From: Bolinopsis microptera
Taxonomy: Eukaryota; Ctenophora; Tentaculata; Lobata; Bolinopsidae
Direction of reading: 5' to 3'
Assembly (NCBI RefSeq): GCF_026151205.1
Contig: NC_087075.1
Coordinates: 1,543,911 to 1,607,910, forward strand
DNA: 64,000 nt
How positions within the stretch are numbered: the first letter of the stretch is position 1; each line of letters opens with the position of its first letter. A program made the position numbers and the translations under genes. The notes below the pieces were generated by a model. The model saw only the letters and a list, made by a program, of their open reading frames with translations. It did not search any database and was not told the DNA's origin. Positions 1 through 64,000 of the stretch are shown here, piece after piece.

Positions 1-96
1 GGAGCTGCTGTTGGTGTGTATGCCACAAGTCTCATGAGTTCCTGAGACTCACCATAAAGCTCACTCAACCTTTGTTCAAATACCACCAACATTCAC

Positions 97-1472
97 ATGA
101 TCACGTGGTGTGATCACGAGGTGTGATAACGAGGTGTGATAACGAGGTGTGATCACGAGGTGTGATGACGAGGTGTGATCACGTGGTGTGATCACGTGGT
201 GTAATCATGTGGTGTGATCACGTGGTGTGATCACGTGGTGTAATCATGTGGTGTGATCACGAGGTGTGATCACGAGGTGTGATCACGAGGTGTGATCACG
301 AGGTGTTATGACGTGGTGTGATGACATGGTGTGATCATGTGGTGTGATCACGTGGTGTGATCACGTGGTGTGATCACGTGGTGTGATCACGTGGTGTGAT
401 CACGAGGTGTGATCACGAGGTGTGATGACATGGTGTGATGACGAGGTGTGAACTGTGATCATGTGGTGTGATCACATGGTGTGATCACGAGGTGTGATGA
501 CGTGGTGTGATCACGAGGTGTGATCACGAGGTGTGATCACGAGGTGTGATCACGTGGTGTGATCACGTGGTGTGATCACGAGGTGTGATCACGAGGTGTG
601 ATCACGTGGTGTGATCACGTGGTGTGATCACGAGGTGTGATCACGAGGTGTGATCACGAGGTGTGATCACGATGTGTGATCACGAGGTGTGATGACGTGT
701 TGTGATGACGTGGTGTGATCACGAGGTGTGATCACGAGGTGTGATCACGCGGTGTGATCACGAGGTGTGATCACGAGGTGTGATCACGAGGTGTGATGAC
801 ATGGTGTGATCATGTGGTGTGATCACGTGGTGTGATCACGTGGTGTGATGACTTGGTGTGATCACGAGGTGTGATCACGAGGTGTGATCACGAGGTGTTA
901 TGACGTGGTGTGATGACATGGTGTGATCATGTGGTGTGATCGCGTGGTGTGATCATGTGGTGTGATCACGAGATGTGATCACGAGGTGTGATCATGTGGT
1001 GTGATGACGTGTTGTGATGACGTGGTGTGATCATGTGGTGTGATGACGTGGTGTGATGACGAGGTGTGATCACGATGTGTGATCACGTGGTATGATCACG
1101 AGGTGTGATCACGAGGTGTGATCACGAGGTGTGATCACGATGTGTGATCACGAGGTGTGATGATGTGTTGTGATGACGTGGTGTGATCACGAGGTGTGAT
1201 GACGTGGTGTGATGACGTGGTGTGATCACGATGTGTGATCACGAGGTGTGATGACGTGTTGTGATGACGTGGTGTGATCATGTGGTGTGATGACGTGGTG
1301 TGATGACGAGGTGTGATCACGATGTGTGATGACGAGGTGTGATCACGAGGTGTGATGACGATGTGTGATCACGAGGTGTGATGACGTGTTGTGATGACGT
1401 GGTGTGATGACGTGGTGTGATCACGAGGTGTGATCACGATGTGTGATGACGAGGTGTGATGAGGTGGTATCA
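97..1472. repeat. 13-bp satellite, about 105 copies
   Basis: Degenerate tandem array of the unit GTGTGATCACGAG. Variants GTGG for GAGG and TGATGACG for TGATCACG are intermixed in blocks, as expected from higher-order duplication. The common form carries the palindrome TGATCA, and the GTGG variant creates CACGTG. Open frames across it (His/Thr/Ser-rich peptides) are a by-product of the repeat, not genes. Confidence 0.95.
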
Positions 1473-2679
1473 CGTGTGATCACATGCGTACCACGTGGTA
1501 TCCGGTAACTGTAGTTACAGTCACTTTAGTTGAAAATATTCGGGGCGGGTCAATTAGTTGCTCCAGTAACCTTAAAATACTTGTCTTGAGTGCTCTCTAT
1601 CACGCGCACATTGCACATGTCTCCATGAGTAGACACTAGACATTGTGGTATTTGAAGTGTAATGCTGCATAGAGTGCTTAAATGTATTTACACAGTACGG
1701 TACCGTCATTAATACTCATAACAGTAATATTAAGAGGACATATAGTTATTATGAAATGGAATTATCTGCAATTGTACTAATTTAAAAATGATGACGCGTT
1801 TTGTTAATCTCTACTATAATTCAAAAGATTCTTTCTGATGTACGACCGCCCACGTGCAAATCAGACGAGAAATAGGAATTTAGGTAACAACCAAAAGGTT
1901 CCATAGCAACGGTGTTTTAATGCACACATGCACGTGCAAAGATTGTTTTAACGTCATTTTGATCGGTTTTGTGGTAATTACGTTGTGTTTAAAGTGTTTT
2001 ATATTTAAATCGGCTGTATCTTCGGTTGAGATGGATATTTTTTGATGCGATTAAAACTTTCTTTCAAAGAATACTACTAGCTTCGTCCCTGTTACCACGG
2101 GCTTTCTAGTCATAAATAATTCATAACCTCAATTAAAAAATCACTGGAAACGTTTTGCGCAGGCACCCCCATCAAACTTAACCTGCTGTGCGATTCGTGA
2201 ACTAGATAATATGGAGAATGCGCTTCCATATCAAAATAAACAAGTTGAAGAATAATAAGAAATCAAATAATAAGAAATCGAATAATAAGAAATCGAATCA
2301 TAAGAAATCGAGTGATTCATATCATTTATCAGTAATACTGATAGCACTATGCTTTGCTGGGACAATTAACATAAGAAATTAAGCTCGTATAAAATTGTAC
2401 GTGTTTGCAAATAAACAGAACATTATTATTACAGAACGCACTGATGTATATTGCCATTGGACAATGGTAAATGGACCAACGAACCGTTTTCCTTTCTAAT
2501 AAGTTTTTAGATATTTATAAATGAATATACATCATTATTAATTAATATAATATAATACAATTTTACCAGTAACTTTTTCAAAGCTGTTTGCTCTATTATC
2601 TATGATATTTTAAAGTTCTGTCTTGAATGCGAATGGTTGATCAATGATCATTTGAGGTTGAATCTTTGATACATACATA
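1473..2679. other. Non-coding, no gene recognised
   Basis: AT-rich sequence between the satellite and the anoctamin upstream region. It contains only a short run of AATAATAAGAAATCG-type units near 2245-2310. No convincing coding or RNA gene was seen. Confidence 0.6.
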
Positions 2680-2802
2680 ATGGAACCGGTCTTGTCGAAT
2701 TTTACGATTTGCAATCATACTTATGAATACTTCCACTCTGCTTTCCCCATTACTGATTATGTTGCAGCGCACAACAGGATTCCACTTATACAAACCAAAA
2801 AG
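2680..2802 (+). CDS. Possible orphan or alternative first exon (41 codons)
   Basis: An ATG-initiated open stretch of exactly 41 codons ends at a strong donor (AAG|gtaagg) in phase 0. The peptide begins MEPVLSNFTICNHTYEYF and has no family resemblance that I recognise. It lies 1 kb upstream of the anoctamin start on the same strand. Phase 0 matches the exit phase of anoctamin exons 1 and 2, so it could be an alternative 5' exon of that gene. It could equally belong to another gene or be chance. Only the open frame and the donor are seen directly. Confidence 0.25.
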
Positions 2803-2995
2803 GTAAGGTTTCGTCTGGTTTCTTCAAGAGGTTATCTTTTGCTTTGGTTTACTCACAGAGTTGTACTGGTTTTTTAATTCAAAACGTATGTATGCTCCTG
2901 TAAGAATATTTCAACAACAGTGCATATTAGTTAGGGTATGAGGGTATCATGTATCTTAACAAAGGCAATGATGGTTCTAATGAAATTTATCATGG

Positions 2996-3551
2996 CTCCA
3001 TGGCAACCTTTCTGCTCCATGGCAACCTGTCTGCTCCATGGCAACCTGTCTGCTCCATGGCAACCTGTCTGCTCCATGGCAACCTGTCTGCTCCATGGCA
3101 ACCTGTCTGCTCCATGGCAACCTGTCTGCTCCATGGCAACCTGTCTGCTCCATGGCAACCTGTCTGCTCCATGGCAACCTGTCTGCTCCATGACAACCCA
3201 TCTGCTCCATGACAACCCATCTGCTCCGTGACAACCTATCTGCTCCATGACAACCTATCTGCTCCATGACAACCTATCTGCTCCATGACAACCTATCTGC
3301 TCCATGACAACCTATCTGCTCCATGACAACCTATCTGCTCCATGACAACCTTTCTGCTCCATGACAACCTATCCACTCCATGACAACCTATCTGCTCCAT
3401 GACAACCTATCTGCTCCATGACAACCTATCTGCTCCATGACAACCTATCTGCTCCATGACAACCTTTCTGCTCCATGACAACCTATCTGCTCCATGACAA
3501 CCTATCTGCTCCATGACAACCTATCTGCTCCATGACAACCTATCTGCTCCA
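2996..3551. repeat. 19-bp minisatellite, about 29 copies
   Basis: Tandem unit CTGCTCCATGGCAACCTGT, drifting to CTGCTCCATGACAACCTAT in the distal two thirds. It lies 265 bp upstream of the anoctamin start codon, so it would be in the promoter or 5' UTR region. The open frames through it on both strands are repeat artefacts. Confidence 0.95.
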
Positions 3552-3815
3552 GTTGTCTCAATAGAGTGCAGATGCTACGTGGGTTACTTCCTGTTGCAGA
3601 CCGTCGCCAAGTACGGTAATTCAAACGCTCGCTTCTTGTACTGTAAATACGTGTAAACTCAGGAGTTGCAATGTTGATCTGTTATCGTTGAGTCTATCCT
3701 ACAATATTTGGTTGATTGTTGGGCCACTCCTCACCAGTGTAGTTTCTTAGCGACGGCTGTTTCTAGGTGTGATATTGATAAGTTTTGAAGACACTGCTGA
3801 GTGTAAAGTGAGAAG

Positions 3816-3917
3816 ATGTCAGATGCTGACGTGTTCAACTTTGAAGGTGGTATCCAGCTAGAAGAAGGAGAAGATACTGGTCATTTAGCTGGCTTCACTC
3901 CTCCACCTTCTCATGAT
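3816..3917 (+). CDS. Anoctamin exon 1 (start codon)
   Basis: The start ATG lies in the context GAAGATGTC, with an in-frame TAA four codons upstream (3804-3806). It encodes 34 acidic, presumably cytosolic residues (MSDADVFNFEGG...PPPSHD) and ends at the donor GAT|gtaaga in phase 0. The N-terminus of anoctamins is poorly conserved, so this exon rests on frame and splice signal rather than homology. Confidence 0.6.
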
Positions 3918-6900
3918 GTAAGATTGTTTCTATAGTAACCATCACGAACACTTCATTAGTTATTAGTCTCATCTTGTGGTCAGACTTTCAAATCTCAACT
4001 ACCATGGGTATTTCAAATATCACGTATATCGGAAACACACTATATTGCCGTAATTCTTCACAGACCTAGAGGTATTTGTGAATTAGGCCACGAATTTGAT
4101 CTAACCCAGGAAAAAAATAATGTTCACAACAGAAGTACTAGTTCCCGCGTGCATCCAGTCATATAATGATAAATTCTAAATATCATAATAGGGATAATGG
4201 AACACGCGAATAATTAACTCTCTGTCATGATTGTATTCTAAAGGTATATTCGATAGGTATGCAGTCTCCACCGCAGTGTATTATGTACCTAAATGTACTG
4301 ACATTGTCCGGAGAAGAAGCCGCGCAGGAATTACTGTTTTTGGATCAAGCTATAATCCTATCATGGTCACATTTCAACATTTCACCGCGCACCATTGATC
4401 GTATTCTTTATACTTCACGTCACCATCCAATACCATCATAATATGTTTATTATTTTTCTTATTTCCTTATTTCTATAAGAGAAATAATAGTAATAAGAGA
4501 AATAAGAGAAATAAGAGAAATAATAGAAATAAGAGAAATAAGAGAAATAAGAGAAATAATAGAAATAATAGAAATAAGAGAAATAAGAGAAATAAGAGAA
4601 ATAAGAGAAATAAGAGAAATAAGAGAAATAAGAGAAATAAGAGAAATAAGAGAAATAAGAGAAATAAGAGAAATAAGAGAAATAAGAGAAATAAGAGAAA
4701 TAAGAGAAATAAGAGAAATAAGAGAAATAAGAGAATAAGAGAAATAAGAGAAATAAGAGAAATAAGAGAAATAAGAGAAATAAGAGAAATAAGAGAAATA
4801 AGAGAAATAAGAGAAATAAGAGAAATAAGAGAAATAAGAGAAATAAGAGAAATAAGAGAAATAAGAGAAATAAGAGAAATAAGAGAAATAAGAGAAATAA
4901 GAGAAATAAGAGAAATAAGTGAAATAAGTGAAATAAGAGAAATAAGAGAAATAAGAGAAATAAGAGAAATAAGAGAAATAAGAGAAATAAGAGAAATAAG
5001 AGAAATAAGAGAAATAAGAGAAATAAGAGAAATAAGAGAAATAAGAGAAATAAGTGAAATAAGTGAAATAAGTGAAATAAGAGAAATAAGTGAAATAAGT
5101 GAAATAAGTGAAATAATTGAAATAAGTGAAATAAGTGAAATAAGAGAAATAAGATAAAACCTGAGAGAAGCTTGCTCCACCAGCTAATAAAGCTAGTTTT
5201 AAAAGTGTTATTACTTGTTAAGTTATTCACTCCACAATCGCGCAATCCGAACTTTGCCGGCAAAATTTTCGTGTCTGTAAAACTGATAATATTGATTTTG
5301 TGAGTTTAATAAAGTATATTGAAATTACTGATCGGTAATTTACATTATATTTTTCATAATTAAGAGATTTATTTACGTTTGCTAACCTGCAAATATTTTT
5401 CAGGAGCAAGAACCAGCATCAGCGGTAAGTGCGGTGTAAGAAGCGGGGGGGGGGGGGGGGGGATCTGCGGTAAGTGCGGTGTAAGAAGCAGGGGGGGGTA
5501 AACAAATAATGATACCAACAAATTTTCATTAATGAATATTCGCTATACATCGTATATAATATATCCAATAATTGCACACATACACTATATTTTTCTATCA
5601 TTTTTCCTCATAGTAAAAGTGCCATGGTGGGACTAACAAGGGGGCGAATAATCATTTAACATTAACAAGCTTTATTTTGTTAATTCTTTTGATTGTTTGT
5701 GGGATGTTTCTTACTGCATACTACCTTAACTCAGGGACAAAAGGAAATCGCGGCATGTACGGGATCGCGATTTTTCTCATTCTTTGCGACAAATTTGATG
5801 TATAATAGTCTTACGTATAGTCTGTCAAAAATCGCGGTATCGCGATTTTTGGGCAAAATAATCGCGATTTTCTTTTGTCCCTGCCTTAACTTGACCTATG
5901 CTATACTACATATATCTCTTTAATACTAGCCTTTATCTATTTACACTACCTATATCTTTATTACTATTAGGTAGGTTCCTAATCTTTATCTAAAGTCCTA
6001 GTGTTCCAGTTTGTTGTTGGCACAATCAATACAGCGCACACTTACCACAATATGAGGAAAGCTAATCACAGTACACCAATCTAAATTTAATTCCAGTTTT
6101 ATACAATTTATTTATCCACAATACCTTGCGGTTACCAGCTGTCCATCTGGCTCCATGTGCGGCCCCACGTGTCTCAGTCACGTGTATCACATGTGACCGA
6201 GACGAGGAGCTTCTCACGGTTACACGCACTACACAGTCCGCACGGAGAGTACGCATCTCCGGTTGTGCACTAACGACCCCCTGGGTATCCACCCTGTTAT
6301 TTGGAGCTGATCATTAAGACACATTCCATTGTAGCATTGTGTATATTATCCAGTTCTCAGAAGCAGTCTGTTATCTAATCCTTGTAGTATTTGAGTACCA
6401 CACTTCATGTGGAGTGTCAGGATACACACTTGTAGAGTTACAGAGCAATCCAGTGTAGTGTTTTCAGTACAGTGTTCTCAGTATGTGTACTGAAAACACT
6501 GTAACTATATTTACTTACCCATAGTGGAGATCTCTAGTGGAGATCTCTAGTGGATAAAGCTCCTCATGAAAGTCGTGATCTTCACTAGCTCCTCATGGTG
6601 TATCCACTCGAAACGCTAAGAACTTTGAACAAACTTTACAAAACGTATTTCTCACCGTAGAATTGATTAAAAGTGATCCAGTAATGATTGAATCGATTTT
6701 TATTTGTATTTTGATTGGCTGAACTTATTGACAATTTCTAAAAAACCGCCATTTCGCAATCGGTGCACTATAGTTTTAAGTACAGCATAATCATATAATA
6801 TATATACATAATATTAAGTTATAGTGGCCAGTATCTTACTTTGAATTAGTGAAGAATTATTAGTGGAGAATTACTGTAGTTTTGTTGCTTTGTTTTTTCT

Positions 6901-9900
6901 GGAATTTTATTGTTTTGACCCGTCATCCGATGCTGCTTTTTCGATAGAATTTTGCAAATTTTGTGTGCTCTTTGCTTTTCATAAAGGTCGTTGGTTTATC
7001 TTTTTCCCATTCTAGATTTCAAGAAGCAAGAGAGTGCTTCATGGTTGATCTCAAGGTCATGATGAATTAAGCATCAGAATCATCACTAAAAACCATGAGT
7101 GCCATAGGGACACCGCAACAAATAGTTCCTAATGATTCGGAATATCCACGAGTCCTAGCCAAAAAGGTTTCAGTTGGCTGTTGCCAAAAACTGTTTGGAA
7201 ATGAGTCTGTAAGTATATTGAAATGTTTGGAAATGAGCCTGTAAGTATATTGAAATGTTTGGAAATGAGCCTGTAAGTATATTGAAATGTTCGGAAATGA
7301 GCCTGTAAGTATATTGAAATGTTTGGAAATGAGCCTGTAAGTATATTGAAATGTTTGGAAATGAGCTTGTAAGTATATTGAGCTTAATCTCAGGTTAATT
7401 TGACATTGAATGTTAAACAAAAGTAACATCTATTACTATATTCTAATCTAGAATAGAATTATGGAACATTTGCAGACGGTACAATGTCTTTGTTCAACAC
7501 GGTCACCCCTTTTCACACATCTCTTTTCTTCTGCACTCGCACGAGCGTGACTATCAGAGCATCGGGCGTGACTCGGAGAATTCCTACTAAAATCCCGTAT
7601 CTCACATCCTTCATCGGATTTGGTTTAATTAATGATATGAATGCTATACTACTGGATCCGCGGGCTGGGCGAATACAAAACATTAATTAACAGCACCGGA
7701 GTGACCATTGTATGGTGTCTACTGTCTAAACACGCTGCATCCACTGTTGTATGTCTCACACCTTACACAGGTCTCCGCTTTCCTTTGTTACGTCTTGCTC
7801 TGCATGTTCTTACGAAATAGTTTCTGTGGTTGCTTTAAAATAGTTTCTGTGGAACCTAGTAGAGGCTACACACTCTAGGTAGTGATGTAAGGGAGACCTC
7901 TCCTCGTCACGTCCAGCTAATGAAAGAAAGATTGTCTTCCTTTAATAATGACTCAGCGTACTTGTTACTGCACGATGTAAATGCTAGTTCGGACTATGGT
8001 TCCACAGGCAATAGTGCTCCCTCAGTCACAGTCAGCTACCCAGTTGATGAGGATGATACTTTGAGTGATTCTAATAGTTATTCAAAAAAGGTACTCAGAT
8101 TTACACTTTCCTGGTCGTTCCTTGAACTTGAAGCCTATTTCAATATTTTTATAACACCATAGATTGCATTTATCATTATGTCCAAGTCTCATCTTGTCTA
8201 GACGATTGGTAGCACATACTGAGCGACATATTTTATATTATGTTAAGTTCAATGATAAAATACCCCGATTACACCCAATGAACCGAGTTATTCTAGAGGG
8301 TCCAATGTTGGACCTTGAGGGACCCCGTGGTGAATGGTAATACTTGCTGCTTGTATTGCCACACTACATATTATATTGCATATTATACAACATATTACTG
8401 TGGTCATACTACATATTATACTACATATTATATTACATATTATACTACATATTATACTATATATTAATTACATATTATACTACATATTATACTACATATT
8501 ATACTACATATTACTGTGGTTATTCTACATATTATATTACATATTACTGTGGGTGTACTACATAGTAGTATTATACTACATATTACTGTGGTTATACTAC
8601 ATATTATACTACAACTGTGGTTATACTACACTAAACTACATCCTCGTTTATTTCCATCGAGAATCGCCTAAAGTAAAGTAATACTACATACAGTGTTATA
8701 CTACATAGTAGTATTATACTACATATTACTGTGGTTATATTATATGTTCTACTACTGTGGGTAATGAAATTGTTCTTCAGGAGGACTACGATTACTCCCT
8801 TCACTACTTCCGAGCTGATCCAGATAAACGGATAGGTATATTGATTTAACATAACCAATAAACATACTTGCTTATTGCTGCTATCTTAGAAAATCATGGG
8901 AAGGTCCTTCTTGAACGATAATACGAACGTTTAAACTAGAACCATATCTGCCTTAAAGATTGGAATATACATTGGTTGGCAACCTTTTGGAAAATGCTTG
9001 AATCTAACAATGATATATCTCAGACTTTGTTCTCTCATATAGAGAAGTGATAGAGGATCTAGAAGAATGCGGAGAGAAAACTCCCATCCAGAAGACGGGA
9101 AAAGAACTTGACGCTAAGAAGAAAAGGAGGATCTTTGAAGAAAACCTTGAGAGGAAGGGACTTTCTATTGAACGCGTTAGTAACACTGACGTCACAGTGA
9201 CAGAATTATTGCACTGGAATCTCTTTTATAGTAGCTCTAATACCTTAATTCGTATTACACTGGCTCCATATCGAGAAATGTTTAATTTTTACATGTTACT
9301 ATACATGTTACTATACATGTTACTATACATGTTACTATACAAGTTACTATACATGTTACTATACATGTTACTATACATGTTACTATACATGTTACTATAC
9401 ATGTTACTATACATGTTACTATACATGTTACTATACATGTTACTATACATGTTACTATACATGTTATAGTTATAACAATCTTTATCAGGAAACATATGAC
9501 AAGAATGAGGGTTCGGACATTAAGAGGATTGTTTACGTGAAGGTTCACGCAACCAAGCAGTGCCTTTTCGAGTATGCAGAACATCTGCAAGTCAAGAAGC
9601 TGCTAAAGGTTTGTAAATACGCCATCCCTTGTTCTCTTTATATGTTCTTTAATCTTTATGTGTTCTTCATAATAATATGTTCTTTATGGGTGATTGATGT
9701 GTTCTTTAAGTAACTCGGTATGCTGTTCGGTGTTCAACTACAATTTTGCTGATAAGTCTTTTGAATAATCTATCCCCTGTCCGTATATTCCGTGCTGCTC
9801 ATTTCAAGTTAATACTAATAAATTGAGGTTATGAACAGAATGGCAGTAAAACCCCACGAGTGAGTACAGATAATCGCTTCACTTACTGTTCAGGCTGTTT

Positions 9901-12900
9901 TGCTTTGCATCCCGACATTATGGCAAAAATCAAAGTCGGAGCTTATTTTGATTCGGTTTTAATTTGCAACTCTACACTCTACAACGTGGTCAAGCTTGAA
10001 ACTGAGATTTCCTGGATGAGAAAAACAATGTATTATAGTTGTGTTAAATAGCATTACATAGTGAGAGGCCTTAAGGTGACCTCGTCTAAAATAATATGAA
10101 ATTGACGAGTGACGGGTTGTTAACTTCAGATAGATCCTATGAAGATATTTAGAGATGAGTATAAGGAGGAGAGGAGTTGGTTTGATTGGAAGCTCTTCTC
10201 ATCTCTACACAGGTACTAACACTAGATACAGTGTACTAACAGTGTTATCTAGCTATTCTCATCTCTACACAGGTACTAACACTAGATACAGTGTACTAAC
10301 AGTGTTATCTAGCTATTCTCATCTCTACACAGGTACTAACAGTGTTATCTAGGTACTAACACTAGATACAGTGGCGTAACGAAGGGCCCCGCTGACCCCG
10401 TTAACAGTAGCTAACATTCATTATGTCACAAGAATTAATTAGGAGAACCTCAAATTACTGGTAGTTTACTGGATACCATTACTGGTAATTTCCGTAAATC
10501 GTACGAACCTTATCAAGCGAACTATTGCAGGGGTGAAAAGTTTTACAAAGATGAGATATGGGATGAAATGAAGAATCACAAGATCAGTGCAAGATTCGCT
10601 CAAAACAAAGCTGAAAGGTTAGTTTTAATTTTACACAAAATGCAAATTTCTGATGCAAACCCTTCATTCGCTCTGATAGTCTATTCAGTTTTAATCAGTA
10701 ATAATTGGTATTAATAAGCAATAGTCTGCTTCTTATTCTCAGCGGACTAATTTGTTGTAGAATCCGTGCTTTCAGTGTTTACTATGTTGTCTGAAGGTTT
10801 ACACAATACTGTAAAACAATAAAATGGGCTTACTTACATTCATCTGTAGAAATACATGTTACAATTTTGCTTTCTAGGAAATTGCTCTCTGGGATGTTAG
10901 TGGAAAATCCTAGTAACAATAAGAACTAAAATTTGGTTTTTGTATGATTGAGAAACCATAAAAATCAAGCAAGTAAAAATAAAGTACCTTCGTAACGTTA
11001 ACACTGTGTTCCCTGTGTGACAAATGAAGGGAAGTCAATGTGACGTCATAGTGACGTCACTGTTTCTGTCACCGTGACGTCACTGCAAAATAACCTTAAC
11101 ACTGTCTGAAGGTTCATAAACCACGACGAGCCGGGATTCTTTACCACGGGGGAGAGGTCTTACATCGTCTCCTACATTCTAGAAGAGACTCCTTTTACAG
11201 AAGAGAATAAATCCGGTCAGAAAGATAACGTCGGTGAGTGCAACTAAAAAAGAAACAAATTTATAACTCTCTAACTCTCTGTATATAGTACAGACAAATG
11301 CGATTTTTATTTTCAAATGGAATTTTGAAATTTTGAAATTGTGGATTATTTTATCCAAATTCCTTTTACATAAATATTATAATGTAAATACTAATATAAA
11401 TAATAATGCAGGTATAGAGTATCTGCTGCAAGATGATGTTTATTCCGCCTGGTATCCTCTCCATGATGTGAGTGTTTAGTATTATTACGCTATACTGCTT
11501 ATCATACACCCTCATTGGTTATATGCGTACAATGATGTTAATCGTTGTGTTAGCGCTTAATTGTATTCAAAGAATGAAAGTATTAACTAATGTTCTGTAC
11601 AGCAAGCTGGTCTCAAGTCCAGACACCATCATTGTTCTAGTCTTGACGTAAACTGTTGAATATTGTTCAACTGCTGAATATTGTTCAACTGCTGAATATT
11701 GTTCAGCTGCTGAATATTGTTCAACTGCTGAATATTGTTCAGCTGCTGAATATTGTTCAACTGCTGAATATTGTTCAACTGCTGAATATTATTCAACTGC
11801 TGAATATTGTTCAACTGCTGAATATTGCTCAACTGCTGAATATTGTTCAACTGCTGAATATTGTTCAACTGCTGAATATTGTTCAACTGCTGAATATTGT
11901 TCAACTGCTGAATATTGTTCAACTGCTGAATATTGTTCAACTGCTGAATATTGTCCAACTGCTGAATATTGTTCAACTGCTGAATATTGTTCAGCTGCTA
12001 AATATTGTTCAACTGCTGAATATTGTTCAACTGCTGAATATTGTTCAACTGCTGAATATTGTTCAACTGCTGAATATTGTTCAACTGCTGAATATTGTTT
12101 AACTGCTGACTATTGTTCAACTGCTGAATATTGTTCAACTGCTGAATATTGTTCAACTGCTGAATATTATTCAGTATAAAAACTGCACTCCATTAACAAT
12201 ATTTAACTAAAGTTCCGTCCCAGGGACCTTATGAGTTGCCCAATGTGGAAGATCGGCCCGAGGATGAGAAAGTATTCCTTAACGACAGACAGGTAAAAAC
12301 ACATTACTATGGTTACACAGTTACTATAGTTACTATAAACACAGTGAATTAACATTATTATAGTAATGATAAACACATTAGTAGTACTACTACTACTATA
12401 TATTGGTAACACAGCTAATTGAGATGTTAACTGCAGGTTCTGAGCATGTTCTGGTCGGATTGGGGGAGATGGTACAAGTACCAGCCTCTCAACAGAGTCA
12501 GAATCTACTTCGGAGATACTGTCGCCATGTACTTCGCCTGGCTCGGTACGTTATAGAGTGTAGAGTGTAGAGTGTAGAGTGTAGAGTGTAGAGTGTAGAG
12601 TGTAGAGTGTAGAGTGTAGAGTGTAGAGTGTAGAGTGTAGAGTGTAGAGTGTAGAGTGTAGAGTGTAGAGTGTAGAGTGTAGAGTGTAGAGTGTAGAGTG
12701 TAGAGTGTAGAGTGTAGAGTGTAGAGTGTAGAGTGTAGAGTGTAGAGTGTAGAGTGTAGAGTGTAGAGTGTAGAGTGTAGAGTGTAGAGTGTAGAGTGTA
12801 GAGTGTAGAGTGTAGAGTGTAGAGTGTAGAGTGTAGAGTGTAGAGTGTAGAGTGTAGAGTGTAGAGTGTAGAGTGTAGAGTGTAGAGTGTAGAGTGTAGA

Positions 12901-15900
12901 GTGTAGAGTGTAGAGTGTAGAGTGTAGAGTGTAGAGTGTAGAGTGTAGAGTGTAGTGTAGAGTGTAGAGTGTAGAGTGTAGAGTGTAGAGTGTAGAGTGT
13001 AGAGTGTAGAGTGTAGAGTGTAGAGTGTAGAGTGTAGAGTGTAGAGTGTAGAGTGTAGAGTGTAGAGTGTAGAGTGTAGAGTGTAGAGTGTAGAGTGTAG
13101 AGTGTAGAGTGTAGAGTGTAGAGTGTAGAGTGTAGAGTGTAGAGTGTAGAGTAGCAATACTACCAGGAAAACTTTTTTCGAGAATCAAATTGGATCATAA
13201 TTTGGATTTAATGAAAAAATTACTTGAATCTTTATGTAATTTTCAATCAGGTTTTTACACAAAGTTACTGATAGTTCCAGCGGTTGTTGGTAGCATTGTC
13301 TTCGCCTACGATATCTACTCCATCATCGGCAACGAAGTTGTGTAAGTTATAAACTTTTCATACAAATTGAACTCTCCCGATCTAGATTAAAATTGATTAA
13401 ATGTCATTGATTATTGTGCTTCCAAAGAATTTGCACGTTCTCATAAAGTACTGAGGTTTAACTGTTAAGTGGCATATTTTCATTTTATTAAAAAATGTGC
13501 TAAGTGGGAATTATTACATCATTGATATCCAAAAAAGGTATACAATTTTCATTTTTGGCACCAATGACAACTCAAAATGCTAACTTAAAATAAACTTAAA
13601 ATAAAGCAACATAATTCTGGTTACAGAGACGACTTCTGTAACTCCACATATAACCTATACGGGGCAGCTGATATCAGGAGCAGAAGGCTGTGCTCCCTGT
13701 GTGACAAATGCAGGGAAGTCAATGCCACCTCTCACTGCCTCAAGTTCACTGTGAGTCTCTGTCCGAGTGCCGTCATAGTGACGTCACTGCTTCTGTCACA
13801 GTGACGTCACTGCTTCTATCAATGTGCGGTTACTGCTTCTATCAATGTGCGCCTCTACATGTTCTTAATCCAGCAGCTGAACACAGTGGCGTAACAAAGT
13901 GCCCCGCCGACCCCGCTGTGCGGGGGGGGGGGGGGGGGGCGTTTCGCTCTAGAAACACCCTTGTTTAGAGATTTTACCGGTGTATCCTCTAAATTCATCT
14001 AATTTGTTCAATTTTAGGGAGGGGCGCCAAAAGGGGAGGGGGCGCCAACAGGGGGCGCCTTTTCAGCGGGGGGGGGGGGGGGGGGGGGCGCCAACAAGCA
14101 ACGTTACGCCACTGGCTGAACATGGTTCTGTGTGAGGGGGTGTGGTTTCTGTAAGGGTGGAATTCTATTGTTACATTCTTTCGGCAGAATCACATGGAGC
14201 TGTGCCGCATTTCAGGGGTACAGTGCCGAATATTGCTTCTATACCTGGGCGTTGCTGCTCTGTCATACTTACAGTTTACTTACAGTTTATTTACAGTTTA
14301 CTTACAGTTTACTTACAGTTTACTTACAGTTTACTTACAGTTTACTTACAGTTTACTTACAGTTTACTTACAGTTTACTTACAGTTTACTTACAGTTTAC
14401 TTACAGTTTACTTACAGTTTACTTACAGTTTACTTACAGTTTACTTACAGTTTACTTACAGTTTACTTACAGTTTACTTACAGTTTACTTACAGTTTACT
14501 TACAGTTTACTTACAGTTTACTTACAGTTTACTTACAGTTTACTTACAGTTTACTTACAGTTTACTTACAGTTTACTTACAGTTTACTTACAGTTTACTT
14601 ACAGTTTACTTACAGTTTACTTACAGTTTACTTACAGTTTACTTACAGTTTACTTACAGTTTACTTACAGTTTACTTACAGTTTACTTACAGTTTACTTA
14701 CAGTTTACTTACAGTTTACTTACAGTTTACTTACAGTTTACTTACAGTTTACTTACAGTTTACTTACAGTTTACTTACAGTTTACTTACAGTTTACTTAC
14801 AGTTTACTTACAGTTTACTTACAGTTTACTTACAGTTTACTTACAGTTTACTTACAGTTTACTTACAGTTTACTTACAGTTTACTTACAGTTTACTTACA
14901 GTTTACTTACAGTTTACTTACAGTTTACTTACAGTTTACTTACAGTTTACTTACAGTTTACTTACAGTTTACTTACAGTTTACTTACAGTTTACTTACAG
15001 TTTACTTACAGTTTACTTACAGTTTACTTACAGTTTACTTACAGTTTACTTACAGTTTACTTACAGTTTACTTACAGTTTACTTACAGTTTACTTACAGT
15101 TTACTTACAGTTTACTTACAGTTTACTTACAGTTTACTTACAGTTTACTTACAGTTTACTTACAGTTTACTTACAGTTTACTTACAGTTTACTTACAGTT
15201 TACTTACAGTTTACTTACAGTTTACTTACAGTTTACTTACAGTTTACTTACAGTTTACTTACAGTTTACTTACAGTTTACTTACAGTTTACTTACAGTTT
15301 ACTTACAGTTTACTTACAGTTTACTTACAGTTTACTTACAGTTTACTTACAGTTTACTTACAGTTTACTTACAGTTTACTTACAGTTTACTTACAGTTTA
15401 CTTACAGTTTACTTACAGTTTACTTACAGTTTACTTACAGTTTACTTACAGTTTACTTACAGTTTACTTACAGTTTACTTACAGTTTACTTACAGTTTAC
15501 TTACAGTTTACTTACAGTTTACTTACAGTTTACTTACAGTTTACTTACAGTTTACTTACAGTTTACACCCGCTATACCTAGTTATACTATCTACATGTGC
15601 TGCACTGTACCTCCGCCAATATCTATATGCCAATTGCATCATACTGCTACGCTTAATAGAGCTAATAGAGGGTGACAAGTGACGTCACGCACCACGTTTT
15701 ATGACGTCACACACCACGTGTTATGACGTCACGCACCACGTTTTATGACGTCACGCACCACGTTTTATGACGTCACACACCACGTGTTATGACGTCACAC
15801 ACCACGTGTCATACTGCTACGCTAAATAGAGCTAATTCCTTAATCTTCTCTAAAACTGCAACTAAACGCTTGTTGGAGTGTAAACAAGGTGCTTGTAGCC

Positions 15901-18900
15901 GGGGGATGACATTTTAACCATTATTTGATGGGAATTTTAACCTTATGAATAGCTGCATGATCATGCTAAAACTTGGTGTTTTGATGATCAGGAAAGTCAC
16001 TATCGGTATTCACCTAAAATGATCAGATCGTCATCTCCCCAACATGGTACTTTTAAGGAATTGTTATAGTTATGGTAGAAACTTAAATTAAGATGTGAAA
16101 TTGGTAAAAAATAGTGTTACATGAAATATCATCATAACTTAAAAAGTAAACGACTTAAAGCTTCCAAACTATCATACGCCCTCAGAAATTTGATGATTGC
16201 GAGATTTTAATGGGGTCCTTGACCACGAAACTTCCATCGGGAGCCGAGATACGAAATTTCATCCAACCGTGTATTGCGATTCAATATTTGCAGGATCAAA
16301 ACGACTAAATTCATATAAAATTAAGCCTGACAATGTGCTGGACATTATGGCTTGTTAACGATGTGGAGAAGGTACCATGATAACCGTGGTACCATGGTTA
16401 CCATGGTAGCATGGTTACCATGGTTACCATGGTTACCATGGTTACCATGGTTACCGTGGTACCATGGTAACACTGTTATCTGGAACTCATTTCCTGTTCA
16501 ACTCCAGGGGAGGTGTTTGTGAAGAAGACACTTCCGGGGCTCTGATGTGTTCAGCGTGTGATAGGTGTATTGATGAACCTCTTGCTATGTACTGCTTCTC
16601 TACCTATGTGAGTGGTTCTGCAGTCTTATATGCAGAGGATAAACTGTGAAACTGTTTCACTAAAATGCAGGGGATAAAGCAAACTGTTTCACTAAAATGG
16701 CACGACTGCCCGGACTGCAGCATTTCACCATTTAGTTTTGTAGTGGTGGTGTACTACTGATCAGTTCACTGATTCACTACAAGAGTATTATCAAAGTAGG
16801 AGTGATCATTAGTTCCTCAGCGCAGCTTATTCGATCGTTAGCATTTATTCAAAAGCAAATCGGCAAAAATCCTATTTAAATTTATCCAAACAAAAAAGCA
16901 CGGCGGTTTATTGGATAAAATGCATTCCCTTCCCGGGAACATATAACAAATACCTTTTGTCACAAAGCCGTACAAACATGAACACTTGAACGCAAACCTA
17001 AAACGCTTCCTTCCTTGTATTGCCCCAACTCAGCAATATAATAGCGCTACCTCAGTGACGCGGTGTGACGTCACAACTCAGCAATATAATAGCGCTACCT
17101 CAGTGACGCGGTGTGCGATGAAAACAGCAGCAATACTGAAGCGCACTGTGACGTCACTGTGTCTCACTGTGACGTCACTGTGACGTCACAACTCAGCAAT
17201 ATAATAGCGCTACCTCAGTGACGCGGTGTGCCTCACTGTGACGTCACTGTGACGTCACAACTCAGCAATATAATAGCGCTACCTCAGTGACGCGGTGTGT
17301 CTCACTGTGACGTCACTGTGACGTCACAACTCAGCAATATAATAGCGCTACCTCAGTGACGCGGTGTGCCTCACTGTGACGTCACTGTGACGTCACAACT
17401 CAGCAATATAATAGCGCTACCTCAGTGACGCGGTGTGCGATGAAAACAGCAGCAATACTGAAGCGCACTGTGACGTCACTGTGTCTCACTGTGACGTCAC
17501 TGTGACGTCACAACTCAGCAATATAATAGCGCTACCTCAGTGACGCGGTGTGTGATGAAAACAGCAGCAATACTGAAGCGCACTCCCCAATATGCCCGGC
17601 TTGTGATGAAGAGTGTGACGTCACTGTGTCTCACTGTGACGTCACTGTGACGTCACAACTCAGCAATATAATAGCGCTACCTCAGTGACGTCACTGTGAC
17701 GTCACAACTCAGCAATATAATAGCGCTACCTCAGTGACGCGGTGTGTGATGAAAACAGCAGCAATACTGAAGCGCACTCCCCAATATGCCCCGCTTGTGA
17801 TGAAGAGTGTGATATCGTGGACCTCAAATCATTTTGTAATCTATTTATGGTGAGAGGCGTGATATGGAATGATCAGTTTAACTGCATGAGTGGTCTGGAG
17901 TGCATTAAGTTTGATGTTTTTATATTTTATTTCATCGTTTTGCATCTCTTGTTTATTTATATCTCTTGTTTCAGATGCATGGTTTGATTTGTTCCGTTTT
18001 TAGTTATAAACCGTTCAGGACTGCTTTGCAGAAGCAGCTTGGTAAATTCCACAGGTTATAATTATAGTTATGCTAATCCAAACGGAAACAGATTTAGTGG
18101 TTTTCTTCGCTGTCGAGTTGAATATCTATTCCTAAGGAATAGTGTTCCTTTTTAAAAGTTCCTGTTTTTTAAACCTCTCCAACATATTATAACTATAAGG
18201 GTGAAATCTGAACACTAAGAGTGATGTCTTTATAACCTTTGTTATTCATTATGCTGAAATTGCCCGATTTTCGATTCCAATGCAGGAGCTGTAGCACGCA
18301 TGAATCTTCATTGCATTATATCCTTATGATTTCATGTATTATTTCCTTATGATTTCATGTATTATTTCCTTGTGCATTGTGATTTCCGTATTATTTGAAG
18401 AAATGAGCTATTAAATTTGAAAACCTGGAAAAATTTTCATGAAATCGAAATTATGATATCAATTTTTTGTGATATGAAAATCTTCCTTAGCGTTTGACAT
18501 TAATTATTTACAGGTGGCGAACGCGTTTAATAACGGGGGTTCAGTATTCTTTGCAATATTCATCTCCTTTTGTTACAGGTGGCGAACGCGTTTAATAACG
18601 GGGGTTCGGTATTCTTTGCAATATTCATCTCCTTTTGTTACAGGTGGCGAACGCGTTTAATAACGGGGGTTCAGTATTCTTTGCAATATTCATCTCCTTT
18701 TGTTACAGGTGGCGAACGCGTTTAATAACGGGGGTTCAGTATTCTTTGCAATATTCATCTCCTTTTGTTACAGGTGGCGAATGCGTTTAATAACGGGGGT
18801 TCAGTATTCTTTGCAATATTCATCTCCTTTTGTTACAGGTGGCGAACGCGTTTAATAACGGGGGTTCGGTATTCTTTGCAATATTCATCTCCTTTTGTTA

Positions 18901-21900
18901 CAGGTGGCGAATGCGTTTAATAACGGGGGTTCAGTATTCTTTGCAATATTCATCTCCTTTTGTTACAGGTGGCGAACGCGTTTAATAACGGGGGTTCAGT
19001 ATTCTTTGCAATATTCATCTCCTTTTGTTACAGGTGGCGAACGCGTTTAATAACGGGGGTTCAGTATTCTTTGCAATATTCATCTCCTTTTGTTACAGGT
19101 GGCGAACGCGTTTAATAACGGGGGTTCAGTATTCTTTGCAATATTCATCTCCTTTTGTTACAGGTGGCGAACGCGTTTAATAACGGGGGTTCAGTATTCT
19201 TTGCAATATTCATCTCCTTTTGTTACAGGTGGCGAACGCGTTTAATAACGGGGGTTCAGTATTCTTTGCAATATTCATCTCCTTTTGTTACAGGTGGCGA
19301 ACGCGTTTAATAACGGGGGTTCAGTATTCTTTGCAATATTCATCTCCTTTTGTTACAGGTGGCGAACGCGTTTAATAACGGGGGTTCAGTATTCTTTGCA
19401 ATATTCATCTCCTTTTGTTACAGGTGGCAAACGCGTTTAATAACGGGGGTTCAGTATTCTTTGCAATATTCATCTCCTTTTGTTACAGGTGGCAAACGCG
19501 TTTAATAACGGGGGTTCAGTATTCTTTGCAATATTCATCTCCTTTTGTTACAGGTGGCGAACGCGTTCAATAACGGGGGTTCAGTATTCTTTGCAATATT
19601 CATCTCCTTTTGTTACAGGTGGCGAACGCGTTCAATAACGGGGGTTCAGTATTCTTTGCAATATTCATCTCCTTTTGTTACAGGTGGCGAACGCGTTTAA
19701 TAACGGGGGTTCAGTATTCTTTGCAATATTCATCTCCTTTTGTTACAGGTGGCGAACGCGTTTAATAACGGGGGTTCAGTATTCTTCGCAATATTCATCT
19801 CCTTTTGTTACAGGTGGCGAACGCGTTTAATAACGGAGGTTCAGTATTCTTTGCAATATTCATCTCCTTTTGTTACAGGTGGCGAACGCGTTTAATAATG
19901 GGGGTTCAGTATTCTTTGCAATATTCATCTCCTTTTGTTACAGGTGGCGAACGCGTTTAATAACGGGGGTTCAGTATTCTTTGCAATATTCATCTCCTTT
20001 TGTTACAGGTGGCGAATGCGTTTAATAACGGGGGTTCAGTATTCTTTGCAATATTCATCTCCTTTTGTTACAGGTGGCGAATGCGTTTAATAACGGGGGT
20101 TCAGTATTCTTTGCAATATTCATCTCCTTTTGTTACAGGTGGCGAACGCGTTTAATAATGGGGGTTCAGTATTCTTTGCAATATTCATCTCCTTTTGTTA
20201 CAGGTGGCGAACGCGTTTAATAACGGAGGTTCAGTATTCTTTGCAATATTCATCTCCTTTTGTTACAGGTGGCGAACGCGTTTAATAACGGGGGTTCAGT
20301 ATTCTTTGCAATATTCATCTCCTTTTGTTACAGGTGGCGAATGCGTTTAATAACGGGGGTTCAGTATTCTTTGCAATATTCATCTCCTTTTGTTACAGGT
20401 GGCGAACGCGTTTAATAACGGGGGTTCAGTATTCTTTGCAATATTCATCTCCTTTTGGTGTGAGTCTGCTTTAAGATTTAATTATATTTGTATTTATGAT
20501 TCCATATTTGCACCGTGTACCAATATTTATTTGGGAAAAACTGTGCAAGGAAAATATTTGGCTTTAAATTTCGAAGACATGAATGATGATCGGATTCAAA
20601 GGATTGTTCCTAAAACAATTACTATACTCTAAACGCATACACAATAAGTTCGCTCTTCTCAAATAAGAACAAAGTTAATTAACGATTTACCATTAATTTA
20701 CCGTTAATTAACGATTTACCCGAGCTACAAATTACATGTCTGATGTTTCAATAATTAATTAATTACAAAACCATCAGCTGCGTTCTTCCTGGAGTTCTGG
20801 AAACGCTACCAGATAACTTTAGCGTTCCTCTGGAGCAAAGCTGACTTTACGGACGCCCAGGAACCGGCCAGACCTGAATATGCGGTCACGTGCGAGGAGG
20901 ACGACGTCAGGTATGAGCAACAATAGTAGGGGGAGGGGGTTCTACTTCAACAATAGTAGGGGGAGGGGGTTCTACTTCAACAATAGTATGGGGAAGGGGT
21001 TCTACTTCAACAATAGTAGGGGGAGGGGGTTCTACTTCAACAATAGTAGGGGGAGGGGGTTCTACTTCACTAATAGTAGGGGGAGGGGGTTCTACTTCAA
21101 CATTAGTAGGGGGAGGGGGTTCTACTTCAACAATAGTAGGGGGAGGGGGTTCTACTTCAACATTAGTAGGGGGAGGGGGTTCTACTTCAACAATAGTAGG
21201 GGGAGGGGGTTCTACTTCAACAATAGTAGGGGGAGGGGGTTCTACTTTAACAATAGTAGGGGGAGGGGTTCTACTTCAACAATAGTAGGGGGATGGGGTT
21301 CTACTTCAACAATAGTAGGGGGAGGGGGTTCTACTTCAACAATAGTAGGGGGAGGGGGTTCTGCTTCAACAATAGTAGGGGGAGGGGGTTCTACTTCAAC
21401 AATAGTAGGGGGAGGGGGTTCTACTTCAACAATAGTAGGGGGAGGGGGTTCTACTTCAACAATAGTAGGGGGAGGGGGTTCTACTTCAACAATATTAGGG
21501 GGGAGGGGGTTCTACTTCAACAATAGTAGGGGGAGGGGTTTCTACTTAACAATAGTAGGGGGAGGGGGTTCTACTTCAACAATAGTAGGGGGAGGGGGTT
21601 CTACTTCAACAATAGTAGGGGGAGGGGGTTCTACTTCAACAATAGTAAGGGGAGGGGGTTCTACTTCAACAATAGTAGGGGAGGGGGTTCTACTTTAACA
21701 ATAGTAGGGGGAGGGGGTTCTACTTCAACAATAGTAGGGGGAGGGGTTTCTACTTTAACAATAGTAGGGGGAGGGGGTTCTACTTCACTAATAGTAGGGG
21801 AAGGGGTTCTACATCAACAATAGTGGGGGGAGGGGGTTCTACTTCAACAATAGTAGGGGGAGGGGTTCTACTTCAACAATAGTAGGGGGAGGGGGTTCTA

Positions 21901-24900
21901 CTTCAACAATAGTAGGGGGAGGGGGTTCTACTTCAACAATAGTAGGGGGAGGGGGTTCTACTTCAACAATATTAGGGGGAGGGGGTTCTACTTCAACAAT
22001 AGTAGGGGGAGGGGGTTCTACTACAACAATAGTAGGGGGAGGGGGTTCTACTTCAACAATAGTAGGGGAGGGGGTTCTACTTCAACAATAGTAGGGGGAG
22101 GGGGTTCTACTTCAACAATAGTAGGGGGAGGGGGTTCTACTTCAACAATAGTAGGGGGAGGGGGTTCTACTTCAGTAATAGTAGTCAGCTAATTGACTGT
22201 ATAGTACTGACTACTGATTATGTTGGATTTAACTTTCAATGTTTCAGGTTTAATCCGATCACGTTACGATTTGAGCCGTACCGAGAGCCGAGTATTTTCA
22301 AAACTATCACAGCTGTATCTGTTGTCATCATCACAGTAAGTGGGAAATGGTTTTGGGTTCTACTAATATATCCTATTTTTACACCCACAAATCTAATATT
22401 CTGCTTCACACTGGACTAAATCTAATATTCTGCTTCACAGTTCACACTGGACTAAATATAATTTTCTGCTTCACACTGGACTAAATATAATATTCTGCTT
22501 CACACTGGACTAAACTGTGAATATTTTCAGGTTATTGTAGTCATTATAACCCTGATCTCTATCATTATCTACAAAATAGCGGTGTACTCTATATTCGACC
22601 ACATGTCTAACGGAAGCCTGAAACCCTACGCTGCTACGTTATCATCTGTCTCAGGGTCTATACTACAACTTATAGCCATTACCGTCCTATCTCAGGTATA
22701 CTACTCTTCTTTTGTGTGTTTTTGTTTATTTATAAATAAAATCAGTGTTGAAAAAAACCATTTCAACTTGACATGGTTGTATGATAGTTGATTAATTTGA
22801 AATGGAGTTTCAAGAAATCAGCGACTCTTCAGTCCTGTTCACTATATCTGCAATCTAAAATATGCTATCTCAATGCAGGTCTATGCTTGGTTGGCGGAGA
22901 AGATCACTCTTTGGGAAAATTATCGAACAGAAACTGAATTCCAGAACAATCTGACTGTTAAAAGATTTATCTTTGAGTTTTTTAATTACTACGGCTCATG
23001 TTTCTACATCGCATTTGTCAAGGGAAAGTAAGTTGAGCTTCTGATAGAAGTTACTATTAAATCCTTTGTAGCTTAACAATGCTGATTAATGTTTATCTGA
23101 TCAACTATATTTAGCGGCTTCAAAAACTGTGAAATAGTCGTATCAAAAGCATTTGTACTGTTTAGCGTTTTAAAAAAAAATCAAATTGTGAGATAAACTT
23201 CTCTAACAGTATTTAACACGCGAAACCTCTCAGTTTCGCTGGTACTCAGTATTTAACACGTTACCTCTCAGTTTCGCTTGTACTCAGTATTTAACACGTG
23301 ACCTCTCAGTTTCGCTGGTATTTAACACGTTACCTCTCAGTTTCGCTTGTACTCAGTATTTAACACGTGACCTCTCAGTTTCGCTGGTATTTAACACATG
23401 ACCTCTCAGTTTCGCTGGTACTCAGTATTTAACACGTGACCTCTCAGTTTCGCTGGTGTTTAACACATGACCTCTCAGTTTCGCTGGTACTCCGTACAAC
23501 TACACGCGGATATTCGGAATACGTTTGGACACGTGTGGTCCTGGTGGGTGTCTAGGAGAGTTAGCTGAGAACTTGGCCATTATCTTCCTTGGTAAACAGA
23601 TCATGAACAACTTCCAGGAACTCCTCATACCTATGATGAAGAGCTGGTGGTCACGGAGAAAGTCTAATCAATATCAGGTCAGTTGATTATTGATTCTCTA
23701 TTTATTAATCCATAAAAATTATACATTCTTCTCTAAACACAATAAAGTTTGTCTACTGAGATGAAGGACAGTTCAAAGTAATCAAACCAAACTCTCACCA
23801 AGTCTGGCACAAATAAAGAACAAATATCAATATCAATGACCAATAAAACCCTCACACAGTCGGGTACTGATAAAGAACAGATATCAATATCCATGACCAA
23901 TAAAACTCTCACATAGTCGGGTACTGATAAAGAACAGATATCAATATCCATGACCAATAAAACCCTCACACAGTCGGGTACTGATAAAGAACAGATATCA
24001 ATATCCATGACCAATAAAACTCTCACATAGTCGGGTACTGATAAAGAACAGATATCAATATCCATGACCAATAAAACTCTCACACAGTCGGGTACTGATA
24101 AAGAACAGATATCAATATCCATGACCAATAAAACTCTCACACAGTCGGGTACTGATAAAGAACAGATATCAATATCCATGACCAATAAAACTCTCACATA
24201 GTCGGGTACTGATAAAGAACAGATATCAATATCCATGACCAATAAAACTCTCTCACAGTCGGGTACTGATAAAGAACAGATATCAATATCCATGACCAAT
24301 AAAACTCTCTCACAGTCGGGTACTGATAAAGAACAGATATCAATATCCATGACCACACCATGGGAGGCTGATAACGATCTGGCTGAGCAGGAGAACCTTT
24401 TCCCAGAGTACTTGGAAATGGGTGGGTTCTTTTACTTTAACTGATTTTTAGTGATTGCTTCATTACTAATTTTAATGTTTACTCAACTAAACACCAATTT
24501 TTAACTGATTTTGAATTTTCTTAAGATAACTTTAAGCTCCACATTGAGTACTACAACGATAACTTATTTTCAGTTATTCAGTACGGTTTCGCAACAATGT
24601 TTGTTGTTGCTTTCCCTGTAGCCCCACTATTTGCTCTCATAAATAACGTGGTGGAGATTAGACTTGATGCTAAGAAATACACAGAACTACTCAAGAGACC
24701 AATACCTATCAACTGCATGAGTATAGGTATGTAATACCATATAAGGGCATCACGTGATACTGCAACTACCATATTAGGGCATCACGTGATACTGCAACTA
24801 CCATATTAGGGCATCACGTGATACTGCAACTACCATATTAGGGCATCACGTGATACTGCAACTACCATATTAGGGCATCACGTGATACTGCAACTACCAT

Positions 24901-26572
24901 ATTAGGGCATCACGTGATACTGCAACTACCATATTAGGGCATCACGTGATACTGCAACTACCATATTAGGGCATCACGTGATACATAATAACACCAGTAT
25001 AGGTATGTAATGCCACCACCATCTTATACATCTGAATACTGGTCAACCATATTGTTGTGATGTGTGACCGAGATTAACCAATAAAAACCCAGAATCACTG
25101 TCACGTGTCAAAACAAAATATGGTTCACCTTCCAGCTATCATTTTTTGTTGTCATGATCTACACTGTAACACATAATAACGTTGAAAGTATATTTAGATT
25201 TGACATTCATTTCCTTCCCAGGAATTTGGTATGGAATCCTGGACTATATGGCCTCAATTGCTATCATTACAAATGTAAGTAATTACAAATATTACTTATA
25301 TCATTACCAATATCAGTATTATTAATGTTTGAAGATTTCTGAATATTTATTCGATCGATTATACAAGAAAGCTCAAAGAATTTATAACATCAGAAATGAG
25401 TATATATATATATATCTATAGGTAACTAATTAACTAATTAGGTAAATAATTACTTTACTCACCTCAGGCGTTCGTCATTGCATTTACATCAGATTTCGTT
25501 TCTCAAATCCTGTGGAAATATAACCATGACGACGGACTCGCAACATACGTTAAAGGTCATTTGTCTTCCTTTACGGGTCCTATTTTAAATGATCTAGGGG
25601 AAGAAGTGATAGACACTTGCAAGTAAGTTGTTAAGCCGAACACAATTACCTTATCGGACTATATTCGAACGGAAATTAATTGGACGCTGGCGATAAGTTT
25701 AGCGTTCATTTTAATGTTCGTTCAAATAAAGTCCGATGAGGTAATTAAATTAAATACTGATCATGATTGCATTCGAGTGTTCATTTTAAAGTACGTTCAA
25801 AATTATTTCCGTTCACGCAATGTCCAAAATAACGTCCGATAAAGTAACACAAGTTATTTATTAATAAAAGCAGTTCTTTACTATGTTACAATTTACAGGT
25901 ACTGGGATTACAGACTAGAAAAGGGTGAAACATCTTTGTGGTGGTGGAAACTTAAAGCTGTCCAGTTTATATTCGTTGTAGTGTTCGAGGTAGGAACTTG
26001 AAAATATAATAAACTCAGCTCTCCGTAATAATAATCTTCTTTTGGATTTTGAATGATTAATAAGCGGTACTCTGCAAGTGTGACTATATCCTTAAATTAA
26101 ACCTGCTTGAAGTTAAAACACTGGGACAGTCCCAGTGTTTTAACTAAAACCGTTTAATTTATTAACAACCCTCTAAAATATTTCTAATCCGCTACATTGG
26201 TAATAAAAGTGCACATTTCAGCACTTCGTGTTCACTATAGTGAGGTTGATAGACCTGCTGATACCTGATGTACCTGAGAAGCTGGAGGCTCTTATTCATC
26301 TGGAAGACAGTTTTGCCAGAGAGATGATGAAGGAAGTCATCGAGGTAACCACCTGTTTTACTCTTATTTTCTATCATATTTCTATCATTAAAAGATTAAA
26401 GTAATCTCCTGTTTTTATCATATTTTCATGATTTAAACGCGATTCTGAATGAAATATGCACACTTGTACTGCACTTCACACTTATAAATAATTCCAGATT
26501 GACCTCGAAAAGCTTGAAGACGTCCGAAACCGCGTAAAAGTCAAAAAGAGACAGCGACAGAAATATGACTGA
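3816..26572 (+). CDS. Anoctamin/TMEM16-family membrane protein, 28 exons
   Basis: Exons: 3816-3917, 5404-5424, 7917-8090, 8781-8835, 9024-9175, 9489-9608, 9839-9859, 10130-10212, 10531-10617, 11112-11233, 11412-11467, 12224-12292, 12437-12545, 13251-13341, one of 13627-13750/16508-16607/17735-17849, 20399-20459, 20778-20910, 22248-22335, 22531-22695, 22879-23027, 23479-23677, 24316-24421, 24574-24726, 25222-25274, 25468-25622, 25899-25989, 26222-26344, 26498-26572. All junctions keep phase, giving 978 codons plus TGA, a normal anoctamin length. The family is clear from the cytosolic dimerisation domain (about residues 100-330), KYQPLNRVRIYFG before TM1, FFLEFWKRYQ, CGPGGCLGELAENLAIIFLGKQ-type TM6, EYLEM-IQYGF TM7 and EIRLDAKK TM8. 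All six Ca2+ ligands known from mouse ANO1 have counterparts: N704 and E708, E758 and E761, E790 and D794. The product is therefore predicted to be a Ca2+-gated chloride channel or lipid scramblase. I cannot choose the subtype. Confidence 0.93.
4470..5157. repeat. 9-bp microsatellite in intron 1, about 76 copies
   Basis: Nearly pure repeat of AATAAGAGA, with AATAAGTGA and AATAATAGA variants at the edges. It produces long minus-strand Leu/Phe/Ile/Ser frames that are not genes. Confidence 0.95.
5404..5424 (+). CDS. Anoctamin exon 2, 21-nt microexon (tentative)
   Basis: A 21-nt segment between a pyrimidine-rich acceptor (ATTTTTCAG|) and the donor GCG|gtaagt. It encodes EQEPASA and is phase 0 on both sides, so it could be included or skipped without a frame change. 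The exon end and donor recur at about 5468 after a run of about 22 G, as part of a 20-bp duplication. Confidence 0.45.
5732..5883. mobile_element. hAT-like MITE, 152 bp, with 8-bp target duplication
   Basis: Terminal inverted repeats CAGGGACAAAAG at the left and CTTTTGTCCCTG at the right enclose AT/GC hairpin-rich sequence containing TCGCGATTTTT motifs. The element is flanked by the perfect direct repeat CCTTAACT (5724-5731 and 5884-5891). An 8-bp target-site duplication and CAGGG ends are typical of hAT-superfamily non-autonomous elements. It lies in anoctamin intron 2 and encodes no transposase. Confidence 0.9.
5892..7094. other. Intron 2 remainder, no gene; one small hairpin
   Basis: The only distinct structure is a perfect 15-bp inverted repeat (6457-6471 and 6486-6500, AGTGTTTTCAGTACA) with a 14-bp loop. 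Around 6525-6552 a short GTGGAGATCTCTA unit is repeated. Confidence 0.5.
7095..7208 (+). CDS. Candidate alternative first exon of the anoctamin gene
   Basis: An ATG-led open frame of 38 codons (MSAIGTPQQIVPNDSEYPRV..., ending LFGNES) finishes in phase 0 at the consensus donor TCT|gtaagtat. Phase 0 is what exon 3 requires. An in-frame TAA a few codons upstream means it would have to initiate here, from a separate promoter or a spliced 5' UTR; a good acceptor, CCCATTCTAG, lies near 7016. The last exon bases and the donor are tandemly repeated downstream. No homology was recognised. Confidence 0.4.
7190..7380 (+). repeat. 32-bp array carrying six splice donors
   Basis: The unit TTTGGAAATGAGCCT followed by GTAAGTATATTGAAATG repeats so that consensus donors fall at 7209, 7241, 7273, 7305, 7337 and 7369. 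The first unit is the 3' end of the candidate alternative exon, so the array is an amplified exon-intron junction. The period is 2 modulo 3, and reading past the first donor soon meets a stop. Confidence 0.85.
7917..10617 (+). CDS. Anoctamin exons 3-9: N-terminal cytosolic dimerisation domain
   Basis: Exon 3 (7917-8090) encodes a Ser/Asp-rich linker. Exons 4 and 5 join at a G|AC codon to give DKRIDFVLSYREV, the anoctamin signature that opens the dimerisation domain. Exon 5 continues into a Lys/Glu-rich helix, RRIFEENLERKGL. Exon 6 gives IKRIVYVKVHATKQCLFEYA, matching the family's VKLHAPWEVLCRYAE segment. Exon 7 (9839-9859) is a second 21-nt microexon (NGSKTPR), phase 0 on both sides. Exons 8 and 9 supply Trp- and Lys-rich sequence ending FAQNKAER. 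Splice signals are good throughout. The microexon is the least certain. Confidence 0.85.
8345..8760. repeat. Degenerate TACTACATATTA array in intron 3
   Basis: Irregular 11-12 bp units (TACTACATATTA, ACTGTGGTTATACTAC) run up to 20 bp before the exon 4 acceptor at 8780. Confidence 0.85.
9288..9466. repeat. 12-bp microsatellite in intron 5, 15 copies
   Basis: Tandem TACATGTTACTA, nearly perfect, ending about 22 bp before the exon 6 acceptor. Confidence 0.95.
10185..10375 (+). repeat. 60-bp array duplicating the exon 8 donor
   Basis: The exon 8 end TCTCATCTCTACACAG with its donor gtactaac recurs with donors at 10213, 10273 and 10333, separated by a segment rich in ACTAGATACAGTGTACTAAC. The first copy is the real exon end. 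The period is a multiple of 3, but the intervening segment contains TAG. Confidence 0.85.
10379..10412. mobile_element. Truncated copy of the CAGTGGCGTAAC hAT-like MITE
   Basis: CAGTGGCGTAAC followed by GGCCCCGCTGACCCCG matches the left end of the complete element at 13884. No matching right end was found, so this looks like a fragment in intron 8. Its right border is uncertain. Confidence 0.6.
11003..11088 (+). pseudogene. Remnant copy of exon 15A with flanking intron, in intron 9
   Basis: CTGTGTGACAAATGAAGGGA and neighbouring bases repeat exon 15A (13690-13725), with TGC of the CDKC motif changed to TGA. The copy then jumps to the CATAGTGACGTCACTGTTTC sequence found in the intron after exon 15A. 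It spans both exon and intron, so it is a genomic duplication with an internal deletion rather than a retrocopy. It cannot encode the loop. Confidence 0.75.
11112..13341 (+). CDS. Anoctamin exons 10-14: end of cytosolic domain and TM1
   Basis: Exon 10 (11112-11233) encodes FINHDEPGFFTTGERSYIVS, the equivalent of the family's SRIVYHIL segment. Exon 11 gives GIEYLLQDDVYSAWYPLHD, the conserved GI..LL...Y.AAFPLHD block. Exon 12 ends in NDRQ. Exon 13 holds WYKYQPLNRVRIYFGDTVAM, a diagnostic anoctamin block. Exon 14 (13251-13341) encodes TM1 (about residues 392-412, LLIVPAVVGSIVFAYDIYSI). Junction phases are 2, 1, 0, 0, 1 and 2 in order. These five exons are among the best-supported in the gene. 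Confidence 0.92.
11646..12174. repeat. 18-bp minisatellite in intron 11, about 29 copies
   Basis: Unit AATATTGTTCAACTGCTG with scattered single-base variants. It ends about 50 bp before the exon 12 acceptor at 12223. It is open in several frames on both strands, purely because the period is a multiple of 3. Confidence 0.95.
12551..13152. repeat. 7-bp microsatellite in intron 13, about 86 copies
   Basis: Essentially perfect GAGTGTA repeats, with one 5-bp unit near 12955. The array begins within 10 bp of the exon 13 donor (12546). The minus-strand Tyr/Leu/His/Ser frames are artefacts. Confidence 0.97.
13627..13750 (+). CDS. Anoctamin exon 15A: alternative cysteine-rich extracellular loop
   Basis: Encodes 41 residues after completing the split GT|A codon of exon 14, with cysteines at positions 4, 22, 25, 28 and 37 (CSLCDKC core, then eight residues, then C). 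Known anoctamins have CPLCDKTC, eight residues and C at the same place, in the first extracellular loop. The exon enters in phase 2, leaves in phase 0, and ends at ACT|gtgagt. Two further exons of the same design follow at 16508 and 17735. Each is 1 modulo 3 in length, so exactly one should be spliced in. Confidence 0.85.
13884..14114. mobile_element. hAT-like MITE, 231 bp, with 8-bp target duplication
   Basis: Ends CAGTGGCGTAAC at the left and GTTACGCCACTG at the right are perfect inverted repeats. They are flanked by the direct repeat GCTGAACA (13876-13883 and 14115-14122). Both features are diagnostic of hAT elements. The interior is GC-rich, with two G homopolymers of about 20 bases and repeated GGCGCC. 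There is no coding capacity. It sits in the intron after exon 15A. Confidence 0.93.
14267..15567. repeat. 11-bp microsatellite, about 118 copies
   Basis: Perfect ACTTACAGTTT repeats over 1.3 kb between exons 15A and 15B. Because 11 is not a multiple of 3 and the unit has no stop on the plus strand, very long Leu/Thr/Val/Tyr/Gln frames exist. They are artefacts. Each unit contains a TTACAG acceptor-like hexamer. Confidence 0.97.
15676..15812. repeat. 22-bp repeat of TGACGTCA plus CACGTG-like boxes, 6 copies
   Basis: Unit ATGACGTCACACACCACGTG and near variants. Each unit carries a palindromic TGACGTCA (CRE-like) and usually a CACGT(G/T)TT box. Similar palindromes occur in the exon 15C ladder and at 61875-62098. 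Confidence 0.85.
15813..16371. other. Intronic sequence between exons 15A and 15B, nothing recognised
   Basis: Unremarkable AT-rich sequence. A single dispersed copy of CATACTGCTACGCTAAATAGAG near 15810 repeats sequence found at 15638. Confidence 0.5.
16372..16472. repeat. CCATGGTTA microsatellite
   Basis: About ten 9-bp CATGGTTAC-type units immediately upstream of the exon 15B acceptor (16507). Confidence 0.85.
16508..16607 (+). CDS. Anoctamin exon 15B: alternative cysteine-rich extracellular loop
   Basis: After the acceptor AACTCCAG, the first base G completes the split GT|G codon. The exon then encodes 33 residues (GGVCEEDTSGALMCSACDRC...) with cysteines at 4, 14, 17, 20 and 29, and stops at TAT|gtgagt. 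The core CSACDRC, eight residues, C parallels exon 15A. Length is 100 nt, phase 2 in and 0 out. Splicing it together with 15A or 15C would break the frame. Compared with 15A, the spacer before the core is eight residues shorter, giving a smaller loop. Confidence 0.85.
16995..17734 (+). repeat. Ladder of partial exon 15C copies with TGACGTCA linkers
   Basis: At least eight partial copies of the exon 15C acceptor region, CTCAGCAATATAATAGCGCT then ACCTCAG|TGACGCGGTGTG, precede the functional exon. They are joined by CACTGTGACGTCACTGTGAC linkers. Some copies stop after TGACGCGGTGTG. Three run on through GATGAAAACAGCAGCAATAC. One (about 17520-17618) also includes CCCCAATATGCCCGGCTTGT before breaking off. 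Confidence 0.85.
17735..17849 (+). CDS. Anoctamin exon 15C: alternative cysteine-rich extracellular loop
   Basis: Encodes 38 residues (DAVCDENSSNTEAHSPICPA then CDEEC...C) with cysteines at 4, 18, 21, 25 and 34. The CPACDEEC core, eight residues and C is the closest of the three to vertebrate anoctamins (CPLCDKTC). The acceptor is CTACCTCAG|T. An alternative AG 22 nt upstream leads to a stop, which fixes this start. The donor is ATG|gtgaga. Phase 2 in and 0 out, as in 15A and 15B. Confidence 0.85.
17850..18513. other. Intron upstream of the exon 16 array
   Basis: AT-rich intron with one short duplication (CCTTATGATTTCATGTATTA, two copies near 18320-18365). Nothing else was recognised. Confidence 0.5.
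18514..20398 (+). repeat. 29 tandem extra copies of acceptor plus exon 16, 65-bp period
   Basis: Each unit is GTTACAG followed by 58 nt that read VANAFNNGGSVFFAIFISF in the exon 16 frame. Copy starts run from 18514 to 20334 at exactly 65 bp, and the functional exon at 20399 is the thirtieth. Seven positions vary among copies: GCG/GCA, AAC/AAT in the third codon, TTT/TTC in the fifth, AAC/AAT in the seventh, GGG/GGA, TCA/TCG and TTT/TTC in the thirteenth. Every change is synonymous and at a third codon position, and none falls in GTTACAG. Only the last copy is followed by a strong donor. Confidence 0.95.
20399..20459 (+). CDS. Anoctamin exon 16 (functional copy of a 30-copy array)
   Basis: Encodes VANAFNNGGSVFFAIFISFW plus one base, matching the family's HLFDNPATVFFSVFMALWA at the start of TM2. 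The donor TTTTGGT|gtgagt gives phase 1, and the next exon begins CT|GCG, restoring SAFFLEFWKRY. The 29 upstream copies have TTTTGTTACAG where this copy has TTTTGGTGTGAG. Use of the penultimate acceptor adds 65 nt and shifts frame, and use of earlier acceptors runs into TAA within the third unit. This copy is therefore the only one that gives a normal protein through this donor. Confidence 0.93.
20778..23677 (+). CDS. Anoctamin exons 17-21: TM2 to TM6
   Basis: Exon 17 (20778-20910) encodes AFFLEFWKRYQITLAFLWSK, the most recognisable anoctamin block. Exon 18 starts the loop to TM3. Exon 19 encodes a long hydrophobic TM3 (VIVVIITLISIIIYKIAVYS). Exon 20 encodes FEFFNYYGSCFYIAFVKG. Exon 21 (23479-23677) encodes the DTCGPGGCLGELAENLAIIF block and TM6, with the Ca2+ ligands N704 and E708 in MNNFQELLIP. 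The exon 17-18 linker is shorter than in vertebrate ANO1. Splice phases agree throughout. Confidence 0.92.
20918..22180. repeat. 30-bp G-rich minisatellite in intron 17, about 42 copies
   Basis: Unit GGGGGTTCTACTTCAACAAT then AGTAGGGGGA, beginning within 10 bp of the exon 17 donor at 20911. Frequent GGGGGAGGGGG runs could form G-quadruplexes on the coding strand. The Asn/Ser/Arg/Gly-rich open frames are artefacts of the 30-bp period. Confidence 0.95.
22388..22518. repeat. About 28-bp repeat in intron 18, four copies
   Basis: Unit TAATATTCTGCTTCACACTG then GACTAAAT, ending about 15 bp before the exon 19 acceptor at 22530. Confidence 0.85.
23222..23478 (+). repeat. Array of seven decoy acceptors copied from exon 21
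   Basis: CCTCTCAG|TTTCGCTGGTACT, the exon 21 acceptor with its first exon bases, occurs seven times before the functional copy at 23479. The copies are spaced by TCAGTATTTAACACGTGA or shorter linkers, with alternating long and short units. Some copies carry CTTGT for CTGGT. Only the last copy continues into coding sequence. Confidence 0.9.
23800..24315 (+). repeat. 57-bp array: acceptor plus 5' part of exon 22, eight extra copies
   Basis: Units begin TCGGGTACTGATAAAGAACA at 23860, 23917, 23974, 24031, 24088, 24145, 24202 and 24259, with the functional exon at 24316. A diverged unit lies before the first. The period equals 19 codons, and the frame SGTDKEQISISMTNKTLSQ is continuous from 24202. 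Units ending ACATAG introduce a stop in that frame, so at most two extra units could be translated. Confidence 0.9.
24316..26572 (+). CDS. Anoctamin exons 22-28: TM7 to C-terminus
   Basis: Exon 22 (24316-24421) ends in EYLEM, with Ca2+ ligands E758 and E761. Exon 23 (24574-24726) encodes IQYGFATMFVVAFPVAPLFA and EIRLDAKKY, with E790 and D794. Exon 24 gives GIWYGILDYMASIAIITN and exon 25 gives AFVIAFTSDFVSQILW with the last extracellular loop. Exon 26 (25899-25989) encodes YWDYRLEKG and TM9-10 sequence. Exon 27 encodes LIDLLIPDVPEKLEALIHLE, the conserved DVP segment. Exon 28 gives a basic tail (KVKKRQRQKYD) and TGA at 26570-26572. The cytosolic tail is short. Confidence 0.93.
24738..24990. repeat. 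32-bp repeat in intron 23, about eight copies, bracketed by duplicated donor
   Basis: Unit CCATATTAGGGCATCACGTG then ATACTGCAACTA. The exon 23 end and donor AGTATAG|gtatgtaat occurs just before the array (24720-24735) and again just after it (about 24995-25010), so the array is flanked by two copies of the junction. Confidence 0.88.
25647..25743. mobile_element. Short MITE, TACCTTATCGGAC family
   Basis: A 97-bp element in intron 25 with inverted ends TACCTTATCGGACT and AGTCCGATGAGGTA and internal inverted motifs CGTTCA/TGAACG. A second, degraded piece (ACGTTC...AACGTCCGATAAAG) follows at about 25775-25850. Related ends occur at 32230, 33153 and 40982. Confidence 0.7.
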
Positions 26573-26794
26573 GCGTCATTCCTTACTGGACAGTTACCAT
26601 CCATACCTGCGGAGCTGAAAGAAAGCCAGATCTTTACCCATTTAACAGACTTGACGATGAACTTTGAATTTAATCTTCTTACTGGTTTTAGGATTTGGGT
26701 TCAATATAATCGGGATTATACTTGTGAACTTGTGCTCTTTTTATCAGTAGATATACCCCTTGTGTATATCACCCTCTGGGGTGTATGTGTTGCT
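26573..26794 (+). other. Anoctamin 3' untranslated region, start
   Basis: Sequence after the stop codon, before the 28-bp satellite. No AATAAA occurs here. The first clear AATAAA downstream is near 29163, so the transcript may run through the satellite. Confidence 0.4.
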
Positions 26795-28778
26795 TCTGAC
26801 TTATCAGTAGTGTTACACTGACTAGTGACTATCAGCAGTGTTACACTGACTAGTGACTATCAGCAGTGTTACACTGACTAGTGACTATCAGCAGTGTTAC
26901 ACTGACTAGTGACTATCAGTAGTGTTACACTGACTAGTGACTATCAGCAGTGTTACACTGACTAGTGACTATCAGCAGTGTTACACTGACTAGTGACTAT
27001 CAGCAGTGTTACACTGACTAGTGTTACACTGACTAGTGACTATCAGCAGTGTTACACTGACTAGTGACTATCAGCAGTGTTACACTGACTAGTGACTATC
27101 AGTAGTGTTACACTGACTAGTGACTATCAGCAGTGTTACACTGACTAGTGACTATCAGCAGTGTTACACTGACTAGTGACTATCAGCAGTGTTACACTGA
27201 CTAGTGACTATCAGCAGTGTTACACTGACTAGTGACTATCAGCAGTGTTACACTGACTAGTGACTATCAGTAGTGTTACACTGACTAGTGACTATCAGCA
27301 GTGTTACACTGACTAGTGACTATCAGCAGTGTTACACTGACTAGTGACTATCAGTAGTGTTACACTGACTAGTGACTATCAGTAGTGTTACACTGACTAG
27401 TGACTATCAGCAGTGTTACACTGACTAGTGACTATCAGCAGTGTTACACTGACTAGTGACTATCAGCAGTGTTACACTGACTAGTGACTATCAGCAGTGT
27501 TACACTGACTAGTGACTATCAGCAGTGTTACACTGACTAGTGACTATCAGCAGTGTTACACTGACTAGTGACTATCAGCAGTGTTACACTGACTAGTGAC
27601 TATCAGCAGTGTTACACTGACTAGTGACTATCAGCAGTGTTACACTGACTAGTGACTATCAGCAGTGTTACACTGACTAGTGACTATCAGCAGTGTTACA
27701 CTGACTAGTGACTATCAGTAGTGTTACACTGACTAGTGACTATCAGCAGTGTTACACTGACTAGTGACTATCAGCAGTGTTACACTGACTAGTGACTATC
27801 AGCAGTGTTACACTGACTAGTGACTATCAGCAGTGTTACACTGACTAGTGACTATCAGCAGTGTTACACTGACTAGTGACTATCAGCAGTGTTACACTGA
27901 CTAGTGACTATCAGCAGTGTTACACTGACTAGTGACTATCAGCAGTGTTACACTGACTAGTGACTATCAGCAGTGTTACACTGACTAGTGACTATCAGCA
28001 GTGTTACACTGACTAGTGACTATCAGCAGTGTTACACTGACTAGTGACTATCAGCAGTGTTACACTGACTAGTGACTATCAGCAGTGTTACACTGACTAG
28101 TGACTATCAGCAGTGTTACACTGACTAGTGACTATCAGTAGTGTTACACTGACTAGTGACTATCAGCAGTGTTACACTGACTAGTGACTATCAGCAGTGT
28201 TACACTGACTAGTGACTATCAGCAGTGTTACACTGACTAGTGACTATCAGCAGTGTTACACTGACTAGTGACTATCAGCAGTGTTACACTGACTAGTGAC
28301 TATCAGCAGTGTTACACTGACTAGTGACTATCAGCAGTGTTACACTGACTAGTGACTATCAGCAGTGTTACACTGACTAGTGACTATCAGCAGTGTTACA
28401 CTGACTAGTGACTATCAGCAGTGTTACACTGACTAGTGACTATCAGCAGTGTTACACTGACTAGTGACTATCAGCAGTGTTACACTGACTAGTGACTATC
28501 AGCAGTGTTACACTGACTAGTGACTATCAGCAGTGTTACACTGACTAGTGACTATCAGCAGTGTTACACTGACTAGTGACTATCAGTAGTGTTACACTGA
28601 CTAGTGACTATCAGCAGTGTTACACTGACTAGTGACTATCAGCAGTGTTACACTGACTAGTGACTATCAGTAGTGTTACACTGACTAGTGACTATCAGTA
28701 GTGTTACACTGACTAGTGACTATCAGCAGTGTTACACTGACTAGTGACTATCAGCAGTGTTACACTGACTAGTGACTT
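26795..28778. repeat. 28-bp satellite, about 70 copies
   Basis: Unit GTGACTATCAGCAGTGTTAC then ACTGACTA, very homogeneous, with GCAG/GTAG the only common variant and one 16-bp-shortened unit near 27017. It lies directly downstream of the anoctamin stop codon. Confidence 0.97.
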
Positions 28779-29575
28779 ATCTGTAGGATCAGCATTATCT
28801 TTAATCTTTAGGTGTATGCATGGTTTCCAATGAACATTGAGTAGGTGACGACACAGAATTCTTATCGTGAGGTTTAAAATGAGTATTCGTGTTTGAGGCA
28901 CCATTTTCAGCCATGTTTTTGTTTTTAACAAACAAAATTAAGTGGTTGAATAATGAATATGTGGGACATCGTAATGATTTCATGGAACTTTGGATTGAAG
29001 AAATTGACATTAAGAATAGAAAAACTTGAAGGTTATTTTTAAAATGCATGTTATCATGAAGTAGTAAGAATGTTGAGCAAGTTGACCTTGTATTACAGAT
29101 ATTAAAATCAGTTCCAAATCAGGTTATAAAAAGGTGCGGTGCACTTTCCGCTGGATAATTAAAATAAAAGGACTAATTTTTCGGTTTCAAAAATATAAAT
29201 TGATTGAGATAAAACATTTTTACATGTAACTTGAAGTTGCTGTCAAAAATTGTTTTACCGTTTTGTAGGATTCAGTTTTAGCATGTACATGAGCTTATGT
29301 AAATTTCAAGTTGTTTTTATCTCAAAGAAGTCTTCAGTGATCTTTATAAATTATTTTTTGTATCGTCAAGATGAGGTGATGAATCCAGCTTTACAAATAT
29401 GGTTCTAAAATTGTGAAGTTGCAAAATCGGTAACCAAAAGCGGAACTAATTTCGATATATATCTCGTACCACATTTCCATGCGAGAGAGTGACATTAAAC
29501 TCAAAAAATAAAATATAACACAAAAATCCTTTTAAAAGTTGTACTCTTACATTTTTAACGAGGTGAGAATTATCG
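28779..29575. other. Downstream flank, candidate polyadenylation signals
   Basis: AT-rich sequence. AATAAA at about 29163 and AAATAAAATATAAC at about 29505 could end the anoctamin transcript. No gene was recognised. Confidence 0.4.
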
Positions 29576-29585
29576 CCCACCACCG

Positions 29586-29681
29586 CGATCGTCTACTGAT
29601 ATTACCTGGGGACCCCATATTATTACTGATAGCGATCGTCTACTGATATCACCTGGGGACCCCATATTATTACTGATAGCG
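29586..29681. repeat. 49-bp tandem duplication
   Basis: Two copies of CGATCGTCTACTGATAT(T/C)A followed by CCTGGGGACCCCATATTATT, differing at one base. Confidence 0.85.
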
Positions 29682-29737
29682 TTTTAAATCTCGGGCTCCT
29701 TTCAAGTCCCTCAGTTCCTTGGTCCACAAATGGGCGA

Positions 29738-31852
29738 AAATTATAATCCGAGTGTAACTCCTTGAGCCAGGCTAGTTTGCCGGATAATCCGAGTGTAACT
29801 CCTTGAGCCAGGCTATTTTGCCGGATAATCCGACTGTAACTCCTTGAGTCAGGCTAGTTTGCCGGATAATCCGAGTGTAACTCCTTGAGCCAGGCTAATT
29901 TGCCGAATAATCCGAGTGTAACTCCTTGAGCCAGGCTAGTTTGTCAGATAATCCGAGTGTAACTCCTTGAGTCAGGCTAGTTTGCCGAATAATCCGAGTG
30001 TAACTCTTTGAGCCAGGCTAGTTTGCCAAATAATCCGAGTGTAACTCCTTGAGCCAGGCTATTTTGTCGGATAATCCGAGTGTAACTCCTTGAGTCAGGC
30101 TAGTTTGCCGGATAATCCGAGTGTAACTCCTTGAGCCAGGCTAATTTGCCGGATAATCCGAGTGTAACTCCTTGAGCCAGGCTAGTTTGCCGGATAATCC
30201 GAGTGTAACTCCAATTGAGCCAGGCTAATTTGCCGGATAATCCGAGTGTAACTCCTTGAGCCAGGCTAGTTTGTCGGAGACTCGGATAATCCAAGTTTAA
30301 CTCCTTGAGTCAGGCTAGTTTGCCGGATAATCCAAGTGTAACTCCTTGAGCCAGGCTAATTTGCCGGATAATCCGAGTGTAACTCCTTGAGCCAGGCTAG
30401 TTTGCCGGATAATCCGAGTGTAACTCTTTGAGCCAGGCTAGTTTGCCGGATAATCCGAGTGTAACTCCTTGAGCCAGGCTAGTTTGCCGGATAATCCGAG
30501 TGTAACTCCTTGAGCCAGGCTAGTTTGCCGGATAATCCGAGTGTAACTCTTTGAGCCAGGCTAGTTTGCCGGATAATCCGAGTGTAACTCCTTGAGCCAG
30601 GCTAGTTTGCCGGATAATCCGAGTGTAACTCTTTGAGCCAGGCTAGTTTGCCGGATAATCCGACTGTAACTCCTTGAGCCAGGCTAGTTTGTCGGATAAT
30701 CCGAGTGTAACTCCTTGAGTCAGGCTAGTTTGCCGGATAATCCGAGTGTAACTCCTTGAGCCAGGCTAATTTGCCGGATAATCCGAGTGTAACTCCTTGA
30801 GCCAGGCTAGTTTGCCGGATAATCCGAGTGTAACTCCTTGAGCCAGGCTAGTTTGCCGGATAATCCGAGTGTAACTCCTTGAGCCAGGCTAGTTTGCCGA
30901 ATAATCCGAGTGTAACTCCTTGAGCCAGGCTAGTTTGCCGAATAATTTGAGTGTAACTCCTTGAGCCAGGCTAGTTTGCCGAATAATCCGAGTGTAACTC
31001 CTTGAGCCAGGCTAGTTTGCCGGATAATCCGAGTGTAACTCCTTGAGCCAGGCTAGTTTGTCAGATAATGCGAGTGTAAATCCTTGAGTCAGGCTAGTTT
31101 GCCGAATAATCCGAGTGTAACTCTTTGAGCCAGGCTAGTTTGCCAAATAATCCGAGTGTAACTCCTTGAGCCAGGATATTTTGCCGGATAATCCGACTGT
31201 AACTCCTTGAGTCAGGCTAGTTTGCCGGATAATCCGAGTGTAACTCTTTGAGCCAGGCTAGTTTGCCGGATAATCCGAGTGTAACTCCTTGAGCCAGGCT
31301 AGTTTGCCGGATAATCCGAGTGTAACTCTTGAGCCAGGCTAGTTTGCCGGATAATCCGAGTGTAACTCCTTGAGCCAGGCTAGTTTGCCGGATAATCCGA
31401 GTGTAACTCTTTGAGCCAGGCTAGTTTGCCGGATAATCCGACTGTAACTCCTTGAGCCAGGCTAGTTTGTCGGATAATCCGAGTGTAACTCCTTGAGCCA
31501 GGCTAGTTTGCCGGATAATCCGAGTGTAACTCCTTGAGCCAGGCTAGTTTGCCGAATAATCCGAGTGTAACTCCTTGAGCCAGGCTAGTTTGCCGGATAA
31601 TCCGAGTGTAACTCCTTGAGCCAGGCTAGTTTGTCGGATAATCCGAGTGTAACTCCTTGAGCCAGGCTAGTTTGCCAGATAATTGGGGTGTAACTCCTTG
31701 AGCCAGGCTAGTTTGCCGAATAATCCGAGGGTAACTTCTTGAGCCAGGCTAGTTTGCCGGATAATCCGAGTGTAACTGATCCTTGAGCCAGGCTAGTTTG
31801 CCGGATAATCCGAGTGTAACTCCTTGAGCCAGGCTAGTTTGCCGGATTTTAA
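29738..31852. repeat. 41-bp satellite, about 51 copies
   Basis: Unit CGGATAATCCGAGTGTAACT then CCTTGAGCCAGGCTAGTTTGC. Variants (GAGTCAGG, TTTGTCGG, CCGACTG, CTCTTTGAG) recur in a pattern that indicates higher-order duplication of multi-unit blocks. Similar TTTTAAATC-GGG-TCCT sequence flanks the array at both ends (about 29683 and 31848). Confidence 0.96.
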
Positions 31853-32229
31853 ATCGGGTCTCCTAATTCTCACATCTTCCGCTCTCTGTTTCCCAACGAT
31901 AAACCAGACAATCGCGTTTATTCCTTCAAAACGTCAGTTTTAACTATGACAGAAATCCTAACAGTCAGATACAAGATTTGGGGTAACCAACTATACTTTC
32001 TTCTCTCAGAGTCAGTCCCAGCGGACAAGGAGGGCTGGACAATCGAGACGGGTGTGCTGAGTGCTCGAGGACGTATTTCCCGCTATTTGCAATAACAACT
32101 GCATTAGATTATCGATGATGCTGGGAGTAAACCAGTTGTAAAGAGGGGCACTAAACCAAGTCAACGAAACGCAAGTTTTTAAAGCTATTAATAGAGAGTG
32201 ACTAAAAGTAAAGGATATAAATAGTTATA
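31853..32229. other. Intergenic, no feature recognised
   Basis: No long open frame, repeat or RNA gene could be supported here. Confidence 0.5.
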
Positions 32230-33153
32230 TACCTTATCGGACCTTATTTGGACGGACATTAAATGAACGGACATAATTATGAACGGACATTAATATGAAC
32301 GCTAAATTCTAGAAGGCATTCAAAGCCATCAAAAATCCGAATTCTTTTTCTTTCTTTTTTTACGTTTCTTTATTTCAGCAAATGATTTTTAAATCCATTT
32401 TTTATACAGTAAGTAAGAAAAGCAGTCGTTCAGCAGTAAACATTTTAAAATATGTGTACATGATCAGTATCTTATATCACATATCATCTTCATCAAATGG
32501 GTTTTCGTGCATGAAATACTAAATAGTCCATGCTTAAAGCATCAGTGATTTCTAGCTTTATCATTATGGAAACCTTTTTTCATCAAACTACCCCGGTCTT
32601 GCATTTCAGTGTTAACTTTTACAAGCCATTCGGCGTGAAGTGGTTTTACCTTAGACAACTTTAAGTTAATCTTAAAATCACGTGGAGCTTTCCTAGTACT
32701 GTTTCATTACCTCCCCTGAGTAATATGAACTATAACAAGGTCAGACAATGTCCTTGGCAACACGATTTACCGTAATATCTAGAGGCTAGAACAAGTTTGT
32801 CATGTTGGCGGAGACTAGCTCATGAACTATGTCATTGAGTACCATAATTTCGTTGACTTTTTTCGCCAAGTGACCCTTGAAAACATCATATCCCAGTAAA
32901 GTTTTCTGTACCTCCGGCAGACCAAGGAGAACCGTTCCGTTGTTAACTAATAACTTACGGCACAATAAAGCTAAAGTTCTCATAGTTGTCATATTCTGGA
33001 CGAAAAGTTAGAATTTTTGAAAAAATTTCAACGGACTTTAACTTGGACGGACCTTAAATGAACGGACTTTATTTGAACGGACATTAAAATGAACGTTATA
33101 TTAGGGCCTCTAGCGTTCAATTAATGTCCGTCCAAATAAGGTCCGATAAGGTA
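32230..33153. mobile_element. Non-autonomous inverted-repeat DNA transposon, 924 bp
   Basis: Inverted ends TACCTTATCGGACC at the left and GGTCCGATAAGGTA at the right extend for about 39 bp with few mismatches (…TTATTTGGACGGACATTAA…). Inside the ends, GAACGGACATTAA motifs repeat. The interior holds a 68-codon minus-strand open frame (32786-32992) with no recognised family, so I do not call a transposase. Shorter relatives lie at 25647-25743 and about 40900-40982. The superfamily is uncertain. Confidence 0.75.
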
Positions 33154-36100
33154 GTTAGCTAGGAGTATTCCTTAAAAGAAAGTTTTAATCACATCAACAA
33201 AATATCCATCCCATACAGCCCAATAAAACATAAAATTAAAACACTTTGAACACAAGTGGTTTGTAAATGGGCCATTGTTAGCCCCAAGCGTTTTGGTCCC
33301 TCATTCCTGCCACTCAGCATTGCCTACTGTAAAGTAGAAACTTTTCTAAGACAATAGAGAAATTGACCCTGTCTCACTAAATTCCCCTAAATTCAACCAC
33401 TTACCATAATAAAAATACTAACAACCAAATAAAGTTTTTTAAATAAAGAATATTTCCTCAAGTTTACGTCTAGCTAACTAATTCGTGGTTTAAGCTCTTA
33501 TTTTATTTATGATTAAAGGAATGTAAAATAAAACTTTTCGTTTCATTGAAAACTTTTCGTTTCATTGAACACAATTGCCACAAAATCGATCAAAATGCTC
33601 TTCCAGCAACCTTTGCTTATCTTGTCAAATTATAACTTGTTCTCTTCATTGCTTCGCCAGAGAATCTGCAACAAACAAGTATATTATATTTGAGTAATAG
33701 TTAAGATTCTGTGATTGTTTTTACCAAACCCCAAAATTGGGTAGAGTGGACTGTGGCCACTGTGTCTGTATTTCCTTTCTCGGCCCGCGTTATAGCGAGG
33801 GGCGTTTTACTTATAGCGAGGTACTTCTGTAATTACTATGGAGTTATCGTAATGTAACTGTCACTCCTTTCTCAGCTCCAATAGTTCATTGTCCGTTTAT
33901 TTCTAGATTTCCATAGAAGCCACAAAGTAAGGGACTAGATTCTGAATTCAATGGTAAAACGATTAACCTTGCCCTCAGAAACTTGCCACTAGGATCATTG
34001 TGCTAAGAGATTACATACTATAACTATTGCAGTCACTCTAACTCTTGTTAAACTTACCAAGCCTGTCTGTCCTTGTTAATCTCATACGGGATTACAAATA
34101 GACTAAGTCATCTTTATATTCAACAGGTTGAAAAGAGAAGAACAAAAATCACCGTTTAGGGCACCACGAGTATTAGCCGGGCTGCTGCGAGCTTAGCGTA
34201 TTTATTCAAAGTACTGCAAGTGAGCCTGTTCGTATAGTCGTTAGCCATAGAAAGATCTCGATTAACTCCAAGTAGAATTATAAAGAAACGTGAGGACTGA
34301 GAGGATTTTCAGGACGCGACTCTGCAGTGGTCGTTTTGAGGGATACCTGAGGAAAATCAAATTTGGGTAGGAAAAATTGTATTTACCAAACTGTTAGTCA
34401 GAAATTTATAAAAGTTTTAGTTTACAATAAGTTTAATTATATCTTTTTGACAGTATTTTTATAATTATTTGTCAGACCCATCATCTTTTCGTAGACGAGA
34501 CAGTAAAGGTGGTTTGTTGTTCTGTACAAATGATTACACTCACATCCATCTACCTTAAAAATTCCCATTCTTCTAATTATTAAAGACGGCTCATGAATTG
34601 TCGTTCTAAGTTGTGAATAGAATGACGCGGTTATATAGGAAACGATTAGCCGGGCTGCGAGCTCAAGCTCGACGCCGGTTATGATCACTTAATGGGCCGA
34701 ATGTAGTGAATAGAATGACGCGGTTAAATAGGAAACAATTAAAACTCACATAGAATCTCTTGTGCGCTCTTTTACTTGCGCTATTCCCTAACTGCACTGT
34801 TTCAGTTTGTCCCTCTGTCCAGTTAACCAGTTAATAAGGTTATACAGAATCATAAAATATGTTTTTTTGCGAATATGATATTGATAAACTCTCGGTAATA
34901 AAATTCGGTCCAGTCAGAATTTCAAAATTCACGAGTGGGATCATTATCTTAGGACTAGGTATGTTGCCTGTTGGGCTGTAACTGTAAGTATTTTGTGAGC
35001 ATGATAATGATATCATTAAATCTTTAAATGATCTTAATCTGCACCATTCACGATCCCTCACCTTTTTTTATTGCATGATGCATGCCATGTACTGCAAAGC
35101 TCTCCGGCCTGGTTTTCTGGTAAGAATAAATATTCATCTATTCAGATCTGCTGTACTAGGAGAAGAGACCTGATTCTTTCACTGACCACTTGGCTGGCCC
35201 AAATTTTGTAGTAACGATGAATATTCAAACCTACAGATGAGACCTGATTCTTTCACAAATCATTAGGCTGCCCCAACTCACCAGCTTAATCGTGCATTAG
35301 TTATCAGCTTATCTAAGAACCTTGTAAGAGGCATCAGGTCAAAGGCGGTTGCAAGGCGATGGGTACACGTGACACACAAAGATCACCTCGGTCCTTTTCT
35401 TGTAGATCAGTACACTATTTAAGGGTTAGGGTCAGGGTTTTCTTTTGCACGCTCTCATATCTAGAACACTGAACAGCGTACAAATTATTCGATTGATGCC
35501 GGCTGCTCATAAACTTTAAGGGCTAACGCTATCCTGGACTCGTGTATCGCGTCGGGGAGCTTATAAAAGTCTTCTTCTTTTACATTAGTTCTTACCATTA
35601 TTTTTTTTGTTTAAGGAAAAACCTATGGTGAAAAATATTATTTTTAGAGACAGACTTTAATATTTCACAAATCTGTGCTCAGTAATCGAAATGAGTTTAT
35701 TGTCTTTTCCATATAGTTTTATTTTATCTATAAGGTGTCCAGTTCCAGAAACATCAATGTCCTCAATCACTAATCAATTCCACGCAGTGATTTCGTAACA
35801 GAATTACAGGGATCATACAGTAATTGAAAATCTTTTAGATTCTGTCAAATATTTTTCCCGATCCATGACTCGTGCCGAAGGCACAAAAGAGTCAAGGACA
35901 AGGGTTAGCGATCGAGGTTTTTTTTGTATATGGTAGCTTTGCGACCGTGCCTGCATGCGTGCGTGCGTACGTGCCTGCGAGCACTGTTATCGCCCACGTT
36001 ACTACCTGCGCAAAGTTATTTTGCGTGATGATCTGAATTATATAATTGTTGGCGCGCGGCGCTGAACCAACCAAGTACATTATTAATTTCATCATGTACG

Positions 36101-36583
36101 TATCCCACTAGGCACTAATTCATAGCATATAATTATTATTTTGAGTTAGTATTACTATTTTGCACAGATCCGTGTCAGGTTGCATAAACAATAAACATAT
36201 GGTTACATAGAAGTATACACGATTTTCAAATTCAATATAGAATTATATTAACTGGGCGGCGCTCGGCAGTCGGCATGTCACTTCGCCATATTTGTATGTT
36301 TATATAAACAGTAAAGACTGGGCCGTCCCCAGGTTGTATGGAATATGATAAATACGTCATCACGGATCGGGAAATTGAGCGGACATCCACAAAAGAAAAG
36401 CGGCCGCATTTCTTGTTAAGTCTCCGAAGTCCGCTGATATGAGATTATCAAACAATAATAAAATAGTTTTGTCATATTTGATATTTAAGGTACAAATATT
36501 TTTGTTGTTATATTTGATTTATCACTTTATCAGTCCTAATAAACTACATATATAAAATAATTAAATATATCAGAAGCCAGAAC
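33154..36583. other. Intergenic region without recognised genes
   Basis: Mostly AT-rich sequence. Small features: a nested duplication of TAGAATGACGCGGTTA near 34619 and 34709 flanking a roughly 60-bp segment, GTTATAGCGAGG motifs near 33790-33820, and a CATGCGTGCGTGCGTACGTG run near 35950. Short open frames (for example the minus-strand one at 34437-34688) have no recognisable homology. Confidence 0.5.
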
Positions 36584-39456
36584 ATGAAAACGACGGTGAT
36601 CATTATTACGACTTTGCTTTGGTTACCCCTCAAAGGTAAGAATAAATTTAATTCAATGACACATTTTAATTCTAATAAGTATTACAGTAGCTTACCTCGT
36701 TATAACGCGCATCGATGGAGGAAATTATTCCTCAGGAGATAATTTAGCCCAAAAAACCGTGTTATAATTATGTTAAAAACTGCATTTTAACGAGGTTTGA
36801 TTTTGAAGGCAAATTATCACATACCGAGCTTGTGTTATAAGCAGTTTTGTAGAGTTAAACACATATTATATAAGATCAGTGTTTGGTGCACATATCATTC
36901 GGTTTAAGTTAGTCAACTAATTGATCAATTAGGATACATATTACACATACTATGTAATTATGTAATTCAAGTTTTTATAATTTAGTCAAATCAACACTAT
37001 TTCTTTAATTTGACTGATTGAAAATGGTATAAATTATAATGTGACAATCTCTTATAGTGTTCACTACTTCAGGTGCACTAAGACCAGAGGTACTAGGTGA
37101 GATAAAACCTGCGTCTGTGTCTCAGTCTGTGACTTGGGATAATGACGTGGTTAAGTATGGAGCAGATAATGCTATAGACAGGGACCTGAGCACCTTTGCT
37201 AATGCACAACCAGTAGGGGATAGTAATGCTTGGTTTAGAGCGTCTCTAGATAAGGAACACTGCATTAAGCAGGTAGTGCATTATTGGCACTCACGTGAGT
37301 CCACAAAGAACACTCACACCTGCTCTAGAGACTCGTGTACCTGTGAGGGAGAGTGGTGTGATTGGTATCCCCTCACAGTGTACCATGAAAACACGGTCCC
37401 TGGAGACTATGTCCCCTCCGGGTGTAAACTTGGAGACACTGTAGAAATAAATAGGCAGGGAGATGTCTACGTGAATGAAATAGTGATCATCGCAAAATTA
37501 GGTAGTCTATTGAACTCATTAATTTTAAGTTGCTTTTCCAGATATTATTTAGAAATTATCAAATTATATCATGTCATAGCTTCATGAGTTATACTTAGCT
37601 ATATTTTTAAAGTGACATTAGATTAAGACGATATTTCACGACAGTTTACTAGTTGCGCGAAAAAACGACATTCTAAAATTATAATATCTACCGAAGGTTG
37701 CGAGGAACTGAGCCTAAAGAACGTCGTATCAACGGAGCCTGGACTTCCTGTAGCACATGGAACACTGATGACGGTACAATGCGAAACAGAGTTCATCAAC
37801 AGAGAAGGAAAAGCAAGGTGTATGGATGGAGAGATAGTTGGTCTTGCACCACTTTGTGATATCATAATAAGTATGTTTAATACTCACTTAATAAGAATAT
37901 TATTTAAACTCTTAAATTAATATTTATGTCATGCACGAGGAAGAGATACTGCGAACTTCTCGAATATATTAGCGCGAGTTACTTTGGTAACTAAACCGCA
38001 GAGCAAAATAAAAATTTCGAGATTGCGATGAGGCGCTGCAAACATTCCACACTATAATTCTGTCTAGTCAACAGAACTTATTTAACATATGCCCATTATA
38101 TATGTATATGGCGCGAAATGGCGCGAAATCTGGCAATAACTCAATAATTTTGGAATAGGTTTAGGTTAATACTTTAGCTATTTTCCTTACCCAAGATATC
38201 ATACGAACCTACAAATAAAAGTTTGATTATTTAGCAGAGTATGGCGGTGATCAGTGAGTACAATGTTCAATAAATATTTAAATACAAAAATGTCGACAAG
38301 TAAAATATTGATTTAGGAATCATGTTTTTAGATAAATAAACAAATTCGTTGTGAAAATGTACATTGTGCTTAAGCATAAAACGATAAAAGAGTTGGTAAG
38401 GCAATAATGAAGCTATCTAAAATTTCAGAAAAACAGAAGAGAGAAGAAAAACAGAAGAGAGAAAGAATTATGATCACGGAAAGAAAGATGTCCAGGCGGT
38501 AAGCATTAATTTGTTATTCTCAGTATCGATAGAGTAACTTAAATTCAATATTTATTAGTCTTATGAGGTATTATTCTAATTTAGTGATTGTGTGAAACTC
38601 AGCTTATTTTAATTTCGAATAACACATTACTCTCTGCAGGGACAGTTGGTAAATTGCAAACCAGAATGAACGAAGGTGACACGGAGGAAACCACACACTT
38701 TGAACTGGGAACAGGTACCACTTCAGAAACTAAACAATCAATTGTATTTGTGTTTACATTTGAGACCCGTTCCCATTCTCAATATGAATATGATAGAACT
38801 CATGGTTTTCAGTATAACTACGGTCATTACCTCAAAGACTATTCATCATAATTATTTCTAGTTCTCTGAAAGTCTAGTCATGTCAGAGTTATACTTATTT
38901 GGATCGTTATCGTAATAGTAGTACTTCGTGATATTGATCCAAATTAATTCTAATCAGTTAGATCTTAGCTAAATAGTGCGGACTCAATTAGGAACCTTTC
39001 AGCTCAAACAAATACCACGGTACGTGCCTAAATAACAAAAACTATACAGCACCGTTAATAAAGAATAAAGGGGCCGTATCAAAAGTCAATTTTTAATATT
39101 AAGTCATAACTTTCTTAAGCTCTTGAAATTAAATAGCGGTTGTGAGACGTCGCTCTTCTTAAAGGAGTTTTGAAGTAGACTTGTGAAATAAGAATTTTAA
39201 ATGTAATTGTTTGATTCTATTGATATTTGATTGACTATTATAATTATCAGCTTCTATTTCAGAAAACGGACTAGATGAAAACTCTACACCGAAAGAAGCA
39301 TCAACTGTCTGGAGACAAATTAAAGGACTAGGACTGACCTTGCAGTTAAAAAACTTGCATATTGTACATTTATATATGCATCACTATCAGAGACAACTCA
39401 AAATAAACAATTACCCTTACGGCCTTACTCAAACTGATATACTTCATTTAGTCTAG
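36584..39456 (+). CDS. Secreted fucolectin/F5-8C-like and sushi domain protein
   Basis: Five exons (36584-36635, 37073-37501, 37697-37870, 38640-38714, 39263-39456) join in phase 1 at every junction into 307 codons plus TAG. Exon 1 encodes a signal peptide (MKTTVIIITTLLWLPLKG). Exon 2, about residues 18-160, looks like a fucolectin/discoidin-type galactose-binding domain: DNAIDRDLSTFANAQPVGDS, then WFRASLDKEHCIKQVV, with six cysteines. Exon 3 is a sushi/CCP module (C-E-E-L...GTLMTVQC...ARCMDGEIVGLAPLC). Exons 4 and 5 encode a polar tail without a membrane segment. Symmetrical phase-1 domain exons are typical of secreted mosaic proteins. A role in carbohydrate recognition or immunity is inference. 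Confidence 0.75.
38429..38498 (+). CDS. Possible alternative exon of the lectin/sushi gene
   Basis: Pyrimidine-poor but usable acceptor ATTTCAG and donor GCG|gtaagc enclose 70 nt of AAACAGAAGAGAG repeats. In the frame set by the sushi exon it reads KNRREKKNRREKEL and then a stop, giving a short basic tail. Skipping it joins exon 3 to the exon at 38640 in frame, which is the model used for the main entry. Confidence 0.25.
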
Positions 39457-40372
39457 TTTTACTTGTTAAGTTATTTTCCAACTTATATAATCATTATAAT
39501 AATATGGTTTCAAAAGGTTTTTAAAAACTTTTAAAATCTATTTTCTTGGTTTAAAAACCGATCTATAATAGGGGTGCATTTTAATATTCTGTGGCGCATT
39601 TTCTATTGAAATTTTATTACAATATTTTGAAACTTTTATTTACATTTTGCAAGGTGACAATTGATTTTATCATACCTGTTTGTCTTCGTGCCATTGTAAG
39701 GTTAGTATTTATTCAACTGGGATTTTAGGCAATTTAAATAATTTTTCGGTTTAAGTAAGTGGTTAGTACATGAACTAAAAAGGTTAGTACATGTACTGTA
39801 AATTTTAGAACACAATATTAATGGAGTTAACATTATTTACAGTCGCGGTTTAGTACACTTTGGGTTATAAAGTTAATTGAAACGGAGTATTCTGGATTTG
39901 GCGTTTACAGATTTTGTTAATAATAAGATAATAGGTGTTCTGATTTGAAAGATGTATTAGGATGGGAAATTAGTTTAAGCTAGGTTTATAATTGTTGGGT
40001 TATAAGATGTCACGTGATAGTTATACATTATACAATTTCTAAAGTAATAGGTAAGATTTGAACATTGGCCCACTTCGGGCTCCTGAATATCGCATTAGTT
40101 ACTTGTACAAAGCATTAAAATACACTACAATCAAAATTTAATTTAATTCAAATAAAAGTTCAACCAGTTTCACATGAAATTTTTGATTTTTTTAGTTTAC
40201 TAATCGTCTAATCTATTTACATCAACTTTATCAAGCGAATGTGAGATTTAACTGGCTAATAATTGGTTATTAATCAACTATTGACTGGCTATTACCTGGC
40301 AATTAACTTATTAACCAGCAATTAAGCAATTGTGACGAGTGATGACTTAAGAGCTCTAACTGGATTTTAGCC
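39457..40372. other. Downstream flank of the lectin/sushi gene
   Basis: AT-rich sequence with no open frame of interest. A candidate AATAAA lies near 40150. Confidence 0.4.
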
Positions 40373-40898
40373 TGCTGTTAACCGGCTATTACCAGACCAT
40401 TAACCGGCTATAAACCGGTTATAAACCTGTTATTAACTGGCTATAAACCAGCTATTAACCGGCTATAAACCTGCTATAAACCGGCTATTAACCAGCTATC
40501 AACCGGCTATCCACCGGCTATTAACCAGCTATAAATCAACTATAAACCAGCTATTAACCAGCTATTAACCAGCTATTAACCGGCAATTAACCGGCTATTA
40601 ACCTGCTATAAACCGGCTATTAACCAGCTATTAACCGTCTATTAACCGTCTATTAACCGGCTATTAACCGGCTATTAACCAGCTATTAACCAGCTAAAAA
40701 TCAGCTATAAACCAGTTATTAACCTGCTATAAACCAGCTATTAACCAGTTATTAACCGGCTATTAACCAGCTATTAACCGGCTATTAACCGGTTATTAAC
40801 CTGCTATAAACCGGCTATTAACCGGCTATAAACCGGCTATTAACCAGCTATTAACCAGCTATTAACCGGCTATTAACCGGCTATTGACCGGCTATTGA
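40373..40898. repeat. 11-bp satellite GGCTATTAACC, about 48 copies
   Basis: Degenerate tandem units GGCTATTAACC, AGCTATTAACC and TGCTATAAACC. The array runs into the left side of a truncated inverted-repeat element at about 40900. Confidence 0.92.
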
Positions 40899-40899
40899 C

Positions 40900-40982
40900 C
40901 TTTATTTGAACAGACATTAAGATGAACGTTAGGGCCTCCAGCGGTCATTTAATGTCCGTCCAAATAAGGTCCGATAAGGTAG
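40900..40982. mobile_element. Right end of a TACCTTATCGGACC-family element
   Basis: CTTTATTTGAACAGACATTA, GAACGTTAGGGCCTCCAGCG and the terminal GGTCCGATAAGGTA match 33040-33153. The left part is missing, replaced by the 11-bp satellite. Confidence 0.7.
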
Positions 40983-42567
40983 AAGTAGAATAGGAAGAGT
41001 GCTAACGGAGGAAGTTCTAGTCACTAGTCAGCGGCGGATATATACGAAGCGAACTGACTTTTGAGAGAATATTTTAGATCTACAGCTTCCTGAAGATTGC
41101 TGTAGTTTAATCACTGTAGTATGAAACTTAAAGTTTAACTCATCATTTGAACTTTGTTTCATTTGTTCTTTATACGGATACATATATTATTAATATGTGT
41201 ATAGGTGAGGTAAGGTCGGCTAAAATTGAATCCTTAAGAAATGAGGGACCACGTGACTTCAGGGAGATAATGAAGGGAATCACATGTAGCACCAGGCAAG
41301 CCTGTGTGGCACCAGGCAAGCCTGTGTGGCACCAGGCAAGCCTGTGTGGCACTGTGTGTGGCACCGTGCCGAAATAGTATACGATCCCATGTTCATCAGA
41401 GCTCTGAGTCTAGACAGGCCTTCATGGAATCTGATCTACAATGATTTTTGTGCAGTTGTAGTTGGTGAAGTTGTAATTGGGTTTGGTATTGAGTGATTGA
41501 GCACCCTAGTAGGGTCGCTACTATGTTGATTGGGTAACTCGGTTTAACTAGGTGAAGTTGTTGCAACCTATCAGAACTTAAAGAATTGCAACTTTCATGA
41601 TTTTCTTCAGCTTTGGCAATTAATTCGAGGCATTTTATACTGTTAACCGTATTTCGGAGTAACTGTTTACCATTACGAGTATTATCTCTACTTAACTGCA
41701 CTGGTCCCACGGTAACTACTCCTACTAGACGGTAACGTGTATATAACGTGTACTTAATGGAGGCAACCTCCGCACACCATCCTATTCCTGATAAAGTAGC
41801 TAATATCAAACACATTACCTAACTAGTAACTATAGCACGTTAAATACAATATGGTGGCTATTCTGGTAGTGATGTTAGAGATAACAGCCTTGTTTAGTGT
41901 TTACTTTCAGTTTCAGAAAATATAATTTATTTTGAAGACAGTTCTCATCTGTGTACATTTTACTGTTAAATGTTGCAGTAAATAAAGTTAATTGTGGGAA
42001 TGTTTTAAATTCGGAATAGACGCGTTACTAAAATATCATTATAAAACGATTTAGAGTTTTTTTTTAAGTTTAAAAAGATTTAAACAAATATCATGACAAC
42101 AAAACGATAAACAAATAGAGTTGCATCAAAGCAATATATATACAACAACATTATCAGTATTTTATTAATTCTATTCATATCGTGGAGGGAATTGGAAACA
42201 CGAGGGGGTGAAAGTATTTCTAGCCTGACGCCAGAATCTTATAATCTCGGTCCCAATTTCATTTCATTTCATGATAACGTTATTTCATGATAAGGTTGTC
42301 GTGCAACCATGTCAGTAATTCAACTGTTCGGTTGAAAGTGGTTCAGGAAAGGTCAAGACTAAAAATAATTATAATTTTTAAATATTCGCACGTTCTTTTA
42401 ATCAAGAAAGAGCCTGTACCGGAAAGGGCCGGGAAAACTTTCAATCGAATACTATATTTGAAAATCATTTCTAATAACATGTCTTAATTAAATTCATCTG
42501 GCTTAAATTAGTTAATTATCTGCAACTGTTTGTATTACTGGGGGGCGCTCAGCCTGTCACTCCGCCA
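40983..42567. other. Intergenic, one small repeat, no supported gene
   Basis: Three and a half copies of CACCAGGCAAGCCTGTGTGG occur at 41287-41355. A 139-codon minus-strand open frame (41396-41815) has no recognised domain and is not called as a gene. Confidence 0.5.
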
Positions 42568-42742
42568 AGCACTAAGCCCCCTCAGAATCACACTAAATAG
42601 TGTAATCTACTCGTCACATTCCCCCTCGGAATCACACTAAATAGTGTGATCTACTCGTCACATTCCCCCTCAGAATCACACTAAATAGTGTAATCTACTG
42701 GTCACATTCCCCCTCAGAATCACACTAAATAGTGTAATCTAC
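42568..42742. repeat. 44-bp tandem repeat, four copies, with internal palindrome
   Basis: Unit TCACATTCCCCCTCAGAATC then ACACTAAATAGTGTAATCTA. Each unit contains the inverted repeat CACACTAAATAGTGTG. Confidence 0.9.
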
Positions 42743-43147
42743 TAGTTTGGGGACTGGTTTGTAAGCCAGCCAATGTTTACGAATGTAATATTAATAACTT
42801 TATTACATAATCATAAATATATACATATCATAAATAGATCAAATCTGAAACACAAATTTGCACGCAGTTAATAAATTTATTAAAAAAAAGAAAATGAAAA
42901 AAAGAAAGGTTTATTGATAAAACAAAATATGGAGCACTCTGTGCTTCCAACAGCCTTTCAGACTCGCGCTAAGTTTGTTAGGGACTGATTTAGGATATCG
43001 TAGATATTGCTATGCCATGCCATTAGTTTGGATATGTAGTGTTTGTGATTGTTGAAATCAATTAATTACGGTTTGTGCTGATAGGAAAATAGTGATAGTG
43101 GGAATGTGGCAGTGTAAATATGGACCTGGAATTTAGGATGTGTGGCT

Positions 43148-44035
43148 TACCTTACTCGGGATTATTATAACCGGGATAAAGTGGTGGGTTTTGGAAGATT
43201 CCGCCATATTTTTCCCGGTCAAAAATTTTACCAGTCATAAAAAAACCCGCCGACTCAAATTATGGGGTTCCAAGGGGGTGGTGATCATCATATTTTACCT
43301 GAAGTCTCATATGCTCATATGTGCTAGAGAAGACTTTTGAAGCAGTGGATGGAGGGCTGTAACTTTATTGGCGGTTGCTACCATAATTTCGTTATAAAAA
43401 TCACAATTTGGTTATAGAAATCAGATTTCAGGGTGGACCGTGATTCTCACTTTTCTTGCCCATGAAGTGAGTAAACTGTGCCACTATTTCATGGTCCACG
43501 GTGGATTGATTACTGGAGCAGTTGAAGATGCAAAGCCAAGACGTTCCCCAATACCAAGCGGTGGGCAGGAAATTAAGCTCCGGCTGACCTTCAGAGCAGT
43601 AGCCCCATTAGCGGACAAAATGAAAGTCTTGTTAAGACAACAATACAACTTCGAATTTGACGGTCAGCAGCAGGGGGATATCAATAATGATAATGGAGGG
43701 GACATTAGCGATAATGAGAATGAGAATACGCTTTAATGAAGATTTGACTTATTATTGCTATAGATTTATTTTCCTTTAAATACTAGACGTGTCTTTTTTT
43801 CTATTTCTGAGTAATATCAGTAACTGTAAATTGAAATAACTTCTTTAACAAGTAACAAAAACAAAAATTTCGGTTGAAAATTTGTTGACCTCTGAAAAAA
43901 AACTTGAAAGGTCGGCCACCGGTAAATACATGACCGGGATAATTTGGCGGGTTTTGGGAAATTCCGCCATATTTTTCCCGGTTATTAATTTTCCCAGTCA
44001 TAAATTAACCCGCTATAATATTCCCGAGTAAGGTA
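43148..44035. mobile_element. Non-autonomous inverted-repeat DNA transposon, 888 bp
   Basis: The ends TACCTTACTCGGGA and TCCCGAGTAAGGTA are perfect 14-bp inverted repeats. Just inside each end lies a direct repeat of about 80 bp (GGCGGGTTTTGG, ATTCCGCCATATTTTTCCCG, CCAGTCATAAA). The interior has an open frame of 98 codons (43440-43736) with an acidic Asn/Asp-rich end and no recognised family. The TACCTTA terminus resembles the element at 32230. No transposase was recognised. Confidence 0.75.
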
Positions 44036-44492
44036 TCCATTAATATTAGTTACCGCTAGTCTGTGATCAGTTTGTTCTGGTTTTTTTGTGTATAAATATA
44101 TATTCATAGTTTATTTTTGTAATATCATATAAATTTCTTCGGAATTTCGCTGGATTGTACAACTTTCGTCTTGGTAGATTCCAAACACAAGGAAATTTTC
44201 CTTCTGGTTGGTAATATACTCAATGATGGGAGTATAGTGTATTGGCTATGCCCCGCTTACTAGTTTAGCTCTTTCTAGTCCCCTGCTACACGGCATGTAA
44301 ACAGGGATTGGCTAGTTAGAGGCGGTCCGTGTAGGCCTTACACTGTGCTTTCAGCAATACTCATATAGTACTTAATAATAACCATATGACTAATAACTGA
44401 TTTACCAATTAACTAATTAACTAATTCACTAAACTGATATAATGACCGTTGTGTCCAGTAACTTTTAGACACGTTGTGACCTTCTTAGACCT
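44036..44492. other. Intergenic, nothing recognised
   Basis: AT-rich filler between the 888-bp element and the 391-bp duplication. No feature is supported. Confidence 0.5.
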
Positions 44493-45311
44493 GTTGTGGA
44501 ACACAACAAGAAAATTGAGAATAATCTTGTGCGAGGGTAGGGACCCAGATGTCGTTTCTAACCCAAATAAACTTTAAGGAGGCTTCTCATCAGTAGCCGC
44601 ACCTCCTTACTCGGTTTCTGAACTGGAATTCTATGGGCTTCCAGACGGCTAGACCGAGTATTACCACCCCATCCTTCTAGAGTTCATCACAAGTAGCACC
44701 CACCTTGAAGATCTTTGACACCCAGACACACCCCATTGGCGAACAAACTTTGGATATAATCTTACATGCTCCCGAAGGAATCCCTGGTTTATGGTCTTTC
44801 TCATCGTCACCAGCACTTTCACTAGAGTCACCAGCCCTTTCACTGGAGTCATCAGCCCAATCACTGAAGTATACAGAAGTATAGTTGTGGAACACAACAA
44901 GAAAATTGAGAATAATCTTGTGCGAGGGTAGGGACCCAGATGTCGTTTCTAACCCAAATAAACTTTAAGGAGGCTTCTCATCAGTAGCCGCACCTCCTTA
45001 CTCGGTTTCTGAACTGGAATTCTATGGGCTTCCAGACGGCCAGACCGAGTATTACCACCCCATCCTTCTAGAGTTCATCACAAGTAGCACCCACCTTGAA
45101 GATCTTTGACACCCAGACACACCCCATTGGCGAACAAACTTTGGATATAATCTTACATGCTCCCGAAGGAATCCCTGGTTTATGGTCTTTCTCATCGTCA
45201 CCAGCACTTTCACTAGAGTCACCAGCCCTTTCACTGGAGTCATCAGCCCAATCACTGAAGTATACAGAAGTATAGTTGTGGAACACAACAAGAAAATTGA
45301 GAATAATCTTG
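44493..45311. repeat. 391-bp tandem duplication, 2.1 copies
   Basis: Starts at GTTGTGGAACACAACAAGAA (44493, 44884 and 45275). The two complete copies differ at about one base (GACGGCTAG versus GACGGCCAG), so the duplication is recent. On the minus strand each copy has an open frame ending KIFKVGATCDEL that I cannot assign to a family. The third partial copy runs into the LINE-derived sequence. Confidence 0.92.
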
Positions 45312-45795
45312 TGGAATATTATGTAATAAGAAACTGGGCCACGTGTCATCGTCATTTTCACTCTGCAGGTTCAAGAGCATGCGTTTTGTAACCGATTTAA
45401 AAAGGTTTATGGAAAAAAGTGTGGGTAGGGTGCTTACATTTGCATTTACAGCATAAATTGAGAGTAAAGGTCCTTTGAAGAACATCGAAGATCTGAAATG
45501 TGTGGTGTTGTACTCGGCTAACCAGGATGCTGCAGTCACGTGATCTGAGTTTGCAGTGGGTGCATTTTCTGGGATAGTCATACAGATTTGTTGAGGGACT
45601 GAGCTGCGGAAATGTTTGATTCGGTGCATGAGAATTAGTGTGTTTTTTACAATAACACTGTGCACCGTGAGTATACCATTGTTATTGAAAAATTGTTTTG
45701 TGTGTTCTGGCAGTCGACCGTCTTTCCAAAAGTAATTAATGTGACCTGGCATTACTGCCCTGATACCCTGTTTTTGTCGTGAGAAGAGTGATTCA
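45312..45795 (-). mobile_element. LINE fragment, C-terminal region of a reverse transcriptase ORF
   Basis: The minus-strand frame reads QGIRAVMPGHINYFWKDGRL, LPEHTKQFFNNNGILTVHSV, and FRSSVPQQICMTIP. This resembles the region after the RT domain in CR1/L2-type LINEs (RA.R.......H..PLFK..GIL). No RT catalytic motif is present, so it is a 3' fragment. It abuts the RTE-like fragment of opposite orientation. The assignment is by pattern only. Confidence 0.5.
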
Positions 45796-46092
45796 ATGTG
45801 ATTGATGTTGGTGAACTGCCCCGACATGATCTGAAACTGCTACTGGGTGACTTCAATGGAAAAGTTACTTCAAACAGATATGGATTCGAGGGAGTTATTG
45901 GTGGAGAATCTCTCCATAGTTCATCAAGCGACAATGGGACCAGGCTCATGGATTTCTGTGCAGCCAATCAACTTGTTATTGGTGGAACTCTGTTCCAGCA
46001 TAGAGACATCCACAAGGGTACATGGCGGTCTCCCAACGGGTTAACTGTGAATCAAATAGATCATATTTGTATTAGTGGACGATTCCAACAGT
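45796..46092 (+). mobile_element. RTE-like LINE copy 1, endonuclease part (5'-truncated)
   Basis: Reads LPRHDLKLLLGDFNGKVTSN and GTWRSPNGLTVNQIDHIC, homologous to residues in the copy at 58866-59150. It is part of the APE-type endonuclease, with the GDFN catalytic motif. The 5' half of the endonuclease is absent. The LINE is interrupted at 46092 by a fold-back element and resumes at 49637. Confidence 0.85.
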
Positions 46093-49000
46093 GTTAGAGA
46101 GGAGATGTCAGGAATATCAATGGCGTGGGATTAGTTTGTTAGAAGCAATTTGACTTCAAGAATCACTAGTTGGAAGCCTAAACTAAAGGATTTTTATAGG
46201 TGGCAATTTTTATTTTGGCGGGAACACCCATATACGGGCCACGCCCTTTTTCAGGGTTTCGCGGTCACTCGAATTTTTGTATTTCAGCCCAGGAAGGTCT
46301 TAAAGACTATTCCGATGCACCAAAATGTGCCTAATAACCACATTTATATACAACTTATGAAGCAACATATACCTTAAAATGCTTCGTTTCGGAAATATGG
46401 CCGAAAAACGGTTTTTGGCTTGACGCAGTTCATAATTTCCGTGATTTTTGGCATTTCCGCCTAGGAAGGTCGTAGAGACTATTCTGATACACTAAAATGT
46501 ACATAATGGCCACATTTATATACAACTTATAAAGCAACATATACCCTAAAAGACTTATTTTCGGAAATGTGGCTGAAAAACGGATTTTTGCCGAGCGAAC
46601 AATGACAATATTCACAAATGGGCTATTGGACTGTTAACTAGAAAGGTCTTTAAGACTCATGAGCAACACAGCATTTGTAAGATTACTCACTTTCTGTCCA
46701 GAAAAACCTACAAAAATTGGAGATTAATCTACTTTATTGGGCATCTCTCTTAATGGGCCAGGCCAGCAGCATATTTGTGTCTTACGAAAGGGCAATTTTT
46801 CAAAATTACGGGTCCTTTAGTAAAGGTGAATGGATCAGTTGCTAACAGCAAATTGTTCGCAATAACCGACTCCTGCACATCATACTATACTAAAAAACGC
46901 TCACTTTAGGAGTCATTAATAAATAACTACTACATGATTTGTGAAAACTCCAACAATTTTTCCTTGGCACCAATTTAGCCAAAATGTAATGACCAAAATT
47001 CAACTTTTGATTTATTCCTTCCATGAAACCATTATATGTACTAAGAATACCGGACCTAAAATAACTCGGCACTGGATACGGGCCAGATTGTCGCTTGACC
47101 ACTGACCAGTACCCCACTTTATAATTATAATTGACTTCACTGCCTCGACCAATATTGGTCTATAATCCCTGGATTGGGATCTGTTGGCTGCAGTTTAATT
47201 TAGCTCATTTACCATAATAGTAATACCGCAGTGGTTTGGTTCGCATAGATTTTTCCATTGTATGATAATGTCTTAATGTGTGTCATTCCCTCGTTTTTTA
47301 ATCAAGTGGTTACTGGCTAGCTCGTTTGTTATTACAGCTGCCTCGAGATCTTATCTAGGGCACAATACATTAGTACTAGAACATTAGAACTGTAATTCTA
47401 GAACTTCAGATTAAGATTACTTGGCCGAATGGCAGGGTTCGATATTCGACTCTAAAACGCTCAGTTTAGGAGTGATTAGTAGATAACTACTGCATGATAT
47501 GCGAAAACTCCAACTAGACAAGGATCATTCTTAATCAAAGTGTTCCTCGACTTGTACTCAAGTCTTGTAACCTACTGGAGTTTGGGCCACTGAATCGAAT
47601 ACGACCTGATATTAATTTTAGGATGTCGGGAAATTCATTAAGATTTTTGTTCTTTGGTTTTTCAATTGTGCTACAAATCCGAGTTTGAGTTGATAACACC
47701 GAATTTCTTGTTTGACTCTCAAAGAGACGAACCAAGGCTTAGGTTCCTCTTTTTGGCTCTGAGATCCAACTTTAAGATCGGACTTCGGAGATCCTCGCGT
47801 CATAGATCATGTAAGTGTAACATCAGTACCGTAGATCAGACTCTTGCTTGATATTGGACCTATAAATCTAATTATATATTCGAAACGGGATGTAACCAAG
47901 GTTAATTTAGATAAGATATACCAGCTTTCGGGGTTACAAGACCCCACGAAAGGCAGGCTGAGCATCCTAAATCCTCATGCTATCCTCACGTTGACCATCT
48001 AGGTCCAGACTCCAGCCTCTCATTAAAAAACAGCTATTAGGCCCGAGATCCGTTCCTTGTCCCGTAGTGTCCCGTCAGTAAGAGATCGTTCAGAGTTTGG
48101 TCATTTAGACCCCTCCCCGCTCTAAAATCCACTTTACCCAAAGCTGGAAAAATTTCACATGTGTGAAACCTAAATAGCTAAATCAGCATCTTGAGACCAT
48201 CTATTATATAAACCCCGTGATCCTACTATAAGCTTATAACTTACAAGGCATTGCATGCCGAAATTAAGATTCACCTCAACTGGTAATATGAACCTGGTAT
48301 GTTACCTGAATGTCCTCAGTCAAATCTCGAACCCTGCTAATGCTATTCTGCCAAGTAACCTTAATCTGAGGTTCTAGAATTACAGTTCCAATGTTCTAGT
48401 ATTTGTGCCCATGCCCCAGATAAGATCTCGAGGCAGCTCACAGCTGAAATAACAGAAGAAATAGCCAGTCACCACTTGATTAAAAAACGAGGGAATGACA
48501 CACATTATCATACGACGGGAAAATCTATGCGACTAAAAAAAAGAATATGGGGTAATTCTGAAGTGGGAACCAAACCACTGCAGTATTATAGGAAATTAGC
48601 TCAATTAAACTGCGGCCAACAGATCTCAATCCAGGAATTACAGACCAATATTGGTCGAGGCAGCGAAATCAATCATAATTATAAAGTGGGGTACTGGTCA
48701 GCGGTCAAGCAACAATCTGGCCCGGATCTAGTGCCGATTTATTTTAGGTTTTATTTAAATTGGTGCCAAGGAAAAATTGTTGGAGTTTTCACAAATAATG
48801 TAGTAGTTATTTATTAAATTAACGACTCCTAAAGTGAGCGTTTTTGAGTATAGTATGATGTGCAGGAGTCGGTTATTGCGAACAATTTGCTGTTAGCAAC
48901 TGATCCATTCACCTTTACTAAAGGACCCGTAATTTTGAAAAATTGCCCTTTCGTAAGACACAAATATGCTGCTGGCCTGGCCCATTAAGAGAGATGCCCA

Positions 49001-49636
49001 ATAAAGTAGATTAATCTCCAATTTTTGTAGGTTTTTCTGGACAGAAAGTGAGTAATCTTACAAATGCTGTGTTGCTCATGAGTCTTAAAGACCTTTCTAG
49101 TTAACAGTCCAATAGCCCATTTGTGAATATTGTCATTGTTCGCTCGGCAAAAATCCGTTTTTCAGCCACATTTCCGAAAATAAGTCTTTTAGGGTATATG
49201 TTGCTTTATAAGTTGTATATAAATGTGGCCATTATGTACATTTTAGTGTATCAGAATAGTCTCTACGACCTTCCTAGGCGGAAATGCCAAAAATCACGGA
49301 AATTATGAACTGCGTCAAGCCAAAAACCGTTTTTTCGGCCATATTTCCGAAACGAAGCATTTTAAGGTATATGTTGCTTCATAAGTTGTATATAAATGTG
49401 GTTATTAGGCACATTTTGGTGCATCGGAATAGTCTTTAAGACCTTCCTGGGCTGAAATACAAAAATTCGAGTGACCGCGAAACCCTGAAAAAGGGCGTGG
49501 CCCGTATATGGGTGTTCCCGCCAAAATAAAAATTGCCACCTATAAAAATCCTTTAGTTTAGGCTTCCAACTAGTGATTCTTGAAGTCAAATTGCTTCTAA
49601 CAAACTAATCCCACGCCATTACATCTCCTCCCTAAC
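46093..49636. mobile_element. 3.5-kb fold-back (giant palindrome) element inside the LINE
   Basis: Left and right halves are inverted copies of each other for roughly 1.36 kb each (46093-47455 and about 48300-49636), starting from the ends GTTAGAGAGGAGATGT and ACATCTCCTCCCTAAC. The arms are closely matched: identical short reading frames occur at 46150-46377 (+) and 49362-49589 (-), and at 46430-46615 (-) and 49123-49308 (+). The roughly 0.85-kb centre is unique and includes GGGGTTACAAGACCCCACG, related to sequence at 52110. The element splits RTE copy 1. It has no recognised transposase, so it is a non-autonomous fold-back transposon of unknown superfamily. Confidence 0.88.
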
Positions 49637-51990
49637 TAACTCGCTACTCGATGTTAAGGTATGTCGTGGGGCGGACATTGGTTCAGATCACTATCTTGTT
49701 CGTGGACGGCTGCAAATCAAACTGCAGTCGGTAGCTAAGATCACTGCTAAAAGGCACGATGTGCCTGCTATCGAACATTTGCGAAACTCGTCTAAGGTTC
49801 AAGAGTACAACGTGGCTCTTCAGGACCGTTTTGATTGTCTGGCTAATGAGGTCAACCTTGAGGACATGTGGGATAATTTCAAGCAGACAGTCACTGATGT
49901 CTCGATGGAAGTGCTTGGAAAGCGTCCCCGGAAGGTTAAAGAACAACACCTTTCGCAAACCTCTAAGAACTTGATAGAGCAACGAGGAATGTTCAAACGG
50001 AGGGATCCCACTTCAAACGTCAATAGATCAGCCTACTCTAAACTTAATAAATTAGTTAAGAAAAGTTGTAAAATTGACGACAACAACTGGGCTACTAAAA
50101 TAGCGACTGATCTAGAGGAGGCTTCTAAGAAAGGCCAGCAAAGGGAAGTTTGGGATAAGATAAAGAAGATTTCTGGGAAAAAGAAGAAGAAAGTGGGTAT
50201 GTCAGTTAGGGATAAGGATGGTCATTTTATTACAGACCCGGACAGTCAGAAGGAAAGGTGGAAGGAGCACTTTACTGAGCTCTTAAATCCTCCACTATCG
50301 GATGCCAATCTTGATGACCTCGATGGTGTGCCCTCACAACCGAGTTTTGACTACCTTTCTTGTTCTGATGGACCTCCTTCTAGAGATGAGATTAGTTATG
50401 CTCTAAAGAAACTGAAGAACTGCAAAAGTGCAGGGGTTGATGAGATAACTAATGAACAACTTAAGTATGGTGGAAGTGCTCTTGTTGGCCAACTAGAGCT
50501 ACTGTTTAAAAAGGTATGGGAGGAAGAGGTGATCCCTGAGGATTGGCTTAAAGGTGTTATAGTGGTTATCGGAAAGAAGGGAGACACCTCATACTGCTGC
50601 AATAATAGGGGTATAACTCTTAGGGCAACGTCTTCTAAGGTTCTTCAAATGGTTCTTCTTAAGAGGCTGGATGTTGGAATGGAGTGTCTTCTTAGGGAAA
50701 ATCAGTGTTGGTTCAGACGGAACCGCTCATGTATTGATCAGATTTATTCCATCCGCACCATTATTCACAACTGCATTGAGTTTAACATTCCACTTTATGT
50801 TAATTTCATTGATTTTAAGGCAGCGTTTGATTCCATCAGAAGAGAGTTTATTCGGTCAAGCATGAGACACTATGGACTTCCTGAGAAATATGTTAGAATC
50901 TTTCAGGCATTCTTCAACGGAACCATGAGTGCTGTCAGGGTTAATGGTGAAATGCCTGATTGGTTTTCTGTTAATTCGGGTACTGGACAGGGTGATATCC
51001 AGGGCCCTCCTGTATTTAATTTCTGTCTGAACTTTGGAATCTTTTTGGCCGAGGTTCACAAGGCAATCAGTCATGGTGCTGTACTGCAAAAGGAACTAAA
51101 GGGTGCAGATGAAAAGGTTATCATGGATAGTGACTACGCTGATGATCTGGCAGTGATGGACAATACTGAAGAAGGGCTGCAAGAGTCCACTGATCTTATA
51201 GCTTATTACACCTCTTATGCTGGGTTGAAGATCAACGCTAAAAAGACACAATGCATGGCGATCAGCAAGTGTGCGTCCCAGCGACCTTACACCGAAAGAG
51301 ACAGTATAAAGCTAACAGTGGAGGGAGAACCTGTTGAACAGGTCAGCAACTTTGTTTATCTTGGTGCCAACATCAGTGGGGATGGTACCATTGACCGAGA
51401 TCTTGACATCAGGATCCAGCGTGCTAATGGTGCATTCCATCAGCTTTGGAAGATATGGAACAGTCGAACTATAAGAACGCCCACCAAGATCCGTATCTAC
51501 AAGGCTGCTGTTATTACTATTCTGTTATATGGAGCTGAAGTGTGGAACACAACAAAGAAGCAGATTAAACGGTTTGAGGTCTTCCACCTGACCTCCCTGA
51601 GAAGAATCTTGAAGATAAAGTGGTTCTTCCATGTCTCCAATGAAGAAGTTCTCAGGCGTGCTGGAATTAAGTCTATCGAAACTTTCATCGGTGCGGCTAG
51701 ACTAAGGTGGTACGGACATGTTGTCAGAATGCCAGAGACGCGGTTCCCCAGTTTCTTACTGGATTGGAAACCAAACTATGGAAAGAGACTGAGAGGACGA
51801 CCCCGCAAAGGCTGGATGGCCTGTGTACTCGAGGATGCGGCTGAATTTACAGGTGTCGATAACATCAGCAGAGATGCAGTAAAACAGTTGGCTCTAAAGC
51901 GAGTGGAATGGAGGAACATGTTACGCCGTAGAAGAGATGTGTGTGATGCATGCTACTCCAACGACTAGGAGGAGACCTCTTCATGTAGCA
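49637..51990 (+). mobile_element. RTE-like LINE copy 1, endonuclease end and reverse transcriptase
   Basis: Continues the LINE after the insertion. It starts with the endonuclease end (GADIGSDHYLV, the catalytic SDH), then a linker, then RT with VIGKKGDTSYCCNNRGITLR, FIDFKAAFDS, SVNSGTGQGDIQGPPVFNF and SDYADDLAVMD, so the catalytic aspartates are present. Next come the thumb and a C-terminal region (WNTTKKQIKRFEVFHLTSLR, LRWYGHVVRMPETRFPS, WKPNYGKRLRGRPRKGW). The frame 49761-51968 is open for 735 codons. The element ends in (ATGT)n at 51988, a tail type common in RTE LINEs. It cannot move, because the endonuclease is truncated and split. A GTG-to-GG change (CGFRQN to CWFRRN) is notable in the RT fingers. 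Confidence 0.88.
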
Positions 51991-53800
51991 TGTATGTATG
52001 TATGTATGTATGTATGTCAACGACATCTTTGACAACCAACATATCTCCACTATTGTCAACTTCGCAAAACATTTCACTTGCCACTTCATCTCCACATAGA
52101 TAACCCCGGAAATCTTATACAGGGTTGTGATACCCCAAAGGCAGGCAGAGAATTCTCATTTTATCCTCTCGTGGGCCATTTAGGTACAGCCTCACTTAAA
52201 AATAAAAATAAAGATAAAATAGTTAGCCACTGTATCTAATCATATACACACTGTGTATTACACAGTGATTAGTAGATAATGCAATATTTAATAAAGGAAA
52301 CAGCAAAACTTTTTGCTATTCCTTGCACGATAGCATCAAGTTTGTGCCGCAATCTACAGCAAGTTTCCATAAATGAAATTTTATTATCAGCGCTGATAAT
52401 CGCTTTTTCGGCGCGTTTTTAAAAAAACTGCTGCGGTTTATAATCAATTTTTTAACAATTATAACTATAAGCGGTTCAAAAAAATCGCTTATAATCGACT
52501 ATAATTGATGTAATAATTCAAAAAAGCGCTTTTAAAAAAATATAAAAGCGCTTATAAGCGATCATAAGTCTCCACAAACGATTTGAAAGCGATTTTCCAG
52601 TAGGATTGGTGGTAAAAAGTGGTAGATAAGCGGTCGGCCAGATAAGCGATTTGTAGGCGCTTTTTAATTTTTGAACCATTTATAAGCGATTATAAGCGCT
52701 TATAAGTGGGTTGTAATTTACATGTTTGTAAAGCGCTAAAAAAGCGCTTATAAGCGTCTTTTAAATTAAGTCAGAAAAACGCTATTTTACATCTTATAAC
52801 CGCTCATAATCGATTATAATCGCTTTTTAAAAATCGCTTATTCAGCTTATTCCTTGATTTTTAACCGCTTTTTACCGCTTTTCCTATCATCCATGGCCAG
52901 ATGGGCAAGAATTAGAAAGCGCTTATAAGCGCATTTTGATGCTGCCCCTAACCTGGTCGGAACTGGAATTGGAGAGTGCCCGCTTATAAGCGCTTTTCTG
53001 AGCAACCTGGGGTGCACCGGCAGTGTCAGGATTTGTAGCGCGATGCACTAGTACTACTGGGTCGCGCGCGCATCAAATAATGCTTCTCGCAACCACTTCG
53101 GTAGATCGGCGAAATGCACCACTGTGCCTCACCCAGGAAAAGTTACCGGCTGGTGGTGGTACTAGAGTTGGTTTAATTTAAGCAGACGGCTTGACCTCGC
53201 GCGCGACAACAAGCATGATTTGCACGCGTGGCGTATTCCAATGTTCAGGCAGCTACCACGTGACACAATTCAGCCAACCAGATTACAGGAATCCGCAAAG
53301 TTAAAGTTGCAAACTTTTGATCGGCCCGAAAGGGGACTTTTCTGGAGATTTTGAGATAACTCAACAATTACGTTGTCTTGAATTTTCCTCCTGGAGAGGT
53401 AACGTTACTTTTAAAAGAGGAACATGTTACAAAAAACCGGAAGTCTCCAACTCTTTTACTTTCAAAGTTAAGTCCCATCCGGTCAGGATTCCTGGGTGCA
53501 GCTGGCTGACGCCGAGTAGGGTGTTTTGGCCGTTCTAACTTAAAACTTTTATGAATTAAAGCAGCCGTATTGATCTTCCAAACCTACAACTTTCAAGGGC
53601 TAGAATTCGCTGTATTTTGCCGTTAAAACACAACTTGTACTGTTTAACTTCATGATTGGGCCGTAATTCAAAAGCAAATTGGCAAGAAGTGGTGCTCACG
53701 GTCTCACTTATCGCTCAGTTAAGAGCGACCATGGTCTTAAGCGACAGACAGCCTGCAGGCATATGATCCGAATACGAAATATTCTTGTGTTCGGCATTTA
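51991..53800. other. Repeat-like region dense in TTATAAGCGC motifs
   Basis: After the LINE tail and a GGCAGGCAGAG sequence shared with 47955, the stretch 52380-53000 contains dozens of variants of GCGCTTATAAGCG, GCGATTATAAG and AAAAGCGC, on both strands because the motif is palindromic. A GGTCGCGCGCGCATCAAATA block near 53055 recurs near 57550. No gene is supported, and the short open frame at 53317-53538 has no recognisable family. Confidence 0.6.
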
Positions 53801-53809
53801 AGGGGAGAT

Positions 53810-55219
53810 ACACCAAAACCGTTTTTGCTCCGAACATCGATTTTATTTTATATTATTTTTAAATAGACAAAAAGAACAAAATTGTACACCTTCAAAAATT
53901 TTTTTAAATATTCCCTCATCGAGAAAAAAAATATTTTTCTTTTTCGAAAATTTTTAAAATTTGGAGAAGTCTGTCACTGTAATACCGATAGTTCGGCCAT
54001 TTAAAAAGTTTTTTTGGCTGATTTGTTTACTGAACATTACTTACACTCCGTACTAGAAGCCATTGAAAGGATTATATAATTGAACAATAAATGACCAAGT
54101 TACAGACCGAACAAGGTGAAAAAAGAAAAATTGGGATTTTTGCCTACCACCAAAGTTGTACATTTCACCACCCGCCAAGGTCATCAGATATCGCTTCAAA
54201 AATTCTTGTCAGTGTATAGTTGATGATCATGGCAAGCTTTTTGGAACCGGATTTCTCTCAATTTTGAGTTTTAAGCTATGCAATGTGGCCTCAAACGACT
54301 TAGTAAAATTCATCGTAAAAAAGGGCAAAAAAGGCAAATTTAAGGCTTAAAATGCCATGCCTATAACTCAAAAAGTATCAGTTTTTTTTGAAATAATTTT
54401 TACAGGATCGTAATCAGCTTGGTAAGACGAATCTTTTAGTACGACATTTATAATATTCGAAGCCACAAAAATTGTAAAAAAATGTGTACAATTTGTACAA
54501 AATTTATACAAGGGGGGACCCTTGTGTTCGAGCTAGAAAATTATTTAAGACAATTTGTCTTCTAAAAGCACCTATTTGGTACTAAAAGATTCGTTTTACC
54601 AAGCTGATTACGATCCTGTAAAAATTATTTCAAAAAAAACTGATACTTTTTGAGTTATAGGCATTTTAAGCCTTAAATCTGCCTTTTTTTGCCCTTTTTT
54701 ACGATGAATTTTACTAAGTCGTTTGAGGCCACATTGCATAGCTTAAAACTCAAAATTGAGAGAAATCCGGTTCCAAAAAGCTTGCCATGATCATCAACTA
54801 CACTGACAAGAATTTTTGAAGCGATATCTGATGACCTGGGCGGGTGGTGAAATGTACAACTTTGGTGGTAGGCAAAAATCCCAATTTTTCTTTTTTCACC
54901 TTGTTCGGTCTGTAACTTGGTCATTTATTGTTCAATTATATAATCCTTTCAATGGCTTCTAGTACGGAGTGTAAGTAATGTTCAGTAAACAAATCAGCCA
55001 AAAAAACTTTTTAAATGGCCGAACTATCGGTATTACAGTGACAGACTTCTCCAAATTTTAAAAATTTTCGAAAAAGAAAAATATTTTTTTTCTCGATGAG
55101 GGAATATTTAAAAAAATTTTTGAAGGTGTACAATTTTGTTCTTTTTGTCTATTTAAAAATAATATAAAATAAAATCGATGTTCGGAGCAAAAACGGTTTT
55201 GGTGTATCTCCCCTTAATA
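53810..55219. mobile_element. 1.4-kb hairpin element flanked by TTAA
   Basis: A near-perfect palindrome with arms of about 640 bp (53810-54445 and about 54580-55219) and a roughly 135-bp centre. The ends are TTAAGGGGAGATACACC and GGTGTATCTCCCCTTAA. TTAA at both borders is the target duplication used by piggyBac elements, but because TTAA is itself palindromic it could simply be part of the arms. No transposase was found. Arm identity is high, so insertion is recent or the arms are homogenised. Confidence 0.8.
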
Positions 55220-55229
55220 TAGCCCTAAT

Positions 55230-56093
55230 AGTAGAGGCTCTTACGGGCATTGTCTGCTCGATACGCTAGGGACCCCAGATACACCTTACTAGACGTATTT
55301 TTGACCGTACAATCGATTAAAAGTGGTTTTAAGATGATTAGACTGACTTTTTGGGGGTAAAATCGCAAAAAACCGATTTTTGGGCTAAAAATAGGCCAAA
55401 AAACCATGTTTTTTGATATTTTGAACAAGTTAATTTTGTTGGCATGTCGGCAAAACTTGCATGGAGATAGCTAAAACACAGCCGCACAAGATGGTTTAAA
55501 AGTTTGAAAAATCCCTCTATTTTTTTGGGGGTAAAAATCCAAAAAAGTGGTAAAAATTTAGACTTTTTTGCTTGAAGTTTGAATAATTTTTTGCAGTTGT
55601 ATTAAATCAACCCAAAAGTAATCCCATCGTGTTTGCCTAAATTTTTCCTTTCCGAGAAGTACCCACTTCATATACTTTATCAAAGTTTGAATATTGTCAC
55701 TCCGCAAGCGTTTTTGCCAAATTTTCGACGCGCACTACGCGCAAAAGCATTTAGTTGTTATCAATTGGCATCCGCGCGTTCATCATAAATTTCAAACAGC
55801 TATAACTCAGTGAGATTATGTCCGTTCTAGCTCATATTTTCACACCAAATAGAAAACAATGTAATCTTATCGCTGACAAAATATGAATGTAATTACTTTA
55901 TTTGCCTTAGAGTAATAGACTGTCAAAGTTTAAAACGCGCATTGGTATAGCACGTGACTAATAAGGCCAAATTTATACTTCTTAACATATTATCGATTCT
56001 TAGACATCATACTATTGTGTCCAATTAGCGGTTAGGTCTCAGCTCTAAACTCGTAGCAAAAAACACGTCTTTTTGCCCGTAAGAGCCTCTACT
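55230..56093. mobile_element. Non-autonomous DNA transposon, 864 bp
   Basis: Twenty-base inverted ends AGTAGAGGCTCTTACGGGCA and TGCCCGTAAGAGCCTCTACT enclose AT-rich, non-coding sequence. It lies 10 bp beyond the hairpin element. No target duplication could be settled, and the superfamily is unknown. Confidence 0.75.
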
Positions 56094-57502
56094 TGGTTAC
56101 TTCGTATAACCGAGCTGCGAAGGATTGACATCGTGAATCAATGTCAGGATTTAAAAGCGCTTAAAAGCGCTTATGATCGCTTTTCTACCTTTTATAAATA
56201 AATTAAAAATATGACACTTTTTAAAATCGTATTAACGCTTTTCTCAATATTGTCCATTACAGTTAATGGCAAATGGACTGACCCGGAATAGCGCGCTATT
56301 TTGGAACTATTTCATATTTGCTTCTTACTAGGCCGCTAGGCGCTAACCTACGCGCGTTTAAAAGAATTTGCACTTTCATTTTAAAACGTTCACTTTGACA
56401 AACCATAACTCTCCACCAATCAAGTCAAATTTCATTTTTAAAATATCAAAAGAAAGTAGAAAATTTCGCCAACACGAAAGGGAATCCCTAGATGGGCTAG
56501 TAAAAACGCGATCTTCACCCTCAAAATCGACTTTTAGTTTTAAAACTTCATACATTTTCTGCTGAAATTATAAATCTTATATTGCAAAACATCCCCCAAC
56601 CTCCCTGCACCTCCCCCTTGTAGGTTTACAACCTACCAGGACGCGCGCCGAGTTGGACTCGTCGACGGTCCAAATCCAATATATGGAACAGATATTTTAC
56701 GAGTATCTATCACCCGTTAACTCCCCCCTTTCCTTCAGCTTTCTTAGCTGAACTATGAACTCTCAGCTCTTTCGCCCACCCAGGAAACCTTACCGCCTGC
56801 CGGGTTCGCTAGAGGTGATCGATTTTCAACAGCACGTTTGTCCTCGCGCGTTGAAAACCGGAAGGTTCTATATATTTTACTTTTGGAGATATACTCCAGA
56901 CGGTAGGGTTTGCTGGGTCAGCAAAATGTTCGTTTCGTTAAATTAACGTTAGCTTCCCAGGAGCAAACTTTTGGACAAACATTGAACGTAGATTTTGAGT
57001 TATCTCGAAAAGGGATGATGATTAATCACTCTACACTTTGACTGTACACTCGACTGTCACGTGACTCTTTATGCGCATGTTATTATATCTCCGCCGAAAG
57101 CACACTCCCCAAATTGCGCGCATTGCCGTAACTTCTTTCAAACTTCGCGCTTCGTGAATCGAGATAAATTATTTTGCAATGTATTCAGAATTAATATGTG
57201 CACTTATATGAATCACCTGGAATACTTTTGAAAGAGAATAACAAGCTCAAAAATGCTACTGACGTCGCGTATTTCTCCATAAAAAGTACAATAGCGTGGG
57301 TAGCTTTAGTCTAGGTGCCTCGAAAGTGATCTTAAACGATTCCCCGTTTAAGTTTGGTCGTGGAGCGTCAACTTAGTGCATAATCAAGGAAGTTATAAAC
57401 ATATTTTATACTATCAAATTGGTTGTAGAGCGATGTTGTCATACGTTGTATGACCCGCCGCGCACGAAGTGCGTGGCTCCCCCTGTATCGTTAGGACCAT
57501 AG
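56094..57502. other. Intergenic, dispersed repeat fragments only
   Basis: Includes GCGCTTAAAAGCGCTTATGA near 56158, related to the 52-53 kb motif, and GAGCTGCGA...GATTGACATCGTGAATCAA near 56111, which recurs near 57741 and 62920. No coding gene is supported. Confidence 0.5.
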
Positions 57503-57806
57503 TGAAACGACCGTGGGGGTCGCAACGTGATACAAGAGCGATGCACTACTGGGCCGCGCTGCGCATCAAATAATTCTTCTCGCAACCATCTCACATCTTC
57601 GGTAGATCGGCGAAATGATGACATACATTGCATGCCACTTTTCGCGCGCGAAGCGCGCGCCGCCGAAAATATATTTATATATTATCTCTGATATTGGGAT
57701 ACGAAACATGTATCAAGCGAAATGCACCACTGGGCCTTAGGATTGACATCGTGAATCAACATTATGTTGTTTCTTGTATCACGTTGTGACCCCCACGGTC
57801 GTTTCG
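57503..57806. mobile_element. Inverted-repeat (MITE-like) element, 304 bp
   Basis: Ends GAAACGACCGTGGGGGTC(G/A)C and the inverted GTGACCCCCACGGTCGTTTC pair over about 34 bp with one mismatch. The interior includes the dispersed ATCAAATAATTCTTCTCGCA and TCGGTAGATCGGCGAAATG repeats, also found at 53070-53120, and GCGCGCGAAGCGCGCGC. Confidence 0.65.
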
Positions 57807-57959
57807 CGTCTAAATTTCTTCGAAGCGCCGCTTTCTTCTCGAAACACGTTATTACATATTAACAATGGACAACCATTCGCGCGTGAAAAGAGGTATGCAA
57901 CGTATGTGTATCAAATTTAGGCGCCGATATTTATAGGCGCCGATATTTATAGTTATATT

Positions 57960-60900
57960 GCAGTGGTTAAGGGGTTTTCCAAACTCCAGGGGCTCGTGAA
58001 GTGTCTTACACAACCTCTCCGAGCCCAAGATCCGTAGTGCGTGGTGAAGAGCCACACCCTTCTCGAGGTGCCACTGTTAAGCTTAGTAGCCTGTTCTGGG
58101 TGATTCCAGTTAAAACAGGTGAACGGTAACAGAACACTGCGGCTCTAGACCAGTACAGGTCGAAAAATATAACCGGGAAATCTGTCTCGTTAGGACTGCA
58201 TGCAGTTCATCGGGTGCGAAGGGCCAGCATCCCTTCCACCTCAAATAACAACGCTACTGAAACAACACACACATCAAATGGACGGAGTGCTACTTCCAAT
58301 TCAAGGACGGATGGTTCCAGCATGACGGAGGCTGGGCAAAGCCTACGGGACCCCAGTCGCCTGATGAGAAGAGGGGGTACTCGTCATCCGACCAGATTTA
58401 TTAGTCAACAGATCATCCATGTTGACCCTGCTTCCAACAAATCCAATCCAGTAAATTATTGCAAACAGTTTTTACGTTTTGGAACATGGAACGTTCTATC
58501 TCTTGTCAGCTCATCTACACAGCTCTACCAACTTAGTAAAAACATTGATCAGTACAGATTGGATCTTTTGGGGATCACCGAGACTCACATGCCTGGATCT
58601 GGCACCACTCTACTGGACAATGGCAGTCTACTCATCCATTCCGGTAGAGTCGACGGGATCAAGAGACAGGGAGTCGGTCTCAGTCTTTCAAAACGAATCA
58701 GAAACTCCCTGATATCGTTCACTCCCACATCGGAGCGGGTTTTAACTGCTAGGCTGCATAGTAAGCAAATCAACATCTCTGTTGTTGTGGCCTATGCTCC
58801 AACTGAGGGTGCAGAGGAGAGTGAGAAAGATAAGTTTTATAGGACACTCACAGATACATTTGATGGGCTACCTCGTCACGATATCAAGTTACTGCTCGGC
58901 GATTTTAATGCAAAAGTAACATCAGGCAGATATGGAAGTGAAGCGGTCATCGGTGGGGAATCACTCCATAGCTCATCAAATGACAACGGGACAAGACTTG
59001 TGGATTTCTGTGCGACGAACCAGCTTGTCATCGGGGGAACTCTCTTCGAGCACAAGAACATTCACAAGGGAACATGGCGGTCCCCCAACGGGCTCACCGT
59101 CAATCAGATAGATCATATCTGCATTGGAAAGCGGTTTCGTCAGTCACTTTTTGATGTTAGGGTATGTCGCGGGGCAGACATCGGCTCCGATCATTATCTG
59201 GTTCTAGGACTGCTGAAAATCAAACTTCAGTCAGTGACAAAGATCAACGCCAACAGGCCCAATGTGCCTGCCATTGAGCGCCTGAGGGATAGTACTACGG
59301 TTTTAGAGTACAATGTGGCTCTTCAAAACCGATTTACAAGTCTGGATAGTGAGGTCGACCTCGAGGATATGTGGCGTAATCTCAGTCAGACCGTCACTGA
59401 TGTCTCACTGGAGGTACTAGGCAAAAGACCCCGGAAGGCAAAGGAGCAACACCTGTCACGGAAGACCAAGGATTTATTGACTCAGCGGGCACAGTTTAAG
59501 CGCAAAGACCCAAACTCGGACACTAACAGGTCAGAGTATTCTAAACTTAATAAGTTAGTCAAGAAAAGCAGCAAGCTAGACGACAATAACTGGGCAGTTA
59601 GAGTAGCTACTGATCTTGAGGAAGCAGCGAGCAAAGGTCAGCAGCGTGAGGTATGGGCAAAGATCAAGAAGATCTCTGGTAAGAACAAGAAGCCTCAAGC
59701 ATCTTGTGTCCGGGACAAGGACGGTAGGAAGATCACGGATCCCCAACAGCAGAGGGATAGGTGGAAGGAGCACTTTACTGAACTTCTGAACCCCCCATCA
59801 TCAAGTGTCAACCTTGCCGACCTTGATACAGTACCACCCCAACCCCACTTTAACTCTCTCTCTTGTTCGGATGGACCACCCACCAGAGACGAGATTAGTT
59901 ATTCCCTGACAAAGCTTAAGAACAACAAAAGCCCAGGAGTGGACGGGATAACTAACGAGCAACTGAAGTATGGTGCGAGTGCTCTAGTTGATCAACTAGA
60001 GTGTCTATTCAAGAAAGTGTGGGAAGAAGAGACTGTTCCTGAAGATTGGTTAAAGGGTGTGATCATTGTTATTGGGAAGAAAGGAGACACTTCAGTCTGC
60101 GGGAACAACAGAGGGATCACCTTAAGGTCTACAGCATCCAAGCTTTTTCAGATGATTCTTCTTAAGCGGTTACATGCTGGTATGGAGTGTCTCCTCAGGG
60201 AGAATCAGTGCGGATTTAGACAGAACCGCTCATGTATTGATCAGATTTATTCTCTCCGAACTATTATTCATAACTGTCTTGAGTTTAACATTCCTCTCTA
60301 CATTAATTTTGTGGATTTCAAGGCAGCGTTCGATTCTATCAGAAGGGACTTTATTTGGTGCAGTATGAGACACTATCGGCTGCCTGAAAAATATGTCAGA
60401 ATATTTCAGTCATTTTTTGGGGGTACCATGAGTGCCGTGAGGGTTAATGGGGAGCTGACAGACTGGTTTGATGTTAACTCAGGCACAGGTCAGGGTGACA
60501 TTCAAGCACCTCCTGTCTTTAATTTCTGCCTAAACTTTTCTGCATTTCTGGCTGAGACCAACAAGATCATCAGTCAAGGCGCAGTGCTGCAGAAAGAGAT
60601 ATTATGGACAACTCAGGGGAAGGCCTACAGGAATCAACTGATCTATTAGTTCATTACAGCTCCTACGCTGGGCTCAGAATAAATGCAAAGAAGACCCAAT
60701 GCATGGCTGTAAGCAAGTGCGCCTCCCAGCGACCTTTCATCAAGGATGATTGTATTGAGCTGTCGGTTGAGGGTGAACCCGTCGAGCAGGTTAGCAACTT
60801 TGTCTACCTGGGTGCAACTATTAGTGGGGATGGGACAATCAACAGAGACCTGGATGTCCGTATCCAGAAGGCTAATGGCGCCTTTCATCAGCTCTGGAAC

Positions 60901-61445
60901 ATTTGGAATAGCAGAACTATAAAGACTCCAACCAAGATCAGGATCTATAGGGCTGCTGTCCTCACCATCTTGTTGTATGGAGCTGAAGTCTGGAACACCA
61001 CCAAAAAGCAGATGAAACGTTTCGAGGTTTTCCATCAAACCTCCTTGAGAAGGATCCTTAGGATTAAATGGTTCTTTCATGTAACCAACGACGAAGTTCT
61101 TAGGAGGGCTGGCATCAAGTCAGTTGAGACTTTCATCAGTGCTGCCAGGCTACGTTGGTATGGACATGTAGTTAGAATGCCAGACTCTAGACTACCGAGG
61201 TTTCTGTTGAACTGGAAGCCAAACTATGGAAAGAGGTCAAGGGGCAGACCCCGTAAGAACTGGAAGTCCTGCGTACTCGAAGATGCTGCTAAGTTTACAG
61301 GTGTTGAAAACATCGACAACGACACAACAGAAGCTTTGGCTACCAACCGAGTACAGTGGAGACATATGTTACGCCGCCAACGCGATGTGTGTGATGCAGG
61401 CCACTCCAACGACTAGGAGGAGACCTTACCATGTAACATGTATGT
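57960..61445 (+). mobile_element. RTE-like LINE copy 2, nearly full length but defective
   Basis: The frame 58214-60649 encodes a Ser/Thr-rich N-terminus. It is followed by a complete APE-type endonuclease (FGTWNVLS, GITETHMPG with catalytic Glu, YAPTEG, LLGDFNAK, GSDHYLV) and RT motifs (NNRGITLRS, NFVDFKAAFDS, GTGQGDIQAPPVFNF). At about 60608, a deletion of roughly 55 bp relative to copy 1 removes the YADD catalytic box and shifts frame. The remainder continues in 60604-61416 (INAKKTQCMAVS, LRWYGHVVRM, GRPRKNWKSC) to TAG. It therefore has no RT activity. A probable 5' UTR extends back to about 57960, and the 3' end is near ATGTAACATGTATGTG. Confidence 0.88.
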
Positions 61446-62094
61446 GTATTGCAGCTATGTATAGGACTCTTTCACAAGAAATAAACGAACACGCAGGTAC
61501 TCGGACAGGTCTAAATCTAATCGCGGTTAAAGGAACCAGTCAAAATATTGGGAACGAAAAATGTTGTGAAAGCGAAGAAAATACTCCCGCATTTTAGACG
61601 CAAATATCTACGAATTCTATCTGATATAACAAAATTTAAATTCTAACAAATTGTAAAGCAGCCCTTTATCGAAAGAAAATATCATCTAAAAGCGATAAAA
61701 CTGTTAAAAATAACTGAACATAAAATATCGGAGATATATTTAGTTTGTATCCACAATGTATACAGTTTGTATAAAAATATTTGCATATTATCAAGAAACA
61801 CACCATAAGGCTACATCACAATTCAATATCATAAATACAATAATCTGTCAGTCTGAACAAACTAGGGTCACAATAATGACGTCAAGCTGTTACTGATGAT
61901 GTCACGTGTTTGGTCATGACGTCATAGTCATACTGATACTATTGTCTTTCCCGGGTCGTATATTTGGGAAAAAAGGGAAATTCCAAGGACCAGCCCGCCA
62001 TTATTTCCTCGTGTAACTGTGCTCACTTATTATGTCACTAAAAACTGATGACGTCACGTGAAGATCAATGAGGTCACGTGATGATGTGGTGACG
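61446..62094. other. 3' flank of the minus-strand gene, TGACGTCA-rich
   Basis: Contains at least five TGACGTCA or GACGTCA boxes and several CACGTG boxes between 61875 and 62098. As seen from the gene to the right, this is the 3' flank or UTR. No coding gene was seen. Confidence 0.5.
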
Positions 62095-64000
62095 TCATAT
62101 TTTGTCGTTGTCAAATATGCTAGTGTCGTGCTCGTCATCAGACACCTCGTACTCGTTCTCATAACCTTGTAGTGACACTTCCATGTTATAATCCTCCACC
62201 TGAAAGGAAAACATCATCGTAAAGTTCTGGATTCTGGACTGATATCTTGTATCTATTTTAGTTTCAACTTATTTGAAGAACAATTTGAAGAACAATTTTC
62301 GATTGAAGTTATCACCTTTTATCACTTCAAATGCAAAGCAAGTGGCTTCACTACTACTTTTCTGAAATTCACGATCTTGTAAAGTTGTACGAGCTCAATT
62401 TTCAGCTCTATTAACACAGGGCCCGTTAATAAATAATAATGAAGCTCACGTTTTCAGCACCGCTAGTAGTTAGAGGGGGTGGGAGGTGGACGAGTCTGTC
62501 TGAGGGGTTGTCTAACTGATCGTCAGGATCAAACTCATAGACCGGGTTATCGTATGTTACATCTCCCATGTTCTCCATCAGGACCTGCTAAAGGTGGGGT
62601 TGGTTAATGGCTACTAAATGTTGTGCTGTAGATTCACATAGCCATGAGTCTACGCGTACTGCGTGACGCGCTTGTTTCAGCTTCGGCGGTCGCGCGCTAC
62701 TGCAAGTGCAAGCGAGAGGGCTCTGGTTAGAGCAATGTTGTAGACAATGTTTTTGGGCGAAGCTTGCTCCAGAAATTTTTATAAGTGCTTATTGTGAAAC
62801 GAGGGAATATGGGAAAAGTAAAGTGAAAATTTGGAGCAGTCAGTTTAGTGTTGTATCAGTATATTAGGACAAATCGAAATTATTGTAGCGAGATGCGCTA
62901 CTGTGCCGCGCCGAGCTGCGATGAATTGACATCGTCAATTAACGAAATTATTGATTAACTCACGTGATCGTTCCTCCGTAATCGCTCATATGGGAGGAAA
63001 GTGAAACCTCTCCTCTTTAACCTGCATAAAATAAGAAGTATTATTTGGTATATTATAATAGTAACCTCTCCTCTTTAACCTGCATAAAATAAGAAGTATT
63101 ATTTGGTATATTATAATAGTAACCTCTCCTCTTTAACCTGCATAAAATAAGAAGTATTATTTGGTATATTATAATAGTAACCTCTCCTCTTTAACCTGCA
63201 TAAAATAAGAAGTATTATTTGGTATATTATAATAGTAACCTCTCCTCTTTAACCTGCATAAAATAAGAAGTATTATTTGGTATATTATATTATAATAGTA
63301 TTATAATATTATATTATAATGGTAACCACTTTGGAAATTAAGAAATACATCTATTGGAAAAAACATACTGCGTAGTTTAAAAAATTGGAAAAAATATAAA
63401 AATCTTTTAAAAGGACGCAGTCGGAGACATTTTAATGCTGATGAAAAACTGATGTATCAGTGAAACTTACCGAACGAAGATTACTATGGCTACTAAAATT
63501 ACAATGATCGCTATCCCACTGATCACACCGGCCACTAGCGACGTTTTGGACGAGGTGGAGGCGAGCGTTTCTGGGTCTGCAATTAGTAAATCAATTAGCA
63601 AATCAATTAGTAAATCAATTAGTAAATCAATTAGTAAATCAATTAGTAAATCAATTAGTAAATAAATAAGTTAATCAAATAGTAAACCAATTAGTAAATC
63701 AACTAGCAAATAAATAAGTTAATCAATTAGTAAACCAATTAGTAAATCAATTAGTAAATCAATTAAAAAATATTGAATATACAGACAAAAGCAAAAAAAG
63801 AAAAATCGTGTGCAAGTGTTTAATTTTATGTTTTTAAATCTCTACGTTGTGGTCATCAAAAACATGCTGAACAACAAACTAAATCACATTACGAATTATC
63901 ACATATCACAAACGTACCAAAAACGCATAAAGCTGGATCCATTATTGCGATTTTCTTCACTTTTTCGTATTGTCCCGTACTAGCGTACTCTAGTCGAGCG
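62095..64000 (-). CDS. C-terminal part of a single-pass membrane protein with NPxY tail (partial)
   Basis: Minus-strand exons in transcript order: >64000-63918, 63576-63471, 63021-62964, 62584-62450, 62199-62095; phases 1, 2, 0 and 0 agree at the junctions. The second exon has a Ser/Thr stalk and a transmembrane helix (SLVAGVISGIAIIVILVAIV). The third begins the cytosolic tail (RLKRRGFTFLPYERLRRNDH). The fourth contains TYDNPVYEFDPDD, an NPxY motif of the kind used for clathrin-mediated uptake in LDL-receptor-family tails. The last exon is acidic (YENEYEVSDDEHD) and ends DNDKI then TGA. The 5' part of the gene lies beyond the window, so the extracellular domain is unknown. An LDLR/LRP-type receptor is a plausible guess only. 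Confidence 0.75.
62964..63021 (-). CDS. Juxtamembrane exon whose acceptor and 5' end are amplified
   Basis: After the acceptor TATTTTATGCAG, the first G completes an Arg codon, followed by LKRRGFTFLPYERLRRNDH, and the donor is CAC|gtgagt. The first 14 or so exon bases and the acceptor recur four times immediately upstream in the intron. Confidence 0.75.
63005..63294 (-). repeat. 58-bp array duplicating a minus-strand splice acceptor, five copies
   Basis: Read on the minus strand, each unit contains CTTATTTTATGCAG|GTTAAA then GAGGAGAG and GTTACTATTATAATATACCA. The unit nearest the gene (starting at 63005) is the functional acceptor and exon start. The other four are near-identical copies, so the expansion is recent. 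A short TATTATAATA tail follows. Confidence 0.92.
63581..63768. repeat. 12-bp repeat next to the transmembrane-exon acceptor
   Basis: AAATCAATTAGT units (on the minus strand ACTAATTGATTT) run to within a few bases of the acceptor CTAATTGCAG at 63577. Confidence 0.92.

What the first reader, a model, noticed from the sequence alone, without database searches (positions are those of the whole stretch)
13627..17849. Three mutually exclusive exons for the anoctamin cysteine-rich loop
Exons 15A, 15B and 15C each enter in phase 2, leave in phase 0, have lengths of 1 modulo 3 (124, 100, 115) and encode the same cysteine framework, with different spacing and surface residues. Using none or two would break the frame, so the transcript must choose one. 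Such a set in the first extracellular loop of an anoctamin is not something I know to be described. 15A and 15B have CxxCxxC and 15C has CxxCxxxC, so the disulfide pattern or gating and regulatory interactions could differ.
Basis: partly seen in the sequence, partly recalled or inferred. Interest (0 to 1): 0.85.

Follow-up and report, generated by a model that had tools for sequence, protein, structure and literature searches.

The report
Three swappable exons in comb-jelly anoctamin
A comb-jelly gene for a calcium-activated membrane protein (anoctamin) carries three alternative versions of the exon that encodes its outer cysteine-rich loop, and the reading frame only works if a transcript uses exactly one, so the animal probably makes three forms that differ in surface charge and sugar sites.

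Summary
Window 13627-13750, 16508-16607 and 17735-17849 are three consecutive exon-like units (124, 100, 115 nt) with AG acceptors and GT donors, phase 2 in and phase 0 out, each with the five-cysteine framework of the anoctamin TM1-TM2 loop. They lie in an ANO1/ANO6-type gene of a lobate ctenophore, very likely Bolinopsis microptera. The strongest new evidence is a copy of the gene's 3' part on another chromosome, about 4% diverged in introns. It keeps all three exons, phases, cysteines and splice sites; 7 of 9 differences in them are silent (P about 0.003 together, weak singly). Nine other loop-bearing anoctamin loci have one loop exon each. Best explanation: a mutually exclusive exon cluster from old tandem duplication, policed by reading frame. 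No RNA was available, and no conserved competing RNA pairing was found. Such clusters are a known kind, predicted once in a ctenophore myosin gene; my searches listed none in an anoctamin. Side finding: arrays repeating the 3' splice site plus exon start precede exons 15C, 16, 21 and 22, like amphioxus "mirages".

The parts
13251..13341 (+). Exon '14': second half of TM1, ends in phase 2 (GT|gtaagt)
   Evidence: tblastn to paralogue and ANO1 alignment; identical in C11 copy
13627..13750 (+). Exon 15A, 124 nt: VDDFCNSTYNLYGAADIRSRRLCSLCDKCREVNATSHCLKFT; net charge +1, two N-glycosylation sequons
   Evidence: C11 copy differs by 2 silent and 1 replacement
16508..16607 (+). Exon 15B, 100 nt: VGGVCEEDTSGALMCSACDRCIDEPLAMYCFSTY; net charge -5, no sequon
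   Evidence: C11 copy differs by 2 silent changes only
17735..17849 (+). Exon 15C, 115 nt: VDAVCDENSSNTEAHSPICPACDEECDIVDLKSFCNLFM; net charge -8, one sequon; ANO1-type CxxCxxxC; weakest splice sites of the three
   Evidence: C11 copy differs by 3 silent and 1 replacement
17042..17734 (+). Tandem array upstream of 15C: with the real one, 8 copies of its acceptor plus exon start; the copy at about 17541-17618 repeats 78 nt of the exon (four of its five cysteines) but has no donor
   Evidence: single acceptor in C11 copy
18508..20457 (+). 65-bp x 30 array: each unit holds the exon 16 acceptor and nearly the whole of exon 16; only the last copy is joined to a donor
   Evidence: a single copy in C11
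20399..20459 (+). Exon '16' (start of TM2), entered in phase 0, 61 nt
7879..12546 (+). 5' part of the gene: dimerisation domain and first half of TM1, eight recognised coding exons (borders not all curated, start codon not found)
20778..26572 (+). 3' part to the stop codon: exons 17-28, twelve recognised (exon 24 only from its reading frame); TM9-TM10 loop cysteine in exon 25
23396..23492 (+). Two copies (one real) of the exon 21 acceptor plus exon start at the end of a tandem array (23207-23496)
23867..24350 (+). 57-bp array with 9 copies (one real) of the exon 22 acceptor plus exon start

Best explanation
An anoctamin gene of the ANO1/ANO6 group with a three-member cluster of mutually exclusive exons for its cysteine-rich first extracellular loop. 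The exons arose by tandem duplication of one loop exon and diverged under selection for the five cysteines. Each transcript joins exon 14 to one of 15A, 15B or 15C and then to exon 16. Any other combination shifts the frame, so such transcripts would be degraded or give truncated protein. All three loops should dock to the same constant cysteine in the TM9-TM10 loop, which is encoded once in exon 25. They present different surfaces: net charge +1, -5 or -8, two, none or one N-glycosylation site, and CxxCxxC or CxxCxxxC spacing. Shown: the exons, phases, cysteines, splice dinucleotides, and conservation in a diverged copy. Inferred: exclusive splicing, choice by cell type or stage through splicing factors, the disulphides, and a change of channel or scramblase behaviour through the extracellular domain.
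For: Exons, phases and splice sites. Anoctamin identity, and alignment of the five loop cysteines of the 15C form and of the exon-25 cysteine with ANO1. Calcium-site segments NN..E, EYLEM and NNVVEIRLD match ANO1 (their role is recalled). The C11 copy keeps all three: 7 silent and 2 replacement differences, neutral silent fraction 0.28, P = 0.003; eleven other exons give 22 silent to 2 replacement, P = 1e-10. Pairwise identity of the three exons outside the cysteines is only 3/29, 7/33 and 7/29, yet 15 of 15 cysteines, three open frames and six splice sites remain. Nine of nine other loop-bearing loci have one loop in the stretches fetched, and two of these nine (L014, L016) have lost one of the five cysteines, so the framework does decay where it is not needed. 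Charges and sequons.
Against: No RNA was seen. Taken singly the silent-change tests are weak (15A P 0.25, 15B 0.06, 15C 0.06). No docking/selector RNA pairing stood clear of shuffles at the same place in both copies. Introns between the exons are 2,757 and 1,127 nt and all sites are GT-AG, so steric or spliceosome-type incompatibility is unlikely to enforce the choice. 15C has weak splice sites (acceptor 1.3, donor 3.4 bits). The C11 copy lacks the 5' exons, so its present function is doubtful.
Confidence: 0.8

Rival explanations
1. Only one loop exon (15A or 15B) is in normal use; the others are relics kept by chance.
For: No RNA evidence; single-exon tests are weak; 15C has the weakest splice sites and, in the window copy, a repeat-filled region before its acceptor.
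Against: All three are open with every cysteine and splice site in both genomic copies; 15B and 15C show 5 silent to 1 replacement differences between copies; their deep divergence from one another with the cysteines kept points to long selection.
Confidence: 0.12
2. The exons are alternative but not strictly exclusive: double inclusion or skipping is made on purpose as an off-switch coupled to decay of the message.
For: Frame logic makes skipped or doubled transcripts non-productive; no physical device that enforces exclusion was found. This adds to, rather than replaces, the best explanation.
Against: There is no evidence for regulated unproductive splicing; it was not testable here.
Confidence: 0.25
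3. The C11 copy is not a long-standing paralogue but an allele misplaced in the assembly, or a fresh pseudogene made from a divergent allele, so that the silent excess reflects selection on alleles of one gene.
For: The C11 copy starts about 100 nt before exon 14, and a whole-genome protein search found no other close copy of the 5' exons; long-read assembly with gap closing and haplotig purging (PMC10232365, passage).
Against: No N runs in the window or in the 59.9 kb of C11 examined; the block is inverted within a 20.8-Mb contig, with flanks that do not match the window and some matches out of order. Either way the constraint on 15A-C stands.
Confidence: 0.3

Closest known systems
Mutually exclusive exon cluster 0 of the Mnemiopsis leidyi muscle myosin heavy chain gene Mhc2 (PMC3912159, passages read)
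   Same: Tandem homologous exons that differ mainly in a loop, predicted from sequence, in a lobate ctenophore
   Different: Motor protein, two exons; not an anoctamin
Tandem duplicated exons in other ion channels (NALCN, CACNA1C, slowpoke, para; PMC9741552, passages read)
   Same: Tandem exon duplication that swaps a functional segment of a channel
   Different: Different channel families; ANO, ANO1 and ANO5 do not occur as words in the main text of that paper, nor ANO or ANO1 in that of PMC5740500 (supplements not seen)
ANO1 (TMEM16A) alternative segments a-d (recalled; a 2009 paper on ANO1 splicing seen only as a reference)
   Same: Splicing tunes an anoctamin
   Different: Segments that are skipped or included in cytoplasmic parts, not exclusive copies of the extracellular loop (recalled)
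Amphioxus 'mirages': minisatellite-like tandem copies of exon-intron boundaries (PMC3087553, passages read)
   Same: Arrays repeat the 3' splice site and exon start upstream of the real exon; copy number varies between copies of the gene
   Different: Here in a ctenophore, up to about 30 copies, at four exons of one gene; amphioxus also has donor-side cases, none seen here (0 of 18 exons with a GT donor in my list)

Membership tests
Mutually exclusive exon cluster (criteria as in PMC5740500, passages read) | Neighbouring internal exons with sequence similarity | tested here: met
   8/34, 12/38 and 12/34 identities including five aligned cysteines; all found by one profile (which was trained on them)
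Mutually exclusive exon cluster (criteria as in PMC5740500, passages read) | Same reading frame, length differences a multiple of three and at most 60 nt, GT-AG sites | tested here: met
   124, 100, 115 nt; differences 24, 9, 15; all GT-AG; phase 2 to 0
Mutually exclusive exon cluster (criteria as in PMC5740500, passages read) | Joint inclusion prevented or frame-breaking | tested here: met
   Each is 1 mod 3; two, three or none break the frame
Mutually exclusive exon cluster (criteria as in PMC5740500, passages read) | Splice-junction reads from each exon that bridge the others | not testable with these tools
   No RNA data held
Mutually exclusive exon cluster (criteria as in PMC5740500, passages read) | Docking/selector RNA pairing (a mechanism of some clusters only; recalled and listing) | tested here: inconclusive
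   Intron 15C with the start of intron 15A beat six of six shuffles in both copies, but at different places (-39.3 against -32.8 in C4; -29.5 against -28.5 in C11); three other pairings beat all six in one copy only; the rest did not
Anoctamin / TMEM16, ANO1-ANO6 group | Anoctamin domain and dimerisation domain | tested here: met
   PF04547 463 bits, PF16178 157 bits
Anoctamin / TMEM16, ANO1-ANO6 group | Long TM1-TM2 loop with five cysteines and a sixth cysteine in the TM9-TM10 loop | tested here: met
   Alignment of the 15C form to ANO1 chains; six cysteines in this domain of TMEM16A according to PMC5470873 (passage); disulphides not tested
Anoctamin / TMEM16, ANO1-ANO6 group | Calcium-activated ion or lipid transport | not testable with these tools
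   Calcium-site segments look kept in the alignment; function not assayed
[quoted passage not shown]
   Acceptor-crossing 28-mer copies, real one included: 15C 8, exon 16 29, exon 21 2, exon 22 9; also one paralogue

The most novel reading that the evidence does not exclude
A ctenophore uses three-way exclusive splicing to recode the charge, glycosylation and cysteine spacing of the extracellular domain of a calcium-activated channel or scramblase, the part whose role is still open. The exon copies were born from 'mirage' minisatellites that keep duplicating 3' splice sites with exon starts in this genome; a partial fourth 15C copy (four of five cysteines, no donor) is an exon in the making.
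Probability: 0.3. Interest if true: 0.75.

Novelty: new member of a known kind. Interest (0 to 1): 0.5.

Why it matters
A review calls the functions of the long extracellular loops of TMEM16A/F-type proteins unclear, although disrupting their disulphides gives dysfunctional channels (PMC8640346, passage read). A natural three-way swap of exactly that module, with everything else constant, is a ready-made experiment. It would also add an exclusive channel exon set in a candidate sister phylum of all other animals, and it shows exon-boundary minisatellites outside amphioxus.

Tried and rejected
RNA docking/selector pairing was sought between introns 14 or 15C and the regions upstream of 15B and 15C or downstream of 15A. 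Energies of the best 60-nt pairs were set against six mononucleotide shuffles per pairing. Intron 15C with the start of intron 15A exceeded all six in both copies, but at different places; three other pairings exceeded all six in one copy only. I do not count this as a mechanism. The 10-base palindrome GTGACGTCAC flanks 15B in C4 (21 sites between exons 14 and 16) and could loop 15B out, but C11 has 3 sites, none between 15B and 15C, so this is not conserved. Search for further loop exons in the window and the fetched loci: beyond the known ones only the partial 15C copy and, by DNA, a 37-nt piece of 15A at 11004-11040. COX1 search of the assembly for species naming: none found. One scan of viral contigs with exon 20 for stray relatives: 9 pattern matches, none confirmed. 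Structure prediction was not used: a 40-residue loop alone would not fold meaningfully, and the spliced protein is not letter-for-letter in the DNA. The pattern-based chance estimate is post hoc. Intron divergence used only locally alignable columns (at least 70% over 21 columns), which lowers it.

Rows set aside: exons 19 and 23 were left out of the P value for the other exons (a 9-nt in-frame insertion; my exon 23 frame was off by one there); done by hand they give 4 and 1 silent, 0 replacement. Exon 24 was not compared. With exon 19 the sum over the 16 exon units compared is 34 silent to 4 replacement plus the insertion. In one search five of 23 listed ends are not GT (four approximate 5' exons and the stop exon), so donor counts rest on 18.
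Full report
What the window is. The genome has 264.65 Mb in 232 contigs. A table in PMC11797021 gives Bolinopsis microptera as 265 Mb with N50 20.8 Mb (passage); contig C11 here is 20.83 Mb. The table lists 346 scaffolds, so the held set would be a subset. An ionotropic glutamate receptor from the genome has the entries named ML032222a as its closest solved relatives, at moderate similarity; that this is a Mnemiopsis name is recalled. I therefore take the genome as a lobate ctenophore, very likely B. microptera; this is an inference.

The gene. Exons from 7.9 to 26.6 kb on the + strand give a protein with the anoctamin dimerisation and channel domains, closest among solved structures to ANO1, then ANO6. 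The alignment keeps the calcium-site segments (their role is recalled). The 3' half has clean GT-AG borders.

The three exons. Borders, lengths and phases are exactly as reported. The loop of 15C aligns cysteine for cysteine to ANO1, and 15A and 15B align to 15C and to the paralogues' loops. 15C has the ANO1 spacing CxxCxxxC; 15A and 15B have CxxCxxC, which the paralogue at C5:3.36 Mb (L018) also has. That paralogue has an acceptor at the same place, 10 nt before the first cysteine. Net charge by K+R-D-E is +1, -5 and -8; N-x-S/T sites number two, none and one. A chance origin is very unlikely: 3 found against 0.01 expected (post hoc pattern).

Are they alive? A block matching window 13.1-41.2 kb lies inverted on C11. 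It holds all three loop exons with the same phases and identical splice hexamers. Between copies, 15A differs by 2 silent and 1 replacement, 15B by 2 and 0, 15C by 3 and 1. With the intron substitution spectrum the neutral silent fraction is 0.28, so 7 of 9 has P = 0.003 together, though 0.25, 0.06 and 0.06 singly. The exons have 9 changes where the intron rate predicts 14.7. Exons 14, 16-18, 20-22 and 25-28 show 22 silent to 2 replacement. The three exons share only 3/29, 7/33 and 7/29 residues outside cysteines, so they look old, yet no cysteine, frame or splice site is lost. As a natural control, nine other anoctamin loci with a recognisable loop have a single one in the stretches fetched, and two of these (L014, L016) have lost one of its cysteines. 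I conclude that all three exons have most likely been kept by selection.

A puzzle. The C11 copy begins about 100 nt before exon 14, and a protein search of the genome with the 5' exons found close matches only in the window, plus exon 14 on C11. If C11 had been a neutral pseudogene since it split off, many replacement changes would be expected, but few are seen. Either it is used as part of another gene, or most of the divergence is allelic and older than the duplication, or it is a misplaced allele. All three readings leave the constraint on 15A-C standing.

How exclusion could work. Reading frame is the only device shown. Introns of 2,757 and 1,127 nt and uniform GT-AG sites make steric or spliceosome-type incompatibility unlikely. 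Base pairing of the Dscam kind was sought; nothing stood out at the same place in both copies. 15C has weak sites and 15B strong ones by a small matrix built from the gene's other exons, which suggests a default choice and a regulated one; this is inference.

Arrays at exon starts. Copies of the 28-mer that spans the acceptor, real one included, number 8 for 15C, 29 for exon 16, 2 for exon 21 and 9 for exon 22. The donor-spanning 28-mer is single for all 18 listed exons that end at a GT. The exon 16 array has 30 units of 65 bp; the last is joined to a donor, and C11 has a single copy. In a paralogue (L016) six partial copies precede the real exon in the stretch shown, whereas its near twin L017 has one copy. 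These fit the amphioxus 'mirages' (PMC3087553, passages). One 15C copy in its array holds 78 nt of the exon with four of five cysteines but no donor, so such arrays could be the nursery of loop exons; this is conjecture.

Literature. Searches for mutually exclusive exons with anoctamin or TMEM16 returned 2, 27 (20 listed), 46 (any three of six terms; one listed) and 3 papers. No listed title described such exons in an anoctamin, and in the one anoctamin review opened for that phrase it occurs only in a reference about CaV1.2. Ctenophore with anoctamin: 4 papers, none on splicing by title. The library holds open-licence PMC papers only. A ctenophore myosin cluster is published (PMC3912159, passages). 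Hence: a new member of a known kind.

Noticed in passing
window 18508-20457: A 65-bp x 30 array repeats the exon 16 acceptor and nearly the whole exon; the pyrimidine tract before each later acceptor is the coding sequence of the preceding copy, and the junctions read TTACAG|GTGGCG, an AG|GT juxtaposition.
   Followed up: partly
window 23396-23492 and 23867-24350: Further arrays that copy an acceptor plus exon start, at exons 21 and 22 of the same gene.
   Followed up: partly
L016 (C4:11859000-11868900, minus strand) against L017 (C4:13044500-13054400): Two closely similar anoctamin loci; one has at least six tandem partial copies of an exon with its acceptor, the other a single copy. L016 has also lost the fourth loop cysteine.
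   Followed up: partly
C11:15766000-15825900 (L036, L035, L015, L032-L034): Inverted interchromosomal duplicate of window 13.1-41.2 kb, truncated just before exon 14, yet with mainly silent differences in the anoctamin exons.
   Followed up: partly
window 11004-11040: A 37-nt piece of exon 15A, 95% identical, in an upstream intron of the same gene, followed by GTGACGTCAC-rich sequence as after 15A.
   Followed up: partly
window 13778-17696: 21 copies of the palindrome GTGACGTCAC between exons 14 and 16, against 3 in the C11 copy.
   Followed up: partly
C11:610500-704900 and C11:7254000-7263000 (L010, L011, L013, L014, L021): A group of closely similar anoctamin loci; the loop of L014 lacks the first cysteine.
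   Followed up: no
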